Positions 1 through 64,000 of a stretch of 64,000 nucleotides of DNA are shown one piece after another. The notes under the pieces were generated by a model, which ran no database searches, was not told the DNA's origin, and was given only the letters and a program-made list of their open reading frames with translations. The number at the start of each line of letters is the position of its first letter. The first letter of the stretch is position 1. Where the stretch lies: the NCBI RefSeq assembly GCF_001905125.1, contig NZ_LWLE01000002.1:1-64000 (forward strand), in the 5' to 3' direction. A program made the position numbers and the translations under genes. Origin of the DNA: Streptomyces sp. TSRI0281 (GTDB lineage: Bacteria > Actinomycetota > Actinomycetes > Streptomycetales > Streptomycetaceae).

Positions 1-53
1 GGCCACACACCACCCGAAACTGCCCACCCATCAGGCCAAAGACCGTTGCAGTA

Positions 54-1241
54 CTAGTCCGTCACGGGTGTGATCGTTTGCTCGGTGCTCCCGTCATAGG
101 GCCGCGCTGTCACGGGAGCGTCGTTGCTGCCGGACGCACTGGAGGTCAGAGCCCAGCCGTTGGAATTGACGACGGCCTTGCGCTGGGCGTCGTACGACCA
201 CTTCTGGGAAGCCAAGTCGCTGTTGCAGCCGTAGAGGTCGACTTCGGCGTCGACCCGGGACGAACGCTGCAGACATTCGCCGCCCTCCGCGGTGTGGAGG
301 CTGCCGTCGCGGGCGAAGACGAACAGTTGGTTGCTGTTGGGGGAGTCGGAGCAGTGGTAGGTGATCACGGTCAGGAGGTGGCCGCCGCGGTCCAGGCAGG
401 CGCCGTTGGCGAAGCGCAGGGGCCAGCGGGCGGACTGGCCCAGTCCGGTCTCGGTGATCAGGGTTCCGTCGTTCTGCTTCTGCTGCTGGACCATGTCCAG
501 GCAGGTGCCGCTGCGCGACGTTCCCGTGTTGTTGGCGGTGAGGGTGCCCTTGTTGCCGGTCATCTTCCCCCACCGGTTCTTGGCGTACGCGTTGTCGTTG
601 CACTCGTAGTAGGGGTTGTTCCAGTCGAAGTACTCCACCCAGCTGTTCCAGCTCGGATTGATCTTCGATGACTGTGGCAGCAGGGCCTCGCCGAGGACGA
701 AGCTGCTGTTCGCGGTCTCGTCGGTCACGGTGGCCTTGGCCCAGTGGGTCGACGGGTTGATCTCCACGCGGAAGGCGTAGGTGTGTCCGGTGATGGGGCG
801 GCCGTGGTTGACGGTGTTGTTGGAACACTGCAGGTGCTGGCCCTCCCCCGCGTTGTTCCAGCAGTGTGATCCCTGGGTGCCGTCCTTGAACTGGAGGTCG
901 CTGTCGGCCCAGGTCGACCAGAGGAACTGTCCGTCGTTCTGTTGGGCGAGCTGGAAGCCGATGTAGGAGTTGTTCCCGTTGAACCCGAACTGGTTCGCCC
1001 AGTACACGTTGCCGTCCCCCGGGCTGGTGACGACGGTGTTCCGGAAGTCCACGTCCGTCACGGTGGCGCTGGTGCCGAAAGTCCAGTCCGAGTAGGCGCC
1101 CGGAGTCTCACCGAAGCTGACCTGGCTGCCCACCGCCGATGGTGCGGCCGCGGCCGTCGAGACCCCGGCTGACATGCCGGAGAACGGCAGGAGCGCGACG
1201 ATGACGGCCGGCCAGACGAGGGGGCGCGGAAGAAGCGGCAT
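54..1241 (-). CDS. secreted protein with C-terminal ricin-type lectin domain
   Basis: The start at 1241 is preceded by GAGGAG eight bases upstream; a longer frame begins at 1328 but lacks a ribosome site. The first ~32 residues form a signal peptide (basic start, hydrophobic stretch, small residues ending STAAAA). Residues ~40-230 form a Trp-rich domain with a DUF3472-like look (WANQFGF, YIGFQ, FLWSTW). The last ~140 residues resemble a ricin B lectin: CLD motifs and QKW-type Trp (GTCLDM, GACLDRGG, QKWSYD). It is probably exported and binds polysaccharide. No catalytic residues are evident, so the substrate is unknown. The family call for the N-terminal domain is tentative; secretion and the lectin fold are better supported. 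Confidence 0.75.
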   Translation of the reverse strand: MPLLPRPLVWPAVIVALLPFSGMSAGVSTAAAAPSAVGSQVSFGETPGAYSDWTFGTSATVTDVDFRNTVVTSPGDGNVYWANQFGFNGNNSYIGFQLAQQNDGQFLWSTWADSDLQFKDGTQGSHCWNNAGEGQHLQCSNNTVNHGRPITGHTYAFRVEINPSTHWAKATVTDETANSSFVLGEALLPQSSKINPSWNSWVEYFDWNNPYYECNDNAYAKNRWGKMTGNKGTLTANNTGTSRSGTCLDMVQQQKQNDGTLITETGLGQSARWPLRFANGACLDRGGHLLTVITYHCSDSPNSNQLFVFARDGSLHTAEGGECLQRSSRVDAEVDLYGCNSDLASQKWSYDAQRKAVVNSNGWALTSSASGSNDAPVTARPYDGSTEQTITPVTD

Positions 1242-1554
1242 ACGGGACTCCTCAGCGGAGAGCGGCGAAGGAAGGGGGTTCCCCGGGCGCGGAGAACTGC
1301 GCCCGTTGAACGATGGAGGGGGAAGCACACCAAGGCTTCCCTGCGGGCAATATAAGTAATCGGGCCGCTACGTACGGTCATGGCGGTTCGTGCGGAAATC
1401 GGCTGACCATCCCGCCCGGTGCTGTCTGAACAACGGCTGGAGATGGGTACAACAGCGTGAGCATCGAACGCGGGGGTGCCGGAAGTCCGTTCGCGCCTGG
1501 GCGCCGTCATGGGTGTGCGGCTCGGATGCAGCGAGCGAGCAACCGGCCAGGTGA
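1242..1554. other. intergenic, no gene seen
   Basis: This is upstream DNA of the secreted lectin gene and presumably holds its promoter. No operator-like palindrome or coding signal was found. Confidence 0.4.
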
Positions 1555-2125
1555 TCACTTATCAGACAGCCATAGGGGGACCGCGAACGGTGAGTGCCAG
1601 ATGCCGCGGGTGCGCATCAGCTCGATCTGGGGTTCGGTGACGTGTTCGCGGTACTCGGCGTGGTTGTACGGGGGCGGTCGGCGTGGAGGTTGGCCGGGTG
1701 GATGGGCTGGTCGTAGAGGGTGGCGTACAGCTAGGTGCGCAGGTCCTTGGTCCCGTTGGTCCAGGCGGCCGTGGTGCGCTGTCGGCGGAGGGCGGGCAGG
1801 TCGATGGCGGCGGTGACGAACGAGGCGACGCCGCCGTGGTCGAGATGCAGACGGCGCGGCCGGTGTGGTCGGTGATGGTGGAGTGGCCGCCGAAGAAGTC
1901 GGTGCGCTGTCCGTCGGCGCCGGTGCAGGCCGCGGGGTTGGGGCGACGACGTACATGGAGGTGTCGAGGGCGCGGGCCCGGTTGTGGATGTCGAAGGCGT
2001 CGAAGGCGTCGGAGGTGACGCCCGGCAGCGGGTAGCTGGTGCGGTAGGCGATCTCGCATCCGCCGGGGGCGAGCCCGCGAGCGTTCTCCGGGTACGACGC
2101 TTCGTGGGCCATCATGACGCCGAGG
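1555..2125 (-). pseudogene. nitrilase/amidase-superfamily remnant (C-terminal part)
   Basis: Three frames carry pieces of one carbon-nitrogen hydrolase. Segments such as SYPENARGLAPGG, EIAYRTSYP, NRARALDTSMYVVAP, TDFFGGHSTITDHTGR and HAEYREHVTEPQIELM occur in the order expected for the C-terminal half of a nitrilase/formamidase-like enzyme, but switch frame at least twice. The N-terminal half with the catalytic Glu and Lys is absent. The fragment abuts an asparagine-synthase remnant on the same strand with no spacer, so a deletion probably fused two truncated genes. Confidence 0.7.
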
Positions 2126-2465
2126 CCCGTTCGGGATCGACGCCGGGGAAATCGGCGAGCCACAGCGCGGAGAAGGCGGCCTCCTCATCGGCGTCACCCA
2201 TCACGGTCCTGGCAGAACCCTCTGACGTCAGGACCTCTGTCAGAACGTCCTTGGCCCCGGAACCGTGGCCGAACTGGAGCTCCCAGCGCCGCAGGATCTC
2301 CTCCGGCAGCCAGCCAGCCAGCAAAGGCGTCCCGCAGCAGCTTCTTCTCCTCGATGCCCGACCGGTCATTCTGTACTCCGGCGGGATCGACAGGGCCAGC
2401 TCGCTGACAGCCCCGGTGGAAGACATCATCGACGGGATGCTGCGCAGCCCGAGCACCTGAGCCAC
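2118..2465 (-). pseudogene. asparagine synthase remnant (C-terminal end)
   Basis: Frame-switching pieces read like the end of a glutamine-hydrolysing asparagine synthase: ELALSIPPEYRM, then EEKKLLRDAFAGWL in another frame, then LPEEILRRWELQFGHGSGAKD. In AsnB-type enzymes this is the stretch in which an invariant R-P-K-xQF-x-G-S-G follows the EK..LR.AF helix; here the P-K is W-E. The glutaminase domain and P-loop are missing. It is non-functional and joined directly to the nitrilase remnant downstream. Confidence 0.65.
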
Positions 2466-2959
2466 GCGCGATCAACAGCCGTCAAACGGCACGTGTCCTG
2501 GGAGACGCCCACCGAGCCGCGACTGATCGCCGAAAATAGTGAGAGCCTATTTCCCGGCAGATCGGCGAGCGGGCCGGCTGTTCAGCACCAACTCCGTCTC
2601 CTACAGGCGTGCGGGGTGCGGGAGTTGATGGTGGTGACCCGGGAGTCTCAGGGCCGTTCCTGTGCCGTTCGGTCACTCGCGCACCGTCACCACCTGGAGG
2701 TCGGGTGAGTTGAGAATGTCCTGTTCGCAGAATCGTGAGGTGACCCAGTGTCCGGTGGAGAAGAGTGTGGGTTCGGTGACTGCGAGTAGGTCAGCAGTGT
2801 GCGGGCCGCGGGGCAGCCGCTGCCGTTCCAGCCCACCGCCCGGATAGGGGTGGAGCCGTGCGGCACTTCGGTGTAGCCGCTGCCCGCAGGGCAGGGTCCC
2901 ACTCCGGTTCGAGATTGTTCCAGACACCCAGCGCTTCCGCCCCTCCCGGGAGCGGCATA
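2466..2959. other. gene-poor decayed stretch
   Basis: No intact gene. Minus-strand pieces around 2690-2960 (for example LGVWNNLEPEWDPAL and LFSTGHWVTSRFCEQDIL) look like a decayed coding sequence of unknown family in at least two frames. Confidence 0.35.
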
Positions 2960-3275
2960 CGCACAGTGCTATCGGCCACCATCCGCTACTGGTCGGTGTC
3001 AGTGACGTGGCCCGGAGCCGGCCCGGAGTCAACCGTGGGCGCAGCCGGTGGATGACCCGGCAGGCAGTGGCCGGAGAGATACTGAAGAGCGGGGCGGGCC
3101 GGCGCATCGTGAGGTTGGTGCGGTAGTAGACGGGGCCACCAGAAGCACCGTCCGGTAGCAGGGCTCATGGGCGGCCTTCGCCGGGGCCGTTGCCACCGCG
3201 TTCCCGCACCGCCTTCACCAGCTTGGTGAACCGGTCCATCCGCAACCCGGTCAAGGTCTCCACCCACAACACTTC
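2960..3275 (-). pseudogene. IS5-type transposase remnant (N-terminal part)
   Basis: Minus-strand pieces in shifted frames read LTGLRMDRFTKLVKAVRERG followed by a YYRTNLTMR-like segment and LFSISPATACRVIHRLRPRL. This is the helix-turn-helix N-terminus of IS5-family (DDE_Tnp_4-like) transposases common in Streptomyces. The catalytic DDE core is gone. No inverted repeat was identified. Confidence 0.6.
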
Positions 3276-3394
3276 AGCCCTCAGCACCGCACGCATACCT
3301 GGTCGATTCCCGCGACGGGGGCTTCTGCAACAACCCCCACGACCTCGTGCGTGGTTGGGGTGAGGGCGTGCTGGGCTCGTGGTTGGCGTTTTGA

Positions 3395-4373
3395 TCACGC
3401 GGGTGTGGTGGGCAGATCGAGTGCCTGCGTGTGGTGGGTTGCTTGTTGGTCGGTCAGGAGTCCGGCGACGGTTCGGATGGTGTCGAGCAGGTTCTCTCGT
3501 CGGGTGTGGTGCCGGGCGCGGGCTCTCCAGTTCTTGAGGTGGGCGATGCCGTGCCCGACGGGATTCTGGCTGAGGAGTGGGCGAAGCGTGCGGCCTCGTG
3601 TTGTGCCATCAGCCATTGCAGGTGTTCGAGTTGTGCCATCAGTCCTTGCAGGTGTTCGAGGTATGTTTGCCGCGTCGTTTGCATGGTGGGGGATGACCTG
3701 GCCGCAGGTTTGCGCCGCGAGGCCCTGGCAGCCGACGTCGGCAAGGATCTGCAGGTCGATGGTGTCGGCGAGCAGGCCGGCGTCACGGGCGTGGTTGATG
3801 TCGGCGACGGATCCGGCCCGGACCTCGCCGCAGGACAGTGGTCGTCCGCGCTCATCGGTGACAACGAGGGCTTTCATGGCGTTGATGCGGCTCTTGCCGG
3901 AGATGAACCGGCTGCGTCCGCCGCGGTGTGGTCTGGACGGCGGACCCTGATCTCGGTGGCGTCCACCGAGGCGGTCCGGCCGGTGGCTCCGAGGCGGGTG
4001 ATGACATCGGCGAGTCCGCGAAGGCGCAGACTGCCTCGATGCGACAGCCGCGGTCGGCGAGCAGGGGACCGGATCTCACCGACCGACGGGTGATGGTCGA
4101 CCGGTCCGCCGGAAACCATCAGGCCAGTACGTCGTGGGTCACGCCGTGCCTCAGATGAACGAGTGTGGCCAGGAGCCGGGCGACGAAGACCAGCTTGTGC
4201 TTCGCGCCCGCTCCGACCGCTCGCCGACGTGGTCGGTCGAGCAGCCCGGCATCTCTGCGGGCCTGCCAGACCGGCCCCAACTCCGCCACCAGATCAGCGG
4301 TCACAGCCGCTGAAAGGCTCGTGATCCGACGCTCCGGCGTGATCAACCCAGGTGCCGCCTGCACCCCCACCAA
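3395..4373 (-). pseudogene. IS5-family transposase, degenerate
   Basis: The pieces run in order: an N-terminal part (ITSLSAAVTADLVAELGPVW, KLVFVARLLATLVHLRHGV), an in-frame stop near 4119, then PLLADRGCRIEAVCAFAD, a frame change to LADVITRLGATGRTASVDAT, and a second change to MKALVVTDERGRPLSCGE. The C-terminus (GIAHLKNWRARARH) stays open. The order matches the IS5-type DDE transposase with the VDATE and GYQGLG motifs, here GCQGLA. One stop plus two frame changes make it inactive. A local 30-bp tandem duplication at 3601-3660 adds further damage. Confidence 0.8.
3601..3660. repeat. 30-bp direct tandem duplication
   Basis: Two adjacent 30-bp units beginning TTGTGCCATCAG and ending GGTGTTCGAG differ at two positions. 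They lie inside the decayed transposase, in a part that no longer matches the family, and look like replication slippage. Confidence 0.9.
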
Positions 4374-4403
4374 GAACGGCCCAACGAGCCGGCAGGGCCA
4401 ACG

Positions 4404-6257
4404 TCACCGCTGACCACGCTTGAGCTCGTTTGTCTCCTCACGGGCGAAGAGGCAGGTCAGCGGTCCGCCGGCCCTGATCAGCTCGTCCCAGGTGCCCTCC
4501 TCGACGATGCGTCCGCCGTCCAGGACCGCGATGCGGTCTGCCCTGCGGACGGTGGCGGGGCGATGGGCGATCACCAGGGTCGTCCGGGTGGCGGAGTCGG
4601 CTGCGAGCGCCTCGGCCAGTTCCGCGTCACCCCGGTGATCCAGATGGGCCGTCGTCTCGTCCAGGACCAGTACGCGCGGGCTCCCCAGCAGCCCCCGGGC
4701 CAGGGCGACCCGGGCGCGCTGCCCCCCGGAGAGGGTCGCCCCGCGCTCGCCCACGGCGGTGTCCAGTCCGTGGGGCAGCGCGTCCGCGATGGGGTCGATG
4801 CCGCAGAGGCGGGTCACCGCGTCCAGTTCCTCCTGCGTCGCTTCCGAAGCGCCCAGACGGAGGTTCTCGGCGAGGGTGCCGTGGAAGAGCGGCGCCTCCT
4901 GCCCGACCACGCAGACGGCGGCCCGAAGGTCCACCTCGGTAAGGTCTCGCAGGTCCACGGGGTGCGCGGGGGACGGAGGAAGGAGTTCCACGGTTCCCTC
5001 CCGGGGGTCCCAGTAGCGCGCCAAGAGGTGCGCACAGGTCGTCTTGCCCGCCCCGGAGGCTCCGACCAGGGCCACGGTCTCGCCGGGCCGGACGATCAGG
5101 TCGAGGCCGTCCAGGACGGTGTCTCCGCCGTAGCCGAACCGTATGCCGCGCAGCCGAAGGCCCAGCGGGCCCGCCGGAACGGGGCGCGGATCGGCGGGTT
5201 CGGGAACTCCGGCCGGTGCGTGGACGGCGGCCCGGACCCGTGCCGCAGCGGCCCTCAGGCTGCCCGCCCGCCCGAGTGCGGCCGCCGATTCGGCGACCGG
5301 CGCCAGGGCGCCCAGTGCGAGGGCCATGGCAGCCGGGGCCCAGGCCCGGTCCAGGTGTCCGGCGGACGCGGCGTGGGCAGCCGCCGCGACGACCGCGATG
5401 ACGGCGGCGACGACCAGCAGGTCGCGGGCCGCGCCCGCACCGGTCTCCCAGGACTGTTCGGCGCGCTGAGCCCGTGCGAGTCGGCGTCCGGCGGTCCGGA
5501 GCCGGGCCCGTCTGCGGTTCAGGGCGCCCGCCATCAGGAGTTCGCGCAGTCCGTCGACGCATTCCACGGTCTCGGCGGAGACCTCGGCGAGCGCGGTCCG
5601 GGTGCGGGCTCCGCGCTCGGCGCGCCCGCGCGCTTCGAGCAGGGGCGACCAGATCAGCAGCAGAGCGGCGGGCAGGACGCCCAGCAGCAGCCACGGCCCG
5701 AGCGCCGCCAGCACAGTGGCCGACACGGCGAAGACCACTCCGGAGGCGAGAAGTTGGGCGATGGCGTGGGCGTAGAAGAACTCCAGCGCCTCAACGTCCC
5801 CGAGAGCGGTCGCTGCGAGGTCGCCGCTGCGCCGACCCGCGATCCGGGCGGGAGCGCTGCGGGCGAGTCCGTCGAAGACCCGGACGCGCAGTTCGGCGAG
5901 CACCCGGTAGGCAAGGTCGTGCGAGAGGTCCATCTCGCGCCAGGTGGCGAGGGCACGGAGCAGGACGAGCCCGACCAGGACGGCGACGGTCCAGGGCGCG
6001 GGCGGGCGGTGCTCGGTGACGGCCGTGCCGACCGTGTGCGCGGCGAGCGCGGCCAGGGCGACCAGGGCCGCTTGATCGACGAGCGCGGCCAGACAGGTGC
6101 GCAGCACGGTCGTGCGGTGCGCGCCGAGGACCGGGAGGAGCGAGCGCAGGGCGCCGGTTCCGCCATCGAAGACAGCTCCGGTTGGTGGGGCTGTGTCGGG
6201 GGCTTCGGCGGCTCCGGAGGACCCGTCCGGGGCGGGCCGGTGCGGGGGCGGTGTCAT
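4404..6257 (-). CDS. ABC exporter half-transporter (TMD-NBD), subunit 2
   Basis: This 617-residue protein has an N-terminal membrane domain (about six hydrophobic segments, residues ~45-320) and a C-terminal ATPase domain with Walker A GASGAGKT, signature LSGGQ, Walker B VLVLDETTAHLD and H-loop IAHR. It is the last gene of the azole-peptide operon. Its ATG overlaps the stop of the preceding exporter gene by 4 nt, so the two probably form a heterodimer. Expected role: ATP-driven export of the mature peptide or self-protection. Substrate assignment rests on operon context only. Confidence 0.9.
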   Translation of the reverse strand: MTPPPHRPAPDGSSGAAEAPDTAPPTGAVFDGGTGALRSLLPVLGAHRTTVLRTCLAALVDQAALVALAALAAHTVGTAVTEHRPPAPWTVAVLVGLVLLRALATWREMDLSHDLAYRVLAELRVRVFDGLARSAPARIAGRRSGDLAATALGDVEALEFFYAHAIAQLLASGVVFAVSATVLAALGPWLLLGVLPAALLLIWSPLLEARGRAERGARTRTALAEVSAETVECVDGLRELLMAGALNRRRARLRTAGRRLARAQRAEQSWETGAGAARDLLVVAAVIAVVAAAAHAASAGHLDRAWAPAAMALALGALAPVAESAAALGRAGSLRAAAARVRAAVHAPAGVPEPADPRPVPAGPLGLRLRGIRFGYGGDTVLDGLDLIVRPGETVALVGASGAGKTTCAHLLARYWDPREGTVELLPPSPAHPVDLRDLTEVDLRAAVCVVGQEAPLFHGTLAENLRLGASEATQEELDAVTRLCGIDPIADALPHGLDTAVGERGATLSGGQRARVALARGLLGSPRVLVLDETTAHLDHRGDAELAEALAADSATRTTLVIAHRPATVRRADRIAVLDGGRIVEEGTWDELIRAGGPLTCLFAREETNELKRGQR

Positions 6258-7993
6258 GCGGCGCGCTCCTCCCGTGCGGTGCGCCCGGCCGCGACGAGCG
6301 AGGCATACACGCCGCCGCCCGCGAGCAGGGACGTGTGGTCGCCGGCCGCGGCGACGCGGCCGGCGTCGAGCACGAGGATGTGGTCGGCGTGGCGTACGGC
6401 GTCGAGCCGGTGGGCCACGACGAGGCAGGTACGCCCTCGTCCGGCCCTCAGCAGTTCCCGTACGATGCGCGCCTCGCCGCGTTCGTCCACCGCGCTGGTG
6501 GCTTCGTCCAGGATCAGGACCGGCGAGTCGGCGAGCAACGCCCTTGCCAGGGCGAGACGTTGGCGCTGTCCGCCGGATAGCGTGGCGCCGCGTTCGCCGA
6601 CGAGGGTGGCGTAACCGTCCGGCATCCGGGCGATCTCCTGGTCGATGCCGGCCGCGCGGGCGGCGGCGTGCAGTTGCTCATCGGTGGCGGCGGGGCGGGC
6701 AATGCGCAGGTTTTCCGCGATCGTGGCGTGGAAGAGGTAGGTCTCCTGCGAGACGACGGCGATGCCCCGGCGCAACGAGGCGAGGGTGTACGCGGCGGTG
6801 TCGGTCCCGGCGACGGTGACGCGACCACTGTCCGGGTCGCGCTGTCGCAGCAGCAGGCTCAGCAGGGTCGACTTCCCGGCGCCGGAGGGTCCGACGACGG
6901 CTGTGGTACGCCCGGCGGCCGCGGTGAAGGATACGCCGTCAAGGGCGGGCCGTCCGGCCCCGGGGTGAGTGAAGCGCACGTCCTCGAAACAGATTTCGGG
7001 GGCGGCCTGCCAGGCGGCCCGCACGGCCCCATGATCCGGGACGGCGGCTTCGGCGGTGCGCAGGGCGGCGATGCCGTCGGCGGCGGACACTCCGAGGTAG
7101 CCCGCGTGCCACTCGCGGGAGAGATCGCGGATCGGGCGGAAGCACTCGGAGGCCAGCAGGAGCAGGACGTAGGTGCCCGTGGGGGCGGTGCGGCCGGTGG
7201 TGGCCGAGGAGCACGCCACGAGGACGGCGGCGACCGTGCCGCCCTGGACGGCCAGGTCGGTGAGGCCGGTATCGAGGAGCGAGACCCGGAGTTTGGCGAC
7301 GGTGGTCCGGTGCACGGCGGCCGAACGCCGCTCCAGCCGCTCCCGTACACGCCCCACAGCACCTGCCGCGCGCAGGGTCGGCATTCCCTGGAGGGCCTCC
7401 AGGTAGTCCGCGGCGAGGGCTTCATAGGAGTCCCAGTGCTCCTTGCCGCGCCTGTCGAGGAGACGGTTCCACCAGCGCGGTCCGAAGAGGGCGAGCAGCA
7501 GGGCGGGCCCGAGTACGAGGGCCGCGTACGGTTCGACGAGGGCGACGGCGGTGAGGAGGAGCGGCGGAATGGCGCAGGTGATGAGGAGTTGGGGCAGGTA
7601 GCGCGAGATGTACGCGTCGACGCCCTCGACGCCGTCCACCAGGGTGGCGCGCACGGCTCCGGCCCGTGTGCCGGTGATCGCGGTGGGGCCGAGCGAGCCG
7701 ACGCGTTCCAGCAGGGTGTCGCGGAGCCGGACCCGCACGGCGGCCCCTGCGGTGACGGCGATCAGGCGCTGGGCGCGGCCGAGGGCGGCGCGTACGAGGA
7801 CGACGGCGAGGACGGACGCGAGCGGCGGTAGGAGTTGGGCCGTCTCGCCGCGGGCGATCCGGGAGAGCACCACGGCCAGCAGGACGGCCTGGGTGAGATG
7901 GGTGGCGGTCACGGCCGCGAGCAGCGCGGTGGCACCGCCGAGCGGGCGGCGGGCGCCACGGGCGGCGTGCAGGAGTTCGGGGTGGAGCATCAT
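6254..7993 (-). CDS. ABC exporter half-transporter (TMD-NBD), subunit 1
   Basis: 579 residues, starting at the ATG of an ATGA overlap with the dehydrogenase gene, with a GAGGAAG-like ribosome site upstream. Transmembrane segments occupy roughly residues 20-290. The ATPase domain shows Walker A GPSGAGKS, signature LSGGQ, Walker B VLILDEATSAVDE and H-loop VAHR, so it should be a fully active nucleotide-binding domain. It is paired by translational coupling with the next half-transporter. CydD/CydC-type heterodimers have a similar layout, but the surrounding RiPP genes favour peptide export. Confidence 0.9.
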   Translation of the reverse strand: MMLHPELLHAARGARRPLGGATALLAAVTATHLTQAVLLAVVLSRIARGETAQLLPPLASVLAVVLVRAALGRAQRLIAVTAGAAVRVRLRDTLLERVGSLGPTAITGTRAGAVRATLVDGVEGVDAYISRYLPQLLITCAIPPLLLTAVALVEPYAALVLGPALLLALFGPRWWNRLLDRRGKEHWDSYEALAADYLEALQGMPTLRAAGAVGRVRERLERRSAAVHRTTVAKLRVSLLDTGLTDLAVQGGTVAAVLVACSSATTGRTAPTGTYVLLLLASECFRPIRDLSREWHAGYLGVSAADGIAALRTAEAAVPDHGAVRAAWQAAPEICFEDVRFTHPGAGRPALDGVSFTAAAGRTTAVVGPSGAGKSTLLSLLLRQRDPDSGRVTVAGTDTAAYTLASLRRGIAVVSQETYLFHATIAENLRIARPAATDEQLHAAARAAGIDQEIARMPDGYATLVGERGATLSGGQRQRLALARALLADSPVLILDEATSAVDERGEARIVRELLRAGRGRTCLVVAHRLDAVRHADHILVLDAGRVAAAGDHTSLLAGGGVYASLVAAGRTAREERAA

Positions 7994-9570
7994 GGGCGTT
8001 CTTCCTCGCCGGGCAGGGCCGTTGGTGCGGAGGGTGTGGCCGGTGGTGCCGGTGCCGTTCGTTCTGCCGGCTTTCGGCACATGGCGATGACGGCAGGTTT
8101 CGGGCCGCCCGGGGGTGCGGCTAGGGCCAGGCCGTGCACGATCCAGTTGTGGCGGGGGGTGTCGCCGAGCGCCGCGCCGAGGTCGGCCTGTTGCCAGGAG
8201 CCGATGGGTCGTGAGCCGAGTCCCAGCGCGGTGGCGTGGACGTGGGCGGCGCCGACCGCGTAACCGGCGGCGAGGTGACTGCTGCGGACGAGGGCGGGCG
8301 CGGCGTCCTCGGGGCAGCCGTGCGCGAGCAGCACCGCACCGGCGCTGCCCACCCACTGCTGGCACGCAGCCCACCGGGCCAGGGTGGGTCGCGCGTCGCC
8401 GACGGCGGCGATGTCAAGGTCCGTGCCGCTTACCGCCGTTGTGTACAGGGCCGGGGCGGTGCCGCCGACTGCGAGGGTCCACGCCGGTCCGTCCGGCCGG
8501 GCTGTCTGCGCGGTCGCCAGGATGCGGGCGAGCGCCTCCCGGTCAGGCGTCCGGGTCAGTGCATCGGGTGCGGCGCTCCGGCGACGGCGCAGGGTGTCAT
8601 CGGTCACTGCCTCGGGGCGCGTGACCGGGTGCCAGGTCCCACCGGGCCGGCAGGGTGCTGCGGTGAGGCGATCCAGCAGGTAGCGTGCTGCGGCGGATTC
8701 GCGCAGTGGGGGGCTTTCCGCTCCGGGCTGGGGGAGCGGGGCGGCGGCGGGGGGCAGAGCAGCCCAGGCGCTCAGCGCCGTTGCGCCGGGATCGTGGCGT
8801 GCGCCGGGTACGCGCGCTGGGGCTAACCGGACTGCCGCGAGCGGAAGTTCCGGCTCGGTGCCGGGCCAGGCGTCCTCCCACTCGGCGACCGGGGGAAGTC
8901 CTGCGGCGGCGGACAGCAGGGCCCCGTCCGCGTCGAGGGAGACCCGGGCGCCGGCCGGGGCCCCGGCCAGCGCCAGGGCGGCAGCAGCATGGCCCGCGTC
9001 CAGGAGGAGCAGCGGCCAGGCCCGGTGACCGTAGTGCGCGACGGTGCGGGCAGCCGCCACGGTAAGGACGGCGAGGGCGCCGGGTGGCGCGTCGCCGGGG
9101 GCCGGTCCCCGCCGGTGGGCGCGGTGGGTGCGCGGGTCGTAGGCGTACCGTCCGGGTGGCAGCGAGCAGCCCGCCCCGACCAGCAGGTGCGCGCGCACCG
9201 GGTGCAGGGCGCCGGCGGAGGGCACCGGGCGCAGCCGCCCCGGCGTACCGGCGGGCCCGGCCAGGGACAGCCGTAGCGTTCGGTCCAGGTCGATCGCCGC
9301 GCCGGGACCTGTCAGGGGAAGCGCCGGGCCGCCCCACGGGAGCGGGAGCTCGGGGACGTACGGGGAGAGGCCCGGTACGCGCACCGACCGGGCGTCTGCG
9401 AGAGCGTGACGCAGGGGGTCCGGTGCTGACTGCTCGGAGCCGGAGCCGGAGCCGGAGCGCGGCGAGGCGAGGGGAAGTACGGGACCGGAGGCGGGGGCGG
9501 GATCGAAGGCTCGGGCGGCGGGAGCCGCGCCGGAGATCGCCGGAGCGGGGGGCGCGGGACAGAGAGGCAT
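7990..9570 (-). CDS. SagB-type azoline dehydrogenase (thiazole/oxazole RiPP)
   Basis: 526 residues. The ATG at 9570 has AAGGAG nine bases upstream; a GTG at 9588 overlaps the previous stop but has no ribosome site. The protein carries two nitroreductase-like halves. The first has PSAGALHPVRAHLLV and the second has SSHLAAGYAVGAAHVHATALGLGSRP, the FMN-binding pattern of SagB/McbC-type oxidases. In linear azole peptides this enzyme oxidises azolines to aromatic azoles with FMN. It follows a YcaO gene, as in classic clusters. Duplicated-fold SagB-like proteins of ~500 aa are known in actinomycetes. Confidence 0.85.
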   Translation of the reverse strand: MPLCPAPPAPAISGAAPAARAFDPAPASGPVLPLASPRSGSGSGSEQSAPDPLRHALADARSVRVPGLSPYVPELPLPWGGPALPLTGPGAAIDLDRTLRLSLAGPAGTPGRLRPVPSAGALHPVRAHLLVGAGCSLPPGRYAYDPRTHRAHRRGPAPGDAPPGALAVLTVAAARTVAHYGHRAWPLLLLDAGHAAAALALAGAPAGARVSLDADGALLSAAAGLPPVAEWEDAWPGTEPELPLAAVRLAPARVPGARHDPGATALSAWAALPPAAAPLPQPGAESPPLRESAAARYLLDRLTAAPCRPGGTWHPVTRPEAVTDDTLRRRRSAAPDALTRTPDREALARILATAQTARPDGPAWTLAVGGTAPALYTTAVSGTDLDIAAVGDARPTLARWAACQQWVGSAGAVLLAHGCPEDAAPALVRSSHLAAGYAVGAAHVHATALGLGSRPIGSWQQADLGAALGDTPRHNWIVHGLALAAPPGGPKPAVIAMCRKPAERTAPAPPATPSAPTALPGEEERP

Positions 9571-9584
9571 GGCGGGGTGCTCCT

Positions 9585-10958
9585 TCACATGTGCGGCGGC
9601 GGAGCGAGGGTGAAGTCCTTTGCTTCGGAAGGCGGTTGACTCCGCCAGCCCCGGGCGAGCGCGGCATCGGCGAAGCGTGGGCAGCCGAAGTAGCCGAAGG
9701 CCGCCGGTGCGTTGGGAACCAGTCCGGAGACCAGCACGCGGGCAACGCGTAGCGTGGTCTCGGCAACGTCCTCCGTGGTGAGGTCCGCGGTGATCACCCG
9801 GTGCCCCCCGGCGGTGAGGGCGTCATCGAGCGCGGTGCGGCTGCCGGGGGCGATGCTGGTGATGGGTACGGTGCCCCGCGCGGGATCGGTGAAGCGGCGG
9901 GCGAGCGGCGTCATCCGCTCGTCGAGCCACACCTGTATGTGTGCGCCGAGGTCGCGCACGGCGGCGAACTCGGTTCCGCAGTCGTCGAGATACCGCCGGT
10001 CGGCCCGGTGGTCGAGGTACAGGCCCCGGGCGAGCATCCCGGCCTCCACCGCCCGGTACACCCAGCCGTCGGCGTCCACCGCGCCCTGGGTGAACACCCA
10101 GGTGTGCACCGCCTCCAGTACGGCCTTGCGGGCCGCCTCCGCCGGGTTGTACCGGCAGGCGAACCCGGCCGCGTGGATGCCGCGCGCGGGGTCGTGCACG
10201 AGGGCGGCCATGGAGGGGGCGAATTCGGAGGGCATCTCCACGATGTGCACCTCCAGGCCGCAGTCCGCCAGATCCTCGGTGAGGCCGGGGACGCTCGCCG
10301 GGGCGATGCCCCGGGTGGGCCCGTCGAGGTGCCACCACAACTCCAGGGCGTCGCGCTCGACGACTTCGAGGAGTCCGCGCTCGACGGCATCGTCGAAACC
10401 CTGTCCCGTGGCGATACCTGCGTAGTTGAGGTGATGGGTGCGGGGAAGTGAACGCAGTTCGCCCTGACGCCAGTTGAGGTGGGTCAGGGCGACGGGGGCC
10501 CAGCAGGACCGCCCGTTCTCGGTCCCCTCGGTCCACAGTGCCGGTGTGTCGGGGGTGAGTTCGGCATACGGGAAGCCGCGGCGGTCGTACTGCCAAGGGG
10601 CGTAGGTGGGCAGCGCGCCGGGTCCATAGACGCGGTGGCCCTCGGCGGCGAGTTCGGCGGCGGTGGCGCGCCGGGGCGCGCGGGGGTGGCCGCGCGGCGG
10701 GAGGCGGTTGCCGCAGTAGCGCTCGACGGCCTCGGCCACGGTGGCGATCCAGGCGCCGCCCGGGTCGCCGAAGGTGGTGCCCAGCGAGACCCGGTCGGCC
10801 GGCCAGGCGCCTAGGCGACGGGCGTCGGCCACGTCGGCGGTCATCGCGGTGTACCGGGGCGGCGCACCGGTGGGGTGTTCGACGGGCGCGACGTCGCGGA
10901 TGATCCCGCTGACGGGGTCGACGAGGGCTTCGATGGGCAGGACGCTGGTCAACGGCAT
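9585..10958 (-). CDS. YcaO-type cyclodehydratase
   Basis: 457 residues; the start near MPLTSVLPIEALVDP overlaps the hydrolase gene by 10 bp. YcaO ATP-site motifs are visible: AVAEAVERYCGNR near residue 90 and AVERGLLEVVERDALELWW near residue 205, followed by a late R-rich nucleotide segment. The C-terminus ends in a Pro-rich tail (LAPPPHM), as in azoline-forming YcaO proteins where the tail lines the active site. Role: ATP-dependent backbone cyclisation of Ser/Thr (or Cys) in the precursor to azolines, with the separate E1-like partner two genes upstream presenting the leader. Confidence 0.92.
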   Translation of the reverse strand: MPLTSVLPIEALVDPVSGIIRDVAPVEHPTGAPPRYTAMTADVADARRLGAWPADRVSLGTTFGDPGGAWIATVAEAVERYCGNRLPPRGHPRAPRRATAAELAAEGHRVYGPGALPTYAPWQYDRRGFPYAELTPDTPALWTEGTENGRSCWAPVALTHLNWRQGELRSLPRTHHLNYAGIATGQGFDDAVERGLLEVVERDALELWWHLDGPTRGIAPASVPGLTEDLADCGLEVHIVEMPSEFAPSMAALVHDPARGIHAAGFACRYNPAEAARKAVLEAVHTWVFTQGAVDADGWVYRAVEAGMLARGLYLDHRADRRYLDDCGTEFAAVRDLGAHIQVWLDERMTPLARRFTDPARGTVPITSIAPGSRTALDDALTAGGHRVITADLTTEDVAETTLRVARVLVSGLVPNAPAAFGYFGCPRFADAALARGWRSQPPSEAKDFTLAPPPHM

Positions 10959-12601
10959 ATCTCCGGTACGGGCTCGACGTAGCGGCGTCGGGCGATGACA
11001 GGCAGGAGGACGGAGCTGCCCTGGGCGGTCACGGTCCTGCGGGACGGGACGAGCCGGGTGGCCGTGACCGGGTCCTCGCCGGTGTGTGGGTTGCGGGCGT
11101 GGGCGGGGAAGTGGTGCCCGGCGATCTCGGCCCGTAGTCGGGTCCCGGCGGGCAGTCGACGGCCCAGCGTGCCGAGCGGCACGGTGACGTGCACGGCACT
11201 TCCGGGCGGGTCGGTGCGCCGGACGATGCCGAAGGCCAGCGGTTCCGCGCGGCCTGCCGGGTCGAGTGCGGTCAGGCGGACGGCCCAGTCGGCGGACGGC
11301 GCGTCGGCCGTGACGTTGATCCGGGCCTCGGCGGCTCCGGCCAGGTCGAGCGGGCGGGGCAACGGCGGCGAGAGGAGCAGGCAGCGGTCGGCGGGATCTC
11401 CGTCGGCCGGGACGGTGAGGTCGTCGGAGCGCACGGGGCGGGCCGGGTCGGCGGTGAACTCGGCTCCGTGGAGCAGTCGCAGACCGGTGGCCGTACCGAA
11501 GGCCCAGGCGGAGGCCCGGGGCCCATCCGGCTCCGGCTCCGGCACCGGCTCCGCGTCCGGGTGTGGGGTGTGAGCGGTTTCCGCGCACGGACCGCAGCAG
11601 CCTTCGTGCACGGGAAGACGGGCTGCTTTCCCGCCGGCGGCCCCGAACCCCGTCGGCTCCGGGGTACTGTGCCAGCGCCCGCTGTCGCCGAGGGCGATGG
11701 CCCCGCGCCGGTTCGGTTCCAGCCCGCCCGACAGAGCGGCGCGGGCCCACCGTACGTACAGCGCACCGAGGTTGACGCTCCTGCGGCCCGACGTGGTCGG
11801 GTCGGCGGTGAGGCGGTGCCCCCAGGGCCCCAGCAGCAGGCGGGCCGGGCCTCCCCAGCCGTGCCACAGGGCCACGGTGTCCTCGGCGAACGGGTCGTGG
11901 GCGCCCCCGACGGCGAGCAGCGGGAGCCGGGCGGTGGCGCCCCGCTCGACGATCTGGCCCCTTGTGCGGTCGGCCCACAGCCGGGACCAGGACGGCAGTT
12001 CGCGTCCCAGCCCCCCGGCGAGACGTTCCGCCAGGCGGGCAATCGGGAGGTGTTCCAGCACATGGGGGTCGTCCGCCAGGATGCGTTCCAGCGCGTCCGG
12101 GTCGGAGTCGGGGCGGTCGCCGTGGGCGGCCCACCAGCCGGCGCGGGCCCACAGCCGCTCGGGGCCGGCGTGCTCGCGTGCGGTATCGGCGAGGCCGAGG
12201 GCGGGGACGGCTGCGATGACGGCGTCGGGACGTCCGTCCTCGGTCGCGGCGAGGGCGGTGACGAGGGCGCAATGCGCGGCGTAGGACGCGCCCGAGGCGA
12301 CCACCTCGCCGCTGCTCCAGGCCTGTTCGCGCACCCAGGTCGCGGTCGCCAGGCCGTCTGTTTCCTCGTGCCCCTGGTACGGATGCCACTCCCCGGGCGA
12401 GCCGTGGCGACCGCGTACGTCCTGGGCGAGGGCGGCGAATCCGTGCGCCGCCCAGCCGCGCAGCTCGGCGCGGTGGGCGGTCCGCCCGTACGGGGTTCTG
12501 ATCATGACGGCGGGATGGGGGCCGGTCGTGTCCGGAAGGCATACGTCGGTGGCGAGGGGCGTGCCGTCCGGTGCGGGAACGTACGCGGTGCGGGTGTTCA
12601 C
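10949..12601 (-). CDS. CocE/NonD (peptidase S15-type) hydrolase
   Basis: 550 residues, starting at a GTG within a GTGA overlap with the upstream gene. The alpha/beta-hydrolase core carries the nucleophile motif SGASYAAHCAL, the acid in VGGAHDPFAEDT and the catalytic His in LLGPWGH. A C-terminal X-Pro dipeptidyl-peptidase-like jelly roll follows (GRRLPAGTRLRAEIAGHHFPAHARN). Family members cleave X-Pro peptides, cocaine esters or beta-lactam acids. Sitting between the two cyclodehydratase genes, it is likely a tailoring or leader-trimming enzyme for the RiPP; the precursor holds an N-P bond (VENPFDD) that an X-Pro enzyme could address. The target is inference. Confidence 0.88.
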   Translation of the reverse strand: MNTRTAYVPAPDGTPLATDVCLPDTTGPHPAVMIRTPYGRTAHRAELRGWAAHGFAALAQDVRGRHGSPGEWHPYQGHEETDGLATATWVREQAWSSGEVVASGASYAAHCALVTALAATEDGRPDAVIAAVPALGLADTAREHAGPERLWARAGWWAAHGDRPDSDPDALERILADDPHVLEHLPIARLAERLAGGLGRELPSWSRLWADRTRGQIVERGATARLPLLAVGGAHDPFAEDTVALWHGWGGPARLLLGPWGHRLTADPTTSGRRSVNLGALYVRWARAALSGGLEPNRRGAIALGDSGRWHSTPEPTGFGAAGGKAARLPVHEGCCGPCAETAHTPHPDAEPVPEPEPDGPRASAWAFGTATGLRLLHGAEFTADPARPVRSDDLTVPADGDPADRCLLLSPPLPRPLDLAGAAEARINVTADAPSADWAVRLTALDPAGRAEPLAFGIVRRTDPPGSAVHVTVPLGTLGRRLPAGTRLRAEIAGHHFPAHARNPHTGEDPVTATRLVPSRRTVTAQGSSVLLPVIARRRYVEPVPEICR

Positions 12602-13485
12602 GGGCGTGCCTTCGCGGTCCCGGTTTCCGCGGATGCCGGGACGGGTAGCGGGGCCACGTCCGGGACGGGGAGTACGGGGTGCTCGGTGACGCTGAGGTCG
12701 CGCAGGTCGATCCGCCGCATCCGACGGCGGGCGGGGAGGCCGCCCTCCCGGTGCGGCCCGGTTTCACCGCTCGCCCAGGCGATGAGGTCGGCGGTGAGCA
12801 GCGCGGCGATCAGTGCGGCGGAGGCTTCGGTGGGGTGGGGTCCGGTGTCGGGGGTGCGGTGTCCGGCCCAGTACGCGGCGAGTTCGCGGTGGGCGGCGGT
12901 GGCCGCGAGTCTGCGCAGGCGCACATGGCGGGAGGTGACGTCGTCGGGGGCCGCGGCGAGGGGCTCGATCCAGCTGTGGGCGCCCTCGCGGTGGCAGCGC
13001 AGCCAGCCCGTCCGACGGCCGGGCAGTCGGTCCGCCGTGTCCCACAGCCCTTCGGGGACGGGCGAGTCGAGGCACCAGACCACCGCCAGGCGGTCGTGGC
13101 CGGCGGGGTCCCGGGCGAGTTCGGCCACGCGGTCGGCGGTGGAGTGGTGAACCTCGGCCCCTTCCGCCGCAGCGCAGCGTGCCAGTGGTCGGGTCAGGAC
13201 GGGGTCACCCAGGACGTGGACCCTGCGTCCCGTGAGCGGGGCGCTGCGCGGGGTGGACAACGTGTGCCCCTCGGCCTCGAACGCGGCCACCAGCCGGTCG
13301 AGTGCGGCGGAGTTCGTGCCCTCGGACGGGACCGTCTCCCCTGCGGTCAGCCGGTCCACCAGGACCCCGCCGTCGACACCGCCCATGTCGATGCGCAGGA
13401 ACTCCCCGGCGGAGGTGCGGAGCACGGGCCCGGCACCGGGAACGGTGACGATCCCGGTGCCGGGAGCGAGTCGACTGCGGGTCAC
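12598..13485 (-). CDS. E1/ThiF-like leader-binding partner of the YcaO cyclodehydratase
   Basis: 295 residues. The GTG at 13485 has GGAGG five bases upstream; open frame further upstream has no start site and runs into the precursor region. The N-terminus (~1-85) fits a small beta/winged RRE-like domain, followed by a Rossmann-type core (VHVLGDPVLTRPLARCAAAEG) and the family-typical end RHVRLRRLAATAAHRELAAYW ... HPVLPVPDV. Such TOMM partners bind the precursor leader and activate YcaO. Unusual: the paired CxxC zinc cysteines found in many E1-like partners are absent; its three Cys are scattered. Confidence 0.8.
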   Translation of the reverse strand: MTRSRLAPGTGIVTVPGAGPVLRTSAGEFLRIDMGGVDGGVLVDRLTAGETVPSEGTNSAALDRLVAAFEAEGHTLSTPRSAPLTGRRVHVLGDPVLTRPLARCAAAEGAEVHHSTADRVAELARDPAGHDRLAVVWCLDSPVPEGLWDTADRLPGRRTGWLRCHREGAHSWIEPLAAAPDDVTSRHVRLRRLAATAAHRELAAYWAGHRTPDTGPHPTEASAALIAALLTADLIAWASGETGPHREGGLPARRRMRRIDLRDLSVTEHPVLPVPDVAPLPVPASAETGTAKARP

Positions 13486-13521
13486 GGGTACCTCCGGTGC
13501 GATGGCTGGGTGGCTGAACGG

Positions 13522-13558
13522 GACGGGCCCGCCCGGGAATTGACCGGGCGGGCCCGCC
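13522..13558 (-). terminator. strong hairpin between precursor and enzyme genes
   Basis: The inverted repeat 13522-13536 / 13544-13558 (15-bp arms, one position a G-U pair on the minus-strand RNA, 7-nt loop) lies after the precursor stop and before the enzyme operon. No U-tract follows. It likely acts as partial terminator or 3' stabiliser so that precursor mRNA exceeds enzyme mRNA. Confidence 0.75.
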
Positions 13559-13592
13559 GCGTGGGTGCGGGTACCCGCGTGAGCGGGTGTCC

Positions 13593-13727
13593 CTACTTCT
13601 CGTCCGCGGTGTCGGCCTCGACGGCGTCGTCGAAGGGGTTCTCGACGAGGGCGTTCGAGTGGGTGGCGGAGAGATGGGCGAGCTGGCCCTGGTCGGCGAT
13701 CGGGCTGAACACCTTGTTGTGCTCCAT
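13593..13727 (-). CDS. RiPP precursor peptide (44 aa), linear azole class
   Basis: The ATG at 13727 has GGAGG eight bases upstream; an in-frame ATG at 13742 sits at that ribosome site and is less likely. The peptide starts MEHNKVFSPIADQGQLA, continues HLSATHSNALVENPFDD and ends AVEADTADEK. It has no Cys. Ser20, Thr22 and Ser24 alternate in HLSATHSN with His18 and His23, so up to three oxazole-type rings next to imidazoles are possible. The C-terminus is strongly acidic (seven Asp/Glu in the last twelve residues). It lies just upstream of the modification genes, behind its own Zur-type operator. Which part is leader, core or follower is not settled. Confidence 0.8.
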   Translation of the reverse strand: MEHNKVFSPIADQGQLAHLSATHSNALVENPFDDAVEADTADEK

Positions 13728-13792
13728 GAGTGAAGCCTCCATTCGTATCGGATGGGTGTTGGGCGGCGTTGGTGCGTGCCGCAGCACAGACA

Positions 13793-14656
13793 CTAATGAA
13801 TATGATTTTCATTCCACAAGGGTTGGGGTGGATGAACAGGGTGATCTGGGTAACAGATGGGCCAGCCGCCCTCGCTGTCGATCCCCACCCGGCCCTCCAC
13901 ACCGAGGACTTCGGCCAGCAGACGCCGGGTGACGACCTCGCCGGGAGGCCCGTCGGCCGCGATCCGGCCCTCGCGCAGCGCGACGATCCGGTCGGCGAAC
14001 CGGGCCGCGTGGTTGAGGTCGTGCAGCACCATCACCACCGTCAGTCGACGCTCCGCGCGCAGCCGTACGACCGTCTGAAGCACGTCCAGTTGGTGCCGCA
14101 GATCGAGGTAGGTGGTCGGTTCGTCCAGGAAGAGAACGTGGGCGTCCTGGGCCAGCGCCATGGCCAGTCGCACCCGCTGTCTCTCTCCGCCGGACAGCGC
14201 GTCCACCGGCCGGTCCGCCCAGGCGGTGACGCCCACGTCCGCGAGCGCCCGGCACGTCACCGCATCGTCCCCCTCCCGCAGCATTCCGAGCGGTCCTCTG
14301 GTGGCGTAACGCCCTTGGCGCACCAACTGCCGTACGGTCAGGCCCGGTACGGCCGGTGCCGACTGATGCAGCAGCGCGGCCCGTCGGGCGGCGGTGCGAC
14401 GGGGCAGCCGCGAAGCGTCGTCGCCTTCGAGCAGCACGCGCCCACTGCTCGGGGTGAGCAGTCCGGCGGCGAGCTTGAGGAAGGTGCTCTTGCCGCAGCC
14501 GTTCAGCCCGATCAGGGCGACCAGTTCACCGGCACCGATGCGCAGGTCGACCCCGCGCAGCACCTCGCGTCCCGGGTAGCCGAAGCCGAGTCCCTCCGCC
14601 CGGACGACGTCCGGGCCGAGCCCTTCCGCCCGGACCGTGCCCGACTGTCCTGCCAT
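13793..14656 (-). CDS. FecE/FepC-type ABC transporter ATP-binding protein
   Basis: 287 residues from the ATG at 14656, which has GAGGAG six bases upstream. An ATG at 14755 forms an ATGA overlap with the permease stop and would add 33 residues, so that start remains possible. Motifs: Walker A GLNGCGKS, signature LSGGERQR, Walker B VLFLDEPTTYLD and H-loop VLHDLNHAARFADRI, all typical of the siderophore/cobalamin-type importer ATPase. It energises the two FecD-like permeases upstream. Its last codons double as the Zur operator for the precursor gene. Confidence 0.92.
   Translation of the reverse strand: MAGQSGTVRAEGLGPDVVRAEGLGFGYPGREVLRGVDLRIGAGELVALIGLNGCGKSTFLKLAAGLLTPSSGRVLLEGDDASRLPRRTAARRAALLHQSAPAVPGLTVRQLVRQGRYATRGPLGMLREGDDAVTCRALADVGVTAWADRPVDALSGGERQRVRLAMALAQDAHVLFLDEPTTYLDLRHQLDVLQTVVRLRAERRLTVVMVLHDLNHAARFADRIVALREGRIAADGPPGEVVTRRLLAEVLGVEGRVGIDSEGGWPICYPDHPVHPPQPLWNENHIH
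13795..13813. promoter_or_regulatory. Zur-type operator upstream of the precursor gene
   Basis: AATGAATATGATTTTCATT is a near-perfect inverted repeat around a central G. It closely fits the actinobacterial Zur pattern TGAAAAT-N-ATTTTCA and does not fit the iron (DmdR/IdeR) box. It overlaps the last codons and stop of fecE and ends 68 bp before the precursor ATG. Confidence 0.75.
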
Positions 14657-14751
14657 GCCTCTCTCCTCATCCATCGGCTCCTGTTTCGGCGTCGCACTCA
14701 CGCCTCGCCATGTCCGCACCCCTGTACGGCGCATGTCCGCCCCTGGCCAGG

Positions 14752-15801
14752 TCATCGCGGCTCCGCCTGTCGGCGGACCACGGCCAGCAGCAACCCCGCC
14801 CCCACGAAAGTGGTCAGTGCACCGACCGGCAGGGTCAGCCGGTCCGCCTCAAGTGCCGTGGCCAGCAGTCGGGACAGCAGTTGGGCGGCGGCATCCGCCC
14901 CGCACACCACCGCCGCGCCGAGCAGCGCGGCGCCCGGGAGTGTGATGCGCAGGTCCGCACCGAAGACAGCCAGCGCCAGATGCGGCACGAGCAGCCCCAC
15001 GAAACCGAGCGCCCCCACGGCCGAGACGGCGCCCGCCGTCAGCGCCACCGCACACACGAGCGCCGCCCCTCTGCCCCGGCCGGTGTCCAGACCGGCGGCG
15101 CCGGCCTGTTCGTCGCCGCAGCGCAGCAGGGTCAGCGGTCCGGCAAGCAGCCAGGCCGCACCGCCCCAGACCGCCGCCCACGGCCAGAGCAGGTTCCAGT
15201 GCTGCCAGACCCGCCCTTCGGTGGAACCGATCAACCACTGCACGACGCTGCCGAGTTCACCCGGGGCCACCAGCAGGACCACGGCGGTGATCCCGGCGAG
15301 CACGGCCGACACGAGGACCCCGTAGATGGCCGTCTGCTCCGGATCTCCCTTCTCGCGCCCAGCGAGCAGCCACAGCAGACCCGCTCCCGCGAAGCCTCCG
15401 AGGCAGGCCGCCACGACCACGGCCGTGGGCGAATCCCAGCCCGCCAGACCAAGGCCGGTGGCACCGACCGCGCCGAGCACCGCGCCCGGGGTGACACCGG
15501 TGACCTCGGGTCCGGCCAGCGGGTTGCGCAGGGCCGACTGGAGGACCAGCCCGGCCACGCCCAGACTGGCCCCGGCGGCCAGCGCCACCAGCAGGCGGGG
15601 CAACCGCAGTTGGAGCACGATGTGCTCCGTGACCGGGTCGCCGCCCCCGAGGAACACCGCCCGTACGCCTTCGGGGGTTACGCCCCGGCCGGCGAACAGA
15701 TCGGCGCAGGCGACCGCGGCGACGAGCACCGCCAGGCCGCCCATCCGGACTCCCGTCACGCGCGGGGCCCGGCGGGCCGGCCGGTCTTCTGGGGCGGTCA
15801 T
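14752..15801 (-). CDS. FecCD-family permease (second)
   Basis: 349 residues, starting at the ATG of an ATGA overlap. About nine to ten hydrophobic segments. Family hallmarks: LRLPRLLVALAAGASLGVAG, LQSALRNPLAGPEVTGVTPGA and GFVGLLVPHLA near the C-terminus, the cytoplasmic coupling region of BtuC/FecCD permeases. It pairs with the preceding permease as a heterodimer. The importer family moves metal-chelate complexes (siderophores, cobalamin, haem) as intact complexes, which fits uptake of a metal-loaded chelator under zinc control. Confidence 0.93.
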   Translation of the reverse strand: MTAPEDRPARRAPRVTGVRMGGLAVLVAAVACADLFAGRGVTPEGVRAVFLGGGDPVTEHIVLQLRLPRLLVALAAGASLGVAGLVLQSALRNPLAGPEVTGVTPGAVLGAVGATGLGLAGWDSPTAVVVAACLGGFAGAGLLWLLAGREKGDPEQTAIYGVLVSAVLAGITAVVLLVAPGELGSVVQWLIGSTEGRVWQHWNLLWPWAAVWGGAAWLLAGPLTLLRCGDEQAGAAGLDTGRGRGAALVCAVALTAGAVSAVGALGFVGLLVPHLALAVFGADLRITLPGAALLGAAVVCGADAAAQLLSRLLATALEADRLTLPVGALTTFVGAGLLLAVVRRQAEPR

Positions 15802-16856
15802 CGTTCCGCCTTCCGCAGGGTGAGGACATCCGACGGACTCCCCGGAACGGACACGGCCACAGGTTTCGATTGCGGGGCGGGCCGCCTCCTCCCGCGCTTG
15901 AGCAGCACCACCCCGACGGGCACACCGATCAGGGCTGTCCACGCACCAACGGGCGTCTCGACGGGGGCGAGCGCCAGGCGCGCCGGCTGATCGGCGCACA
16001 GCACGACGACCGCGCCGCACACGGCGGACCGTACGAGCCAGCCGGCGGCACCGCCGTCCGGGTGGAGGCGCCGGGCGAGGTGGGGCGCGAGGAAGCCGAC
16101 CCAGGCCACCGGCCCGCAGACCGCGACGACAGGGGCGATCAGGACGACGGCGATGCCCAGCGCGGCCAACCGCGCGCGTTCGACGCGTACGCCGAGCGCA
16201 CGGGCGTCGTCGTCGCCCAGCCGCAGGACACCGAGCACCGGCACGCACCACACGAGCGCCGGGACGCCCACGACGAGCCACGGCAGCAGACCGGTGACGT
16301 CGTCCCATGTACGGGCGGACAGACTGCCCAGCAGGTAGCGGTAGATGAGCTGGAGGTCGAGCTGGTCGGCCATGACCATGAGCATCAGCAGGCACGCCTG
16401 GAGAGCGGCGGCGACGGCGGCTCCGGTCAGCAGGACGGCCGAGGGACTACGCCCGAAACCGGCGGCGGCCAGGGTGAGCAGGCCGCCGACCGCCGCCCCG
16501 GCCAAGGCGAGGAACGGCTGCACCGCGAGGGGCACCGCCAGGGTCAGGACCAGTGGCGCCGCGACGCCCAAGGCCGCTCCGGACGAGACCCCGAGCATCT
16601 CCGGCACGGCCAGCGGATTACGCAGGGCCTCCTGGAGAACGAGGCCCGCGGCGCCCAGGCAGGCACCGGCGATCAGGGCCAGCGCCATCCGGGGCAGCCG
16701 CAGTTCGGAGACAACGAGACCGGCGAGGCCGTCGGCCCCCAGGGCGGACGGAAGCCGGCCGGGCGGGACGTACGGGGTACCGAGGCTGAGGGCGCACATC
16801 GCGCTCGCCACGGCTGCCGCCCCCAGGCAGAGGAGCGCTGCGGGCGGACGTCTCAC
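15798..16856 (-). CDS. FecCD-family permease (first)
   Basis: 352 residues from the GTG at 16856 (GTGA overlap with fecB). Hydrophobic throughout, with the family motifs LRLPRMALALIAGACLGAAG, LQEALRNPLAVPEMLGVSSG and VAWVGFLAPHLAR. It forms the membrane channel with the next permease. No independent ribosome site is evident, so translation probably depends on coupling to fecB. Confidence 0.93.
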   Translation of the reverse strand: MRRPPAALLCLGAAAVASAMCALSLGTPYVPPGRLPSALGADGLAGLVVSELRLPRMALALIAGACLGAAGLVLQEALRNPLAVPEMLGVSSGAALGVAAPLVLTLAVPLAVQPFLALAGAAVGGLLTLAAAGFGRSPSAVLLTGAAVAAALQACLLMLMVMADQLDLQLIYRYLLGSLSARTWDDVTGLLPWLVVGVPALVWCVPVLGVLRLGDDDARALGVRVERARLAALGIAVVLIAPVVAVCGPVAWVGFLAPHLARRLHPDGGAAGWLVRSAVCGAVVVLCADQPARLALAPVETPVGAWTALIGVPVGVVLLKRGRRRPAPQSKPVAVSVPGSPSDVLTLRKAER

Positions 16857-17839
16857 CGCAGTGCGGCCGTCGCCTCGTCGAGGACAAGGCCCAGGGAGCG
16901 GGTGCCGCGGCCCTTGGCCCATACCTCGGAGTCGACCTCGATGACCTTGCCGTTCCTCACGGCCGGAATCCGCGACCAGAGCGGGTTCTTGGCCAGCTTG
17001 TCGGAGAGCTTTCCGTCCGGCGCGCCGAAGGAGAGGGTCTCGACGAAAAGAACGTCGACGTCGCGGGCGAGGATCTCTTCCAGGCTGTACGCGCCGTCCA
17101 CGCCCCGGCTCCTCCAGGGGTAATGGGAGATCTTCGGGAGCATTCCGGCCGCCACATCGGTCTCCGGGGTGGCCACACCGAAGTTCTCGTCGCTGCCGAA
17201 GACGATGAGCGCGGTCTGGTCGCTCCTGTCCTGCTCCGCCCGTGACAGACGGGTACGGAACGCCTTCTCGGCCTTCTCCCCCTGCTCGGTGCGGCCTGTG
17301 AGCGCGGCCAGGTCCCGCAGGTAGCCGACGCTGTCCTGCCAGGATCCGGGCTGGACGGGCCAGAAGGCCGTGGCACCCTTCAGCGCGGGGGCGAGCTTGC
17401 CGTGAGTGTCCTCCAGGCCGATCACCAGGTCGGGCCGGTGGGAGAGGATCGCCTCGACCTCGGGGCTCAGGAAGCCGCCCGGCACGACCGGTATCTTCGC
17501 CGCCTTCTCCTTGCCGAGGAACTTCGGGTGCGCGAGCAGCCGGGAGTTGGTGGCGGCGGGCGTCAAGCCCAGCTCTACGAGGATGTCGTCGCAGAGGGCC
17601 ACGAGGCAGACGATCTTCTCCGGAGGCTTCGGCAGGGAGATCGTGACGCCCTTGGGGTCGGTGATCCGGGTGGCTGCCTCGATGGGCCGCACCTCGGTGC
17701 TCGTACGGGATCCGGCTCCGGCCGCAGGCTCGACGGCAGGGGATCCGGTGTCGGCCTTCTCGGTGCCGCAGCCGGCCAGCAGACCTCCCAGTACGGCGAT
17801 CGCGGCCCAGCGGCGGACTCTCAGCGCGGTTCGTGGCAT
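16853..17839 (-). CDS. FecB/FepB-type metal-complex-binding lipoprotein
   Basis: 328 residues. The ATG at 17839 has GAGGGA six bases upstream; a TTG directly before it is less likely. An N-terminal lipobox (GGLLAGCGT) makes it a surface lipoprotein. The rest is a class III solute-binding protein: PEKIVCLVALCDDILVELGL, a helical backbone, then DVDVLFVETLSF and KVIEVDSEVWAKGRG. It delivers the ligand to the two FecCD permeases. It is first in the operon behind the Zur-type box at 17937-17951. The ligand may be the exported azole peptide-zinc complex; this is inference from linkage. Confidence 0.93.
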   Translation of the reverse strand: MPRTALRVRRWAAIAVLGGLLAGCGTEKADTGSPAVEPAAGAGSRTSTEVRPIEAATRITDPKGVTISLPKPPEKIVCLVALCDDILVELGLTPAATNSRLLAHPKFLGKEKAAKIPVVPGGFLSPEVEAILSHRPDLVIGLEDTHGKLAPALKGATAFWPVQPGSWQDSVGYLRDLAALTGRTEQGEKAEKAFRTRLSRAEQDRSDQTALIVFGSDENFGVATPETDVAAGMLPKISHYPWRSRGVDGAYSLEEILARDVDVLFVETLSFGAPDGKLSDKLAKNPLWSRIPAVRNGKVIEVDSEVWAKGRGTRSLGLVLDEATAALR

Positions 17840-17936
17840 CAATGGTCCCTCATCATTTGCGTGCGGTCCCGGGGATGGAGCAGCGGCGACGGCGGAGCCC
17901 CGGGAGCGACCCCGCCACGGACCAAGAGCTTACACA

Positions 17937-17951
17937 TGATTATCATTACCA
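17937..17951. promoter_or_regulatory. Zur-type operator between fecB and the divergent beta-propeller gene
   Basis: Read on the minus strand, TGGTAATGATAATCA matches the Zur pattern TGATAATGATTATCA at 13 of 15 positions and includes a perfect ATGATTATCAT-type palindrome (17936-17946). It sits 98 bp from the fecB start and 68 bp from the divergent GTG, so it can control both directions. Confidence 0.75.
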
Positions 17952-18018
17952 ATAAGGTGAGCGGGGCCTGCCCCCCCGGCACCGGCCCGACCGCCCCGCC
18001 AACCTCCAGGAGATCTCT

Positions 18019-19283
18019 GTGTCGCACGCGCCCCACCCGCCCCCTCGCCTCCTGGTCTCCGACCATGTCGCCGGGCGGATCAGCCTGTTGGACCTCCCGG
18101 ACGGCACGGAGCAGGCCGAGCTGAACCACCGGCACCTCTCCGAGCACGCGGGATTCCTGGCGCTGCCGGACGACCGGGTCGCCTGCGTGGACGACCGGGC
18201 GGGCGAGCTGCTGATCCTCGACCCCTACGGCCCGGACGCGGGGCGGCCGCTGATCCAGCGGCGCATACCGGTCGCCGTACCCGCCGAACACCTCGCGGCC
18301 GACCCGGAGGGGCGGCACCTCGCGGTGACCACCGGCCTCGGGCGCAACGAGGAGGCATGGACGGGACTCCTGACTGCCATCGACCTCGACGCACCGGACG
18401 GCGCCACGGCCGTACGCATACGGGGGAGGATCGGCGAGCCGGGCGTCACACTGCTCGGCGGACCGTCACCTCTCGTGGTGCTGCGCCATCGGGAACCGGG
18501 CGAACTGCTGGTTCACCGCCACCGCGACCTGATGAACTCGGCCCCCGCCTGTCCTCCGGCGGACCCGGTCCAGCGGATCGCCCTCCCCGACGACGACGGG
18601 CACGGCGATGCCCAGGACCCGCTCACCGGGAGGGTGCTCGCTGCCGCAAGTTCGGGGGTACACCGCGCGCGACGGGAGGGGGGCCACCTCATACCCGAAA
18701 GCCCTCTCTCCTGGTCCGCCGACGGGCGCTCAAGCGGGCGCGGCTACTACCTGCGGCTCGATCCCGCACGGCGAACGCTCTGGTCGTGCGTGCGCGGCGG
18801 CCCCGGCGACCCCGGACAGTGGCCGGACTGGACGAACGACGCATGGTGGCACCACCTCGACACCGGCGACACAGGCCGGCTGGACTTGGGCCCCGGACTG
18901 GTCTTCCGGCTCGCGGTGGCGCCCGCCACATCACGTACACCCGCGTCCACCCGGACGGCGACGAGTTGATCCTGCTGTCCGCACCCACAACCTCCCAAGC
19001 CCGCCCGCAAATCAGCGCCCGCCTCCCGCTGCCCGCAATGTCCGGCGCACCGCGCCGCGGAGGAACGCCGTGGGACGGCGTCCAGCGACGGGCGATCGCC
19101 GCCTCCCCCGGCGGCAGCCTGGTCGCGGTCAGCCGGGGAGGCCATGGGGAGATCCACGTCTTCGACGCCGACCGGGCGGCGCTCGTCACCACCCTCACCG
19201 TTGCGACCCCGCTCAACGACGGTGGCCACCTTGCACTGCTCACACCCGGCGATGGAGCCCACGCCGACCCGGTCGGACGGTGA
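18019..19283 (+). pseudogene. beta-propeller (AztD/YncE-like) protein, frameshifted
   Basis: The GTG at 18019 has AGGAG six bases upstream. The first ~305 codons encode repeated propeller blades (LLVSDHVAGRISLLDL, HLAADPEGRHLAVTTG, SGRGYYLRLDPARRTLW). Near 18925-18935 the sequence leaves frame, and the neighbouring frame carries ITYTRVHPDGDELILLSAP, IAASPGGSLVAVSRGG and IHVFDADRAALV to 19283, a natural continuation (~420 aa in all). It is either a real mutation or a base-call error in the C-rich stretch. The blade style and Zur linkage recall the zinc chaperone AztD, but no signal peptide is seen. Divergent from fecB and shares its operator. Confidence 0.7.
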
Positions 19284-19322
19284 GGGCCCTCGAACGACCA
19301 GCAAAGCCCGGACACGCTGATC

Positions 19323-19358
19323 GCGGTCACTGCGGTCACTGCGGTCACCGCAGTCACC
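19323..19358. repeat. four copies of a 9-bp tandem repeat
   Basis: GCGGTCACT-type units repeat four times with one or two substitutions, just before the HNH nuclease remnant. They encode a run of Ala-Val-Thr if read in its frame. Confidence 0.85.
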
Positions 19359-19562
19359 GCGGCCTCCAACCGCTCCAAGGTTGACAAGGACCCGGCCCAG
19401 TGGCTGCCCTCGGACGGTGCCTACCACTGCACCTACGGCGCAACCTGGGTGAGCACGAAGCCGCGCTGGGACTTGGCCGTCGACGAGGCTGAGCAGCAGG
19501 CACTGCTCGGGCTCGCGGAGGACTGCCCGGCCACCGCCGTCGTCTACGAGCGCGCCCCGTAG
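19351..19562 (+). pseudogene. DUF1524-type HNH nuclease, C-terminal fragment
   Basis: The frame reads ASNRSKVDKDPAQWLPSDGA, YHCTYGATWVSTKPRWDLAV and ends VVYERAP before TAG. This matches the C-terminal end of Streptomyces secreted HNH (DUF1524) nucleases, where N-R-S-K-x-D-x-D-P-x-x-W is conserved. The N-terminal half with signal peptide and catalytic His is missing. The break coincides with the 9-bp repeat array. Confidence 0.65.
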
Positions 19563-19633
19563 CCCGCCGGCCGTCCGGGACCGGCCGCTCGTGAGAGCCG
19601 GACCGGCTCGTCGGCGTTCCGCGCTGGCCGTGA

Positions 19634-19661
19634 GAAGCCCCCCTTGGCCCAGGGGGGCTTC
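19634..19661 (+). terminator. hairpin terminator
   Basis: GAAGCCCCCCT (19634-19644) and AGGGGGGCTTC (19651-19661) form a perfect 11-bp stem with a 6-nt loop, downstream of the nuclease remnant. Confidence 0.8.
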
Positions 19662-19700
19662 GTCGTGCCGCGGGCTTCGTGTTGGCGGGGGTTCTTTTTC

Positions 19701-20105
19701 GTGGCTGAAGCATTGAAGTACGGCGACCGGGTCCACCTGCAGAATGGATACGGCACCGGGGGTGGCGGTTACCTCGACATGAATGGGGCGAGTTCCGCGA
19801 ACGGCGCCGTCTACGGGTTTCCACCGCGGACCAGAAGAAGGCCGGCGCCAAGTTCGACGTCCTGACGGCGAAGAACGCCGACCGGGGTACGGGAACCGCG
19901 GAGTGGCGGATCTTCGCCCAGACGTCCAGCCCGCAGGACACTGTCGTCCACATCGGGGACACCGTGCACCTGTTCAACACCTACGGTGGCAACGGCGGTT
20001 CCTGGAGACCAACGGTCACGGGCCCAGCGGCGGCAGGTACGACGTGTGCACCAATGCCTACTACAACCGCACCGGCAACGTCGCCGACTGGCGCATGTTT
20101 CCTGG
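19701..20105 (+). pseudogene. lectin-like (beta-trefoil-style) protein remnant
   Basis: Three consecutive frames carry parts of one protein with an internal duplication. The first is ALKYGDRVHLQNGYGTGGGG, the second FDVLTAKNADRGTGTAEWRIF then HIGDTVHLFNTYGG, the third LETNGHGPSGGRYDV then TGNVADWRMF. The repeated plan (GDxVHLxNxYG...L.TNG...V...TGxAxWRxF) is typical of beta-trefoil/lectin folds. Two frame changes (about 19820 and 20000) disable it. No signal peptide is left. Confidence 0.6.
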
Positions 20106-20453
20106 GGACGGGCCGTTCGTGTCCTTCGCGCCGGAGGTACTGGGCGAGCGCCGTGACTTCCCGTCGGAACGTCGCCGACAGCCCGCCCGCTCCCTTGGCG
20201 GTACCTGCTTCGCCGGGGTGGGCGGGGACGGTTCCTCGGGTGCTATGGCCAGCGTACTGGGCCGTTCCGCCCGGGTACGGGTGATTGTGGCGCCGGGCCC
20301 CAGCCCCCTGCGGTGCGGCTGTTCCTCTGGACCGCGGTGTGTCGTCTGTCCGCCGGGGGTGGGGGCTTGGCCCGGGTGTTCGCAGGGGCACCGGAGGGCG
20401 CCCCTGCTCGAACGGGGCACGGGTGCGAGTGGGATGTGAGCCGCGCGGTTGTT
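20106..20453. other. no gene seen
   Basis: A GC-rich stretch downstream of both the lectin remnant and the cold-shock gene. No supported coding frame or hairpin was picked out. Confidence 0.35.
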
Positions 20454-20861
20454 CTAGAGGAGGGGTCCCAGGCGCAGGACGTTGATGGCTTCGGGGCCCT
20501 TGGGGCCCTGCCGAAGCTGGTATTCGACGCGTTCGCCCTCGTTCAGGGTCCGGTACCCGACGCCGATGATGCTGGAGTAGTGGACGAAGACGTCCTGGGT
20601 GCCGTCGTCGGGGCTGATGAATCCGAATCCCTTCGCGTCGTTGAACCATTTGACGGTGCCGAAGTTGATCAGGGCGCGCTGCTGGTTTGGTGTCAGTTGT
20701 GCGGATGCGGCACGGTCCACTGTTGTCGTGGCAGTGGCCGGGGGCCGGTCGGTGGTGGTGGCGAGTGCGGTGCCCGCGGTGAGGGCGGGGGAGGTGAGTG
20801 CGAGGACGGCTGCGGCAGCAGCCCACATCCACCGGTGCAAGGGTGCGGAGGGGAGCGTCAT
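20454..20861 (-). CDS. cold-shock domain protein with N-terminal signal peptide
   Basis: 135 residues; the ATG at 20861 has AGGAAGG eight bases upstream. Residues 1-35 are a signal peptide (basic start, [22 protein letters not shown]), followed by a Thr/Ala-rich linker. Residues ~66-130 are a complete cold-shock domain: [15 protein letters not shown] (RNP1), DVFVHYSSI (RNP2) and [10 protein letters not shown]. Normal CspA-type proteins are ~67-residue cytoplasmic RNA chaperones. Here the export signal implies an extracellular nucleic-acid binder or an anchored protein. The signal and domain are in one uninterrupted frame. Confidence 0.88.
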
Positions 20862-21080
20862 GGGTCGAACCTTCCTGTGAGGGTGATGGGCAGGGTGGGG
20901 CGGCCTTCCGGCCAGCCGGCCTGTGGCGGAGTCACCGGGCGAGGGGGGCGGCCCGGCGAGGTGCCCGGAGGGCTTGCGGCGCTCCGCAGCCGAGGGGTAT
21001 CGGTCCTGGTCCGGTTTGTGGGACGTGGCCGGGGTCGTGCGTTCGGTACGTACGTCCCCGGGTTGCGTGGTGTTTTCGGG

Positions 21081-22031
21081 TTAGTTCTGGCAGTTGATGA
21101 TGGTGCCGCCGGTGGCGTTGCAGGTGTCGTTGCCGTCCTCACCGTCCACGGACCCCGAGGACGTCACACCGTCCCCGCCGTGCTCCTGGTACGCCACAAC
21201 TCCGGTGGTGACGGCGGCGTTGATCCGGTCGTTGCCCGGGCCGCCCGTGACCGCACCGGCGACGCCGCTGCCGTTCGATAGATCGCCCTGACCGCCGAGT
21301 GCGCCGATGGTGTCCCCGTCACCGCCTCCGATGACGCTTCCCTGAACGGCCACACCGTTGCCGCCCGTACTGTCGGTGAGCAGGCCGACTGTCTCCGCCG
21401 GCGCGCCGTTTCCGCCTCGCGCGGTGATGGTGTCGGTTCCGGTGCCGCCGTCGACAATGCCTCCGGGGCCGGCACCCGGACCGCCCTCGCCGCCCAGGCC
21501 GGCAGCGTCCACGCCGCCGGTCCCGCCGTTGACCGTGAGGGTGTCGGTCCCGGTGCCGCCGCGTACCGTTCCGAGCGTGCCCGCACCGCCGGTCTCGGGC
21601 TCATCGGGGTCGAAGTCGATTGTGCCGGTGCCGCCAGTGGCGGTGACGCGGTCGGTGCCCGGGCCTGCGTCGACGACTCCGCCGGTGCCCACGGCGGGCC
21701 CGGCCGGTGACCGATCGAGGACGCCGGGAAGTCCGGTGATGGTGATCCGGTCGTCGCCGTTGCCGCCGTTGCCGCCGTTGAGGGTGCCCCGCACAGTCCC
21801 GACGATGATGACGGTGTCGTTGCCGGGCCCGGCATCCAGAGTCTGCCCGGCCGGGATACCCGCCGCACAGGTGATCGTGTTGTTGCCCAGCAACGGCACC
21901 ACCACACAGCCGGTGGGAACAGCCGCATGGGCGGGCACGGTGAGATGGACCTGGGCCAGCACGGCACCGGCGACGACGACCGCCGCCGGCCACAGCCGTA
22001 CGGACCTGCGTGGAGGGGAGTGAACCCGCAT
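21081..22031 (-). CDS. secreted protein with GGxGxD (RTX-like) repeats
   Basis: 316 residues from the ATG at 22031, which has AGGAGG seven bases upstream. A signal peptide spans ~1-38 (RLWPAAVVVAGAVLAQVHLTVPAHA). The rest is built from imperfect Gly/Asp-rich units such as DAGPGNDTVII, GGTGTDTLTV, GGDGDTIGALGG and GGPGNDRINA, the calcium-binding beta-roll type. It ends NDTCNATGGTIINCQN with a probable Cys pair. It is likely an extracellular structural or adhesive protein folding with calcium. No catalytic domain is present. Confidence 0.8.
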   Translation of the reverse strand: MRVHSPPRRSVRLWPAAVVVAGAVLAQVHLTVPAHAAVPTGCVVVPLLGNNTITCAAGIPAGQTLDAGPGNDTVIIVGTVRGTLNGGNGGNGDDRITITGLPGVLDRSPAGPAVGTGGVVDAGPGTDRVTATGGTGTIDFDPDEPETGGAGTLGTVRGGTGTDTLTVNGGTGGVDAAGLGGEGGPGAGPGGIVDGGTGTDTITARGGNGAPAETVGLLTDSTGGNGVAVQGSVIGGGDGDTIGALGGQGDLSNGSGVAGAVTGGPGNDRINAAVTTGVVAYQEHGGDGVTSSGSVDGEDGNDTCNATGGTIINCQN

Positions 22032-23097
22032 AACGGGCCTCCTGACACGGAGAAAGGGGGAGACCGTGAAAGGGAGGCGCCCTGCGACGGCCAGGACCCG
22101 GCTTGTACCCGACCCCCGAGCCGTAACAACCATCTGTAGCCACGTCATTACTCAAAGCCCCCCGCAGGGGTGATGCCCCGCTCACCTGTTCCGCTTCGAC
22201 CGGACTGGAGCGGGCGGCGCAACGCCCGGGTCGCGGCCTCGTCAAACGTGCCACTCCAGGAGCCGGGCCCGGAGGCCTCCCCAGGGCCCGTCGCGTGTCC
22301 AGCCGCGATTACGGCACCCGTGTTCCAGGGACACGTCTTGTTGACGACCGGCAGATGTCACATCCACCGTCGGCAGGCGTGCCGTCGCTCCGGGAGCCGG
22401 TGGGACGTCGTATTCCAGGGCAGGGACAGCCGTTCCCTTCAGTGCCGGGCGTCCGTGGCTGGGAGGGGTTTTCGAGAGACCCAGTACACATTCGAGTGGT
22501 TGTGACGCCGGATTCCTTGCCGCGCAATCCCCGCCCTGCGCACAGTGAAGAAAGGCGCCATATACCGTAACTTCCATGGGTTCACGCCGCATTGCGGCAG
22601 CAGTACGGGCCCGTCGTCACCGCAGCACAGGGCGACCCGATCCACGCCGTGACACTGATGAGCCGGCCCTGCCGACACAGCCCCGGCCGCCCCGCCCGCC
22701 CCAGGTCCGGTCCGGCACCGGCCTCTTCACAGGGCTGCCGGTAGGCAGCCCCGCCCGGCGCCGCACTCGACCATCGACCTCGGCCCTGCGGGCACCGCCA
22801 TCCCCGTCATCAACGGCACGTCACCTCCGGCAAGTTCGCCGGCGACACCGCCCACGTACACATCGCCCTCCTGCCCGCCGGCGTCACCGACTGTCTCAGC
22901 CCCCAAGGCGCCATCCGCCACCAAAACGCCGTCATCGCGGCCTTCGCCCACCTCCCGCCCCAGAAGCCGCCGACCCACCGGGCCGCCAGCCGGGGCCACC
23001 AACGTCCGGACCACAGCCCAACCGCCCCGCACCCACCCCTTTTCAGGAGACAGCACACCCACCGCCCCCAGCCACCACCCCAGAGGAGACACCCCCC
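22032..23097. other. gene-poor stretch of about 1 kb
   Basis: Between two divergent secreted-protein genes. No start with a ribosome site leads a convincing frame. A plus-strand stretch (about 22820-22960, FAGDTAHVHIALLPAGVTDCL) could be a decayed gene of unknown family. Confidence 0.35.
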
Positions 23098-23691
23098 ATG
23101 TCCGCACGCCGCACCGCCACCGCCCTGCTCACCGCCCTCGCCGCCCTGTGCGCCGCCGCAATTCCCGCCTCCGCCGCACCGGGCGCGCCCACGACTCCGG
23201 CCCCAGCCCCAGCAGCCGAACTCCTGGACTGCGTCACCCAGTCCTCCGTCGTGTTCACCCCACCGCTCACCGCCACCCCCCGGCCCACCACCGTCACCCT
23301 CCACGGCTCCGCCGCTCCCTGCGTCGACGTACCGACAGGGCCCACCGCCGTTCTCTCCGGCACCCTCACCGCCACCCTCAACTTCAGCGCCCTCAGCTGC
23401 ACCGCCTCGACCCAGGCCCCCGGCGCCACCGCCGACTTCACCTGGCAACTGGCCAACGGAACCACCACCACCAGCCACGTCACCGGCCTCACCCTCACCC
23501 AGGCCCTCGGCGCAGGAACCCTCACCGGGACCGTCACACCCACCTCGCCCCGCCTGGCCGGACAGACCCTCACCGCCGTCATGAACGTCACCAGCAACCA
23601 GCCACTCCTCGGCAACTGCGCCGCAGTCATCCTCGGCCTGGACGACGAGATCCCCAACTCCACTCTCATCGCCGACCTCGCCTTCACCTGA
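23098..23691 (+). CDS. secreted protein of unknown function
   Basis: 197 residues; the ATG has GAGGAG nine bases upstream. A signal peptide covers ~1-27 (TALLTALAALCAAAIPASAAP). The mature protein is Thr/Ala-rich beta-type, with four Cys (LLDCVTQSS, SAAPCVDV, SALSCTAS, LGNCAAVI) likely paired in disulphides. The pattern resembles small exported actinomycete proteins of no assigned role. The lead region upstream holds no other gene. Confidence 0.75.
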   Translation: MSARRTATALLTALAALCAAAIPASAAPGAPTTPAPAPAAELLDCVTQSSVVFTPPLTATPRPTTVTLHGSAAPCVDVPTGPTAVLSGTLTATLNFSALSCTASTQAPGATADFTWQLANGTTTTSHVTGLTLTQALGAGTLTGTVTPTSPRLAGQTLTAVMNVTSNQPLLGNCAAVILGLDDEIPNSTLIADLAFT

Positions 23692-24087
23692 CACCCGCAG
23701 GAAGGCCAACCCCACACCGCACACCACCCGGACAGCGCCCAGCACCTTCGGCGCCCCTCTCCGCGAGACACACTGCGCCGATGACCGCCGCCGACGCGTC
23801 GGGTTCGGGTCGCCTGGCCGGTCGCGGCGGTCGTCGGCTGTGCGGCGAGTACGACGTCACCCATGGCGCCGCAGACGGCACACCACATGTACGTGACCGA
23901 AATTTCGGGCCGCAGGCCACGGCTGGATGTGCGTCTCGATGTCCATGCCGGGCCAACGGCATGGCGGCTCGTCCGGTCGCGGTCGGGGCGGCGGTGGAGG
24001 CGATGGATGCCGAGGCGATCCGTACCGCGATGGGGGGCGCTCCTATGGATTTGGGCAGGTCTGTGGGGCGGTGGAGGCTCGGCGGCG
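23692..24087. other. no gene seen
   Basis: Frames here are broken or lack starts. No repeats or operators were recognised. Confidence 0.3.
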
Positions 24088-24342
24088 TCAGTCTTCCGTG
24101 GGGGCGGTGTCGGCCTTGGCGTATTCGTAGGTCCAGCCCGCAGGGGTGTCGGGGGCTCGGACTGCCAGGTAGGTGTGTTCGGCGGTGGGGTTCCAGGGCC
24201 CTGGTGCTCGACCGGGGTGGCCTCGGAAGCCTGCGGACGGCAGTCCTGCGTGGTCGAGCACGACGATGCCTGCCTGAAGCCGTAACTCCTCGCGAAACTG
24301 CTGCCGTTCGGCGGTCAGCCTGCCCCCTTGTGGATACCGCAT
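24088..24342 (-). CDS. small hypothetical protein, possibly a transposase-derived fragment
   Basis: 84 residues from the ATG at 24342. The first ~25 residues (MRYPQGGRLTAERQQFREEL) resemble the N-terminus of winged-helix IS630-type transposases. The rest (LDHAGLPSAGFRGHPGRAPG, TYLAVRAPDTPAGWTYEY) does not match that family and I do not recognise it. It may be a chimeric remnant or a real small gene; no strong ribosome site is visible. Confidence 0.3.
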   Translation of the reverse strand: MRYPQGGRLTAERQQFREELRLQAGIVVLDHAGLPSAGFRGHPGRAPGPWNPTAEHTYLAVRAPDTPAGWTYEYAKADTAPTED

Positions 24343-24416
24343 GCCCGGTGGCACCGCAGCCGACGGCCAGCCGTCAGCCCCTACGACACCACAAGTTCAA
24401 CCTCAGTAGGTGCAGG

Positions 24417-25100
24417 TCAGTCGCTGTGGGGCTGGTGCGCAGCCGTGTCTGTCCTTTCTCTTACGTCTTCCACCACTGACTTGTCCAGCGCGGCCCGCAC
24501 GAGGGCCGCAGCAAAGACCGTCAGTTGCTCTGCGGGCACCAGTTTCGCCAGTTCGTGGGACTTCGTCGGCAGCCCGAGGCGCTGTGCCCCTTGGACGGCT
24601 TTGCCGTCGAGGCAGGGCTCCAGCTCGGTCCAGATGCCTTGGACTTCGCGTAGGAAGATAGCCGCGCCCGCAGGCCCGATCCCGGGCAACTCCTGGAGGC
24701 GCTCCCGCATACGTCCGGGGTCATTGTGAGCTTCCTTGCGCAGACGCCGCAGGTCGCCTCCGTAGCGCTCGCGAAGGAATGCCGCGCTTTTGCCGAGGGT
24801 GGTGGACGTGCTCTCGTCGTAGCGCCTGTAGTGTCCCGCGCCCAGTGCGTCCACACGCTGCTGCCATGTGGCCTCCTGCATCCGGCGGGGGGTGCGCATG
24901 TTCGCCCCAAACAGTTCGCGGGCCGCACCGACAGCAACCGAAGCGCGGATACGCGCGCTGAGAAGAGAGGCAAGGACGAGTAGTTGGTAGAGCGGCTGGG
25001 GAGTGTCCCGGAGTCGAATTCCTGCCTGGGCTGCATAAGTCTGCCCATGGTTGTCGAGCAGTGCGTGGATGGTTTCGCGGCGCTTGGCAGTGGCGCTCAT
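24417..25100 (-). CDS. HhH-GPD (endonuclease III-like) DNA glycosylase
   Basis: 227 residues; the ATG at 25100 has GGGAGG five bases upstream. The core shows the helix-hairpin-helix LQELPGIGPAGAAIFLREVQ near residue 140, preceded by RRYDESTSTTLGKSAAFLRE. The conserved catalytic Asp is probably within ELEPCLDGKAVQGAQRLGLP. There is no C-terminal four-Cys Fe-S cluster, as in many actinobacterial endonuclease III-like proteins of this size. Expected role: base excision repair. A LigD polymerase fragment lies 220 bp away, hinting at a former repair locus. Confidence 0.8.
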   Translation of the reverse strand: MSATAKRRETIHALLDNHGQTYAAQAGIRLRDTPQPLYQLLVLASLLSARIRASVAVGAARELFGANMRTPRRMQEATWQQRVDALGAGHYRRYDESTSTTLGKSAAFLRERYGGDLRRLRKEAHNDPGRMRERLQELPGIGPAGAAIFLREVQGIWTELEPCLDGKAVQGAQRLGLPTKSHELAKLVPAEQLTVFAAALVRAALDKSVVEDVRERTDTAAHQPHSD

Positions 25101-25320
25101 GACGCCCTCCCTGAGTGAATGGTGCATCATTCGGATTCCGTACTGCTGAATTATCCCAAAGCGGGCGGGCAGACGCAGAAGCAGGGGACAGAGGCCGCCG
25201 CCCGATTCCATCGTCCGACGGCCCTGTTCTCTGCCAAAGCGAAGTCGGGCAGCCCAGAAAGGGGTACGGCACAGTCATGAACAGCATCTTTCGACTTCGC
25301 GCGGGCCGGCGCGCGCTGCC

Positions 25321-25509
25321 TTCGGCCCGCACAAGCTGAGTCTCCGGGACGACGGCCTGAAGAAGGCAGATATCGCCGAGTACTACTGGAGGATCGGCTG
25401 GTACATGGTGCCCGAGGTGAAGGGGCGGCTTACTTATGCTGGACATTCTGAGGGTATCGACGAGCAGCCGCACTATATGCAGAAGGACATGTCGGAGCAC
25501 CCGGACTGA
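25321..25509 (+). pseudogene. LigD polymerase/primase-domain fragment
   Basis: A 62-codon frame reads FGPHKLSLRDDGLKKADIAE, YYWRIGWYMVPEVKGRL, EGIDEQPHYMQKDMSEH and stops. It corresponds to the beginning of the LigD-type polymerase domain (the DDGLTKADLAxYY ... MxPHLKGRP ... PDGI ... FxQK pattern) of actinobacterial NHEJ proteins. Everything after ~60 residues, including the catalytic Asp pair, is missing. Truncated remnant. Confidence 0.6.
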
Positions 25510-26068
25510 GTACACACCTCCGAGGCCGCCAAGGAGGACGGACGGCGCTACCCTGATCCTTCTCGCCGACCAGGCTTGCGTGACGTGGACGCCGTTGTGG
25601 AACTCGCTGAATCCAAGCCCGGGGCCGGCCTGGGTCACGGGCGATCGCCATCGGCAGCACGGCAGAGCTGACGCCGTGCTCATCGCCACGCTGGTCCGGG
25701 ACCTGGCTGAGACAGCGGAACGCAGGGGGACCCGCCTGACCCGGTGGGTGCGGGTGTCCGGCGCCTGGCCGCCTGGCAAGGCCGGCCGGTCGGGTCTTGA
25801 GGGCCAACTCCTTCGCCCCTGCCACGCACCGCCGTTCTCGCAGACTGATGCGCGGCACGAGCCTTGCCGCTCGCAGCCACAGCATGCGGATGCGCGACCA
25901 CCGGATTCGTGGGACTCAAGTAGCACGACTGGCCTGAAACTCGCAGCATCCGGGGCCACGTGTGAATGCCTGCAGGCCGGGCGAGGCAGGACGGCACGGA
26001 GCGCTGGGCAGAGCGGACACCACTGCTCTGCCCGCTCTGTGATGCCGCACCGGGCCGGCCGATTCCGT
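25510..26068. other. no gene supported
   Basis: Long open frames here are GC-bias shadows. A short segment near 25570-25650 (RRPGLRDVDAVVELAESKPG) might be a relic of unknown origin. Confidence 0.3.
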
Positions 26069-26557
26069 TCAGTTCACCGGATGGCCCGGCGTGATGTCAT
26101 GCCCGTCGGCCAAAGACAGCAGACAGAGACTGTCACCCGCCGGACGTTGCGCCACCTCCGGGGCGAGCAGGAACCCGACATGGTCGCCCCCGTCGAGGCG
26201 CTTCTCGACGCGGCCGACGAACCATGCGGGCGCCTCGTTGAGTACCGGCGCCCCGCCCGGTCCCGGGTGCCAAGCGGCGCGGGCGAACTTGTCGGTGCGA
26301 TCACCAGTCTCGCCCCCGAAGAGGCGGGCCATGTGCCCCTGGTCGTGGGCGAGCAGATGGACCGCAAGCCGATCTGCTCGGGCGGCGACCCGGTATGTCC
26401 GGTTGGCCTTCGACAGCCATACGACGAACCGGGCGGGCCGGATCGAACACTGCGATCCGAATCCGACCAGGCAGCCGGCCCGTTCACCGGCGGCCTCGGC
26501 GGTCACGATGTACAGCGGATAGTCGAGCGCGTTGGTGAACGGATCCAGATCGGTCAC
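26069..26557 (-). CDS. flavin reductase-like FMN-binding protein
   Basis: 162 residues from the GTG at 26557, which has GAGGAG eight bases upstream. The frame opens TDLDPFTNALDYPLYIVTAE, continues AGCLVGFGSQCSIRPARFVVW and AVHLLAHDQGHMARLFGG, and ends in a split-barrel. This is the flavin-reductase-like (FMN-binding split barrel) pattern, in which the Cys/Gly/Ser segments cradle FMN. Such proteins supply reduced flavin or act as small oxidoreductases. No monooxygenase partner is adjacent. Confidence 0.82.
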   Translation of the reverse strand: MTDLDPFTNALDYPLYIVTAEAAGERAGCLVGFGSQCSIRPARFVVWLSKANRTYRVAARADRLAVHLLAHDQGHMARLFGGETGDRTDKFARAAWHPGPGGAPVLNEAPAWFVGRVEKRLDGGDHVGFLLAPEVAQRPAGDSLCLLSLADGHDITPGHPVN

Positions 26558-27185
26558 GGTTCTTGGCTCCTCACCGGGAGATCCGGATGTCGGGGTCATG
26601 TTCGAAGATTTCGAGGCACAGTTGGTCCAGCTTGAGGGACTACCCATCTTCGTACGTCACGGGGAGAGGGGCCAGCGGTAGCGTTACACGGCCATCGTGC
26701 TGCATACCGTGCGGGGTCTTCTCTTCGACGTTCCAGAGCATCGCAGTAGGCATCGAGTACGGCGGCTTCTCCTGCCCCGGTGTGCGGCCTCGGCATAGGG
26801 ACAGCAGGAGTTGGTGCGCAAAAATCGGACAGCGCGCCTGCAGCAGCAGCGGGCGTCTTCGCCTTGGCGCAGCATGTGGAGCGTTCCCGTGCCGTCCGGC
26901 TCCGCCGGAGCCGAGCAACAGCGCTGACCGGGGACCGGCTCGGACGGGGTGTTGCAACGACGTCTCGAACTGAAGCGCACGCCCGGGGTCTCGTGCTGCA
27001 CGGTGACGTGTCCGGCTGGTTCAACGACCAGCAGCGGTCGGTGTCACGCCCACTCCATGGCCGTGAACAACTCCTTCGAGGCTGTTGACGCCGTACTCCA
27101 GCAGGATTTCGATGTCTGACCTGTGGGTTTCACCGGGGCGGCTGGAGGGGTGGTTGTGCACGGCACACAGGGGTTAGGGTCGTGG
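26558..27185. other. no gene supported
   Basis: About 630 bp without a convincing gene. It contains overlapping minus-strand frames of low quality and ends at the palindrome in front of the amidohydrolase gene. Confidence 0.35.
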
Positions 27186-27199
27186 TAAGCGATCGCTTA
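27186..27199. promoter_or_regulatory. perfect 14-bp palindrome, TetR-type operator candidate
   Basis: TAAGCGATCGCTTA is fully self-complementary and sits 53 bp before the amidohydrolase ATG. The form suits a TetR/AcrR-type repressor, but no regulator gene is adjacent. Confidence 0.5.
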
Positions 27200-27252
27200 G
27201 CTGTTCGGGGGTGGTATGACCGGCAGCGCCGGGAGAGAGACAAGGGAGTCTG

Positions 27253-28077
27253 ATGCCGGTCATCGACGCGTGGATGCAGCACCCCACGCTCCGTCACTCC
27301 AACCACGAGATGTTCGAGTCGTTGCGCCGGTGGACGGGGCGGGGCCTGCTGGAGGAGCCATTGCCGGTCAAGGCCACGGTGGCCGCGATGGCCGCGGCGG
27401 ACGTCGAGATTGGCCTGTCGGCAGCCTGGTACGGACCCCAGGGGCCGCTGATCAGCAACGACGAGGTGGCCGGATTCGTCTCCCAGTCCGAGGGGCGGCT
27501 GCACGGGGTGGCCGGAGCGGACCTCACCCGCCCGGTCCAGGCGGTGCGGGAGCTGCGCCGGGCTGTGGAGGAACTCGGCTTCGTGGCCCTGCGAATCGTG
27601 CCCTGGCTGTGGGAGTTGCCGCCCACCGACCGGCTGTATTACCCGCTGTACGCCGCCTGCGTCGACCTCGGAATTCCGTTCTGCACCCAGGTCGGGCACA
27701 CCGGCCCGCTGCGTCCGTCCGAGACCGGCCGTCCCATTCCCTACATCGACCAGGTCGCGCTGGACTTCCCCGAGCTGACCATCGTGTGTGGGCACATCGG
27801 GTATCCGTGGACCACGGAGATGATCGCGGTAGCCGACAAGCATACCAATGTGTACATCGACACCAGTGCCTACACCGCCCGGCGATACCCGCGCGAGCTG
27901 GTCGACTACCTGCGCGGCCGGGGTCGCAGGAAGGTGCTGTTCGGCACCAATTACCCCATGATCACTCCCGGGCAGGCGCTGGAGCACCTCGGTGAACTCG
28001 GCCTGGACGAGGAGGCCACCGAGCTGTTCCTGTCCGGCAACGCCCGGCGGATCTTCAGCCTTGACCTCACCGGGTGA
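27253..28077 (+). CDS. amidohydrolase-2 family (TIM-barrel metal-dependent) hydrolase
   Basis: 274 residues; the ATG has GGGAG just upstream. The amidohydrolase-2 layout is visible: MPVIDAWMQHP at the start (in place of the usual DxHxH), GFVALRIVPWLW, then FCTQVGHTG (metal His), LTIVCGHIGYPW (His) and KVLFGTNYPM (family consensus GSDYP, with Asp here Asn). Family members include aromatic decarboxylases and lactone hydrolases. The altered first and last metal motifs (DAWMQ; TNYP) leave activity uncertain. A perfect palindrome upstream suggests dedicated repression. Confidence 0.85.
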   Translation: MPVIDAWMQHPTLRHSNHEMFESLRRWTGRGLLEEPLPVKATVAAMAAADVEIGLSAAWYGPQGPLISNDEVAGFVSQSEGRLHGVAGADLTRPVQAVRELRRAVEELGFVALRIVPWLWELPPTDRLYYPLYAACVDLGIPFCTQVGHTGPLRPSETGRPIPYIDQVALDFPELTIVCGHIGYPWTTEMIAVADKHTNVYIDTSAYTARRYPRELVDYLRGRGRRKVLFGTNYPMITPGQALEHLGELGLDEEATELFLSGNARRIFSLDLTG

Positions 28078-28129
28078 CCGCCAGGCCGATGAGGATCGCC
28101 GCTGGGCGGAGTGCAGCCTGATAGGCGAG

Positions 28130-28560
28130 AGCGAGTTCGTCGGTCCGCACGTCCAGGCCATGCCACTGCTTGAACCGGTTGGCCGGGTAGGCCGCGCGAC
28201 GAGGCGCCTGCCATGTGCAGGTCCTTTTCCGTACGGCCCCTCCGAACCCGCCGTACGAGTTTCCCCGTAACAGGCTCCCCAGTGACCTATTTCGTGACGC
28301 CGTTGGTTGGCTTCCCTGAGTGGATCGGGTCATGGCAACAGGAGCGGACCACGAGGGCCTTGCGCCGTTTCTCTGTCATGACCTCTAATCATTCAGTAGG
28401 TGGCTCTCCCTTGTTGGAGGTCGGTCAGCCTTCCGATGTGTGCACTCGCACGTCTTCCGACGTCCCGCATGGCTCGCACTTCCCCCGCAAGAGCTGGGTA
28501 ATCAGCTCCTTTCTGGGGCGGGGGGCGGCCACTTGACGGTCCGCGAGGACCGCTGCCTTC
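28130..28560 (-). mobile_element. group II intron 3' remnant (maturase C-terminus plus RNA end)
   Basis: On the minus strand, PLVARSGGISLMRQKAAVL then RPRKELITQLLRGKCEPCG match the X/HNH end of group II intron reverse transcriptases (KELxxRLLxxxCExCG). In shifted frames follow LTDLQQGRATY and EKRRKALVVRSCCHDPIHSG, the maturase C-terminal HNH part. Next comes RNA-like sequence with GAGCC ... GTACGG ... GGTTCGGAGGGGCC ... GGAAAAGGACC, the usual domain region after the maturase gene. The reverse transcriptase proper is missing. Confidence 0.65.
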
Positions 28561-29077
28561 TGTCGCATTAGTGAGATTCCGCCGGATCGTGCGACCAGTG
28601 GCTTCCTGCCCGCGCTGCGGGGGACGCTGGTTTCGAAGCATGTGCGGAGCCCATACGGTGTCTCTTCTTGGCCTGGTAACGGGCCGCCGTCCTGCACACG
28701 GTCGAGCGGTGCTTCGCTGCCAGTGATGTGCCTGGCTCTGGCCTGGAGGCGGCGACCGAAGATCTGCACATCCTGGTCCATAGGGTCGCGCTCTGTGTGG
28801 CGGCGGTGCGGGTTACGGAGGAGATCCCGGCGGTGGGCCGAGCCGTTCCAGGACGCCCTGTCTGTCCGTGCGCACGTCAGGTCGCCTTCGGCCATCAGGC
28901 TTTCCGCCGTGTGCTTGTGGCCGAGGGCCGCCGCCAGTTTCCCGGTACACCTGCGCGGACTCGGCCGGCCCCACCGACTACCGGGGCATGGACGGGTCGT
29001 ACTCACGGTTGAGGTGGCCTGGCTGCATCTTGGCGACTTTGTGTTCTCGTGTTCGGACGGTGAGGGACGATGTTGCT
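28561..29077. other. no gene seen
   Basis: Left over beside the intron remnant. No frame resembling the missing reverse transcriptase was found. Confidence 0.35.
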
Positions 29078-29410
29078 GTGATCAACGGGGATGTCTCATC
29101 GCGTTTGGCGGCCAGGCGTGGCAGTCGTATGGCTCAGCTTGGTGATGCGGTCGCCGGGTGGGGCAGGGCGGTGCCGGAGGATCCGGGTATCGCCGAACTG
29201 GCCGATCTCCTCGAAGAGGCCGCCGCTGACGTCGCCGTCCGGGCCGGTGAGCCCGGGCACGCCGCGAAGGTGTTGCTGACCGGTGCGGTGCAGAATCTGA
29301 GGGCGGCAGCCCGGCTCGGCGGGCTGCTGCCCGCCGTGATTCTGTGGCACCTGCACCGCGCCACAGAACAGGAAAGCGCCGCACGCCAGCACCTTCACCT
29401 GCACTTCTGA
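29078..29410 (+). CDS. small hypothetical protein
   Basis: 110 residues from the GTG at 29078 (VINGDVSSRLAARRGSRMAQ). The middle is helical and alanine/leucine-rich (IAELADLLEEAAADVAVRAG), followed by AAKVLLTGAVQNLRAAARLG, and it ends His-rich (ARQHLHLHF). I do not recognise a family. The frame is clean, but the ribosome site (GAGGG, ~12 bases upstream) is weak. Confidence 0.4.
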   Translation: MINGDVSSRLAARRGSRMAQLGDAVAGWGRAVPEDPGIAELADLLEEAAADVAVRAGEPGHAAKVLLTGAVQNLRAAARLGGLLPAVILWHLHRATEQESAARQHLHLHF

Positions 29411-29515
29411 GGCCCGGCACCACGGCATATCGGCATGACGACGGCCTCGCCGCGTCAATGCCGTGTCCCGCGTGCGGTGCGCAGCGCCCACGGGCGGCTG
29501 GGCGCTGCTCCGCCT

Positions 29516-29839
29516 TTAAGCGGTTGGAGGGAGGGGGAGGGCCTGTCTCTGTCGTGTCTCCACTGTGGGTGACGGTGTTCTTGCGGGCCGGCCGGATACG
29601 CCCGCATACCAGTCGTCGGCTTCAGTCATGCCGTCCATGCTCGGCTGGTAGGGCTTGACGATGTCGTCGGCGTCCTTGAAATACACGACGGCACAGAGCC
29701 GGTACTGCTCTCCGCCGGGTGCCTGGATCACCGTCGGCGGTTCGATCCAGACGAACTTTCCCCGTTCGTTCCACTTGCGGCGAGCGAACGTCAGCGTGGG
29801 ATCGGAAGCACCACGCACCAGTACATCGGACCAGCTCAT
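29516..29839 (-). CDS. Tad2/DUF2829-like protein
   Basis: 107 residues from the ATG at 29839, which has GGAG eight bases upstream. The layout fits the DUF2829/Tad2 fold: MSWSDVLVRG then FARRKWNERGKFVWIEPP (family: AL..G..V.R..WNG.G.F), a middle strand RLCAVVYFKDADDIV, and YQPSMDGMTEADDWYAGV, like the conserved W-x-P-S-x-x-D-x-L-A-x-D-W end. Tad2 proteins, first described from phages, sequester the signalling nucleotide of Thoeris defence. Chromosomal relatives may have other ligands. No prophage genes are adjacent, though integrase and intron relics are within 8 kb. Confidence 0.55.
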   Translation of the reverse strand: MSWSDVLVRGASDPTLTFARRKWNERGKFVWIEPPTVIQAPGGEQYRLCAVVYFKDADDIVKPYQPSMDGMTEADDWYAGVSGRPARTPSPTVETRQRQALPLPPTA

Positions 29840-30171
29840 CTCTGTCACTCCACGACCCTAGAGCGACGGATCCCCTGGACCAAGGGGAGTTGACAGGAGG
29901 CCCTTTGACCGTGATGAGCGGTGTCCGGTATGCGGGTTCCCGGCGAGGTCGGCCGCACGATCCGTACCGCTGAGGCGGAAGGTGTCTGTCCATCACGGCA
30001 GCCTCCGAGTTCAGGTCGTGGAGGCTGCAGTCCCGTAGTGATCCGTTGGCCGAGAGGTGCCCCGTAATGAGGGCGGGCAGGGCGGGCGGCAGCGGCCTCT
30101 GCGACCGGACGGGGAAGGGCTCCTGACGCTACCTCCGAGAGGCTGAGGGGCGTCGACGGCCCGCGGCCCGG
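29840..30171. other. no gene seen
   Basis: Intergenic between the Tad2-like gene and the phosphoketolase stop. No features recognised. Confidence 0.35.
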
Positions 30172-32601
30172 TCAGCCCGTCCAGGCCCAGTCGGTCACCT
30201 CGGGCAGGTCCGTGCCGTGCTCACGGATCCAGGCGTGGTGGCGGGTGCGTACGTCCGCCATGGCCTGTCGTACGGCGACGGCCCGGACGCCGAGTCCCGG
30301 TACGCGGTCGATGACATCCATGACCAGCCGGTAGCGGTCGAGGTCGTTGCGGACCACCATGTCGAACGGTGTGGTGGTTGTCCCCTCCTCCTTGTAGCCG
30401 TGCACATGAAGGTTGGCATGCCCTGCGCGGCGGTAGGCGAGACGATGGATCAGCCAGGGGTAGCCGTGGTACGCGAAGATCACCGGTTTGCCGGTGGTGA
30501 ACACGGCGTCGTACTCGGAGTCCGTCATCCCGTGCGGGTGTTCCCCGTGGGGAAGCAACCGTGCCAGGTCGACGACGTTCACCACACGTACGGCCAGCTC
30601 CGGCAGGTGACGCCGGAGCAGATCGGCGGCTGCCATGGTCTCCAGGGTGGGTACGTCCCCGGCGCAGGCCAGCACGACATCCGGTTCCCGGGAGCCGTCC
30701 TCCGTACCGGCCCAGGACCAGACCCCCACGCCGCGCGCGCAATGTGCGCGGGCCTCCTCCAGGGTGAGCCAGTCGAAGCCGGGCTGTTTGCCGGCCACGA
30801 TCACATTGACGTAGTCGCGGCTGCGCAGCACGTGATCGGCGACGGAGAGAAGAGTGTTGGTGTCCGGCGGCAGATAGACCCGTACGACCTCGGGGCTCTT
30901 GTTCAGGATGTGGTCGACGAAGCCGGGGTCCTGGTGGGAGAAGCCGTTGTGGTCCTGGCGCCAGACATGCGACGTCAGCAGGTAGTTGAGGGAGGCGATA
31001 GGGCGGCGCCAGGGGAGCCGCCGGGACGTTCGCAGCCACTTGATGTGCTGATTGACCATCGAGTCGACGATATGGGCGAACGCCTCGTAGCTGGAGAACA
31101 GCCCGTGCCGGCCGGTGAGCAGATAGCCCTCCAGCCAGCCCTGGCAGAGATGCTCGGAGAGCACTTCCATCACCCGGCCGTCGCGGGCGAGGTGCTCGTC
31201 CGTGTCGAGTGTCCCGGCCTCCCACGCCTTGGACGTGGTCTCGTAGAGCGCCTCCAGCCGGTTCGAGGCGGTTTCGTCGGCCCCGAAGACCCGGAAGTCC
31301 CGCCGCCCCTTGGTGGCCTCCATGATGTCCCGCAGCAGGAGACCGAGCACCCGGGTCGGCTCGTGCTGGACCGTACCGGGCGCGTCGACCCGTACCGCGT
31401 ACCGCTCCAGGGGCGGGACCGGCAGCTCCCGCAGCAGCAGACCGCCATTGGCGTACGGCGTGGCGCCCAGCCTGCGCGTTGCCTCCGGAACGCATTCGAG
31501 TACCGAGGGGCTGGGCGCGCCCGTCGCGTCGAACAGCTCGTCGGGGCGGTACGAGCGCAGCCACGCCTCCAGCTGACGCAGGTGGTCGGGGTTGTCCCGG
31601 ACACCGCTCAACGGGACCTGATGCGCGCGCCACGTCCCTTCCACCGGCTGCCCGTCGACCTCGGCGGGACCCGTCCAGCCCTTCGGTGTGCGAAGCACGA
31701 TCATGGGCCAGGAGGGCCGCCCGGTCACCGCGCCCCCGCGGGCGGCGCGCTGGATCTCGGCGATACGGTCGGCGGCGCGGTCCATCGCCGCGGCCATGGC
31801 GCCGTGGGCCGCCGACGGCTCGTCACCCGTGACGTAGAGGGGCTCGTGACCGTAGCCGCGCAACAGGGAGTCGAGTTCGGCTTCCGGCAGCCGGGCGAGC
31901 ACGGTCGGGTTGGCGATCTTGTAGCCGTTGAGATGCAGGATGGGCAGGACCGCACCGTCGTGCACCGGGTCGAGGAACTTGTTCGCGTGCCAGGAACCGG
32001 CCAGTGGACCGGTCTCCGCCTCCCCGTCGCCGATCACGCAGGCGACCAGCAGACCGGGGTGGTCCAGCGCCGCTCCGTAGGCGTGTGCGAGTGAATAGCC
32101 CAGTTCACCGCCCTCGTGGACCGAGCCCGGGGTCTCGGGCGCGACATGGCTCGGCACACCCCCCGGGAACGAGAACTGCCGGAACAGCCGCTCCATACCC
32201 TCCCGGTCCCGGCTCACGTCCGGATACGTCTCGGAGTACGTGCCCTCCAGCCAGGAGTTGGCCAGGACGGCGGGGCCTCCGTGGCCGGGCCCCCAGACGC
32301 ACAGCGCATCGATGTCGCGTGCCCTGATGAGCCGGTTGAGATGGGTGTGCACGAAGTTGAGGCCGGGCGTGGTGCCCCAGTGGCCGAGCAGCCGCGGTTT
32401 GATGTGTTCCGGCGCCAGCGGCTCCAGGAGCAGCGGGTTCGCCATCAGGTAGATCTGGCCGACGGCCAGATAGTTCGCTGCCCGCCAGTGCGCGTCGAGA
32501 GCCGTCAGTTCCCCGGCTGTCAGCTGTCCGGCAGGCGAATCTTCGGCCGTCGGCCCCGCCGACGTTCCCTCGCCGCTCACACTGGTTTGGCGCACGCTCA
32601 T
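30172..32601 (-). CDS. xfp: phosphoketolase (xylulose-5-P/fructose-6-P)
   Basis: 809 residues, normal length for the family. The ATG at 32601 follows AGGAGG closely. Family signatures: [20 protein letters not shown] and the thiamine-diphosphate/Mg site [20 protein letters not shown] then [14 protein letters not shown]-terminal parts [11 protein letters not shown] and [18 protein letters not shown] are also typical. It cleaves xylulose-5-phosphate (or fructose-6-phosphate) to acetyl phosphate plus a C3 or C4 sugar phosphate. In streptomycetes it provides an acetyl-phosphate shunt. A Dps gene lies immediately upstream. Confidence 0.97.
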
Positions 32602-32649
32602 CCTCCTCCTACTGGGAAGCCCGGAGGCCCTGGAACACCGCGGTTCGGT

Positions 32650-33222
32650 TCAGACACGCCGGAGCGCTTGTTCTCCCGCCGCGGCGCCATCGATCTCGGT
32701 GGTCCCGCCCTGGGTGTTCAGCCTGCCGCCCGCACTCTCCAGGTGCGCCCGGATGAGCCATTGGAAGTGTTCGAGGCCGCGGAGGTGCTGGATCAGCAGG
32801 TCCTGGCTGACCGGATCCAGCTTGCCGACCGCGTCGGCCGCCCGACGGTGATCGGCGATGATGCCCGCGTACACGATGTCCAACGCTCCAAGATGCCGCA
32901 TGGCCTCCGCCCGGCCGACGGCGTAGTCGTCCCAGTCGCGCTCCTTCACCAGGGCGCCCGGCGTTCCGGCGGGCGAGCCGCCCAGGGTCGAAATGCGCTC
33001 GGCGGTCTCGTCCACCATGCCGCGCACCGCGTCCACCTGCGGGTCCAGCATCTCGTGTACCGCGATGAAGTGCGGCCCGACGACGTTCCAGTGCACATGC
33101 TTGAGGGTCAGGGCGAGATCGTTGAGAGCGTGCAGCCGCATCCTGAGCAACTGGATGGTCTCCCCGCCCTCCGAGGCCGTCATACCGGGCACGGTGTACT
33201 GCGGGTCGTTCTGCGATGACAT
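32650..33222 (-). CDS. Dps-family ferritin-like protein
   Basis: 190 residues from the ATG at 33222 (GAGAGG eight bases upstream). The ferroxidase layout is visible: LKHVHWNVVGPHFIAVHEML then VDAVRGMVDETAERISTLGG, with the His, Asp and Glu ligands of Dps dodecamers, followed by LRGLEHFQWLIRAHLESAGG. It binds DNA or stores iron under stress. It sits 48 bp upstream of phosphoketolase on the same strand and may be co-transcribed with it. Confidence 0.92.
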   Translation of the reverse strand: MSSQNDPQYTVPGMTASEGGETIQLLRMRLHALNDLALTLKHVHWNVVGPHFIAVHEMLDPQVDAVRGMVDETAERISTLGGSPAGTPGALVKERDWDDYAVGRAEAMRHLGALDIVYAGIIADHRRAADAVGKLDPVSQDLLIQHLRGLEHFQWLIRAHLESAGGRLNTQGGTTEIDGAAAGEQALRRV

Positions 33223-33496
33223 GAGGATTCCTCTCTTGCCGGCCTCATTCGCTTCGCCCCATCGGGTACCTCCGGCCCGCTCGCCCAAACATGGCGCCGC
33301 TTCGGTCGGCGTCTCCGTTCCCCGTGTGCGGACCGTGCCGCGCTCTCCTTCGCGTTTTCAACTGACGCACGGTCCCTGCTCTCACCTCATGCACCGGGAC
33401 CGGGACACGCCACCGCTGGGCGGCCGTACGAGTTGCCGTGGGATGCGAGCCGCTCGAGGGGAGGCTGGATGAGGGTTTGCGGGGTACGCGGCCGTC

Positions 33497-33730
33497 ATGA
33501 GCAGTGACACAAGCGACATACTCGCAGCGGCGTACGCCGCGTCGCCCGGCATCACGGGTCTCTTCCCGCTCGTTTTCGGCCTCATCGTCGTCGGCGTCCT
33601 CATCGCCGGGTTTGTCTTCGGCCGGCGCGTCCGGGCCCGGGAACCCCGCCCGCCGCTGCCGGAGGAACAGCCGAAACGGCCTCCGAAGGGATCGGACCGA
33701 GAGAGCCACGAGCCGCCCGAGGAGCGGTGA
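33497..33730 (+). CDS. small membrane protein, DUF6479-like
   Basis: 77 residues: a short polar start, one transmembrane segment (ITGLFPLVFGLIVVGVLIAG) and a charged, Pro-rich cytoplasmic tail (REPRPPLPEEQPKRPPKGSD). This is the layout of small Streptomyces DUF6479 proteins. Function unknown. Confidence 0.6.
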   Translation: MSSDTSDILAAAYAASPGITGLFPLVFGLIVVGVLIAGFVFGRRVRAREPRPPLPEEQPKRPPKGSDRESHEPPEER

Positions 33731-34538
33731 GGAGCAGCAGAGCGGGGACCGCAACTCATTCCTGGGTCGGTGACGAGGCCCTTGAGGAGCCGCTGGAAGG
33801 CCATGGAGAAGGGAACCCCGCTGCTCGGAGGTCGACATCCCATACGGTTCACCCGTCGACCGCGCTCGGTCGACAGAAGATGAGCACAATCTGAGAAACG
33901 GCGGCACTGCCTGACGCGCTGCCCTAGTTTGTCGGGGTCAGCTCTCCGAGTGCCGGGCTCGGGTGGTCAACCCAGGCATGATGAGAGTGCGCCGGCGATT
34001 GCAGGCCGCAGGAACCTGGTCGGTGGGCGCGGTTCGGACAGTGCGGTGCCGGCCGGATCTTCCGGGCAGGCATGCGGACGGGCCTCGCGGGTCTTCCGGC
34101 CGGTCAGAGCCGCGAGGCCCCGGCTCTGGGGATGCGGGCGGAACGTCGTCCTAGTGAGGAACGTCCCCGGTGTGCGGTGCGGTGCGGCGTGGCATCTGCT
34201 GTCTCGGACATGCCCGGGATATGCAGGGGACTGCCGTACGACAGTGAGGGGCTGGCGCACCCACTGGTGTTCCTGCGCGGCGATCTAGGCCGAAACAGCT
34301 GCGGACGGGCTTCGGCGGACCGGCTTCGTTCGCAGAGGAGTACCTGCGGGTCAGATGCTCCGGAGGCATCGAAGCAGTCCTCCTGGCATGGCCGTGGTCG
34401 CGTCCGGTGAAGGCTGTGGGCCGCGTCCTGCGGAAATAGCGTTGTAACGTCGCGTGCCCTGCGGCCCGGGTGAGGCAGGTCGCTGTGGCAGGACCCGAAC
34501 CTTCTGGAGTGCTGATCTCTGTTTCCGTGGCTGGGAGG
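33731..34538. other. gene-poor stretch with one hairpin
   Basis: About 800 bp without a supported gene. It contains the 11-bp-stem hairpin at 34080-34120. Confidence 0.4.
34080..34120. terminator. inverted repeat, possible terminator
   Basis: GGGCCTCGCGG (34080-34090) pairs perfectly with CCGCGAGGCCC (34110-34120) across a 19-nt loop. No gene adjoins it closely. Confidence 0.45.
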
Positions 34539-34848
34539 GTGGTCCCCGCTCCGGGTGTTCCGTGCTGGGTCAACCTGATGGTGGGTGACCCAGCAGCTGC
34601 TCAGGCCTTCTACGGTGCAGTTCTGGGGGTGGAGGTTCGGGCGGAGTTCGCTGGGGGACCGGTTCCTTGTCGCGTCATCGGGCGGGTCGCTGGTGGCGGG
34701 GATCGGGGTGCGGTGGCCGGGGTTCGCTCCGGCGGCGGTGTGGACGCCGTACTTTGCGGTGCGGGACGCCGATGTGACGGCCGCACGCATTCAGGAACGG
34801 GGCGGTACTCTCGCGGTCGGCCCGGTGGCACTGGGCCAGGGATCCTGA
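34539..34848 (+). pseudogene. VOC-family (glyoxalase-like) protein, frameshifted
   Basis: Frame 1 reads GVPCWVNLMVGDPAAAQAFY, GAVLG. After about 34635 the sense continues in the next frame: GDRFLVASSGGSLVAGIGVR, WTPYFAVRDADVTAARIQER, GGTLAVGPVALGQG, and then stops early at 34848. This is the beta-alpha-beta plan of vicinal-oxygen-chelate proteins, missing the last strand. One frame change and a premature end indicate a pseudogene. Confidence 0.65.
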
Positions 34849-35147
34849 CCAGCATGGCCGAACCGTTGCCGAATGCCAGACACCGATGGCCTGGCTGCCT
34901 GGCGCTGCACAGGCAGGAAGCAGCGTTCCTGCATCTTCGTCGGCGCTGGTGGAGCTGTGGTGACTCGGCTCGCTCACAGCAAGAAGCAGCGTGTGCTGAG
35001 CGTGGCGTGACCCGCAGTGTTCGCGGATGGGCCCTCCTGCCTGGTTCGGGCCCGTCGTGTGTCATGACTGGCCTTGTTGCCTGCTGATCACTTCAGTTCT
35101 TCTTCGCGCCGTGGGGTGCTCTCAAAGCGACCTTCACAGAGAGTTCC

Positions 35148-35504
35148 GTGAACAGCCTTGCCCCTATGGTCACCGCCAGGTCCATCGAGTTCGACGCTGT
35201 CCTGCTGGCCGTCGCTCCCGGCGCGCGTGCCGACGCACGCGGTGCCCGGGACGCCAGGGCAAAGGCCGGTGAGGCTGGGGCAGCGGAAGCGGATCCCCGG
35301 GTGGTCCTGCTCGTGGCCGAAGCCTTTCGCCACGGCAAGGTGATCGGTTCCTGGGGCGACGCCGACGAGATTCTCAGGGCAGCCAGTGTGCCCGCCCACG
35401 CGCCCGGTGTCGTGACCGGCGCCAGCGCGGACGTGCTGTCACAGCTCGCTCAGCTTCTGGGCAAGCACCGCGTCTGGGAGCGGTTCCCGGCTGCTGCGGT
35501 CTGA
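35148..35504 (+). pseudogene. catalase KatE/HPII C-terminal domain, orphan fragment
   Basis: 118 codons in one clean frame: ARSIEFDAVLLAV, then DPRVVLLVAEAFRHGKVIGS, ADEILRAASVPAHAPGVVTG and LLGKHRVWERFP. This is the DJ-1/PfpI-like C-terminal domain of large monofunctional catalases (SVEFDAVLVA ... LLxEAxRHxKAIG ... PGVV ... HRxWxR). The haem-binding catalase core that should precede it is absent, so it is a truncated remnant unless expressed alone. Confidence 0.7.
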
Positions 35505-35754
35505 CCGGCCGGTCGCCCGTCTCAGGCTCTCCGCTCGACGCCTTGCGGCAGAGGGCGGTGAGCTCCGGGGTTCGTTCCCAGCCGCTGCGCCTACGCGCTG
35601 GTGCAACCGTGTGCGTGGGACGTGCGTGAGAACGGTGGCACGGGCACCTGCCCGAGCGGGAAGTGTCGGAACCATGGTGCGATCTCTCGGTTTCGTGACA
35701 GTGGCGTGAGAGACAGTGGGTGGAGGTTCTCAGAGGTCGTTTTCGTCCGGTGTT

Positions 35755-36480
35755 TCATCCCGAGAGGGATTGCTCTGTGGTTTTCTTCGGGTCGCGCCAG
35801 GAGATGGTGTTTTCGCTGGTCAGGCGGCGGGCCATGAGGTCGGTCATTGCCAGGTGAACCAGTGCTTCGGAGCGGGTGGGCAGGGTTTCGTAGTCGCGGG
35901 CGAGGCGGCGGTGGAGCGTGAGCCGGCCGTAGGTTCGCTCGACCGCCCACCGCTTCGCAATCGGGGTGAAGCCCCTGGTCCCGGGCTTGCGGGCGGTGAT
36001 CTCCATGTCGATACCGCGGGTGGAGGCTTGCTCAACGAGGTGCTGACGGTAACCGCCGTCGACCCACACCTTGCGGATGCCCGGGTGGTCGGCGGCGACC
36101 CGGTCGAGCAGTGCGGTGCCGGCAGCGGAGTCCTGCACGCCGGCCGCGGTCACCAGCACGGCGAGGAGAAGGCCGAGCGTGTCGGTGGCGATGCTCCGCT
36201 TCCTGCCGACGATCTTCTTGCCGGCGTCGATGCCCTGGCCGGTGGCGGGAACGCTGGTGCGAGGTCTTGACGCTCTGGGCGTCGATCACGCAGGCCGTCG
36301 GCTCGTCGTCCCGGCCTCCCTTCTCTCGTGGAAGCTGCCGGAGCAGGCCGTTGAGCTGGGCGAACACGCCCTCGTCGGCCCATTTGGAGAAGTAGCCGTA
36401 GACGGTGTTCCCGTGCGGGAAGTCGTGCGGGAGGCAGCGCTACTGGACCCCGGTGCGCCAAGGGTCGCCGAGTTTTCGTA
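35755..36480 (-). pseudogene. IS5-family transposase, frameshifted
   Basis: The C-terminal part is clean (MLVTAAGVQDSAAGTALLDR, RKVWVDGGYRQHLVEQAST, KPGTRGFTPIAKRWAVERTY with the DDE Glu, then AMTDLMARRLTSENTISWRD). The upstream part, FAQLNGLLRQLPREKGGRDD and ACVIDAQSVKTS (first catalytic Asp), is in another frame. This is the IS5/IS427-type order seen in many Streptomyces IS. At least one frameshift inactivates it. Its right edge interrupts a small excisionase-like gene at about 36480. Confidence 0.8.
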
Positions 36481-36629
36481 TGGGCCCACGGGGCCGCGCC
36501 ATGTACCGCCGGGAAGCCCTGGACGCCTGGATCCGTGAACAGGAACAGGCCGACTCCCGCTGCAACACGGCGTTGAGCCCCCTCAACGCCCCGCGTCACT
36601 ACCGATCCGGCGGCACAGCGGTCGCCTGA
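36480..36629 (+). pseudogene. excisionase/HTH protein, 5'-truncated by the IS
   Basis: The frame GPRGRAMYRREALDAWIREQ, EQADSRCNTALSPLN is the C-terminal end of an AlpA/Xis-type helix-turn-helix protein (family: RYRREDVDAWIAEQ). Its N-terminal helix is replaced by the IS end. It lies just before an integrase remnant, the usual Xis-Int order of integrative elements. Confidence 0.6.
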
Positions 36630-36665
36630 CCCGATCGGCCGTCCCCCGTTATAGAAGACCGGTGG

Positions 36666-37050
36666 TTGAAGAAGCGCCCCAGCCGGGAGACCGGCAGGCG
36701 TGAACGTACCGCCATGTACGGAAGGTGCACCCGCTACCGGGTGAAGGGGATTCCGGGCGTCAAGGACCGTTCGTTCGACGCCCTGAACGACGCCAAGACC
36801 TGGCTCGCGACAGCCCAGACCGACGTGCGGCGCCAGGCATCGTCGACCCGCGTGACGGCGATCTGTCCGTCAAGGACTACATCGGCGTGCACTGGTGGCC
36901 TCGGAGCAGTTGGAGGCCGGTGAGCGGTCGTCCCGCTCGCCCAGTGGCTGGGGCACTCCGACCCCGGGTCTACGCTGAGGAAGTACGCGCACTTCCTGTC
37001 CCGCGCGGGCGCCCGCGGCACCCGCCGTCATCGACGCCCTGTTCGGCTAG
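36666..37050 (+). pseudogene. int: tyrosine integrase relic with internal deletion
   Basis: The N-terminal piece (MYGRCTRYRVKGIPGVKDRS, DALNDAKTWLATAQTDVRR) shifts frame into VDPRDGDLSVKDYIGVHWWP. The sequence then jumps to a C-terminal catalytic piece PLAQWLGHSDPGSTLRKYAH followed by FLSRAGARG, which carries the HxxR-like LGH and the nucleophile Tyr of tyrosine recombinases. About 250 middle codons are missing. Likely the last trace of an AICE or phage insertion. Confidence 0.7.
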
Positions 37051-37173
37051 CCGGGTAGGGCGCCAGGCACGCCCCCCGGGCCCCAAAGTCCCAGAGAAGT
37101 CCCACAGGCGCCGTCACACCCCCATCTGACCCGTGTTTTCGCAGGTCAGGAAGGGTGCGACGGTGCCCGTATG

Positions 37174-38703
37174 TCAGATGTCGCGGAAGATCTCGATCTG
37201 TGCGCCCACCGAGTTCAGCCGCTCGGCCAGATCCTCGTAACCGCGGTTGATGACATAGACGTTGCGCAGCACGGAGGTACCCTCCGCCGCCATCATCGCG
37301 AGCAGCACCACCACCGCGGGGCGCAGGGCGGGCGGGCACATCATCTCGGCGGCGCGCCAGCGGGTCGGGCCCTCGACCAGGACCCGGTGCGGGTCGAGGA
37401 GCTGAAGGCGGCCGCCCAGCCGGTTGAGGTCGGTGAGGTAGATCGCCCGGTTGTCGTAGACCCAGTCGTGGATCAGGGTCTGGCCGTGCGCGCTGGCCGC
37501 GATGGCCGCGAAGAACGGCACGTTGTCGATGTTGAGGCCGGGGAACGGCATCGGGTGGATCTTGTCGATCGGGGCCTCCAGCTTGGAGGGCCGCACGGTC
37601 AGGTCCACCAGCCGGGTGCGGCCGTTGTCGGCGGCGTACTCCGCCGTCCGGTCGCAGTCGACGCCCATCTCCTCCAGCACCGCGAGTTCGATCTCCAGGA
37701 ACTCGATCGGCACCCGGCGGATGGTGAGTTCGGACTCCGTCACCACGGCGGCGGCCAGCAGGCTCATCGCCTCGACCGGGTCCTCGGAGGGGGAGTAGTC
37801 CACATCCACGTCGATGTTCGGCACACCGTGCACGGTCAGCGTCGTCGTACCGACACCGTCGACCCGTACGCCCAGCGCCTCCAGGAAGAAGCACAGGTCC
37901 TGGACCATGTAGTTGGACGAGGCGTTGCGGATGACGGTCGTGCCGTCGTGGCGGGCGGCGGCCAGCAGGGCGTTCTCGGTGACCGTGTCGCCGCGTTCGG
38001 TCAGCACGATGGGCCGGCCGGGCGTGACCGAGTGGTCGATCTGGGCGTGGTAGAGCCCTTCGGTGGCCGCGATCTCCAGCCCGAACCGGCGAAGCGCGAT
38101 CATGTGCGGCTCGATGGTGCGCGTGCCCAGGTCGCAGCCGCCCGCGTACGGCAGCTTGAACTGGTCCATACGGTGCAGCAGCGGGCCGAGGAACATGATG
38201 ATGGAGCGGGTCCGGCGCGCGGCGTCGGCGTCGATCGCCTCCATGTCGAGCCGGGCCGGCGGGACGATCTCCAGGTCCACGCCGTCGTTGATCCAACGGG
38301 TGCGGACCCCGATGGAGTTCAGCACCTCCAGCAGCCGGAAGACCTCTTCGATCCGGGCGACCCGGCGCAGGACGGTGCGGCCCTTGTTGAGCAGCGTGGC
38401 GCAGAGCAGTGCGACGCACGCGTTCTTGCTGGTCTTCACATCGATGGCGCCGGAGAGGCGACGGCCGCCGACGACCCGCAGGTGCATGGGTCCGGCGTAT
38501 CCGAGCGACACGATCTCGCTGTCGAGGGCTTCACCGATACGGGCGATCATCTCAAGGCTGATGTTCTGATTGCCGCGCTCGATGCGGTTGACGGCGCTCT
38601 GACTGGTGGCGAGCGCCTCGGCCAGCTGCGTCTGTGTCCAGCCCCGGTGCTGACGGGCGTCACGGATGAGCTTGCCGATGCGTACGAGGTAATCGTCTGA
38701 CAT
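37174..38703 (-). CDS. XRE helix-turn-helix fused to MurA/EPSP-synthase-like enzyme
   Basis: 509 residues. Residues ~8-62 form an XRE HTH (LIRDARQHRGWTQTQLAEAL, TSQSAVNRIERGNQNIS); residues ~80-509 are a UDP-GlcNAc enolpyruvyltransferase-like domain. MurA landmarks persist: TSKNACVALLCATLLNKG (substrate Lys-Asn) and YAGGCDLGTRTIEPHMIALR, where Cys matches the PEP-loop Cys115. It corresponds to the conserved gene left of aconitase in S. coelicolor (SCO5998 type). No Shine-Dalgarno precedes the ATG, so the mRNA may be leaderless. An operator-like inverted repeat sits 10 bp upstream, suggesting autoregulation. Divergent from acnA. Confidence 0.92.
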   Translation of the reverse strand: MSDDYLVRIGKLIRDARQHRGWTQTQLAEALATSQSAVNRIERGNQNISLEMIARIGEALDSEIVSLGYAGPMHLRVVGGRRLSGAIDVKTSKNACVALLCATLLNKGRTVLRRVARIEEVFRLLEVLNSIGVRTRWINDGVDLEIVPPARLDMEAIDADAARRTRSIIMFLGPLLHRMDQFKLPYAGGCDLGTRTIEPHMIALRRFGLEIAATEGLYHAQIDHSVTPGRPIVLTERGDTVTENALLAAARHDGTTVIRNASSNYMVQDLCFFLEALGVRVDGVGTTTLTVHGVPNIDVDVDYSPSEDPVEAMSLLAAAVVTESELTIRRVPIEFLEIELAVLEEMGVDCDRTAEYAADNGRTRLVDLTVRPSKLEAPIDKIHPMPFPGLNIDNVPFFAAIAASAHGQTLIHDWVYDNRAIYLTDLNRLGGRLQLLDPHRVLVEGPTRWRAAEMMCPPALRPAVVVLLAMMAAEGTSVLRNVYVINRGYEDLAERLNSVGAQIEIFRDI

Positions 38704-38712
38704 GGCGGCAGG

Positions 38713-38732
38713 TTATCTCAGATATGAGATGA
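38713..38732. promoter_or_regulatory. operator copy 1 (TATCTC-N6-GAGAT) at the HTH-MurA start
   Basis: TTATCTCAGATATGAGATGA contains the arms ATCTCA/TGAGAT. It ends 10 bp before the ATG of the XRE-MurA gene, so a bound protein would block transcription start. Confidence 0.6.
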
Positions 38733-39073
38733 AGATCGCGCCGGGGTGCGGTGTTCGGGTGACGGTCGGCTCGCCCTCGCGGGCTCACGTCCGCGCGTTC
38801 GTCCCTGAAATCCGGCCCGTGCTCATCGTCCTGGCGGTACTTCGGCCGGGCCTCCGGTGTGCGTCCGTTCGGGTGCCCGGCGGCGGCGCTCGGCCGATCC
38901 GCTCCCGCCGCGCTTGACCGGTGGCGCTCGCGGCGTTCCCGGCGTGAGCCGGCCGGCCGGTGATCCGGCCCGGCGGGGCGGCCGGGCGATCGCCCGGTCC
39001 GGCGCCGCCCGGGACGGGACACGAATGGACGGCGCCGCCCGGGCATGACCGCGCGGCGGCGATGTACTAGAGT

Positions 39074-39091
39074 TATCTCGACATCGAGATA
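39074..39091. promoter_or_regulatory. operator copy 2 (TATCTC-N6-GAGAT) upstream of aconitase
   Basis: TATCTCGACATCGAGATA has perfect 8-bp arms and a 2-bp spacer. Its outer arms and spacing match the copy at 38713-38732, pointing to one shared regulator, perhaps the adjacent XRE-MurA protein. Confidence 0.65.
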
Positions 39092-39132
39092 TCTGCCGAG
39101 GCGTTCCGCAGCCGCCGCGCGGTAAGGGTTAC

Positions 39133-41959
<2,827 letters not shown>

Positions 41960-41970
41960 GCAGCAGAGCC

Positions 41971-42004
41971 GAAGGGCCGCACCCCCACCGGGGTGCGGCC
42001 CTTC
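41971..42004. terminator. bidirectional terminator after acnA
   Basis: GAAGGGCCGCACCCC (41971-41985) pairs perfectly with GGGGTGCGGCCCTTC (41990-42004), with a 4-nt loop. It lies between convergent aconitase and a membrane-protein gene and can serve both. Confidence 0.9.
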
Positions 42005-42038
42005 CGCGTATCCGGGGGCATCCCGGGCGGAGCGGCCC

Positions 42039-42602
42039 TCAGCCGTCCGAAACCGTCCGCGTCACCTCGGTGATCCGGCACTCCGTGCCGCGCGGCACAT
42101 CGCCGAGCCCCTGCGCCTTCTCCTTCGCCACCTTGCCGGCGTCCAGTGCGAGCACCGCCGCGATGCCGTCCGCGACCCGGGTGCCGTCCTTGTCCACGAA
42201 CTCGACGGTCACGACGTAGTCCGCCGGGCTCCCGGAGCCGTTGACCACCCTCAGCTCGGCGGCGGGCCAATTCGTCAGGGAATCCACCGTGCACTTCGTG
42301 ATCCTGACGTCCTCCTCGGGAGCCGTGCCGGTGGCGCTGGGCTCCGCGACGGGGTCCTCACCGGGGAGCCCCTCGGCGGACGGCGTCCCGGCCGACCGGG
42401 AGGGCAGGCTCTCCAGCGACCCGGGGGCCGCCCGGTCCATCGCCGTGTAGACGAGCGCCGCGACGGCCGTCGCGGCCAGCAGCCCGCCGCCCACGGAGAG
42501 CGTGACGATCAGCCCCGTACGTTGCTTGCGCGGCGGCGACGGCTGCGACGGCGGCCATGGCGACGGAGATGGCGACGGCGGCGGCGGAAAACTGTCCGAC
42601 AA
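42039..42602 (-). CDS. membrane-anchored protein, Pro-rich N-terminus
   Basis: 187 residues from the TTG at 42602 (GGGGGGA five bases upstream); an ATG at 42647 without a ribosome site would add 15 residues. The start is Pro/Ser-rich (FPPPPSPSPSPWPPSQPSPP), then one transmembrane segment (LIVTLSVGGGLLAATAVAAL). The extracellular domain has two Cys (TKCTVDSLTNW; GTECRITEVTRT) likely in a disulphide and a small beta-sandwich (FxxxLxx-type) fold. Convergent with acnA and divergent from the phosphatase gene. Function unknown. Confidence 0.7.
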   Translation of the reverse strand: MSDSFPPPPSPSPSPWPPSQPSPPRKQRTGLIVTLSVGGGLLAATAVAALVYTAMDRAAPGSLESLPSRSAGTPSAEGLPGEDPVAEPSATGTAPEEDVRITKCTVDSLTNWPAAELRVVNGSGSPADYVVTVEFVDKDGTRVADGIAAVLALDAGKVAKEKAQGLGDVPRGTECRITEVTRTVSDG

Positions 42603-42771
42603 GAGGTCCCCCCACGGGAAAACGACTGAAACATGTGTACGAGCCATACGGTACGTGGGCCCGGCGTGCCGCCGGATGCCGCGGTCGCCGCCGCCGTCAC
42701 GGAATGCCATCGTGGCTCCGCGGGTTCGCACCCCCGAAGACAGCGGCATCGGCACAGAGAGCGGAACCACC

Positions 42772-43407
42772 ATGGGCGAGCTGATCCTGATCCGGCACGG
42801 CGAGACCGCGTGGTCCCGCTCCGGACAGCACACGAGCTACACCGACATGCCCCTGACGGACCTCGGCGAGCGCCAGGCCCGCGCGCTGGTCCCGCTGCTG
42901 GCCGAACGGAGTATCGCGCTCACCCTGGTCAGCCCGTCCGTACGGGCCCGCCGGACCGCCGAGCTGGCCCGGCTCGACGCGCCGAGGGTCACGCCGGAGC
43001 TGCACGAGTGGGACTACGGCGGGTACGAGGGCGTGACCACGCTGGAGATCCAGCGCACCCGCCCGTTCTGGAACCTGTGGACGGACGGGGTCGACCCCGG
43101 AACGGACGGGCACCCGGGGGAGAGCCCGGCCGAGGTCGGCGCGCGGGCCGACCGCGTCCTCGCCGGCGTGCGGGCCGCCGCCGAACGGACCGGGGACGGG
43201 GACATCGCGCTCGTCGCGCACTCCCACTTCCTGCGCGTGTTCATCGCCCGCTACCTCGGTCTGACCCCGGCCGAGGGACGTCTCTTCCAGCTCGCGACGG
43301 GCGCGGTCTCCCGGCTCGGCAGGGAGCACGGGCAGCCGGTCGTCACCGCGCTGAACCTGGCCCTTCCCGAAGAGCTGTCGGCGGGCGTCGCCGCGGACAC
43401 CTCCTGA
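42772..43407 (+). CDS. histidine phosphatase family protein
   Basis: 211 residues, ATG at 42772. The catalytic RHG motif is in LILIRHGETAW, with Arg in VRARRTAELA, a Glu region (HEWDYGGYEGVTTLEI) and the second His in VAHSHFLRVF. This is the phosphoglycerate-mutase-like phosphatase fold; close actinomycete homologues are annotated as phosphoglycerate mutase or acid phosphatase. Substrate unknown. It is followed by a hairpin terminator shared with the convergent sortase gene. Confidence 0.9.
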   Translation: MGELILIRHGETAWSRSGQHTSYTDMPLTDLGERQARALVPLLAERSIALTLVSPSVRARRTAELARLDAPRVTPELHEWDYGGYEGVTTLEIQRTRPFWNLWTDGVDPGTDGHPGESPAEVGARADRVLAGVRAAAERTGDGDIALVAHSHFLRVFIARYLGLTPAEGRLFQLATGAVSRLGREHGQPVVTALNLALPEELSAGVAADTS

Positions 43408-43539
43408 CGCAGCCGCCACCTGACGCAGCCACCTGACGCGGCGCAGGCGCTGCCTCCTGGCGCAGCCGAGGCCTTCCGAAGTAAGTGCGACGCGTTCCGA
43501 AGCAGGGCGATGCCTTCTGACGCCGGGGAACGACGAAGC

Positions 43540-43567
43540 GGCCGGTACCTCGTGCGAGGTACCGGCC
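43540..43567. terminator. bidirectional terminator
   Basis: GGCCGGTACCTCG (43540-43552) is complementary to CGAGGTACCGGCC (43555-43567), forming a tight hairpin between convergent genes. Confidence 0.85.
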
Positions 43568-43589
43568 GTCATCCGTCCCAGGTGACGGC

Positions 43590-44297
43590 TCATGCCGCTT
43601 TGAGACCGGTGAGGTGGGCGAAGACGACCACATTCGCCGAGTAGCCGTTCTTCTTGTCGAAGCGTCCACCGCAGGTCAGCAACCGCAACTCCGGGCGTCC
43701 GGTCGGGCCGTACACCTTGTCGTCGGGGAAGTCTTCCTTCTTGTACGTCTTCACGGCGTCCACGGTGAAGACCGCCGTCCTGCGGTCGGCCCGCCGGACC
43801 TTGACGACGTCCCCGCGGTGCAGGGCGTTCAGGTTGAGGAAGATGGCGGGGCCGGTACGGGTGTCCCGGTGGCCGACGATCAGGGCGGTCCCCTTCTCGC
43901 CGGGGGCCGGGCCGTCCCGGTACCACCCGACCTCCTTGGGCCTGCTCATGGGCGGAGCGTCCAGCCGGTTCTTCCTGTCGAGGCCGAGCCGGGTGACCGG
44001 CGCCTCGATCACGATGGCGGGGACGGCCAGTTCCACCGGTGCCGACGGCGGCAGTGGCGCGTGCGACGCCGGGACGTTCGCCATCGACCGCACCGGTTCC
44101 CGCCTGACCGGCGACCCGCCGCCGCCCGCGGCGTCCGAGCCGTGGGCGGCGATGGACGATGCGTCGTCGGACGAGTCGCCGCTCGCCCAGACGACGCCGG
44201 TCACCAGCAAGGCGGTCGCGCACAACGTCATGGTGAGACGGCATGCGCGACTCGGTCCCCGTCGCCGTCGGCGGTGGGGGGCGCTACGCTGCGCCAC
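43590..44297 (-). CDS. class F sortase
   Basis: 235 residues from a GTG at 44297 that overlaps the end of the upstream gene by 14 nt; an ATG at 44231 is an alternative, and neither has a clear ribosome site. A signal-anchor segment (TMTLCATALLVTGVVWASG) precedes the sortase barrel: VGWYRDGPAPGEKGTALIVG, GHRDT (catalytic His) and LRLLTCGGRFD (catalytic Cys) followed by the Arg-bearing end. Sortases anchor surface proteins by transpeptidation; class F enzymes are typical of actinobacteria and prefer LPXTG-like sequences. Confidence 0.92.
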   Translation of the reverse strand: MAQRSAPHRRRRRGPSRACRLTMTLCATALLVTGVVWASGDSSDDASSIAAHGSDAAGGGGSPVRREPVRSMANVPASHAPLPPSAPVELAVPAIVIEAPVTRLGLDRKNRLDAPPMSRPKEVGWYRDGPAPGEKGTALIVGHRDTRTGPAIFLNLNALHRGDVVKVRRADRRTAVFTVDAVKTYKKEDFPDDKVYGPTGRPELRLLTCGGRFDKKNGYSANVVVFAHLTGLKAA

Positions 44298-44997
44298 TGG
44301 CGCGGCGGCGGGCTGACCGGCGGACCAGGATCAGCCCGGCCACTCCGGCCGCACCGGCCGCCAGTGCCGTGGTCGTCCCGAAGGCCGAACCGCTGTCCGA
44401 GCTGACGTTCTCCATGGCCGGTACGCCACCGCCGCCTGCGGGGACCGCACCGGAGGGCCGGTGGTGGTCCTTGTCCTCACCGGACCAGGACGAGCCCTCC
44501 TTGTGGCCCTCGCTGCCCTGGCTGCCCTGGCTGCCTTCGTTGCCCTGGTTGCCCGGACGCCCCTGGCTGTTGCCGTTGCGGGAGCAGTCGATGGTGAAGG
44601 TCTTCTGCTTCAGGCCGACCGGGACCGTCCACTGGAGCTGGTACGTGCCGTCCGGCAGCAGGTACTCCTGGCTGATGGCCTTGCCCTGGTTGAGTGCGAG
44701 CGATCCGATCAGGGTGTCCCCCGGAGGCACGGTCGGTGGCTGCGCGATGATCGTGAACGGGACCACCGGGAGCGTCTCGAAGTTGGCCGCGACCAGCTTG
44801 AACGCACAGACCGGGGCACCTTCGCGGTTGTTGCCGCGCTGCTGACCGGTGGACTGGACGCTCAGGTCGCCGCTGTCGCCCGGGGCCGCGAACGCCGCGG
44901 GCGCTCCGGCCAGGGTGAGTCCGGCTGCGGCGACGGCCGCGGCGACCGCGGTACCGGTGCGGGCACCGCGTGAGCGGATGGAGGCAGAGATGGGCAT
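44284..44997 (-). CDS. cell-surface protein next to the sortase
   Basis: 237 residues; ATG with GGAG five bases upstream. A signal peptide (1-37, ending APAAFAAPG) is followed by a beta-rich domain with two Cys (APVCAFKLVA; TIDCSRN). Then comes a low-complexity Gly/Asn/Gln/Ser linker (NSQGRPGNQGNEGSQGSQGS), a C-terminal hydrophobic segment and a basic tail (LILVRRSARRRA). This is the layout of an anchored surface protein, but no LPXTG/LAXTG motif is visible before the hydrophobic segment. Translationally coupled to the sortase gene. Confidence 0.75.
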   Translation of the reverse strand: MPISASIRSRGARTGTAVAAAVAAAGLTLAGAPAAFAAPGDSGDLSVQSTGQQRGNNREGAPVCAFKLVAANFETLPVVPFTIIAQPPTVPPGDTLIGSLALNQGKAISQEYLLPDGTYQLQWTVPVGLKQKTFTIDCSRNGNSQGRPGNQGNEGSQGSQGSEGHKEGSSWSGEDKDHHRPSGAVPAGGGGVPAMENVSSDSGSAFGTTTALAAGAAGVAGLILVRRSARRRASGAA

Positions 44998-44999
44998 GG

Positions 45000-45338
45000 G
45001 GGCTCCTTCAAGCCGAGATGATTGTCGTACTGATCACCTGATCGCCCAAGAGATGTCATGAAAAGTCAGAAAAACGGATAAAGACACAGGCGAAAACGCG
45101 TAAGTACCCTGACCAGCCCACACGAGACGTGGGTTGTCCGGGGGACAAGCCCCTCCCCGGCGGCCACCTCAAGCGATCGGCCCACGACCGGCGGACGCGG
45201 CCACCTCAAGGGGAACGGCCCCAGAACGGCCCACGTCCGCCGGACGAGCACCACGACAGACGAACGGGCCACCCGCACATGCGGGTGGCCCGTCCTCGCT
45301 CCGTCGCCCCGGACCGTGACCGGCCGCAGGGGGCGGCC
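45000..45338. other. intergenic with a terminator
   Basis: Upstream region of the surface-protein gene and downstream of the GH92 gene. The only element seen is the hairpin at 45266-45291. Confidence 0.4.
45266..45291 (-). terminator. terminator of the GH92 gene
   Basis: GGGCCACCCGCA (45266-45277) and TGCGGGTGGCCC (45280-45291) are perfectly complementary, 48 bp after the mannosidase stop codon. Confidence 0.85.
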
Positions 45339-48300
45339 TCAGCCGAGCAGCTCCACCTCCGCGAGGGTCGCCGCGCCGTCGAGCACCAGCCGGTACTTCT
45401 TGTACGCGCCCGGCCGGTCCACCGAGAACACCCGGGTCTGCTTGTTCCAGGCGAACGACTGGCCGGTCCGCCGGTCGAGGTCGGTCCACTTCGTGCCGTC
45501 GGAGGAGCCCTGCAGGACCCAGCCCGTCGGCGCCCTGCCCGCCGCTCCCGACGTCAGCGTGTACTGGAGCCCCTTCGTCGCCGCTCCCACCGGCAGATCG
45601 GCCGACCCGACCGTCGCCGAGGTCGCCGAGGTGTTGTCGAAGAGGGCGCCGTCACCCTTCAGCACGTCACCCTTCGGGGACGGGATCTTGTCGTCCTCCG
45701 TGATGGACACCGGGGCGGCGTTCCTGCCGGTGCCCCAGGCGGACGGCTTCGCGCCCATGTCGAACTCCAGGGTGCCGCCCCTGGCCAGCAGGTCGTGGGG
45801 GAGCGAAGTGGACGTCCACTTCCTGCCGTTGACCTTCAAGCCTTGAACGTAGATGTTCTTCGCGCTGTTCTTCGGGGCCTTGACCACCAGCGTGCGGCCG
45901 TTCTCCAGGTGCACGGTCGTCTTCGTGAAGAGCGGCGACCCGATCGCGTACTCGCCACTGCCCATCACCAGCGGGTAGAAGCCGAGCGAGGAGAACAGGA
46001 ACCAGGCCGACTGCTCGCCGTTGTCCTCGTCGCCGTGGTAGCCCTGACCGATCTCGCTGCCGGTGTAGAGGCGGTCCAGGACCTCACGCACCTTCTCCTG
46101 GGTCTTGAAGGGCTGGGAGGCCGCGTTGTACATGTACGTGGCGTGGTGGGCGACCTGGTTGCTGTGGCCGTACTGGCCCATCCGTACGTCACGCGCCTCC
46201 GTCATCTCGTGGATGACACCGCCGTACGAGCCGACGAACTCCGGCCCCGCCGTCTCCGGCGTGGAGAAGTACGTGTCCAGCTTCTTGCCCAGACCGTCCC
46301 GCCCGCCGTACAGGTTCGCCAGGCCCCGGCTGTCCTGCGGGGCGGTGAAGGCATAGCCCCAGCCGTTGGTCTCGGTGTAGTCGTAGCCCCAGACCCGCGG
46401 GTCGTACTTCTCGGACGGGAGCCGCCAGTCGCCCTGGGCGTCCTTGCCCTGGAAGAAGCCGGCCTTGTCGTCGAAGAGCTTGACGTAGTTGCGGGCGCGG
46501 TTGAGGAAGTACGCGGACTCCTCCCTGTACCGCTCCTTCTTCGTCTTCCTGTAGAGCGCCTTGCCCATCCGGGCAATCCCGTAGTCGTTGAGGTAGCCCT
46601 CCAGCGACCAGGACAGGCCCTCGTGCGTGGCGGTGTCGGCGTACCCGGTGAAGACGGAGGTCTCCATGCCCTTGCGGCCGACGCCCGAGGACGGCGGGGC
46701 CACCGTGGCGTTCTTGACCGCCGCGTCGTACGCCGCCGCCGCGTCGAACTTCACGCCCTTGACGTACGCGTCGGCGAACGCCACGTCGGAGCTGGTGCCG
46801 GTCATCAGGTCCGCGTAGCCCGGCGAGGACCAGCGCGAGATCCAGCCGCCGTCCTTGTACTGCTGGACGAAGCCGTCCACCATCTCGCCCGCCTTCTTCG
46901 GGGTGAGGAAGGAGTAGGCGGGCCAGGTCGTGCGATAGGTGTCCCAGAAGCCGTTGTTGACGTACACCTTGCCGTCGACGATCTTCGCGCCGGTGTGCGT
47001 CGGGGTGTCGGTGCCGGTCTTCGGGGAGAAGGGGCTGGCGTACTTGCTCTTCCCGTCGACCCGCTCGAAGCCCGAGTTCGGGTACAGGTACAGCCGGTAG
47101 AGGCTGGAGTAGAGCGTCGTCAGCCGGTCGGCGTCGGCGCCCTCGACCTCCACCTTGCCCAGGATGCCGTCCCACGCCTTTTGCGCCCGGTCCTGGACCC
47201 GGTCGAAGGAGGTGGACGCCGGGAGCTCCATGGCGAGGTTCTTCTTCGCCTGGTCGAGGCTGATCAGCGAGGTGGCCAGACGCAGTCCGACCGTACGGTC
47301 CTTGCCCGCGTCGAAGCGGAAGAAGCCGGTGACATCGTCACCGCCACCGCCCTTGAGCCTTCCGCTGTCGGTGACCGGCGCGTCGAAGGCGCCGTAGACG
47401 AAGAGCCGGGTCGCTCCCGTCGAGCCGCCGCTCCTGACGTCCGAATAGCCGGAGAAGGAACCGGACTTCGCGTCCAGCGTCAGACCGCCGTCGTTCGACA
47501 CATTGTCGAAGACGATGCTCGCGTCCTTCCCGGGATAGGTGAACCGCATCCGCGCGGCGTGGTCGGTCGGCGTCATCTCGGCCTTGAGGCCGTTCTCGAA
47601 CGTCACCCCGTAGTAGTGCGGCTTCGCGGTCTCGTTCTCGTGGCGGAACGGCAGCGCGCGGGCCGTACGGGAGGCGTCCGGGGTGCCCGCCTTCGCCGAG
47701 GGCATCATCTGGAAGGTCTGGCGGTCGCCCATCCAGGGGCTCGGCTCATGGCTGGCGCTGAAGGCCTGGAGCGTCGGCAGGTTGTCCTCGTTGTTGCCGC
47801 GCGCGTAGTCGTACAGCCAGCTCGTGGATCCGGCGTTGGTGACCGGCGTCCAGAAGTTGAAGCCGTGCGGCAGCGCGGTCGCCGGGATGTTGTTGCCGCG
47901 CGAGAAGCCGCCGCTGGAGTTGGTGCCGCGGGTCGTCAGCGCGTAGTCCGACAGATGTGCCTTGCGCTTCTCCGGCGCCTTCGGGGCGATCGTGAGGTCG
48001 TCGATCCAGCCCTGGAACTTCGCCTTGCCCTTGGGGGAGTCGTACGCCACCAGAATCCGGTCGACGGTCTTCCCCGCCGCGACCGTCCCGATGCGCGAGG
48101 CGACCTTGTTCCACTGGTTGACGTAGAGGCGCTTGGCGTCCGCCTGGCCTCCCGGGGTCAGCAGACCGCCGTGGCTGTCGGTGGCCTTCAGCTCGCTCAG
48201 GTACGTACCGTCGGTGAAGGCCAGATCCACCGCGACATGCGTCGCCGGGTAGGCGAGGTCCGTCTCGCCCATCTGCGGGTACACCAGGTAGGAGAGCTGG

Positions 48301-49187
48301 GTGTCCTTGGTGACGGCCGTGTTCACGTCGAAGACCTTGTTGTACGAGTACGCCCGGCCGTCCGCCTTGTGCGTACCCGCGTACCGCAGAGCCTTCCTCC
48401 CCGTGAACCCCGCACCCGACTTCGCGGTGGGCGAGCCGGAGGGGCCGCGGTCGGTCTGGCTGCGCATGTCGTCGGGCGCCGGGGTGGAGGTGTCGCCGTC
48501 GGAGAACTGGACGTCCGCGAGCTGGGTCGCGTCCGAGGCGCCGTTGTTCTTCGTGATCTCCAGCCGGAAGTGCTGATAGGCCTTGTCGGCCGTGAAGTCG
48601 TACGACGTGGTCCGCAGGCGCTCGGCGAAGGTCTGATCGGTCCGGGTGTCCAGATCCGTCCAGGACGTGCCGTCCGTGGAGCCCTTCAGGGTCCAGTCCT
48701 TCGGGTCCCGCTCCTCGTGATCGTTGGCCGAGGTCAGCGCGTAGGTCACGACCTTGACGGGCTCGGCCAGATCGAACTCGATCCAGCCGGACGGTTTGAA
48801 CGCCAGCCACTTGGTGGCGGGTTCACCGTCGGTCAGGTTCTCCTTGACCTCACCGCCGCCGGTGTTCTCGTCGCTGGCGCGCAGGTCGGTCACCTTGTCG
48901 GTGACGTTGCCGGGTATCCCCGCGGAGAACCCGCCGTCGATCCCCGACGCCTTTTTGCTGCCGTCCGGACCTACTTCGACGGTATTGCGCCAGTCCGGCT
49001 GCTTCTCGTCCGATTCGAAGGAGGAGTTGAACGTCCGCTCGCCCGAGGGCTTTTGGGCCGGTCCGGCCGGTTGCGCGGCGGCGGCGGTGGGGGCCGCCAC
49101 CACCAGGGCGAGAGATGCCGCAATGACGGCGGCCGAGCGGCTTTGTCTCTTTCGAGAGCCTTGGTGGAGACCACGTGGTGGCTGCAT
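45339..49187 (-). CDS. secreted GH92 alpha-1,2-mannosidase with discoidin-type CBMs
   Basis: 1282 residues. The signal peptide spans ~1-38 (SAAVIAASLALVVAAPTAAAA). An F5/8 C/CBM32-like domain follows (~90-205, DLRASDENTGGGE ... WIEFDLAEPVKVVTYALTS), then a jelly roll (~240-400). The GH92 body starts GGFSRGNNIPATALPHGFNF (family landmark) and continues through DAAAAYDAA and GLSWSLEGYLNDYGIARMG to GEQSAWFLFSSLGFYPL. A second discoidin-like domain closes the protein (WVLQGSSDGTKWTDLDRR). Family enzymes are calcium-dependent exo-alpha-mannosidases acting on fungal or yeast mannans. Divergent from ngcE; LacI-type and DasR-type sites lie between. Confidence 0.93.
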   Translation of the reverse strand: MQPPRGLHQGSRKRQSRSAAVIAASLALVVAAPTAAAAQPAGPAQKPSGERTFNSSFESDEKQPDWRNTVEVGPDGSKKASGIDGGFSAGIPGNVTDKVTDLRASDENTGGGEVKENLTDGEPATKWLAFKPSGWIEFDLAEPVKVVTYALTSANDHEERDPKDWTLKGSTDGTSWTDLDTRTDQTFAERLRTTSYDFTADKAYQHFRLEITKNNGASDATQLADVQFSDGDTSTPAPDDMRSQTDRGPSGSPTAKSGAGFTGRKALRYAGTHKADGRAYSYNKVFDVNTAVTKDTQLSYLVYPQMGETDLAYPATHVAVDLAFTDGTYLSELKATDSHGGLLTPGGQADAKRLYVNQWNKVASRIGTVAAGKTVDRILVAYDSPKGKAKFQGWIDDLTIAPKAPEKRKAHLSDYALTTRGTNSSGGFSRGNNIPATALPHGFNFWTPVTNAGSTSWLYDYARGNNEDNLPTLQAFSASHEPSPWMGDRQTFQMMPSAKAGTPDASRTARALPFRHENETAKPHYYGVTFENGLKAEMTPTDHAARMRFTYPGKDASIVFDNVSNDGGLTLDAKSGSFSGYSDVRSGGSTGATRLFVYGAFDAPVTDSGRLKGGGGDDVTGFFRFDAGKDRTVGLRLATSLISLDQAKKNLAMELPASTSFDRVQDRAQKAWDGILGKVEVEGADADRLTTLYSSLYRLYLYPNSGFERVDGKSKYASPFSPKTGTDTPTHTGAKIVDGKVYVNNGFWDTYRTTWPAYSFLTPKKAGEMVDGFVQQYKDGGWISRWSSPGYADLMTGTSSDVAFADAYVKGVKFDAAAAYDAAVKNATVAPPSSGVGRKGMETSVFTGYADTATHEGLSWSLEGYLNDYGIARMGKALYRKTKKERYREESAYFLNRARNYVKLFDDKAGFFQGKDAQGDWRLPSEKYDPRVWGYDYTETNGWGYAFTAPQDSRGLANLYGGRDGLGKKLDTYFSTPETAGPEFVGSYGGVIHEMTEARDVRMGQYGHSNQVAHHATYMYNAASQPFKTQEKVREVLDRLYTGSEIGQGYHGDEDNGEQSAWFLFSSLGFYPLVMGSGEYAIGSPLFTKTTVHLENGRTLVVKAPKNSAKNIYVQGLKVNGRKWTSTSLPHDLLARGGTLEFDMGAKPSAWGTGRNAAPVSITEDDKIPSPKGDVLKGDGALFDNTSATSATVGSADLPVGAATKGLQYTLTSGAAGRAPTGWVLQGSSDGTKWTDLDRRTGQSFAWNKQTRVFSVDRPGAYKKYRLVLDGAATLAEVELLG

Positions 49188-49217
49188 GCCGAGCCATTCC
49201 TCCCCGGAAGCGTGCTG

Positions 49218-49229
49218 GACAACGTTGTC
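49218..49229. promoter_or_regulatory. LacI-type palindrome GACAACGTTGTC
   Basis: A perfect 12-bp palindrome 31 bp upstream of the GH92 start. The central AACGTT and overall form are typical of LacI-family sugar repressors. No LacI gene is adjacent. Confidence 0.55.
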
Positions 49230-49429
49230 ATAGCATGATGCAAGGTCCAGTAGGGAGCCAAGTGGTCCGATGTGTCAAGGGTGTTGCACGGGATCGCCCA
49301 GGCGAATCGACCGTAATGCGGAAAAAGGTGCCCCTGGATCGGGGCGCACGGTGCCGAGGTATCCAAGAGGTCTCAACTCGGGAAAGACTGCCGCCAAAAC
49401 AGGTATTCGATCTTGCTCAGTTGGCAACA

Positions 49430-49445
49430 AGTGGACTATACCTGT
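49430..49445. promoter_or_regulatory. DasR-type (dre) site candidate upstream of ngcEFG
   Basis: AGTGGACTATACCTGT fits the dre consensus (A-S-TGGTCTAGACCA-S-T) at 13 of 16 positions, 240 bp before ngcE. DasR is the GntR regulator of GlcNAc/chitin genes, which suits the transporter downstream. Confidence 0.45.
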
Positions 49446-49684
49446 CGGCACCCGGGCAGCCGTTTCACTCGGCCGCACGGCAGGGGGGCGGGGGGATGTT
49501 CGCGAGGGCGCCGGAGGCGTCCGCGCTGTACGGTCTTCTCCCGATACCCCGCTGCACGCAATGCCCGTACATATCTGTATGACCCAAGCGCAACTGACCG
49601 CGGTGGCGGGACCCTTCGCCTGAGGCGAATCACTATGGGTGACCGGTACACCGCCTGAGTCCTGGAGAAGGCGAGGACTTGAGC

Positions 49685-51130
49685 ATGGGATCCACCTCCG
49701 CCCACAACAATGAGGGCCTTGGCCGTCGCGATCTGATCAAGCGGTCTGCCGCACTCGGCGTGATCGCTGTTCCGACGATGAGTTTCCTGTCCGCCTGCGC
49801 GAGCGGCGACAGCGGAAGCGACGACAAGGTCGAAAAGGGCACGAAGACCGCCAAGAATCCGCTGGCGGTCAATGAGAGCGCCCCCCTCGAACTGGTCATC
49901 TTCGACGGTGGATACGGAACGAAGTACGCCGAGGACGCTCAGGCATCCTTTGAGAAGTCCTTCCCCAAGGCGAAGGTCAAGTTCTCCAAGACGCAGAAGA
50001 TCCAGTCGGTACTGCAGCCGCGCTTCAACGGTGGCACCCCGCCGGACCTGATCGACAACTCCGGTGCCCAGCAGATGGACATGGGCGTCCTGGTCGGCAA
50101 GAAGCAGCTCGCCGACCTCACCCCGCTGCTCGACGCGCCCTCCATCGACGACCCGGCCAAGAAGGTCCGTGACACGCTGCGTCCGGGCATCGTCGAGATG
50201 GGCCAGTTCGACGGCGACCCGTGCTGGATCCTCTACTACGCGTACACCGTCTACGGCGTCTGGTACTCCCAGACGGCGCTGGACAAGCTCGACGCGCAGT
50301 ACCCGGAGAACTGGGACGACATGCTCGCGCTGTGCGCGAAGGCCAAGAAGAAGGGGATCGCGGGCTGGACCTACCCCGGCAAGCACCCCTACTACCTGCC
50401 CTTCTCGCTCTACCCGTTCATCGCCAAGATCGGCGGCGTCGAGGTCCTCGACGCGATCGACAACCTGGAGCCGAAGGCCTGGGAGCACCCCGCCGTCAAG
50501 GCGGCCTTCGACGCGTACTACGAGCTCTACGCCAAGGGCTACATCCTCAAGGGCACCCCGGGCCTGGACCACCGCGGTTCGCAGGGCGCCTGGGCCCGCG
50601 GCAAGGCGCTGTTCATCCCGAACGGCTCCTGGGTCGAGAACGAGGAAGCGGCGATCATCCCCAAGGACTTCAAGCTGTCCGTGGGCGCTCCCTCCAGCCT
50701 CGACTCCTCGGACGCGCTGCCCTTCGGCACCATGTGGGCCTCCGGCGGTGAGCCCTTCATCGTTCCGGCGAAGGCGAAGAACCCCCAGGGCGGCATGGAG
50801 CAGCTGCGCATCCTGCTCAGCGAAGAGTCCTCCAAGTCCTTCACCACCAGCAGCAAGTCCCTGTCCGCCTTCAACGGCGGCACCGACGGCCTGGAGCTGT
50901 CGGACGGCCTGACGTCGGGCCTCGCCGCCCTGGAGAAGGCCGGCACCAATGTCGTCAACCCCCGCCTGCAGGACTGGTACGTGAAGCTCCAGAAGGAGCA
51001 GATCGGTGTCGCCGCACTCGGCGAGATGATGGCCGGCCGCGCCAACCCGGCCGAGACCATCAAGAAGATCCAGGGATTCGCCGACGCGGCGGCCAAGGAC
51101 CAGTCCATCAAGCACTACAAGCACCAGTGA
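49685..51130 (+). CDS. ngcE: sugar-binding lipoprotein NgcE (GlcNAc/chitobiose uptake)
   Basis: 481 residues from the ATG at 49685 (GAGGA seven bases upstream); a TTG six bases earlier is possible. The signal is twin-arginine type (GRRDLIKRSAALGVIAV) and ends in a lipobox (FLSACASG), so it is a Tat-exported lipoprotein. The family-1 solute-binding protein fold follows (FDGGYGTKYAEDAQASFEKS, GMEQLRILLSEESSKSF). Gene order E-F-G and position between GH92 and ROK match ngcEFG of Streptomyces (SCO6005-6007). It captures N,N'-diacetylchitobiose and/or GlcNAc for import. No ATPase is encoded; MsiK-type ATPases serve such systems in trans. Confidence 0.92.
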   Translation: MGSTSAHNNEGLGRRDLIKRSAALGVIAVPTMSFLSACASGDSGSDDKVEKGTKTAKNPLAVNESAPLELVIFDGGYGTKYAEDAQASFEKSFPKAKVKFSKTQKIQSVLQPRFNGGTPPDLIDNSGAQQMDMGVLVGKKQLADLTPLLDAPSIDDPAKKVRDTLRPGIVEMGQFDGDPCWILYYAYTVYGVWYSQTALDKLDAQYPENWDDMLALCAKAKKKGIAGWTYPGKHPYYLPFSLYPFIAKIGGVEVLDAIDNLEPKAWEHPAVKAAFDAYYELYAKGYILKGTPGLDHRGSQGAWARGKALFIPNGSWVENEEAAIIPKDFKLSVGAPSSLDSSDALPFGTMWASGGEPFIVPAKAKNPQGGMEQLRILLSEESSKSFTTSSKSLSAFNGGTDGLELSDGLTSGLAALEKAGTNVVNPRLQDWYVKLQKEQIGVAALGEMMAGRANPAETIKKIQGFADAAAKDQSIKHYKHQ

Positions 51131-51178
51131 CAACCCGTCACCAGCGGCGGCAGCGCAGGAAGGTCGGAGTCGGTAACG

Positions 51179-52099
51179 ATGCAACACGGTAAATACCGGT
51201 TCATAGTCGGGTTCTTGGTGGTGCCGATGGCGTTGTACGTCATCTTCGTCATCTGGCCGTTCATCCAGTCCATCTACTACTCGTTCACGGACTGGACGGG
51301 CCTGAGTCCCGACTTCAAGATGGTCGGCTTCGGCAACTACACCAAGATGCTCGACGACGACATCTTCTGGAAATCCCTGCAGCACAGTGTGCTGCTGGCA
51401 CTGCTGCTGCCGCTGGTGACGCTGGGGCTCGCGCTCTTCTTCGCCTTCATGCTCAACGTGGGCGGGCGGCGCCGCAGGGGCGCCGCCATCGCGGGCGTGC
51501 GCGGTTCGGGCTTCTACAAGATCGCGTACTTCTTCCCGCAGGTGCTCTCGATCGCGATCGTGGCCATCCTGTTCCAGTTCGCCTTCGACCCCGCCCAGGG
51601 CATGATCAACGGCACGCTCAAGGCGTTCGGCTTCGAGGACGTGCCGGACTGGCTGGGCGATCCGCAGCTGGCCCTGTGGTGCATCGCCGCGGTCCTCGTC
51701 TGGTGCACGGTCGGCTTCTTCGTGGTGCTGTTCTCCGCGGGCATGGCCTCCATCCCCAAGGACTTCTACGAGGCGGCCCTGCTGGACGGCGCGAGCCGCT
51801 TCACGACCTTCTTCCGGATCACGTTGCCGCTGCTCTGGGACACGGTCCAGTCCGGCTGGGTCTACATGGGCATCCTGGCGCTGGGCGCCGAGGGTTTTGC
51901 CGTCGTGCACATCATGAGTGTCGGTCCCGGCGGGCCCGACTACTCGACCACCGTCCTGCCGCTGTACGTGTACCAAGCGGCGTTCCGTGACGGACAGGCG
52001 GGCTACGCGACCACGATCGGTGTCGCCCTGCTCATCGTGACGCTGGCGTTCGCGGCCATCGTGATGCGGCTGGGCCGGCGCGAGCGGCTGGAGTTCTGA
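51179..52099 (+). CDS. ngcF: sugar ABC permease NgcF
   Basis: 306 residues, six predicted transmembrane segments. The cytoplasmic EAA loop is FYEAALLDGASRFTTFFRIT, the MalF-type contact with the ATPase. An aromatic-rich N-terminus (WPFIQSIYYSFTDWTGLSP) is typical. A GGAG lies nine bases before the ATG. It forms the channel with NgcG, whose ATG overlaps this stop by 1 nt. Confidence 0.93.
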   Translation: MQHGKYRFIVGFLVVPMALYVIFVIWPFIQSIYYSFTDWTGLSPDFKMVGFGNYTKMLDDDIFWKSLQHSVLLALLLPLVTLGLALFFAFMLNVGGRRRRGAAIAGVRGSGFYKIAYFFPQVLSIAIVAILFQFAFDPAQGMINGTLKAFGFEDVPDWLGDPQLALWCIAAVLVWCTVGFFVVLFSAGMASIPKDFYEAALLDGASRFTTFFRITLPLLWDTVQSGWVYMGILALGAEGFAVVHIMSVGPGGPDYSTTVLPLYVYQAAFRDGQAGYATTIGVALLIVTLAFAAIVMRLGRRERLEF

Positions 52100-53073
52100 T
52101 GAAGACCACTGACACCCCTCCCTCCGGCCCTTCGGACGCCTCCGGTCACTCCGGTGCCGCCGGTCCTTCCGGTCCCGATGCGCCGGGTGTGCCGCAGCAG
52201 CGCACCGGCGGCGTCCGCAGGAGCGCCGCGGCCCCGGGGAAGAAGGCCGAGGGCCAGGTCCTCAACGTCTTCTCGCACGGGATGCTGATCCTCTGGGCCT
52301 TCATGGTCATCCTGCCCCTGTTCTGGGCCGTGATGTCCTCCTTCAAGACCGACACGGCCATCTTCAACTCCCCCTGGGAGCTGCCCGACTCGCTGGACTT
52401 CTCCAGTTGGGGCAGGGCCTGGAACCAGGCCAACATGAGCGAGTACTTCCTCAACACCATCCTGGTGGTGGGAGGGTCGCTCGTCGGCACGCTGGTCTTC
52501 GGTTCGATGGCCGCCTATGTGCTCGCCCGCTTCGAGTTCCCCGGCAACCGGTTCATTTACTTCTTGTTCGTCGGCGGGATGAGCTTCCCGGTCATGCTGG
52601 CGCTGGTGCCGTTGTTCTACGTCATGGACAACATGGGGCTGCTGAACACGATCCACGGGCTGATTCTCGTGTACATCGCGTACTCGCTGCCCTTCACCGT
52701 GTTCTTCCTGACCTCGTTCTTCCGTACGCTGCCGACATCGATCGCGGAAGCCTCGATCATCGACGGCGCCTCTCACACCCGTACGTTCTTCCAGGTCATG
52801 CTGCCGATGGCCAAACCCGGACTGATCAGCGTCGGTATCTTCAATTTCCTGGGGCAGTGGAACCAGTACATGCTGCCGACGGTGCTGAACACCGACCCGG
52901 ACAAGCGGGTGCTCGCCCAGGGGCTGGTCGAACTGGCGGCCAGCCAGGGATACAAGAGTGACTATTCCGGTCTCTTCGCCGGTCTGGTGATCGCGATGCT
53001 TCCCGTGCTGGCGGCGTACATCATTTTCCAGCGCCAGGTCGTCTCGGGTATGACGGCGGGTGCGCTCAAGTAA
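52099..53073 (+). CDS. ngcG: sugar ABC permease NgcG
   Basis: 324 residues. A ~50-residue Ser/Pro/Gly-rich N-terminal extension (PPSGPSDASGHSGAAGPSGP) precedes six transmembrane segments. The EAA loop is IAEASIIDGASHTRTFFQVM, MalG-type. It starts at a TGATG overlap with ngcF and ends before a hairpin. The system has no own ATPase gene here. Confidence 0.93.
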   Translation: MKTTDTPPSGPSDASGHSGAAGPSGPDAPGVPQQRTGGVRRSAAAPGKKAEGQVLNVFSHGMLILWAFMVILPLFWAVMSSFKTDTAIFNSPWELPDSLDFSSWGRAWNQANMSEYFLNTILVVGGSLVGTLVFGSMAAYVLARFEFPGNRFIYFLFVGGMSFPVMLALVPLFYVMDNMGLLNTIHGLILVYIAYSLPFTVFFLTSFFRTLPTSIAEASIIDGASHTRTFFQVMLPMAKPGLISVGIFNFLGQWNQYMLPTVLNTDPDKRVLAQGLVELAASQGYKSDYSGLFAGLVIAMLPVLAAYIIFQRQVVSGMTAGALK

Positions 53074-53391
53074 TTCGGCTCCGGCCGGCCCGATTAGGCC
53101 CCGGCCGCTTTTCCGGGTGAATGCCCCGGTGGATGTCTCCGCCGGGGCATTCGCGCGCTCCGGTGAACGTGTCCGCCGGGGCGTTCATGCGCTCCGCTCC
53201 GACCTATCGGCCGTGGACCGTGCCCCGCGTCGTCGTCGGCTCCACGCCTTGTGCGCTCAGGTCTTGACGGGAGGTACCCCCGAACGTTCAGCTTAGAGTT
53301 CACATGTTGGAGGAAGCCGGGGCCTCATCGGTGCGGTCCCGGCCGGGACGGCCTTCTGTGCCGTCCGCCAAGGGCAGGAGTGGATGAGTCG
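53074..53391. other. intergenic between ngcG and the ROK gene
   Basis: Contains the ngc terminator at 53119-53152 and the promoter region of the ROK regulator. No further element recognised. Confidence 0.4.
53119..53152 (+). terminator. terminator of ngcEFG
   Basis: GAATGCCCCGG (53119-53129) and CCGGGGCATTC (53142-53152) form a perfect 11-bp stem with a 12-nt loop. Confidence 0.85.
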
Positions 53392-54591
53392 ATGGAGACT
53401 CCCGGGTCGCAGACGTCTCTGCACAGGGCCAACCTTGAGCGGGTCGTACGAGCCGTACGGATGGCCGGGGCGCTCACCCAGGCGGAGATCGCCAGGAGCA
53501 CCGGCCTCTCCGCGGCTACCGTCTCCAATATCGTCCGCGAACTCAAGGACGGCGGCACGGTCGAGGTGACCCCCACCTCGGCGGGCGGCCGCCGGGCCCG
53601 CAGCGTCTCGCTCAGCGGGGACGCGGGCATCGTCGTCGGCGTCGATTTCGGCCATACCCATCTGCGGGTGGCGGTCGGCAACCTGGCCCACCAGGTGCTG
53701 GCCGAGGAGTCCGAGCCGCTGGACGTCGACGCCTCGTCGGCACAGGGCTTCGGACGGGCGGAAGTGCTGGTCAGGCGGCTGATCGAGACCACCGGGGTCA
53801 GCCCCGAGAAGGTGATCGGCGTCGGCCTCGGTGTCCCGGGACCCATCGACGTCGAGTCCGGCACGCTGGGCTCCACCTCGATCCTGCCGGGCTGGACGGG
53901 CATCAACCCGAGCGACGAGCTCGCCGGGCGGCTCGGCGTGCCCGTGTACGTCGACAACGACGCCAATCTCGGGGCACTGGGCGAGCTGGTCTGGGGGAGC
54001 GGACGAGGGGTCCGGGACCTCGCGTACATCAAGGTCGCCAGCGGCGTCGGTGCCGGTCTGGTGATCGACGGCACCATCTACCGGGGTCCCGGCGGTACGG
54101 CCGGCGAGATCGGGCACATCACCCTGGACGAGTCGGGGCCGGTGTGCCGCTGCGGTAACCGCGGGTGCCTGGAGACCTTCACGGCCGCCCGGTATGTGCT
54201 GCCCCTGCTCCAGCCCAGCCACGGCCCCGACCTCACCATGGAACGGGTGGTCCAGCTGGCCCGCGAGGGCGATCCGGGCTGCCGCCGGGTGATCGGGGAC
54301 GTGGGGCGGCACATCGGCAGCGGGGTGGCCAATCTGTGCAATCTGCTCAACCCCAGCCGGGTGGTGCTCGGCGGCTCCCTGGCGGAGGCCGGGGAACTGG
54401 TCCTCGGGCCCATCCGCGACTCGGTGTCCCGGTACGCCATCCCCAGCGCGGCCCGGCAGCTCTCGGTACTGCCCGGTGCGCTCGGCGGGCGGGCGGAGGT
54501 ACTGGGGGCGCTGGCCCTGGTGCTGAGCGAGATGGGGGATTCAACCCTTTTGGAAAGCACCCTGCCCGCGGCGACTCCTGCCTTCACTTAG
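53392..54591 (+). CDS. rok7B7: ROK-family transcriptional regulator (Rok7B7 type)
   Basis: 399 residues; the ATG at 53392 follows GGAG by 11 bases, and an in-frame GTG at 53380 is an alternative. An N-terminal winged HTH (GALTQAEIARSTGLSAATVS, NIVRELKDGG) precedes the ROK sugar-kinase-like domain: VVGVDFGHTHLRVAVG, VYVDNDANLGALGELVWGSG, GGTAGEIGHITL and the zinc motif CRCGNRGCLETF. Context (ngcG upstream, xylFGH downstream) matches SCO6008 of S. coelicolor, a pleiotropic regulator of xylose uptake, carbon repression and antibiotics. The xyl promoter region begins right after its stop. Confidence 0.93.
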   Translation: METPGSQTSLHRANLERVVRAVRMAGALTQAEIARSTGLSAATVSNIVRELKDGGTVEVTPTSAGGRRARSVSLSGDAGIVVGVDFGHTHLRVAVGNLAHQVLAEESEPLDVDASSAQGFGRAEVLVRRLIETTGVSPEKVIGVGLGVPGPIDVESGTLGSTSILPGWTGINPSDELAGRLGVPVYVDNDANLGALGELVWGSGRGVRDLAYIKVASGVGAGLVIDGTIYRGPGGTAGEIGHITLDESGPVCRCGNRGCLETFTAARYVLPLLQPSHGPDLTMERVVQLAREGDPGCRRVIGDVGRHIGSGVANLCNLLNPSRVVLGGSLAEAGELVLGPIRDSVSRYAIPSAARQLSVLPGALGGRAEVLGALALVLSEMGDSTLLESTLPAATPAFT

Positions 54592-54592
54592 A

Positions 54593-54621
54593 TAACGAAT
54601 GGCACCGTTGTCATCTCGTTA
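54593..54621. promoter_or_regulatory. inverted repeat in the xylF promoter region, ROK operator candidate
   Basis: TAACGA (54593-54598) and TCGTTA (54616-54621) flank an inner GGCACCGTTGTCAT that resembles the LacI-type palindrome near GH92. It lies about 93 bp before xylF, immediately after the ROK stop. Confidence 0.4.
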
Positions 54622-54713
54622 AGAATTTACTCCTTGACGCTGGCGTTACGGCCGAGTTGACTTCCTGCCACCTCGGCCGCGACGTTGCGGCCATGTCAGG
54701 GAGGCAAACCCCC

Positions 54714-55811
54714 ATGATCGCAATGACGCGACGCATCGTCATAGGCACGGCCGCTCTCTCCATGGCGGTCTCCCTCGCCGCCTGTGGCAAGGCGGGCGAC
54801 GACGCGGAGTCCGGCAGTGGCGGTGACAGCAAGACCATCGGTCTCCTGCTGCCGGAGAACAAGACCACGCGTTACGAAACGTTCGACCGCCCCATCATGG
54901 AGGCGAAGATCAAGGAACTGTGCGACGACTGCGAGGTCAAATACAACAACGCCGCACAGGACACCGAGACCCAGAAGAAGCAGTTCGACGCGCTGGTCAC
55001 GCAGGGTGTGAAGGTCATCATCCTGGACTCCGTCGACTACAAGGCCACCAAGTCCTGGGTGCAGCAGGCGGAGAAGAAGGGCGTCAAGGTCGTCGCGTAC
55101 GACCGGCTCGCCGAGGGGCCGATCTCCGCGTACGTCTCGTACGACAACGAGAAGATCGGCCGCCTGCAGGGTGAGGCCCTGGTCAAGGCGCTCGGCGCCA
55201 AGGCCAAGGAGAGCAACGTTGTCATGATCAACGGCTCGCCCACCGACCCGAACGCTCCGCTCTTCAAGAAGGGCGCCCACAGCGTCCTGGACACCCAGGT
55301 CAAGAAGGTCGTCTACGAGCAGGACATCCCGGACTGGTCGCCGGACGAGGCGAACAAGAAGATGGGTGCCGCCATCGACTCGCTGGGCAAGTCGGGCTTC
55401 CAGGGCGTCTACTCCGCCAACGACAGCATGGCCGGCGGCATCATCACCGCGCTGGACAAGCAGGGCATCAAGATCCCCGTCGGTGGTCAGGACGCCGAAC
55501 TGGCGGGTCTGCAGCGCATCCTGAAGGGCGATCAGTCCTTCACGATCTACAAGCAGATCAAGCCGGAGGCCGAGACCACCGCCGAGATCGCCGTCAAGCT
55601 CCTCAAGGGCGAGAAGATCGACGACCTGACCCCGGTCAAGGTCGACAGCCTCACGGGCGAGTTCAAGGGCATCCCGGCCAAGCTGTACGACGCGCAGGTC
55701 GTGACCAAGGACAACGTCGCCTCCACGATCATCGCCGACAAGGTCTACCAGGCCGCTGAGATCTGCACGGCCGAGTACAAGGCGGCCTGCGAGGCAGCCG
55801 GCATCAAGTAG
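54714..55811 (+). CDS. xylF: xylose ABC transporter substrate-binding protein XylF
   Basis: 365 residues from the ATG at 54714 (GGGAGG about nine bases upstream); an ATG three codons later is possible. A lipobox in VSLAACGKAG makes it a lipoprotein. The protein is a periplasmic-binding-protein-like sugar binder (IGLLLPENKTTRYETFDRPI, VKVVAYDRLAEGPISAYVSY, GFQGVYSANDSMAGGIITAL). The first gene of xylFGH, it is followed by an intergenic hairpin as is common for binding-protein genes needing higher expression. Confidence 0.93.
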   Translation: MIAMTRRIVIGTAALSMAVSLAACGKAGDDAESGSGGDSKTIGLLLPENKTTRYETFDRPIMEAKIKELCDDCEVKYNNAAQDTETQKKQFDALVTQGVKVIILDSVDYKATKSWVQQAEKKGVKVVAYDRLAEGPISAYVSYDNEKIGRLQGEALVKALGAKAKESNVVMINGSPTDPNAPLFKKGAHSVLDTQVKKVVYEQDIPDWSPDEANKKMGAAIDSLGKSGFQGVYSANDSMAGGIITALDKQGIKIPVGGQDAELAGLQRILKGDQSFTIYKQIKPEAETTAEIAVKLLKGEKIDDLTPVKVDSLTGEFKGIPAKLYDAQVVTKDNVASTIIADKVYQAAEICTAEYKAACEAAGIK

Positions 55812-55835
55812 GGCCTCCGCCGAGGAAGGTCCGGG

Positions 55836-55868
55836 GCCCGCGGGATCACGTCAAGCACTCCCGCGGGC
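55836..55868 (+). terminator. intra-operon hairpin between xylF and xylG
   Basis: GCCCGCGGGA (55836-55845) and TCCCGCGGGC (55859-55868) pair perfectly. It likely stabilises the xylF mRNA 3' end and lowers read-through into xylGH. Confidence 0.7.
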
Positions 55869-56004
55869 AGGCGCCTCCGGGCGCCCCGGAGCCGGTCCGG
55901 CACCCGCCCCGTCAACGCCCCGCGAAGCGGGGGCGGGCGCCGGGTCCCTCTCGCACACCCCCCAGCTCAGCAGCACCATCCCCGCCGGTCAGGCGGCGAA
56001 GGAG

Positions 56005-56811
56005 ATGATTCACGTGTCCGCTACGCCCGTGCTGGCGTTGCGCGGAATCTCCAAGCGGTTCGGCGCCGTTCAGGCGCTCACCGACGTGGACCTGGAGATT
56101 CACCCCGGCGAGGTGGTCGCCCTGGTCGGCGACAACGGCGCCGGCAAGTCGACGCTCGTCAAGACCATTTCGGGTGTCCACCCGATCGACGAAGGCGCCA
56201 TCGAGTGGGAGGGGCGGACGGTCCGGGTCAACCGGCCGAACGACGCCCAGGAGCTCGGAGTCGCCACCGTCTACCAGGACCTGGCCCTCTGCGACAACCT
56301 CGATGTCGTCGCCAACCTCTTCCTCGGCAGCGAACTGCGCAAGCTCTCCGTCCTCGACGAGATCGCGATGGAGAAGCGCGCCAAGGAACTCCTGGACACG
56401 CTCTCCATCCGGATACCGAGCGTCCGGATCCCGGTCGCCTCGCTCTCCGGCGGTCAGCGCCAGGTCGTGGCCATCGCGCGCGCCCTGATCGGCGACCCCA
56501 AGGTCGTCATCCTGGACGAGCCGACCGCCGCACTCGGTGTCGAGCAGACCGCCCAGGTCCTCGACCTCGTCGAGCGGCTGCGCGAGCGCGGCCACGGCGT
56601 CATCCTCATCAGCCACAACATGGCCGATGTGCGCGCCGTCGCGAACAAGGTCGCGGTGCTCCGTCTGGGCCGCAACAACGGTGTCTTCGACGTCGCGAGC
56701 ACCTCCCACGAAGAGATCATCGCCGCGATCACCGGCGCCACGGACAATGCCGTCACGCGTCGCCAGGCACGCACGGCCACGAACACGGCCACGAAGGAGG
56801 ACGCGAAGTGA
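56005..56811 (+). CDS. xylG: xylose ABC transporter ATP-binding protein XylG (single-domain)
   Basis: 268 residues with one ATPase domain: Walker A GDNGAGKS, signature LSGGQRQV, Walker [14 protein letters not shown]-loop ISHN. Enteric XylG/RbsA-type ATPases carry two fused domains (~500 aa); this actinobacterial form has one, so it must homodimerise. The start (ATG at 56005 just after AAGGAG) could also be the GTG at 56014. The stop overlaps the xylH start (GTGA). Confidence 0.93.
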
Positions 56812-58151
56812 GCGACCTCGCCAAGACCCCCGGACCCTCCACCGAGAAGTCCGCCGCCGTCGAGGAGCCCGGGAAGGGCCCCTCCGCGACGGCACCGGCG
56901 GCCGAGCAGTCGGCGGCCCCCATCCCCGCCGTCGACCCGCGCCTGCTCGTCCGCGAGGAGGGCTTCAAGGGCTACTGGTCGGAGTTCAGCCGCAAGGTGC
57001 GCGGCGGCGAACTCGGCTCGCTGCCGGTCTTCGTCGGTCTGATCGTCATCGCGATCGTCTTCCAGCTCCAGAACAGCAACTTCCTCTCCGCCAGCTCCGT
57101 CGCCAACATCGCTGTCTACAGCTCCGGTCTCGGCATCATGGCTGTCGGCATCGTCTTCGTGCTGCTGCTCGGCGAGATCGATCTCTCCGTGGGCTCCGTC
57201 GCCGGCGTCGGCGCGGCCGTCTGGGCCGTGCTCAACGTGAACAACGGCTGGAGCGACTGGACGGCGATCCTCGTCGCCGTGCTCTCCGGAACGGCCCTCG
57301 GCGCGCTGCACGGCTTCTTCTTCGCCAAGATCGGGGTGCCGGCCTTCGTCGTCACCCTGGCGGGCTTCCTCGGCTGGAGCGGACTCCAGGACTGGATGAT
57401 GGGCGGGGAGGGCTCGATCAACACGCCGTCCGGCAGTGTCGTCGAGAACCTGACCAACTACTTCTTCGAGGACAAGGCCGCGGGCTACGGACTGGCCCTG
57501 GTCGCCGTCCTCGCGTACGCCGCCTCGCTCCTGGTGGACAGCAAGCGCCGCCGGGCCGCGAACCTGCCCGCACGCCCCACCGCCGAGGTCGTGCTGCGGA
57601 CCGCCGTCGTCACGATCCTGTGCTTCGTCGTCGCGTACGTCCTGAACGAGCCCTCCGGTGCCCGCGGCCTGCCGCTCGCCCTGGTGCTCTTCCTCGCCGT
57701 CCTGGTCATCGCGGACTTCGTCGCCCGCCGTACGGCCTTCGGCCGCCAGGTCTTCGCGGTCGGCGGCAACCCCGAGGCGGCGCGCCGCGCCGGTATCAAC
57801 GTCGACCGGATCCGGATCACGGTCTTCGCGCTGTCCGGCACGCTGGGCGCCTTCGGCGGACTCTTCATCGCCAGCCTCTCCGGTGGCGCCACCAAGAGCG
57901 TCGGCGCCGGCAACACGCTGATGCTGGTCATCGCGGCCGCCGTCATCGGCGGCACCAGCCTCTTCGGCGGCCGGGGCAAGGTCTGGTCCGCACTGCTCGG
58001 CATGATCGTGATCCAGTCGATCCAGCAGGGCCTGAACATGATCGGCATGGCCAACGCCGTTCAGTACATGATCACCGGCGCGGTTCTCCTCGCCGCCGTG
58101 GTCATCGACTCGGTCTCCCGCCGCACGCAGAAGACCGCGGGCCGCGCCTGA
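56808..58151 (+). CDS. xylH: xylose ABC transporter permease XylH
   Basis: 447 residues; GTG with AAGGAGG seven bases upstream, overlapping xylG by 4 nt. A ~60-residue hydrophilic N-terminus precedes about ten transmembrane segments. Family parts: [60 protein letters not shown] and [20 protein letters not shown] (RbsC/XylH type). It forms the channel for xylose or related pentoses. Confidence 0.93.
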
Positions 58152-58169
58152 CGCCACCTGCACCGGACC

Positions 58170-58201
58170 GTGCCCGGCGCCCCTCATCGGGCGCCGGGCA
58201 C
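58170..58201 (+). terminator. terminator of xylFGH
   Basis: GTGCCCGGCGCCC (58170-58182) pairs with GGGCGCCGGGCAC (58189-58201) across a 6-nt loop. Confidence 0.88.
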
Positions 58202-58318
58202 CGTCGTGTATCGGCCGGTGGTGTGACAGCACACCCCCGCCCGATGTCCGCGACGGCGGGCGGAACATTAGACTCATCGGATCGGCACGCTCGACCAGCT
58301 CAACGCAAGGAGGCACGG

Positions 58319-60232
58319 GTGGACCTGCTGACCCGCATCGAGGGACCGCGCGATTTGGACCGGCTCAGCCTCGACCAGCTGGAGCAGCTCGCCGGGGAGA
58401 TCCGTACCTTCCTCGTCGACGCAGTGTCCAAGACCGGTGGTCACCTGGGCCCCAACCTGGGCGTGGTCGAACTGACCATCGCCCTGCACCGGGTCTTCGA
58501 GTCGCCCCGGGACAAGGTCCTCTTCGACACCGGCCACCAGAGCTATGTGCACAAGCTGCTCACCGGCCGCCAGGACTTCTCGAAGCTCAAGAGCAAGGGC
58601 GGACTCTCCGGGTACCCCTCCCGCGCCGAGTCCGAGCACGACATCATCGAGAACTCGCACGCCTCGACGGTGCTGGGCTGGGCCGACGGCCTCGCCAAGG
58701 CCAACGAGGTACTGGCCAAGGACGACCATGTCGTCGCGGTCATCGGTGACGGCGCGCTCACCGGCGGTATGGCCTGGGAGGCGCTGAACAACATCGCCGC
58801 CGCCAAGGACCGCCCGCTCGTCATCGTGGTGAACGACAACGAGCGCTCGTACGCCCCGACCATCGGCGGCCTCGCGAACCACCTCGCCACGCTGCGTACC
58901 ACCGATGGCTACGAACGGTTCCTGGCCCGCGGCAAGGACCTCCTGGAGCGCACTCCCGTCCTCGGCAGGCCGCTGTACGAGACCCTGCACGGCGCCAAGA
59001 AGGGTCTCAAGGACTTCATCGCCCCGCAGGGCATGTTCGAGGACCTCGGCCTGAAGTACGTCGGCCCGATCGACGGCCACGACATCGAGGCGCTGGAGTC
59101 CGCGCTCCAGCGTGCCAAGCGCTTCGGCGGGCCCGTCATCGTCCACTGCCTCACCGAGAAGGGCCGCGGCTACACCCCGGCCCTCCAGGACGAGGCCGAC
59201 CGCTTCCACGCCGTCGGCAAGATCCACCCGGACACCGGCCTGCCCATCTCCAGCTCCGGCCTGGACTGGACCTCGGTCTTCGGCGAGGAGATGGTCAAGC
59301 TCGGCAAGGAGCGCAAGGACATCGTCGCGATCACCGCGGCCATGCTCCAGCCGGTCGGCCTCGGCAAGTTCGAGGAGGCGTTCCCGGACCGGATCTACGA
59401 TGTCGGCATCGCCGAGCAGCACGGCGCGGTCTCCGCTGCGGGCCTCGCCACCGGCGGGCTGCACCCCGTCTTCGCGGTGTACGCCACCTTCCTGAACCGC
59501 GCCTTCGACCAGGTCCTGATGGACGTCGCGCTGCACAAGTGCGGGGTCACCTTCGTCCTGGACCGGGCCGGAGTCACCGGTACGGACGGTGCCTCGCACA
59601 ACGGCATGTGGGACATGTCGATCCTCCAGTGCGTCCCCACCCTCCGGATCGCCGCCCCGCGCGACGCCGACCAGGTCCGCGCCCAGCTGCGCGAGGCCGT
59701 GGACGTCGACGACGCGCCGACCGTGGTCCGCTTCTCCAAGGGCGCGGTCGGCCCGGCGGTCAAGGCCGTCGGCAGGGCCGGTGGCATGGACATCCTGCGC
59801 GAGCCCGGCACGGACCGGCCGGACGTGCTGCTGGTCTCCGTCGGCGCGCTGGCCCCGATGTGCCTGGAGATCGCCGATCTGCTGGGCGCCCAGGGCATCT
59901 CCACCACCGTGGTCGACCCCCGCTGGGTCAAGCCGGTCGACGAGGCGCTGCCCCCGCTCGCCGAGCGGCACCGGGTCGTCGTCACCGTCGAGGACAACAG
60001 CCGGGCCGGCGGCGTCGGTTCCGCCATCGCCCAGGCGCTGCGCGACGCCGGGGTCGACGTACCCCTGCGTGACTTCGGCATCCCGCCGGTCTTCCTCGAC
60101 CACGCCTCCCGCAAGGAGGTCATGGCCGAGATCGGACTGACCGCGCCGGACATCGCCCGCCAGGTCACCGGTCTGGTCGCCAAGCTCGACGGCGGGTACG
60201 AGAGCCGCGCCGTGGAGCCCGCCCGCGACTGA
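58319..60232 (+). CDS. dxs: 1-deoxy-D-xylulose-5-phosphate synthase
   Basis: 637 residues; GTG with AAGGAGG upstream. Complete DXS: ThDP motif [20 protein letters not shown], substrate His in [16 protein letters not shown], the central [18 protein letters not shown] (catalytic Glu of the transketolase-type half) and [20 protein letters not shown]. It condenses pyruvate and glyceraldehyde-3-phosphate, the first step of the MEP isoprenoid pathway. Streptomyces often has two dxs copies; this position corresponds to one of them, beside xylose uptake. Confidence 0.97.
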
Positions 60233-60243
60233 CCCGTACGGCC

Positions 60244-60290
60244 AATGGGCCGGTCGGACCACCCTGTACGGGTGACCCGACCGGCCCATT
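60244..60290 (+). terminator. terminator after dxs
   Basis: AATGGGCCGGTCGG (60244-60257) pairs with CCGACCGGCCCATT (60277-60290), a 14-bp stem with a 19-nt loop. Confidence 0.8.
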
Positions 60291-60374
60291 CGCGTGACAC
60301 GGCGCCCGTGCCGCGCTGCCCGGCCGGTGGTGTCCCAATCATGGCGTTCACGACAACCGCGTGGAGGTACGCAG

Positions 60375-61877
60375 GTGAGCGCGCAGCAGGACACACCACC
60401 GAGCGGAAACGGGCTGTTCAGGACCAAGACGGTCGAACAGTCGATCCGCGACACCGAAGAGCCGGAGCACGCGCTCAAGAAGTCCCTGTCCGCGCTGGAC
60501 CTCACGGTCTTCGGAGTGGGCGTCGTCATCGGCACCGGCATCTTCGTGCTGACGGGCAAGGTGGCCAAGGAGTCGGCGGGCCCCGCCACCGCCATCGCGT
60601 TCGTGATCGCGGGCGTCGTCTGCGCACTCGCCGCGCTCTGCTACGCCGAATTCGCCTCCACCGTCCCGGTGGCCGGATCCGCGTACACCTTCGCGTACGC
60701 CTCACTGGGCGAACTGGTGGCCTGGATCATCGGCTGGGACCTGGTGCTGGAATTCGCCCTGGGCACCGCGGTGGTGGCGGTCGGCTGGTCCGGCTACGTC
60801 CGCTCGCTCCTGGACAACGTCGGCTGGACGCTCCCCGACGCGCTCTCGGGGACGGATGTGGCGAACGGGTTCGGCTTCGACATCCTGGCGTTCGCCCTGG
60901 TCCTGCTGCTGACCGTCATCCTGGTGCTCGGCATGAAGCTGTCGGCCCGGGTCACCACGGTCGTGGTCGCGATCAAGGTGGCCGTGGTCCTGATCGTGAT
61001 CGTCGCGGGCGGCTTCTTCATCAAGGCCGCCAACTACACACCGTTCATCCCGAAGGCCGAACCGCAGCCCTCCGGTTCGGATCTGACGGCCCCGCTGGTC
61101 CAGCTGATGTTCGGTTACACGCCCACGAACTTCGGCGTCATGGGAATCTTCACCGCCGCCTCCGTCGTCTTCTTCGCGTTCATCGGCTTCGACGTCGTGG
61201 CCACCGCGGCGGAGGAGACCAAGGTCCCGCAGCGGGACATGCCGCGCGGCATCCTCGGCTCGCTCGTCATCTGCACGGTGCTCTACGTCGCCGTGTCCAT
61301 CGTGGTGACCGGCATGCAGCACTACAGCGAGCTCTCGGTGAGCGCCCCGCTCGCGGACGCCTTCAAGGCCGTCGGGCACCCCTTCTACGCCGGGGTGATC
61401 AGCTTCGGCGCCGCGATCGGCCTCACCACGGTCTGCATGATCCTGCTGCTCGGCCAGACCCGGGTGTTCTTCGCGATGAGCCGCGACGGACTGCTCCCGC
61501 GCTTCTTCTCCAAGACGCACCCGCGCTTCCACACCCCGTACCGCCCCACGATCCTGCTCGGCGTGATCATCGCGATCGTCGCCGGGTTCACCAGCATCGA
61601 CGAACTGGCGACCCTGGTGAACATCGGCACGCTCTTCGCGTTCGTCGTCGTGGCCCTCGGCGTGATCGTCCTGCGCCGCGCCCGCCCGGACCTGCCCCGC
61701 GCCTTCCGTACCCCGTGGGTGCCGCTGCTCCCGATCGTCTCGGTGGCCGCGTCGGTCTGGCTGATGCTCAACCTGCCCGCGGAGACCTGGCTGCGGTTCG
61801 GCATCTGGATGGCGATCGGCGTGATCATCTACTTCATGTACGGGCGCCGGCACAGCCGGATGTCGACCGGGCGCTGA
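60375..61877 (+). CDS. APC-family amino acid permease
   Basis: 500 residues; GTG with GGAGG seven bases upstream. Twelve hydrophobic segments follow a short cytoplasmic start (VEQSIRDTEEPEHALKKSLS). The consensus GVGVVIGTGIFVLTGKVAKE in helix 1, FFAFIGFDVVATAAEETKVP and RDGLLPRFFSKTHPRFHTPY are typical of the cationic-amino-acid type of APC permease. It probably imports an amino acid by proton coupling; the substrate is not evident. It is a lone gene between the dxs terminator and the convergent NYN gene. Confidence 0.95.
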   Translation: MSAQQDTPPSGNGLFRTKTVEQSIRDTEEPEHALKKSLSALDLTVFGVGVVIGTGIFVLTGKVAKESAGPATAIAFVIAGVVCALAALCYAEFASTVPVAGSAYTFAYASLGELVAWIIGWDLVLEFALGTAVVAVGWSGYVRSLLDNVGWTLPDALSGTDVANGFGFDILAFALVLLLTVILVLGMKLSARVTTVVVAIKVAVVLIVIVAGGFFIKAANYTPFIPKAEPQPSGSDLTAPLVQLMFGYTPTNFGVMGIFTAASVVFFAFIGFDVVATAAEETKVPQRDMPRGILGSLVICTVLYVAVSIVVTGMQHYSELSVSAPLADAFKAVGHPFYAGVISFGAAIGLTTVCMILLLGQTRVFFAMSRDGLLPRFFSKTHPRFHTPYRPTILLGVIIAIVAGFTSIDELATLVNIGTLFAFVVVALGVIVLRRARPDLPRAFRTPWVPLLPIVSVAASVWLMLNLPAETWLRFGIWMAIGVIIYFMYGRRHSRMSTGR

Positions 61878-62104
61878 GGTGTCCGTCGGATCCGGACCGT
61901 TGGCTTCGAGCAGCGCCCGGGTCCGGGTGCGCAGGGTGATTCGCCGGGTCACGCGCTGGGCGGGACCACCTCGACCCGCCGGCCGTCCTCGACGCCTTCG
62001 GAGTCGTCTTCCCGGCGCGTGCCCGAGGGGGAGACGGACCACGGCGCGAATGAGGCGTCCCGCAGGCGCCGCACCACGCTTCAGGGGCGCTCGTCCGGCC
62101 GCGC

Positions 62105-62503
62105 TCAGCTGCCTCGGTGCGGGGGCAGCGGGCGTACCGTACGCGGGCCCACGCACCGCGCCCCGTACGGCTCGACCCGCTGCCGCAGTCCGCGGTCGGC
62201 GGTGACGACGACACAGGGGCGGCTCCCCGCCGCGGCGACCAGCTCGGCGATCCTGTCGTCACCGCTGCCGTCCGCGGCCTCGACCCGCACTCCCGGCACC
62301 GCCTCGACACCCCGGGCCGCGCCCTCGACGACCAGGACGAGTTCGACGGGGCCGGGATGTCCGGGCAGGCCGGCCCCGGCGTACGGGACCAGGGAGTCGC
62401 GCAGCCGCTCGGCCGCCCCGCGCCGGTCCCGCCACCAGCCGTCCGGGACGGAACCGACCACGTTCGCGGCGTCGACGATGACCAGTACGGGTTCGTTCGG
62501 CAT
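62105..62503 (-). CDS. NYN/PIN-like domain protein
   Basis: 132 residues, ATG at 62503. The start VLVIVDAANVVGSVPDGWWR has the Asp-x-x-Asn of the NYN/PIN nuclease fold. Later acidic residues in GSGDDRIAELVAAAG and VVVTADRGLRQRVEPYG complete a metal site. Related actinomycete proteins are often annotated as NTP pyrophosphohydrolase; the sequence favours a small RNA-cleaving NYN domain. It is 38 bp downstream of the LCP gene on the same strand, so co-transcription is likely. Confidence 0.8.
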   Translation of the reverse strand: MPNEPVLVIVDAANVVGSVPDGWWRDRRGAAERLRDSLVPYAGAGLPGHPGPVELVLVVEGAARGVEAVPGVRVEAADGSGDDRIAELVAAAGSRPCVVVTADRGLRQRVEPYGARCVGPRTVRPLPPHRGS

Positions 62504-62541
62504 TCCGGCAGCGTGTCATGGCGCCGGAGCGCCGGGCTCCG

Positions 62542-63657
62542 TCAGCCGCCGGTCGCGGGGGACTTCTTCGCCGACTCGGGGATGGCGGTGTCCGAGCGGA
62601 TCGCCTTCCACAGCTCACCGGCCTGCGGCTCGGAGGCCACGACCCGGTTGGGGTCCTTCTTGTCGTACGCCACCGGGAGCATGATCGTCTCCATCGTGGC
62701 GGGGTCGACGCCGTTCATCGAACGGGCGAAGTCTCCGAGCGACGTCAGCGAGGCCAGGCCGGAGTCGGTGGTCAGGGACTTGGTGGCCGAGTTGGCGATC
62801 TTGTACGACTTGGCCGGACTGCCCAGCAGGTCCTGCGACTTGACCTCGCTCAGCAGGGCCAGCAGGAACTGCTGCTGGAGGCCGATGCGGCCGAGGTCGC
62901 TGCCGTCGCCGATGCCGTGCCGGGTGCGTACGTAGGAGAGGGACTCGGTGCCGTCGAGCTTGTGCGGACCGGCGGTGAGGTTCAGGCCGGAGGACTTGTC
63001 GTGGATGTCCTGGGGAACGTCGACGGTGACGCCGCCGATGGCGTCGACCAGGTCCTTGAACCCGGCGAAGTTGATCTCCAGATAGTGGTCGATCCGGACG
63101 CCGGACATCTTCTCGACGGTCTTGACCACACAGGCCGGTCCGAGCTGGGCGTAGACCGAGTTGAACATCACCCGGTCCGCGGACGGCGTCGTGGAGCCGC
63201 CGGACCTGGCGCACTCGGGCCGGGTCACCAGTGTGTCGCGCGGGATGGACACCGCGACGGCCTTCGTCCGCCCCTCGGGGATGTGGACCACCATCGCCGT
63301 GTCGGAGCGGGCGCCGCTCACGTTGCCGCCGCCGCCCAGTTCCTTGTTCTCCGCCCCGGCCCGCGAGTCGGAGCCGAGGACCAGCAGGTTCTGTCCGGCG
63401 GTGGGCAGCTTCTCCGGGCGGTCCTCGCCGAGCGCCTTGTCGATGTCGACGCCCGTGATGTTCCCGTCGAGCCGGCTGTACAGCCAGTAGACGGTGCCAC
63501 CGCCCGCGAGCAGGAGGACGAGCAGCACACCGAGCGTGATCTTGAGGCCGCTCCGGCGCTTCCGCTCCTTCTTGCGGCCCCGCGGTGTCCGGCCGGCGCC
63601 GTGAGATGCGGTCCCCCGGCCTTCGTGAGGGGCCGGTGTCATGGCGTCGTGGCTCAT
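62542..63657 (-). CDS. LytR-CpsA-Psr (LCP) family cell-wall ligase
   Basis: 371 residues from the ATG at 63657 (eight codons into a longer frame with no ribosome site). A basic cytoplasmic start (RGRKKERKRRSGLKI) is followed by one transmembrane helix (LGVLLVLLLAGGGTVYWLY) and the LCP domain: VLGSDSRAGAENK, SDTAMVVHI, VSIPRDTLV (Arg/Asp of the phosphate site), YLEINFAGFKDLVDAIGGV and YVRTRHGIGDGSDLGRIGLQ. Such enzymes transfer polyprenyl-linked glycopolymers to peptidoglycan. Confidence 0.93.
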   Translation of the reverse strand: MSHDAMTPAPHEGRGTASHGAGRTPRGRKKERKRRSGLKITLGVLLVLLLAGGGTVYWLYSRLDGNITGVDIDKALGEDRPEKLPTAGQNLLVLGSDSRAGAENKELGGGGNVSGARSDTAMVVHIPEGRTKAVAVSIPRDTLVTRPECARSGGSTTPSADRVMFNSVYAQLGPACVVKTVEKMSGVRIDHYLEINFAGFKDLVDAIGGVTVDVPQDIHDKSSGLNLTAGPHKLDGTESLSYVRTRHGIGDGSDLGRIGLQQQFLLALLSEVKSQDLLGSPAKSYKIANSATKSLTTDSGLASLTSLGDFARSMNGVDPATMETIMLPVAYDKKDPNRVVASEPQAGELWKAIRSDTAIPESAKKSPATGG

Positions 63658-63841
63658 CCTGCTCGAGTCCTCAAATCTCAATGCCCGGTGCGGGCGGTGA
63701 AGTGCGTGGGACTCGGGTGGGGGGTGTGACCGGTCCGTGAATGCATGACTGACCGTGCACTATAGAACAGTCGATCGTGTGAAAGTGTGTTCCGATAGCC
63801 GAAAATTCATCTCATGGGCAGATCGAACTACTATGCGCCCC

Positions 63842-64000
63842 ATGGCTTGGTTGATTACAGGTGGGGCAGGGTTCATCGGGGTGCACGTGGTGCGCGCGAT
63901 GCGCGAGGCGGGTGAGTCCGTCGTGGTGTTCGACGACCTCTCGACGGGGGACCGTTCTCGTCTCCCCAAGGACGTGCCCTTCGTCCGGGGGACGACCCTC
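63842..64000 (+). CDS. NAD-dependent epimerase/dehydratase, partial (runs off the window)
   Basis: Only 53 codons are visible. The N-terminal Rossmann motif is clear (MAWLITGGAGFIGVHVVRAM), followed by SVVVFDDLSTGDRSRLPKDV, where FDDLSTG is the NAD-ribose acidic loop typical of UDP-glucose 4-epimerase relatives. It is divergent from the LCP gene across a 184-bp gap, consistent with a cell-wall polysaccharide locus. Confidence 0.85.
   Translation, partial: MAWLITGGAGFIGVHVVRAMREAGESVVVFDDLSTGDRSRLPKDVPFVRGTTL

Follow-up and report, generated by a model that had tools for sequence, protein, structure and literature searches.

The ami locus of the 64-kb window (the whole stretch of DNA analysed, 64,000 nucleotides) probably encodes a ribosomal zincophore system in which Zur-type boxes stand at the importer genes as well as at the precursor gene, a reading given a probability of about 0.6. 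Since a streptamidine cluster is combined here with zinc-type boxes, which precede the precursor gene in eleven genera, its product is likely to be a secreted zinc-capturing peptide that starved cells would recover. The observations are the content and order of the genes, membership of the family, recurring boxes, core conservation and a mass coincidence, and from these we infer zinc carriage and a longer product. The full joint proposal is more tentative, at slightly under even odds: that streptamidine represents a fragment clipped from what would be the first ribosomal zincophore, an amidine-HLSATH-oxazole-Asn peptide. This peptide would be Zur-controlled in many actinobacteria, leave the cell, load zinc and return through FecBCDE, and AmiX would be an AztD-like zinc-handling partner.

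Gene content and layout of the locus

All eleven genes at positions 4404–17951 are intact and real and lie on the minus strand (Table 1), profile searches and sequence agreeing with the gene set proposed in an earlier note on this DNA (FecB-D-D-E importer, precursor, E1-like partner, YcaO, SagB and S15 proteins and ABC exporter). The two FecCD permeases matched their profile with E-values of 4e-69 and 2e-65, and AmiD passed the cut-off of the Pfam YcaO model (9e-38) and scored slightly under that of TIGR03604 (1.4e-56, 192 bits, cut-off 219). Among the models named in the earlier note, YcaO (Pfam), FecCD and S15 were matched, and RRE (TIGR03882) and SagB (TIGR03605) were below cut-off; Pfam searches gave no match for the amiB and amiE proteins. 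AmiC is likely to be the leader peptidase, and an alternative ATG start of amiE is possible at 9570. Overlaps of 4 nt, claimed for nearly all junctions, were present at 7/10, a count which depends on the start codons chosen; amiC and amiD overlap by 10 nt, and gaps of 65 nt and 107 nt separate fecE from amiA and amiA from amiB, respectively. Rfam and tRNA scans gave no match within the 64-kb window. The gene order recurs in relatives and is therefore not due to chance, and the suggested layout of dedicated export and re-uptake is upheld by the linked chelate-type importer and exporter.

Table 1. Genes, boxes and core peptide of the ami locus (positions in the window)
Feature	Positions	Strand	Description
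amiF1	16853..17839	-	FecB-type chelate-binding lipoprotein; PF01497, Peripla_BP_2 5e-20
amiF2	15798..16856	-	FecCD permease; PF01032
amiF3	14752..15801	-	FecCD permease; PF01032
amiF4	13793..14755	-	FecE-type ATPase; start uncertain, 14755 to 14656
amiA	13593..13727	-	Streptamidine-family precursor, 44 aa; NF040714 E 1.1e-19, 70 bits
amiB	12598..13485	-	E1/RRE-like YcaO partner; TIGR03882 8e-4, below cut-off
amiC	10949..12601	-	CocE/S15 hydrolase; TIGR00976 and PF02129; 1.4e-50
amiD	9585..10958	-	YcaO cyclodehydratase, C-terminus APPPHM; TIGR03604, PF02624
amiE	7990..9588	-	SagB-type dehydrogenase, AHYG motif; TIGR03605 1.2e-12, below cut-off
amiT1	6254..7993	-	ABC exporter half, CydD-like
amiT2	4404..6257	-	ABC exporter half, CydC-like
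amiA box TGAAAATCATATTCA	13797..13811	.	11/11 positions; 70 nt before amiA start; overlaps fecE end
fecB box TGGTAATGATAATCA	17937..17951	.	10/11 positions; between amiX and fecB; 98 nt before fecB ATG
Proposed full core HLSATHSN	13653..13676	-	Precedes ALV follower; conservation and mass match
amiX	18019..19283	+	Divergent beta-propeller gene; frame broken

The locus belongs to the streptamidine family

By its sequence the locus is the streptamidine (ami) RiPP cluster, an already published family. The AmiA precursor passes the curated NF040714 cut-off (70 bits against 40) and contains the core HLSATH, and the order amiF1–F4, A, B, C, D, E, T1, T2 is that of the published ami description (PMC8442711). 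The streptamidine cluster of S. albidoflavus J1074 has in common with it the precursor family, the HLSATH core, the gene order and a divergent amiX, with no essential difference in gene content as described there, although amiX is frame-broken here (PMC8442711). A new azole-peptide class, as the earlier note had put forward, was therefore abandoned, also as a name: the precursor is of the streptamidine type, and the isolated product described in PMC8442711 carries an amidine ring and no azole. Clusters of this type are reported in more than 230 species, and the authors considered metal import as a role of the product but, their metal assays being negative, assigned it none (PMC8442711). In the published cluster amiB is essential (PMC8442711).

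A proposed longer core peptide

Published streptamidine corresponds to HLSATH, the first six residues of the core (PMC8442711). A search with AmiA gave 82 homologues. In homologue sets gathered by shared 5-residue words, in a manner that favours conserved cores, the conserved core comprises not six but eight residues, HxSA[ST]H[SC]N, a reading not encountered in the main text of PMC8442711, from which the word 'Zur' is absent. An ion at m/z 414.69 reported in that paper corresponds to HLSATHSN minus 38.03 Da (calculated 414.6910), a loss fitting one dehydration plus one azole; the match is unique among protonated 2+ ions only, and 18 others arise once sodium or potassium adducts and acetylation are allowed. 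Its detection was limited to some of the heterologous cultures, with none in S. albidoflavus, and the supplement of PMC8442711 may assign it otherwise.

In a proposed biosynthetic route, AmiB would deliver the precursor to the YcaO protein AmiD. Ser7 of HLSATHSN would be cyclised, and oxidation by AmiE would turn it into an oxazole next to His6. AmiC would release His1, the amine of which would close the amidine ring, and cleavage ahead of the conserved ALV would remove the follower. The predicted eight-residue product, which may contain an azole, would offer two imidazoles, the oxazole nitrogen and the C-terminal Asn, and published HLSATH would be what is left of this product after a cut directly in front of the azole; hydrolysing-off of the oxidised part is one option listed by the authors of PMC8442711. 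Such a cut would offer a specific explanation of the negative results with metals: HLSATH is proposed to have bound no metal because, cut just before the azole, the molecule tested may have lost a ligand. A strict link between AmiE and Ser7 was rejected. Two loci, L079 and L095, have no dehydrogenase gene next to amiD; no amiA was recognised in L079, and L095 retains Ser7, so the two are not strictly linked.

Alternatively, the cluster may be Zur-regulated with HLSATH as its true end product, a zinc-starvation signal or competition factor, and AmiF1–4 may import the peptide itself. S. albidoflavus makes mainly the HLSATH amidine, streptamidine bound no metal in LC-MS assays (zinc, iron, cobalt and copper included) and a YcaO mutant of S. 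albidoflavus resembled the wild type under metal starvation, all consistent with such a role; however, streptamidine was inactive against bacteria and fungi, and AmiE is indispensable even though HLSATH carries no oxidation (PMC8442711). Redundancy with ZnuABC would account for the unchanged behaviour of the mutant under starvation. Strict conservation that runs on through Ser7-Asn8 and the follower, together with an importer of the chelate type, AmiF1 being closest in sequence, among solved structures, to proteins that bind siderophores or iron compounds, also argues against HLSATH as the end product, which is considered unlikely.

Zur-type boxes precede the precursor and importer genes

Boxes were scored against the ChIP-derived motif tGaNNatSatNNtCa (11 positions). 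Only 3 exact matches occur in the 9.63-Mb genome, the amiA box among them, whereas matches at no more than one mismatch number 152, against 15 for a reversed control; the fecB box alone is therefore not telling, and its conservation is. A box at 9/11 or more positions precedes amiA in 86/89 distinct loci (control, 57/9000 windows) and fecB in 66/66 loci (control, 191/9000 windows). The 89 remained after 20/109 loci were dropped (9 with no recognised amiA, 11 upstream-sequence duplicates) and, being related by descent, are not 89 independent tests; L046, L048, L072 and L073, remote YcaO matches with no recognised precursor, were left out. These data confirm the boxes that the earlier note had placed before fecB and the precursor gene, and Zur control of the ami cluster is well supported by such sequence comparison. 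When zinc runs short, Zur would leave both promoters, so that the peptide would be produced and secreted; it would then bind zinc and return to the cell through AmiF1–4. The zinc link, for which Zur binding and derepression are presumed, is new in this analysis: for the streptamidine family the open-licence papers listed yielded none apart from the negative zinc assay (PMC8442711), and none for the core strings either.

Across the eight non-Streptomyces genomes searched, the box also precedes znuA, aztB/aztD, cobW/fur and L31/S14 genes. From 35 box sites counted there, annotation covers 15 distinct places: 6 zinc or ribosomal, 5 ami/fec and 4 with no evident zinc role (in L163, L164, L168 and L172). 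Among fec operons downstream of ami, 6/9 have boxes of their own, and in those lying upstream on the opposite strand (11 loci) no box stood out; in one of these 11 loci, L136, a second set of substrate-binding, FecD and FecE genes carries a box. Motif-B loci have weaker boxes at a fixed distance, 3/8 scoring 9/10 positions of a looser consensus, with a control of 60/6000 windows of which some overlap the sites themselves. The notion that zinc boxes occur only at histidine-bearing precursors was accordingly discarded as not clean.

Fur-family boxes resemble one another and relatives of FecBCDE are mostly carriers of ferric chelates, so that another Fur-family regulator might own the box and the product might handle iron, cobalt or copper, in keeping with motif-B cores, in which histidine is missing in most copies (in 3/8 motif-B loci His, not Asn, follows Thr). 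However, the standard Zur targets (znuA, azt, cobW and genes for alternative ribosomal proteins) carry the same box upstream in the same genomes, and the DmdR-type iron box was not enriched. With no binding of iron, cobalt or copper by streptamidine either (PMC8442711), another metal is very improbable. Least probable of all is that box and synteny are inherited passengers of a cluster unused in zinc starvation, the boxes persisting through their overlap with fecE codons or the amiX promoter. In favour of this, the Streptomyces amiA box lies partly within the 3' end of fecE, the intergenic region with a box is shared by amiX, and no phenotype was seen in the S. albidoflavus mutant (PMC8442711). 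Against it, in other genera the upstream neighbour of amiA is divergent amiX rather than fecE, and 6/9 downstream fec operons carry boxes of their own.

The importer and AmiX in relatives

A FecCDE importer adjoins ami in 20/22 non-Streptomyces loci, a count including L186–L188, in which no precursor was recognised. YcaO/FecCD linkage is therefore present, and its absence in all relatives, envisaged in the earlier note, is contradicted. In the window one amiX frame stops at 18969 and another reaches 19283. The structure of an AmiX relative resembles AztD, a zinc metallochaperone; the likeness is structural and not by the curated AztD model, as NF038015 matched neither the window amiX piece nor L136 AmiX and profile comparison of AmiX with AztD gave a probability of 1.7, and AmiX was rejected as a sequence member of AztD. 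Recurring boxes, differently arranged chelate importers and box-sharing zinc genes point to one metal, and the zincophore reading, if true, would give a widespread peptide family a role that can be tested.

Comparison with known systems

The amidine ring of klebsazolicin and bottromycin is likewise YcaO-made, and klebsazolicin blocks the ribosome exit tunnel; for neither does the text of PMC8442711 describe a FecBCDE importer or zinc control. Zur sites are common to the ami cluster and to coelibactin and other Zur-controlled actinomycete zincophores, and the ami product is ribosomal instead. The zincophore cluster at SCO7676 and SCO7681/7682 is presumably that of coelibactin. It is among the Zur ChIP targets (PMC5472717), and coelibactin is a putative non-ribosomal peptide (PMC3430247). 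The ami product and methanobactin have in common ribosomal origin and an importer of their own, and differ in enzymes, heterocycles and the copper of the latter. Methanobactin is a copper RiPP proposed to act as an extracellular metal carrier, and is made by DUF692-type enzymes (MbnB) with heterocycles other than those of ami; the MbnB family was absent among the ten proteins scanned here. Should the zincophore reading hold, zinc would join copper among the metals served by ribosomal metallophores.

Gene set and family identity

Re-examination of the window genes upheld the coordinates, gene order and boxes given in the earlier note (table below), which had proposed a zinc-regulated azole peptide system and candidate ribosomal zincophore. 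The eleven genes overlap by 4 nt at seven of ten junctions. The window precursor MEHNKVFSPIADQGQLAHLSATHSNALVENPFDDAVEADTADEK passed the curated 'streptamidine family RiPP' model NF040714 (1.1e-19, 70 bits), and many of its 82 homologues carry the streptamidine name. As the published gene set (amiF1-F4, A, B, C, D, E, T1 and T2 with a divergent amiX; PMC8442711) is the same, this is the already known streptamidine cluster. Streptamidine is described there as HLSATH with an amidine ring at the N-terminus. None of seven metal ions, zinc included, was bound by it, metal starvation gave the YcaO mutant no phenotype, and the authors weighed metal import as a role, leaving the role open. A word search of the paper's main text did not find 'Zur'. 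In many relatives amiX occupies a single frame.

Features of the window and of one related locus
Feature	Position	Strand	Remarks
ami cluster	4404-17839	-	fecB, fecD, fecD, fecE (amiF1-F4), 44-aa precursor (amiA), E1/RRE-like (amiB), S15/CocE hydrolase (amiC), YcaO (amiD), SagB-type dehydrogenase (amiE), two ABC exporter halves (amiT1, amiT2)
Zur-type box	13797-13811		before amiA
Zur-type box	17937-17951		before fecB
amiX	18019-19283	+	frame-broken; one frame ends at 18969, another reaches 19283
Short ORF	4119-4373	-	just 3' of amiT2; resembles a transposase remnant (by eye)
Cold-shock-domain protein	20454-20861	-	apparent N-terminal export signal, unusual for the family (by eye)
S9 prolyl-oligopeptidase gene, locus L136	4708-6453	-	adjoins amiX

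Distribution of ami loci

YcaO matches at 1e-40 were present in 28 of 199 genomes of the genus: the window's own, 24 at 75-91% identity across almost the entire protein, one partial (G027, 76%) and two remote only (34-37%). A phylum-wide sample gave matches at 1e-30 in 5/396. The best 80 loci retained out of 365 relatives in a scan of named genomes came from Streptomyces and ten other named genera; with the loci of the other scans and the window they form a working set of 109. One 3.5-Mb genome holds three ami copies (L069, L070, L071), two sharing a contig, and Nocardiopsis- and Glycomyces-type precursors contain two tandem cores (L118, L123, L130, L131, L136, L139, L146, L151). The S9 gene of L136, the one locus scanned for it, could encode a second processing protease; L113 and L081 have ORFs of like size and position.

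Zur-type boxes

The Streptomyces Zur motif derived from ChIP is reported as tGaNNatSatNNtCa (PMC5472717). In the 9.63-Mb genome of the window it has only three exact matches, one being the amiA box, and 152 with at most one mismatch, where the reversed control gives 15. Over 11 scored positions, the 90-nt slices before amiA of 89 distinct loci matched at 11 in 42 loci, 10 in 33, 9 in 11, 8 in two and 7 in one, compared with at least 9 in 57 and at least 10 in 6 of 9000 control windows taken from these loci. Boxes before fecB (66 loci) matched at 11 positions in 17, 10 in 45 and 9 in four; of 9000 control windows of 250 nt, 191 reached at least 9 and 19 at least 10. Since the loci are related and 69/89 are from Streptomyces, these raw counts are less telling than the recurrence of the box in eleven genera. 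Of the non-Streptomyces amiA slices, 18/20 reached at least 9, the remaining two being L146 (8) and L070 (7), the latter with no recognisable box. In S. albidoflavus (locus L155) both boxes are present, at 11/11 and 10/11. A DmdR-type iron box matched ami loci no better than control windows.

Eight ami-carrying non-Streptomyces genomes were searched for TGANAATSATTNTCA, yielding 35 sites with at most one mismatch versus 3 for the reversed control. Among 15 distinct annotated places, five were ami or fec sites and four had no evident zinc link. Elsewhere the box lay near ZnuA (Cryobacterium L160, Nocardioides L165), zinc permease AztB with part of zinc metallochaperone AztD (Arthrobacter L171), an entire AztD (Paeniglutamicibacter L162), a CobW-type GTPase with a Fur-family gene (Nocardiopsis L166), and L31, S14 and L32 paralogues with a CobW-type GTPase (Austwickia L167). 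Paenarthrobacter G585 has just two exact matches, one preceding amiA and the other the fec operon. In the ami locus of Cryobacterium a ZigA/CobW-like gene is preceded by a box, and an Arthrobacter locus includes regulator genes of the Fur and ArsR/SmtB families. These sequence patterns strongly indicate that the ami family is under Zur control.

Importer

The fecBDDE genes of Streptomyces sit immediately upstream of amiA, except in S. specialis (L034, L137). There this importer is absent, amiX adjoins amiA and a different FecCDE lies downstream, like other genera; the cluster looks rearranged or hybrid. In 20/22 non-Streptomyces loci FecCDE flanks ami on the opposite strand, upstream or downstream, sharing 32-45% identity with the genes of the window; L069 ends at a contig edge and L080 has none within reach. 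Identity and placement suggest separate recruitment in these genera. The downstream fec operon has its own box in 6/9 loci (L070, L082, L083, L084, L087, L088); at the upstream operon of 11 loci none stood out. FecCD and FecE also accompany remoter YcaO relatives in 15/15 loci. About eleven places with FecCD occur in the 9.6 Mb of the window's genome, so that a random 20-kb stretch has an estimated chance of about 2.5% of containing one. The closest solved relatives of AmiF1 by sequence bind siderophores or iron compounds, which fits a chelate rather than free zinc.

Precursor core

We infer that the core comprises eight residues rather than ending at HLSATH. H1, S3, H6 and N8 are invariant in 94/94 core copies of the loci and 84/84 of the homologue set. 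Thr or Ser occupies position 5, and position 7 is Ser except in three proteins with Cys. Precursors with the second core type, motif-B, have Thr at the place of position 7 in 98/98 repeats; Asn comes next in 97, and ALV after that. Because Ser, Cys and Thr alternate just before a conserved follower, position 7 looks like the YcaO cyclisation site. A third precursor type (31 aa, ...VHSSNHAT...WR; L182-L185, genomes of one family), matched by no NCBIfam family, occurs near an E1-like gene, two YcaO genes, an S15-type gene and FecCDE. A Zur-type box stands before this precursor at 10/11 in both L183 and L184 and at 9/11 in L185; none was found before it in L182.

An ion of m/z 414.69 has been reported (PMC8442711). 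When every sub-peptide of the S. albidoflavus precursor was considered as a protonated 2+ ion with at most three dehydrations, the single solution was HLSATHSN minus two waters and two hydrogens (calculated 414.6910). Allowing sodium, potassium and acetyl forms gave 18 further matches. For the window precursor, protonated ions with no more than four dehydrations yielded this 2+ solution again and four 4+ solutions besides. The two-decimal mass would correspond to one amidine (or dehydration) and one azole.

Comparison with streptamidine

A zincophore role is the most economical reading of the ami system, against which stands the negative published metal-binding assay (PMC8442711). That assay may, however, have used a clipped product: HLSATH ends exactly before Ser7, which would explain why it bound no zinc. 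AmiE is reported as essential, yet HLSATH is not oxidised, and the authors list hydrolysis of an oxidised part as one option (PMC8442711); an azole in a longer product would account for the requirement for AmiE.
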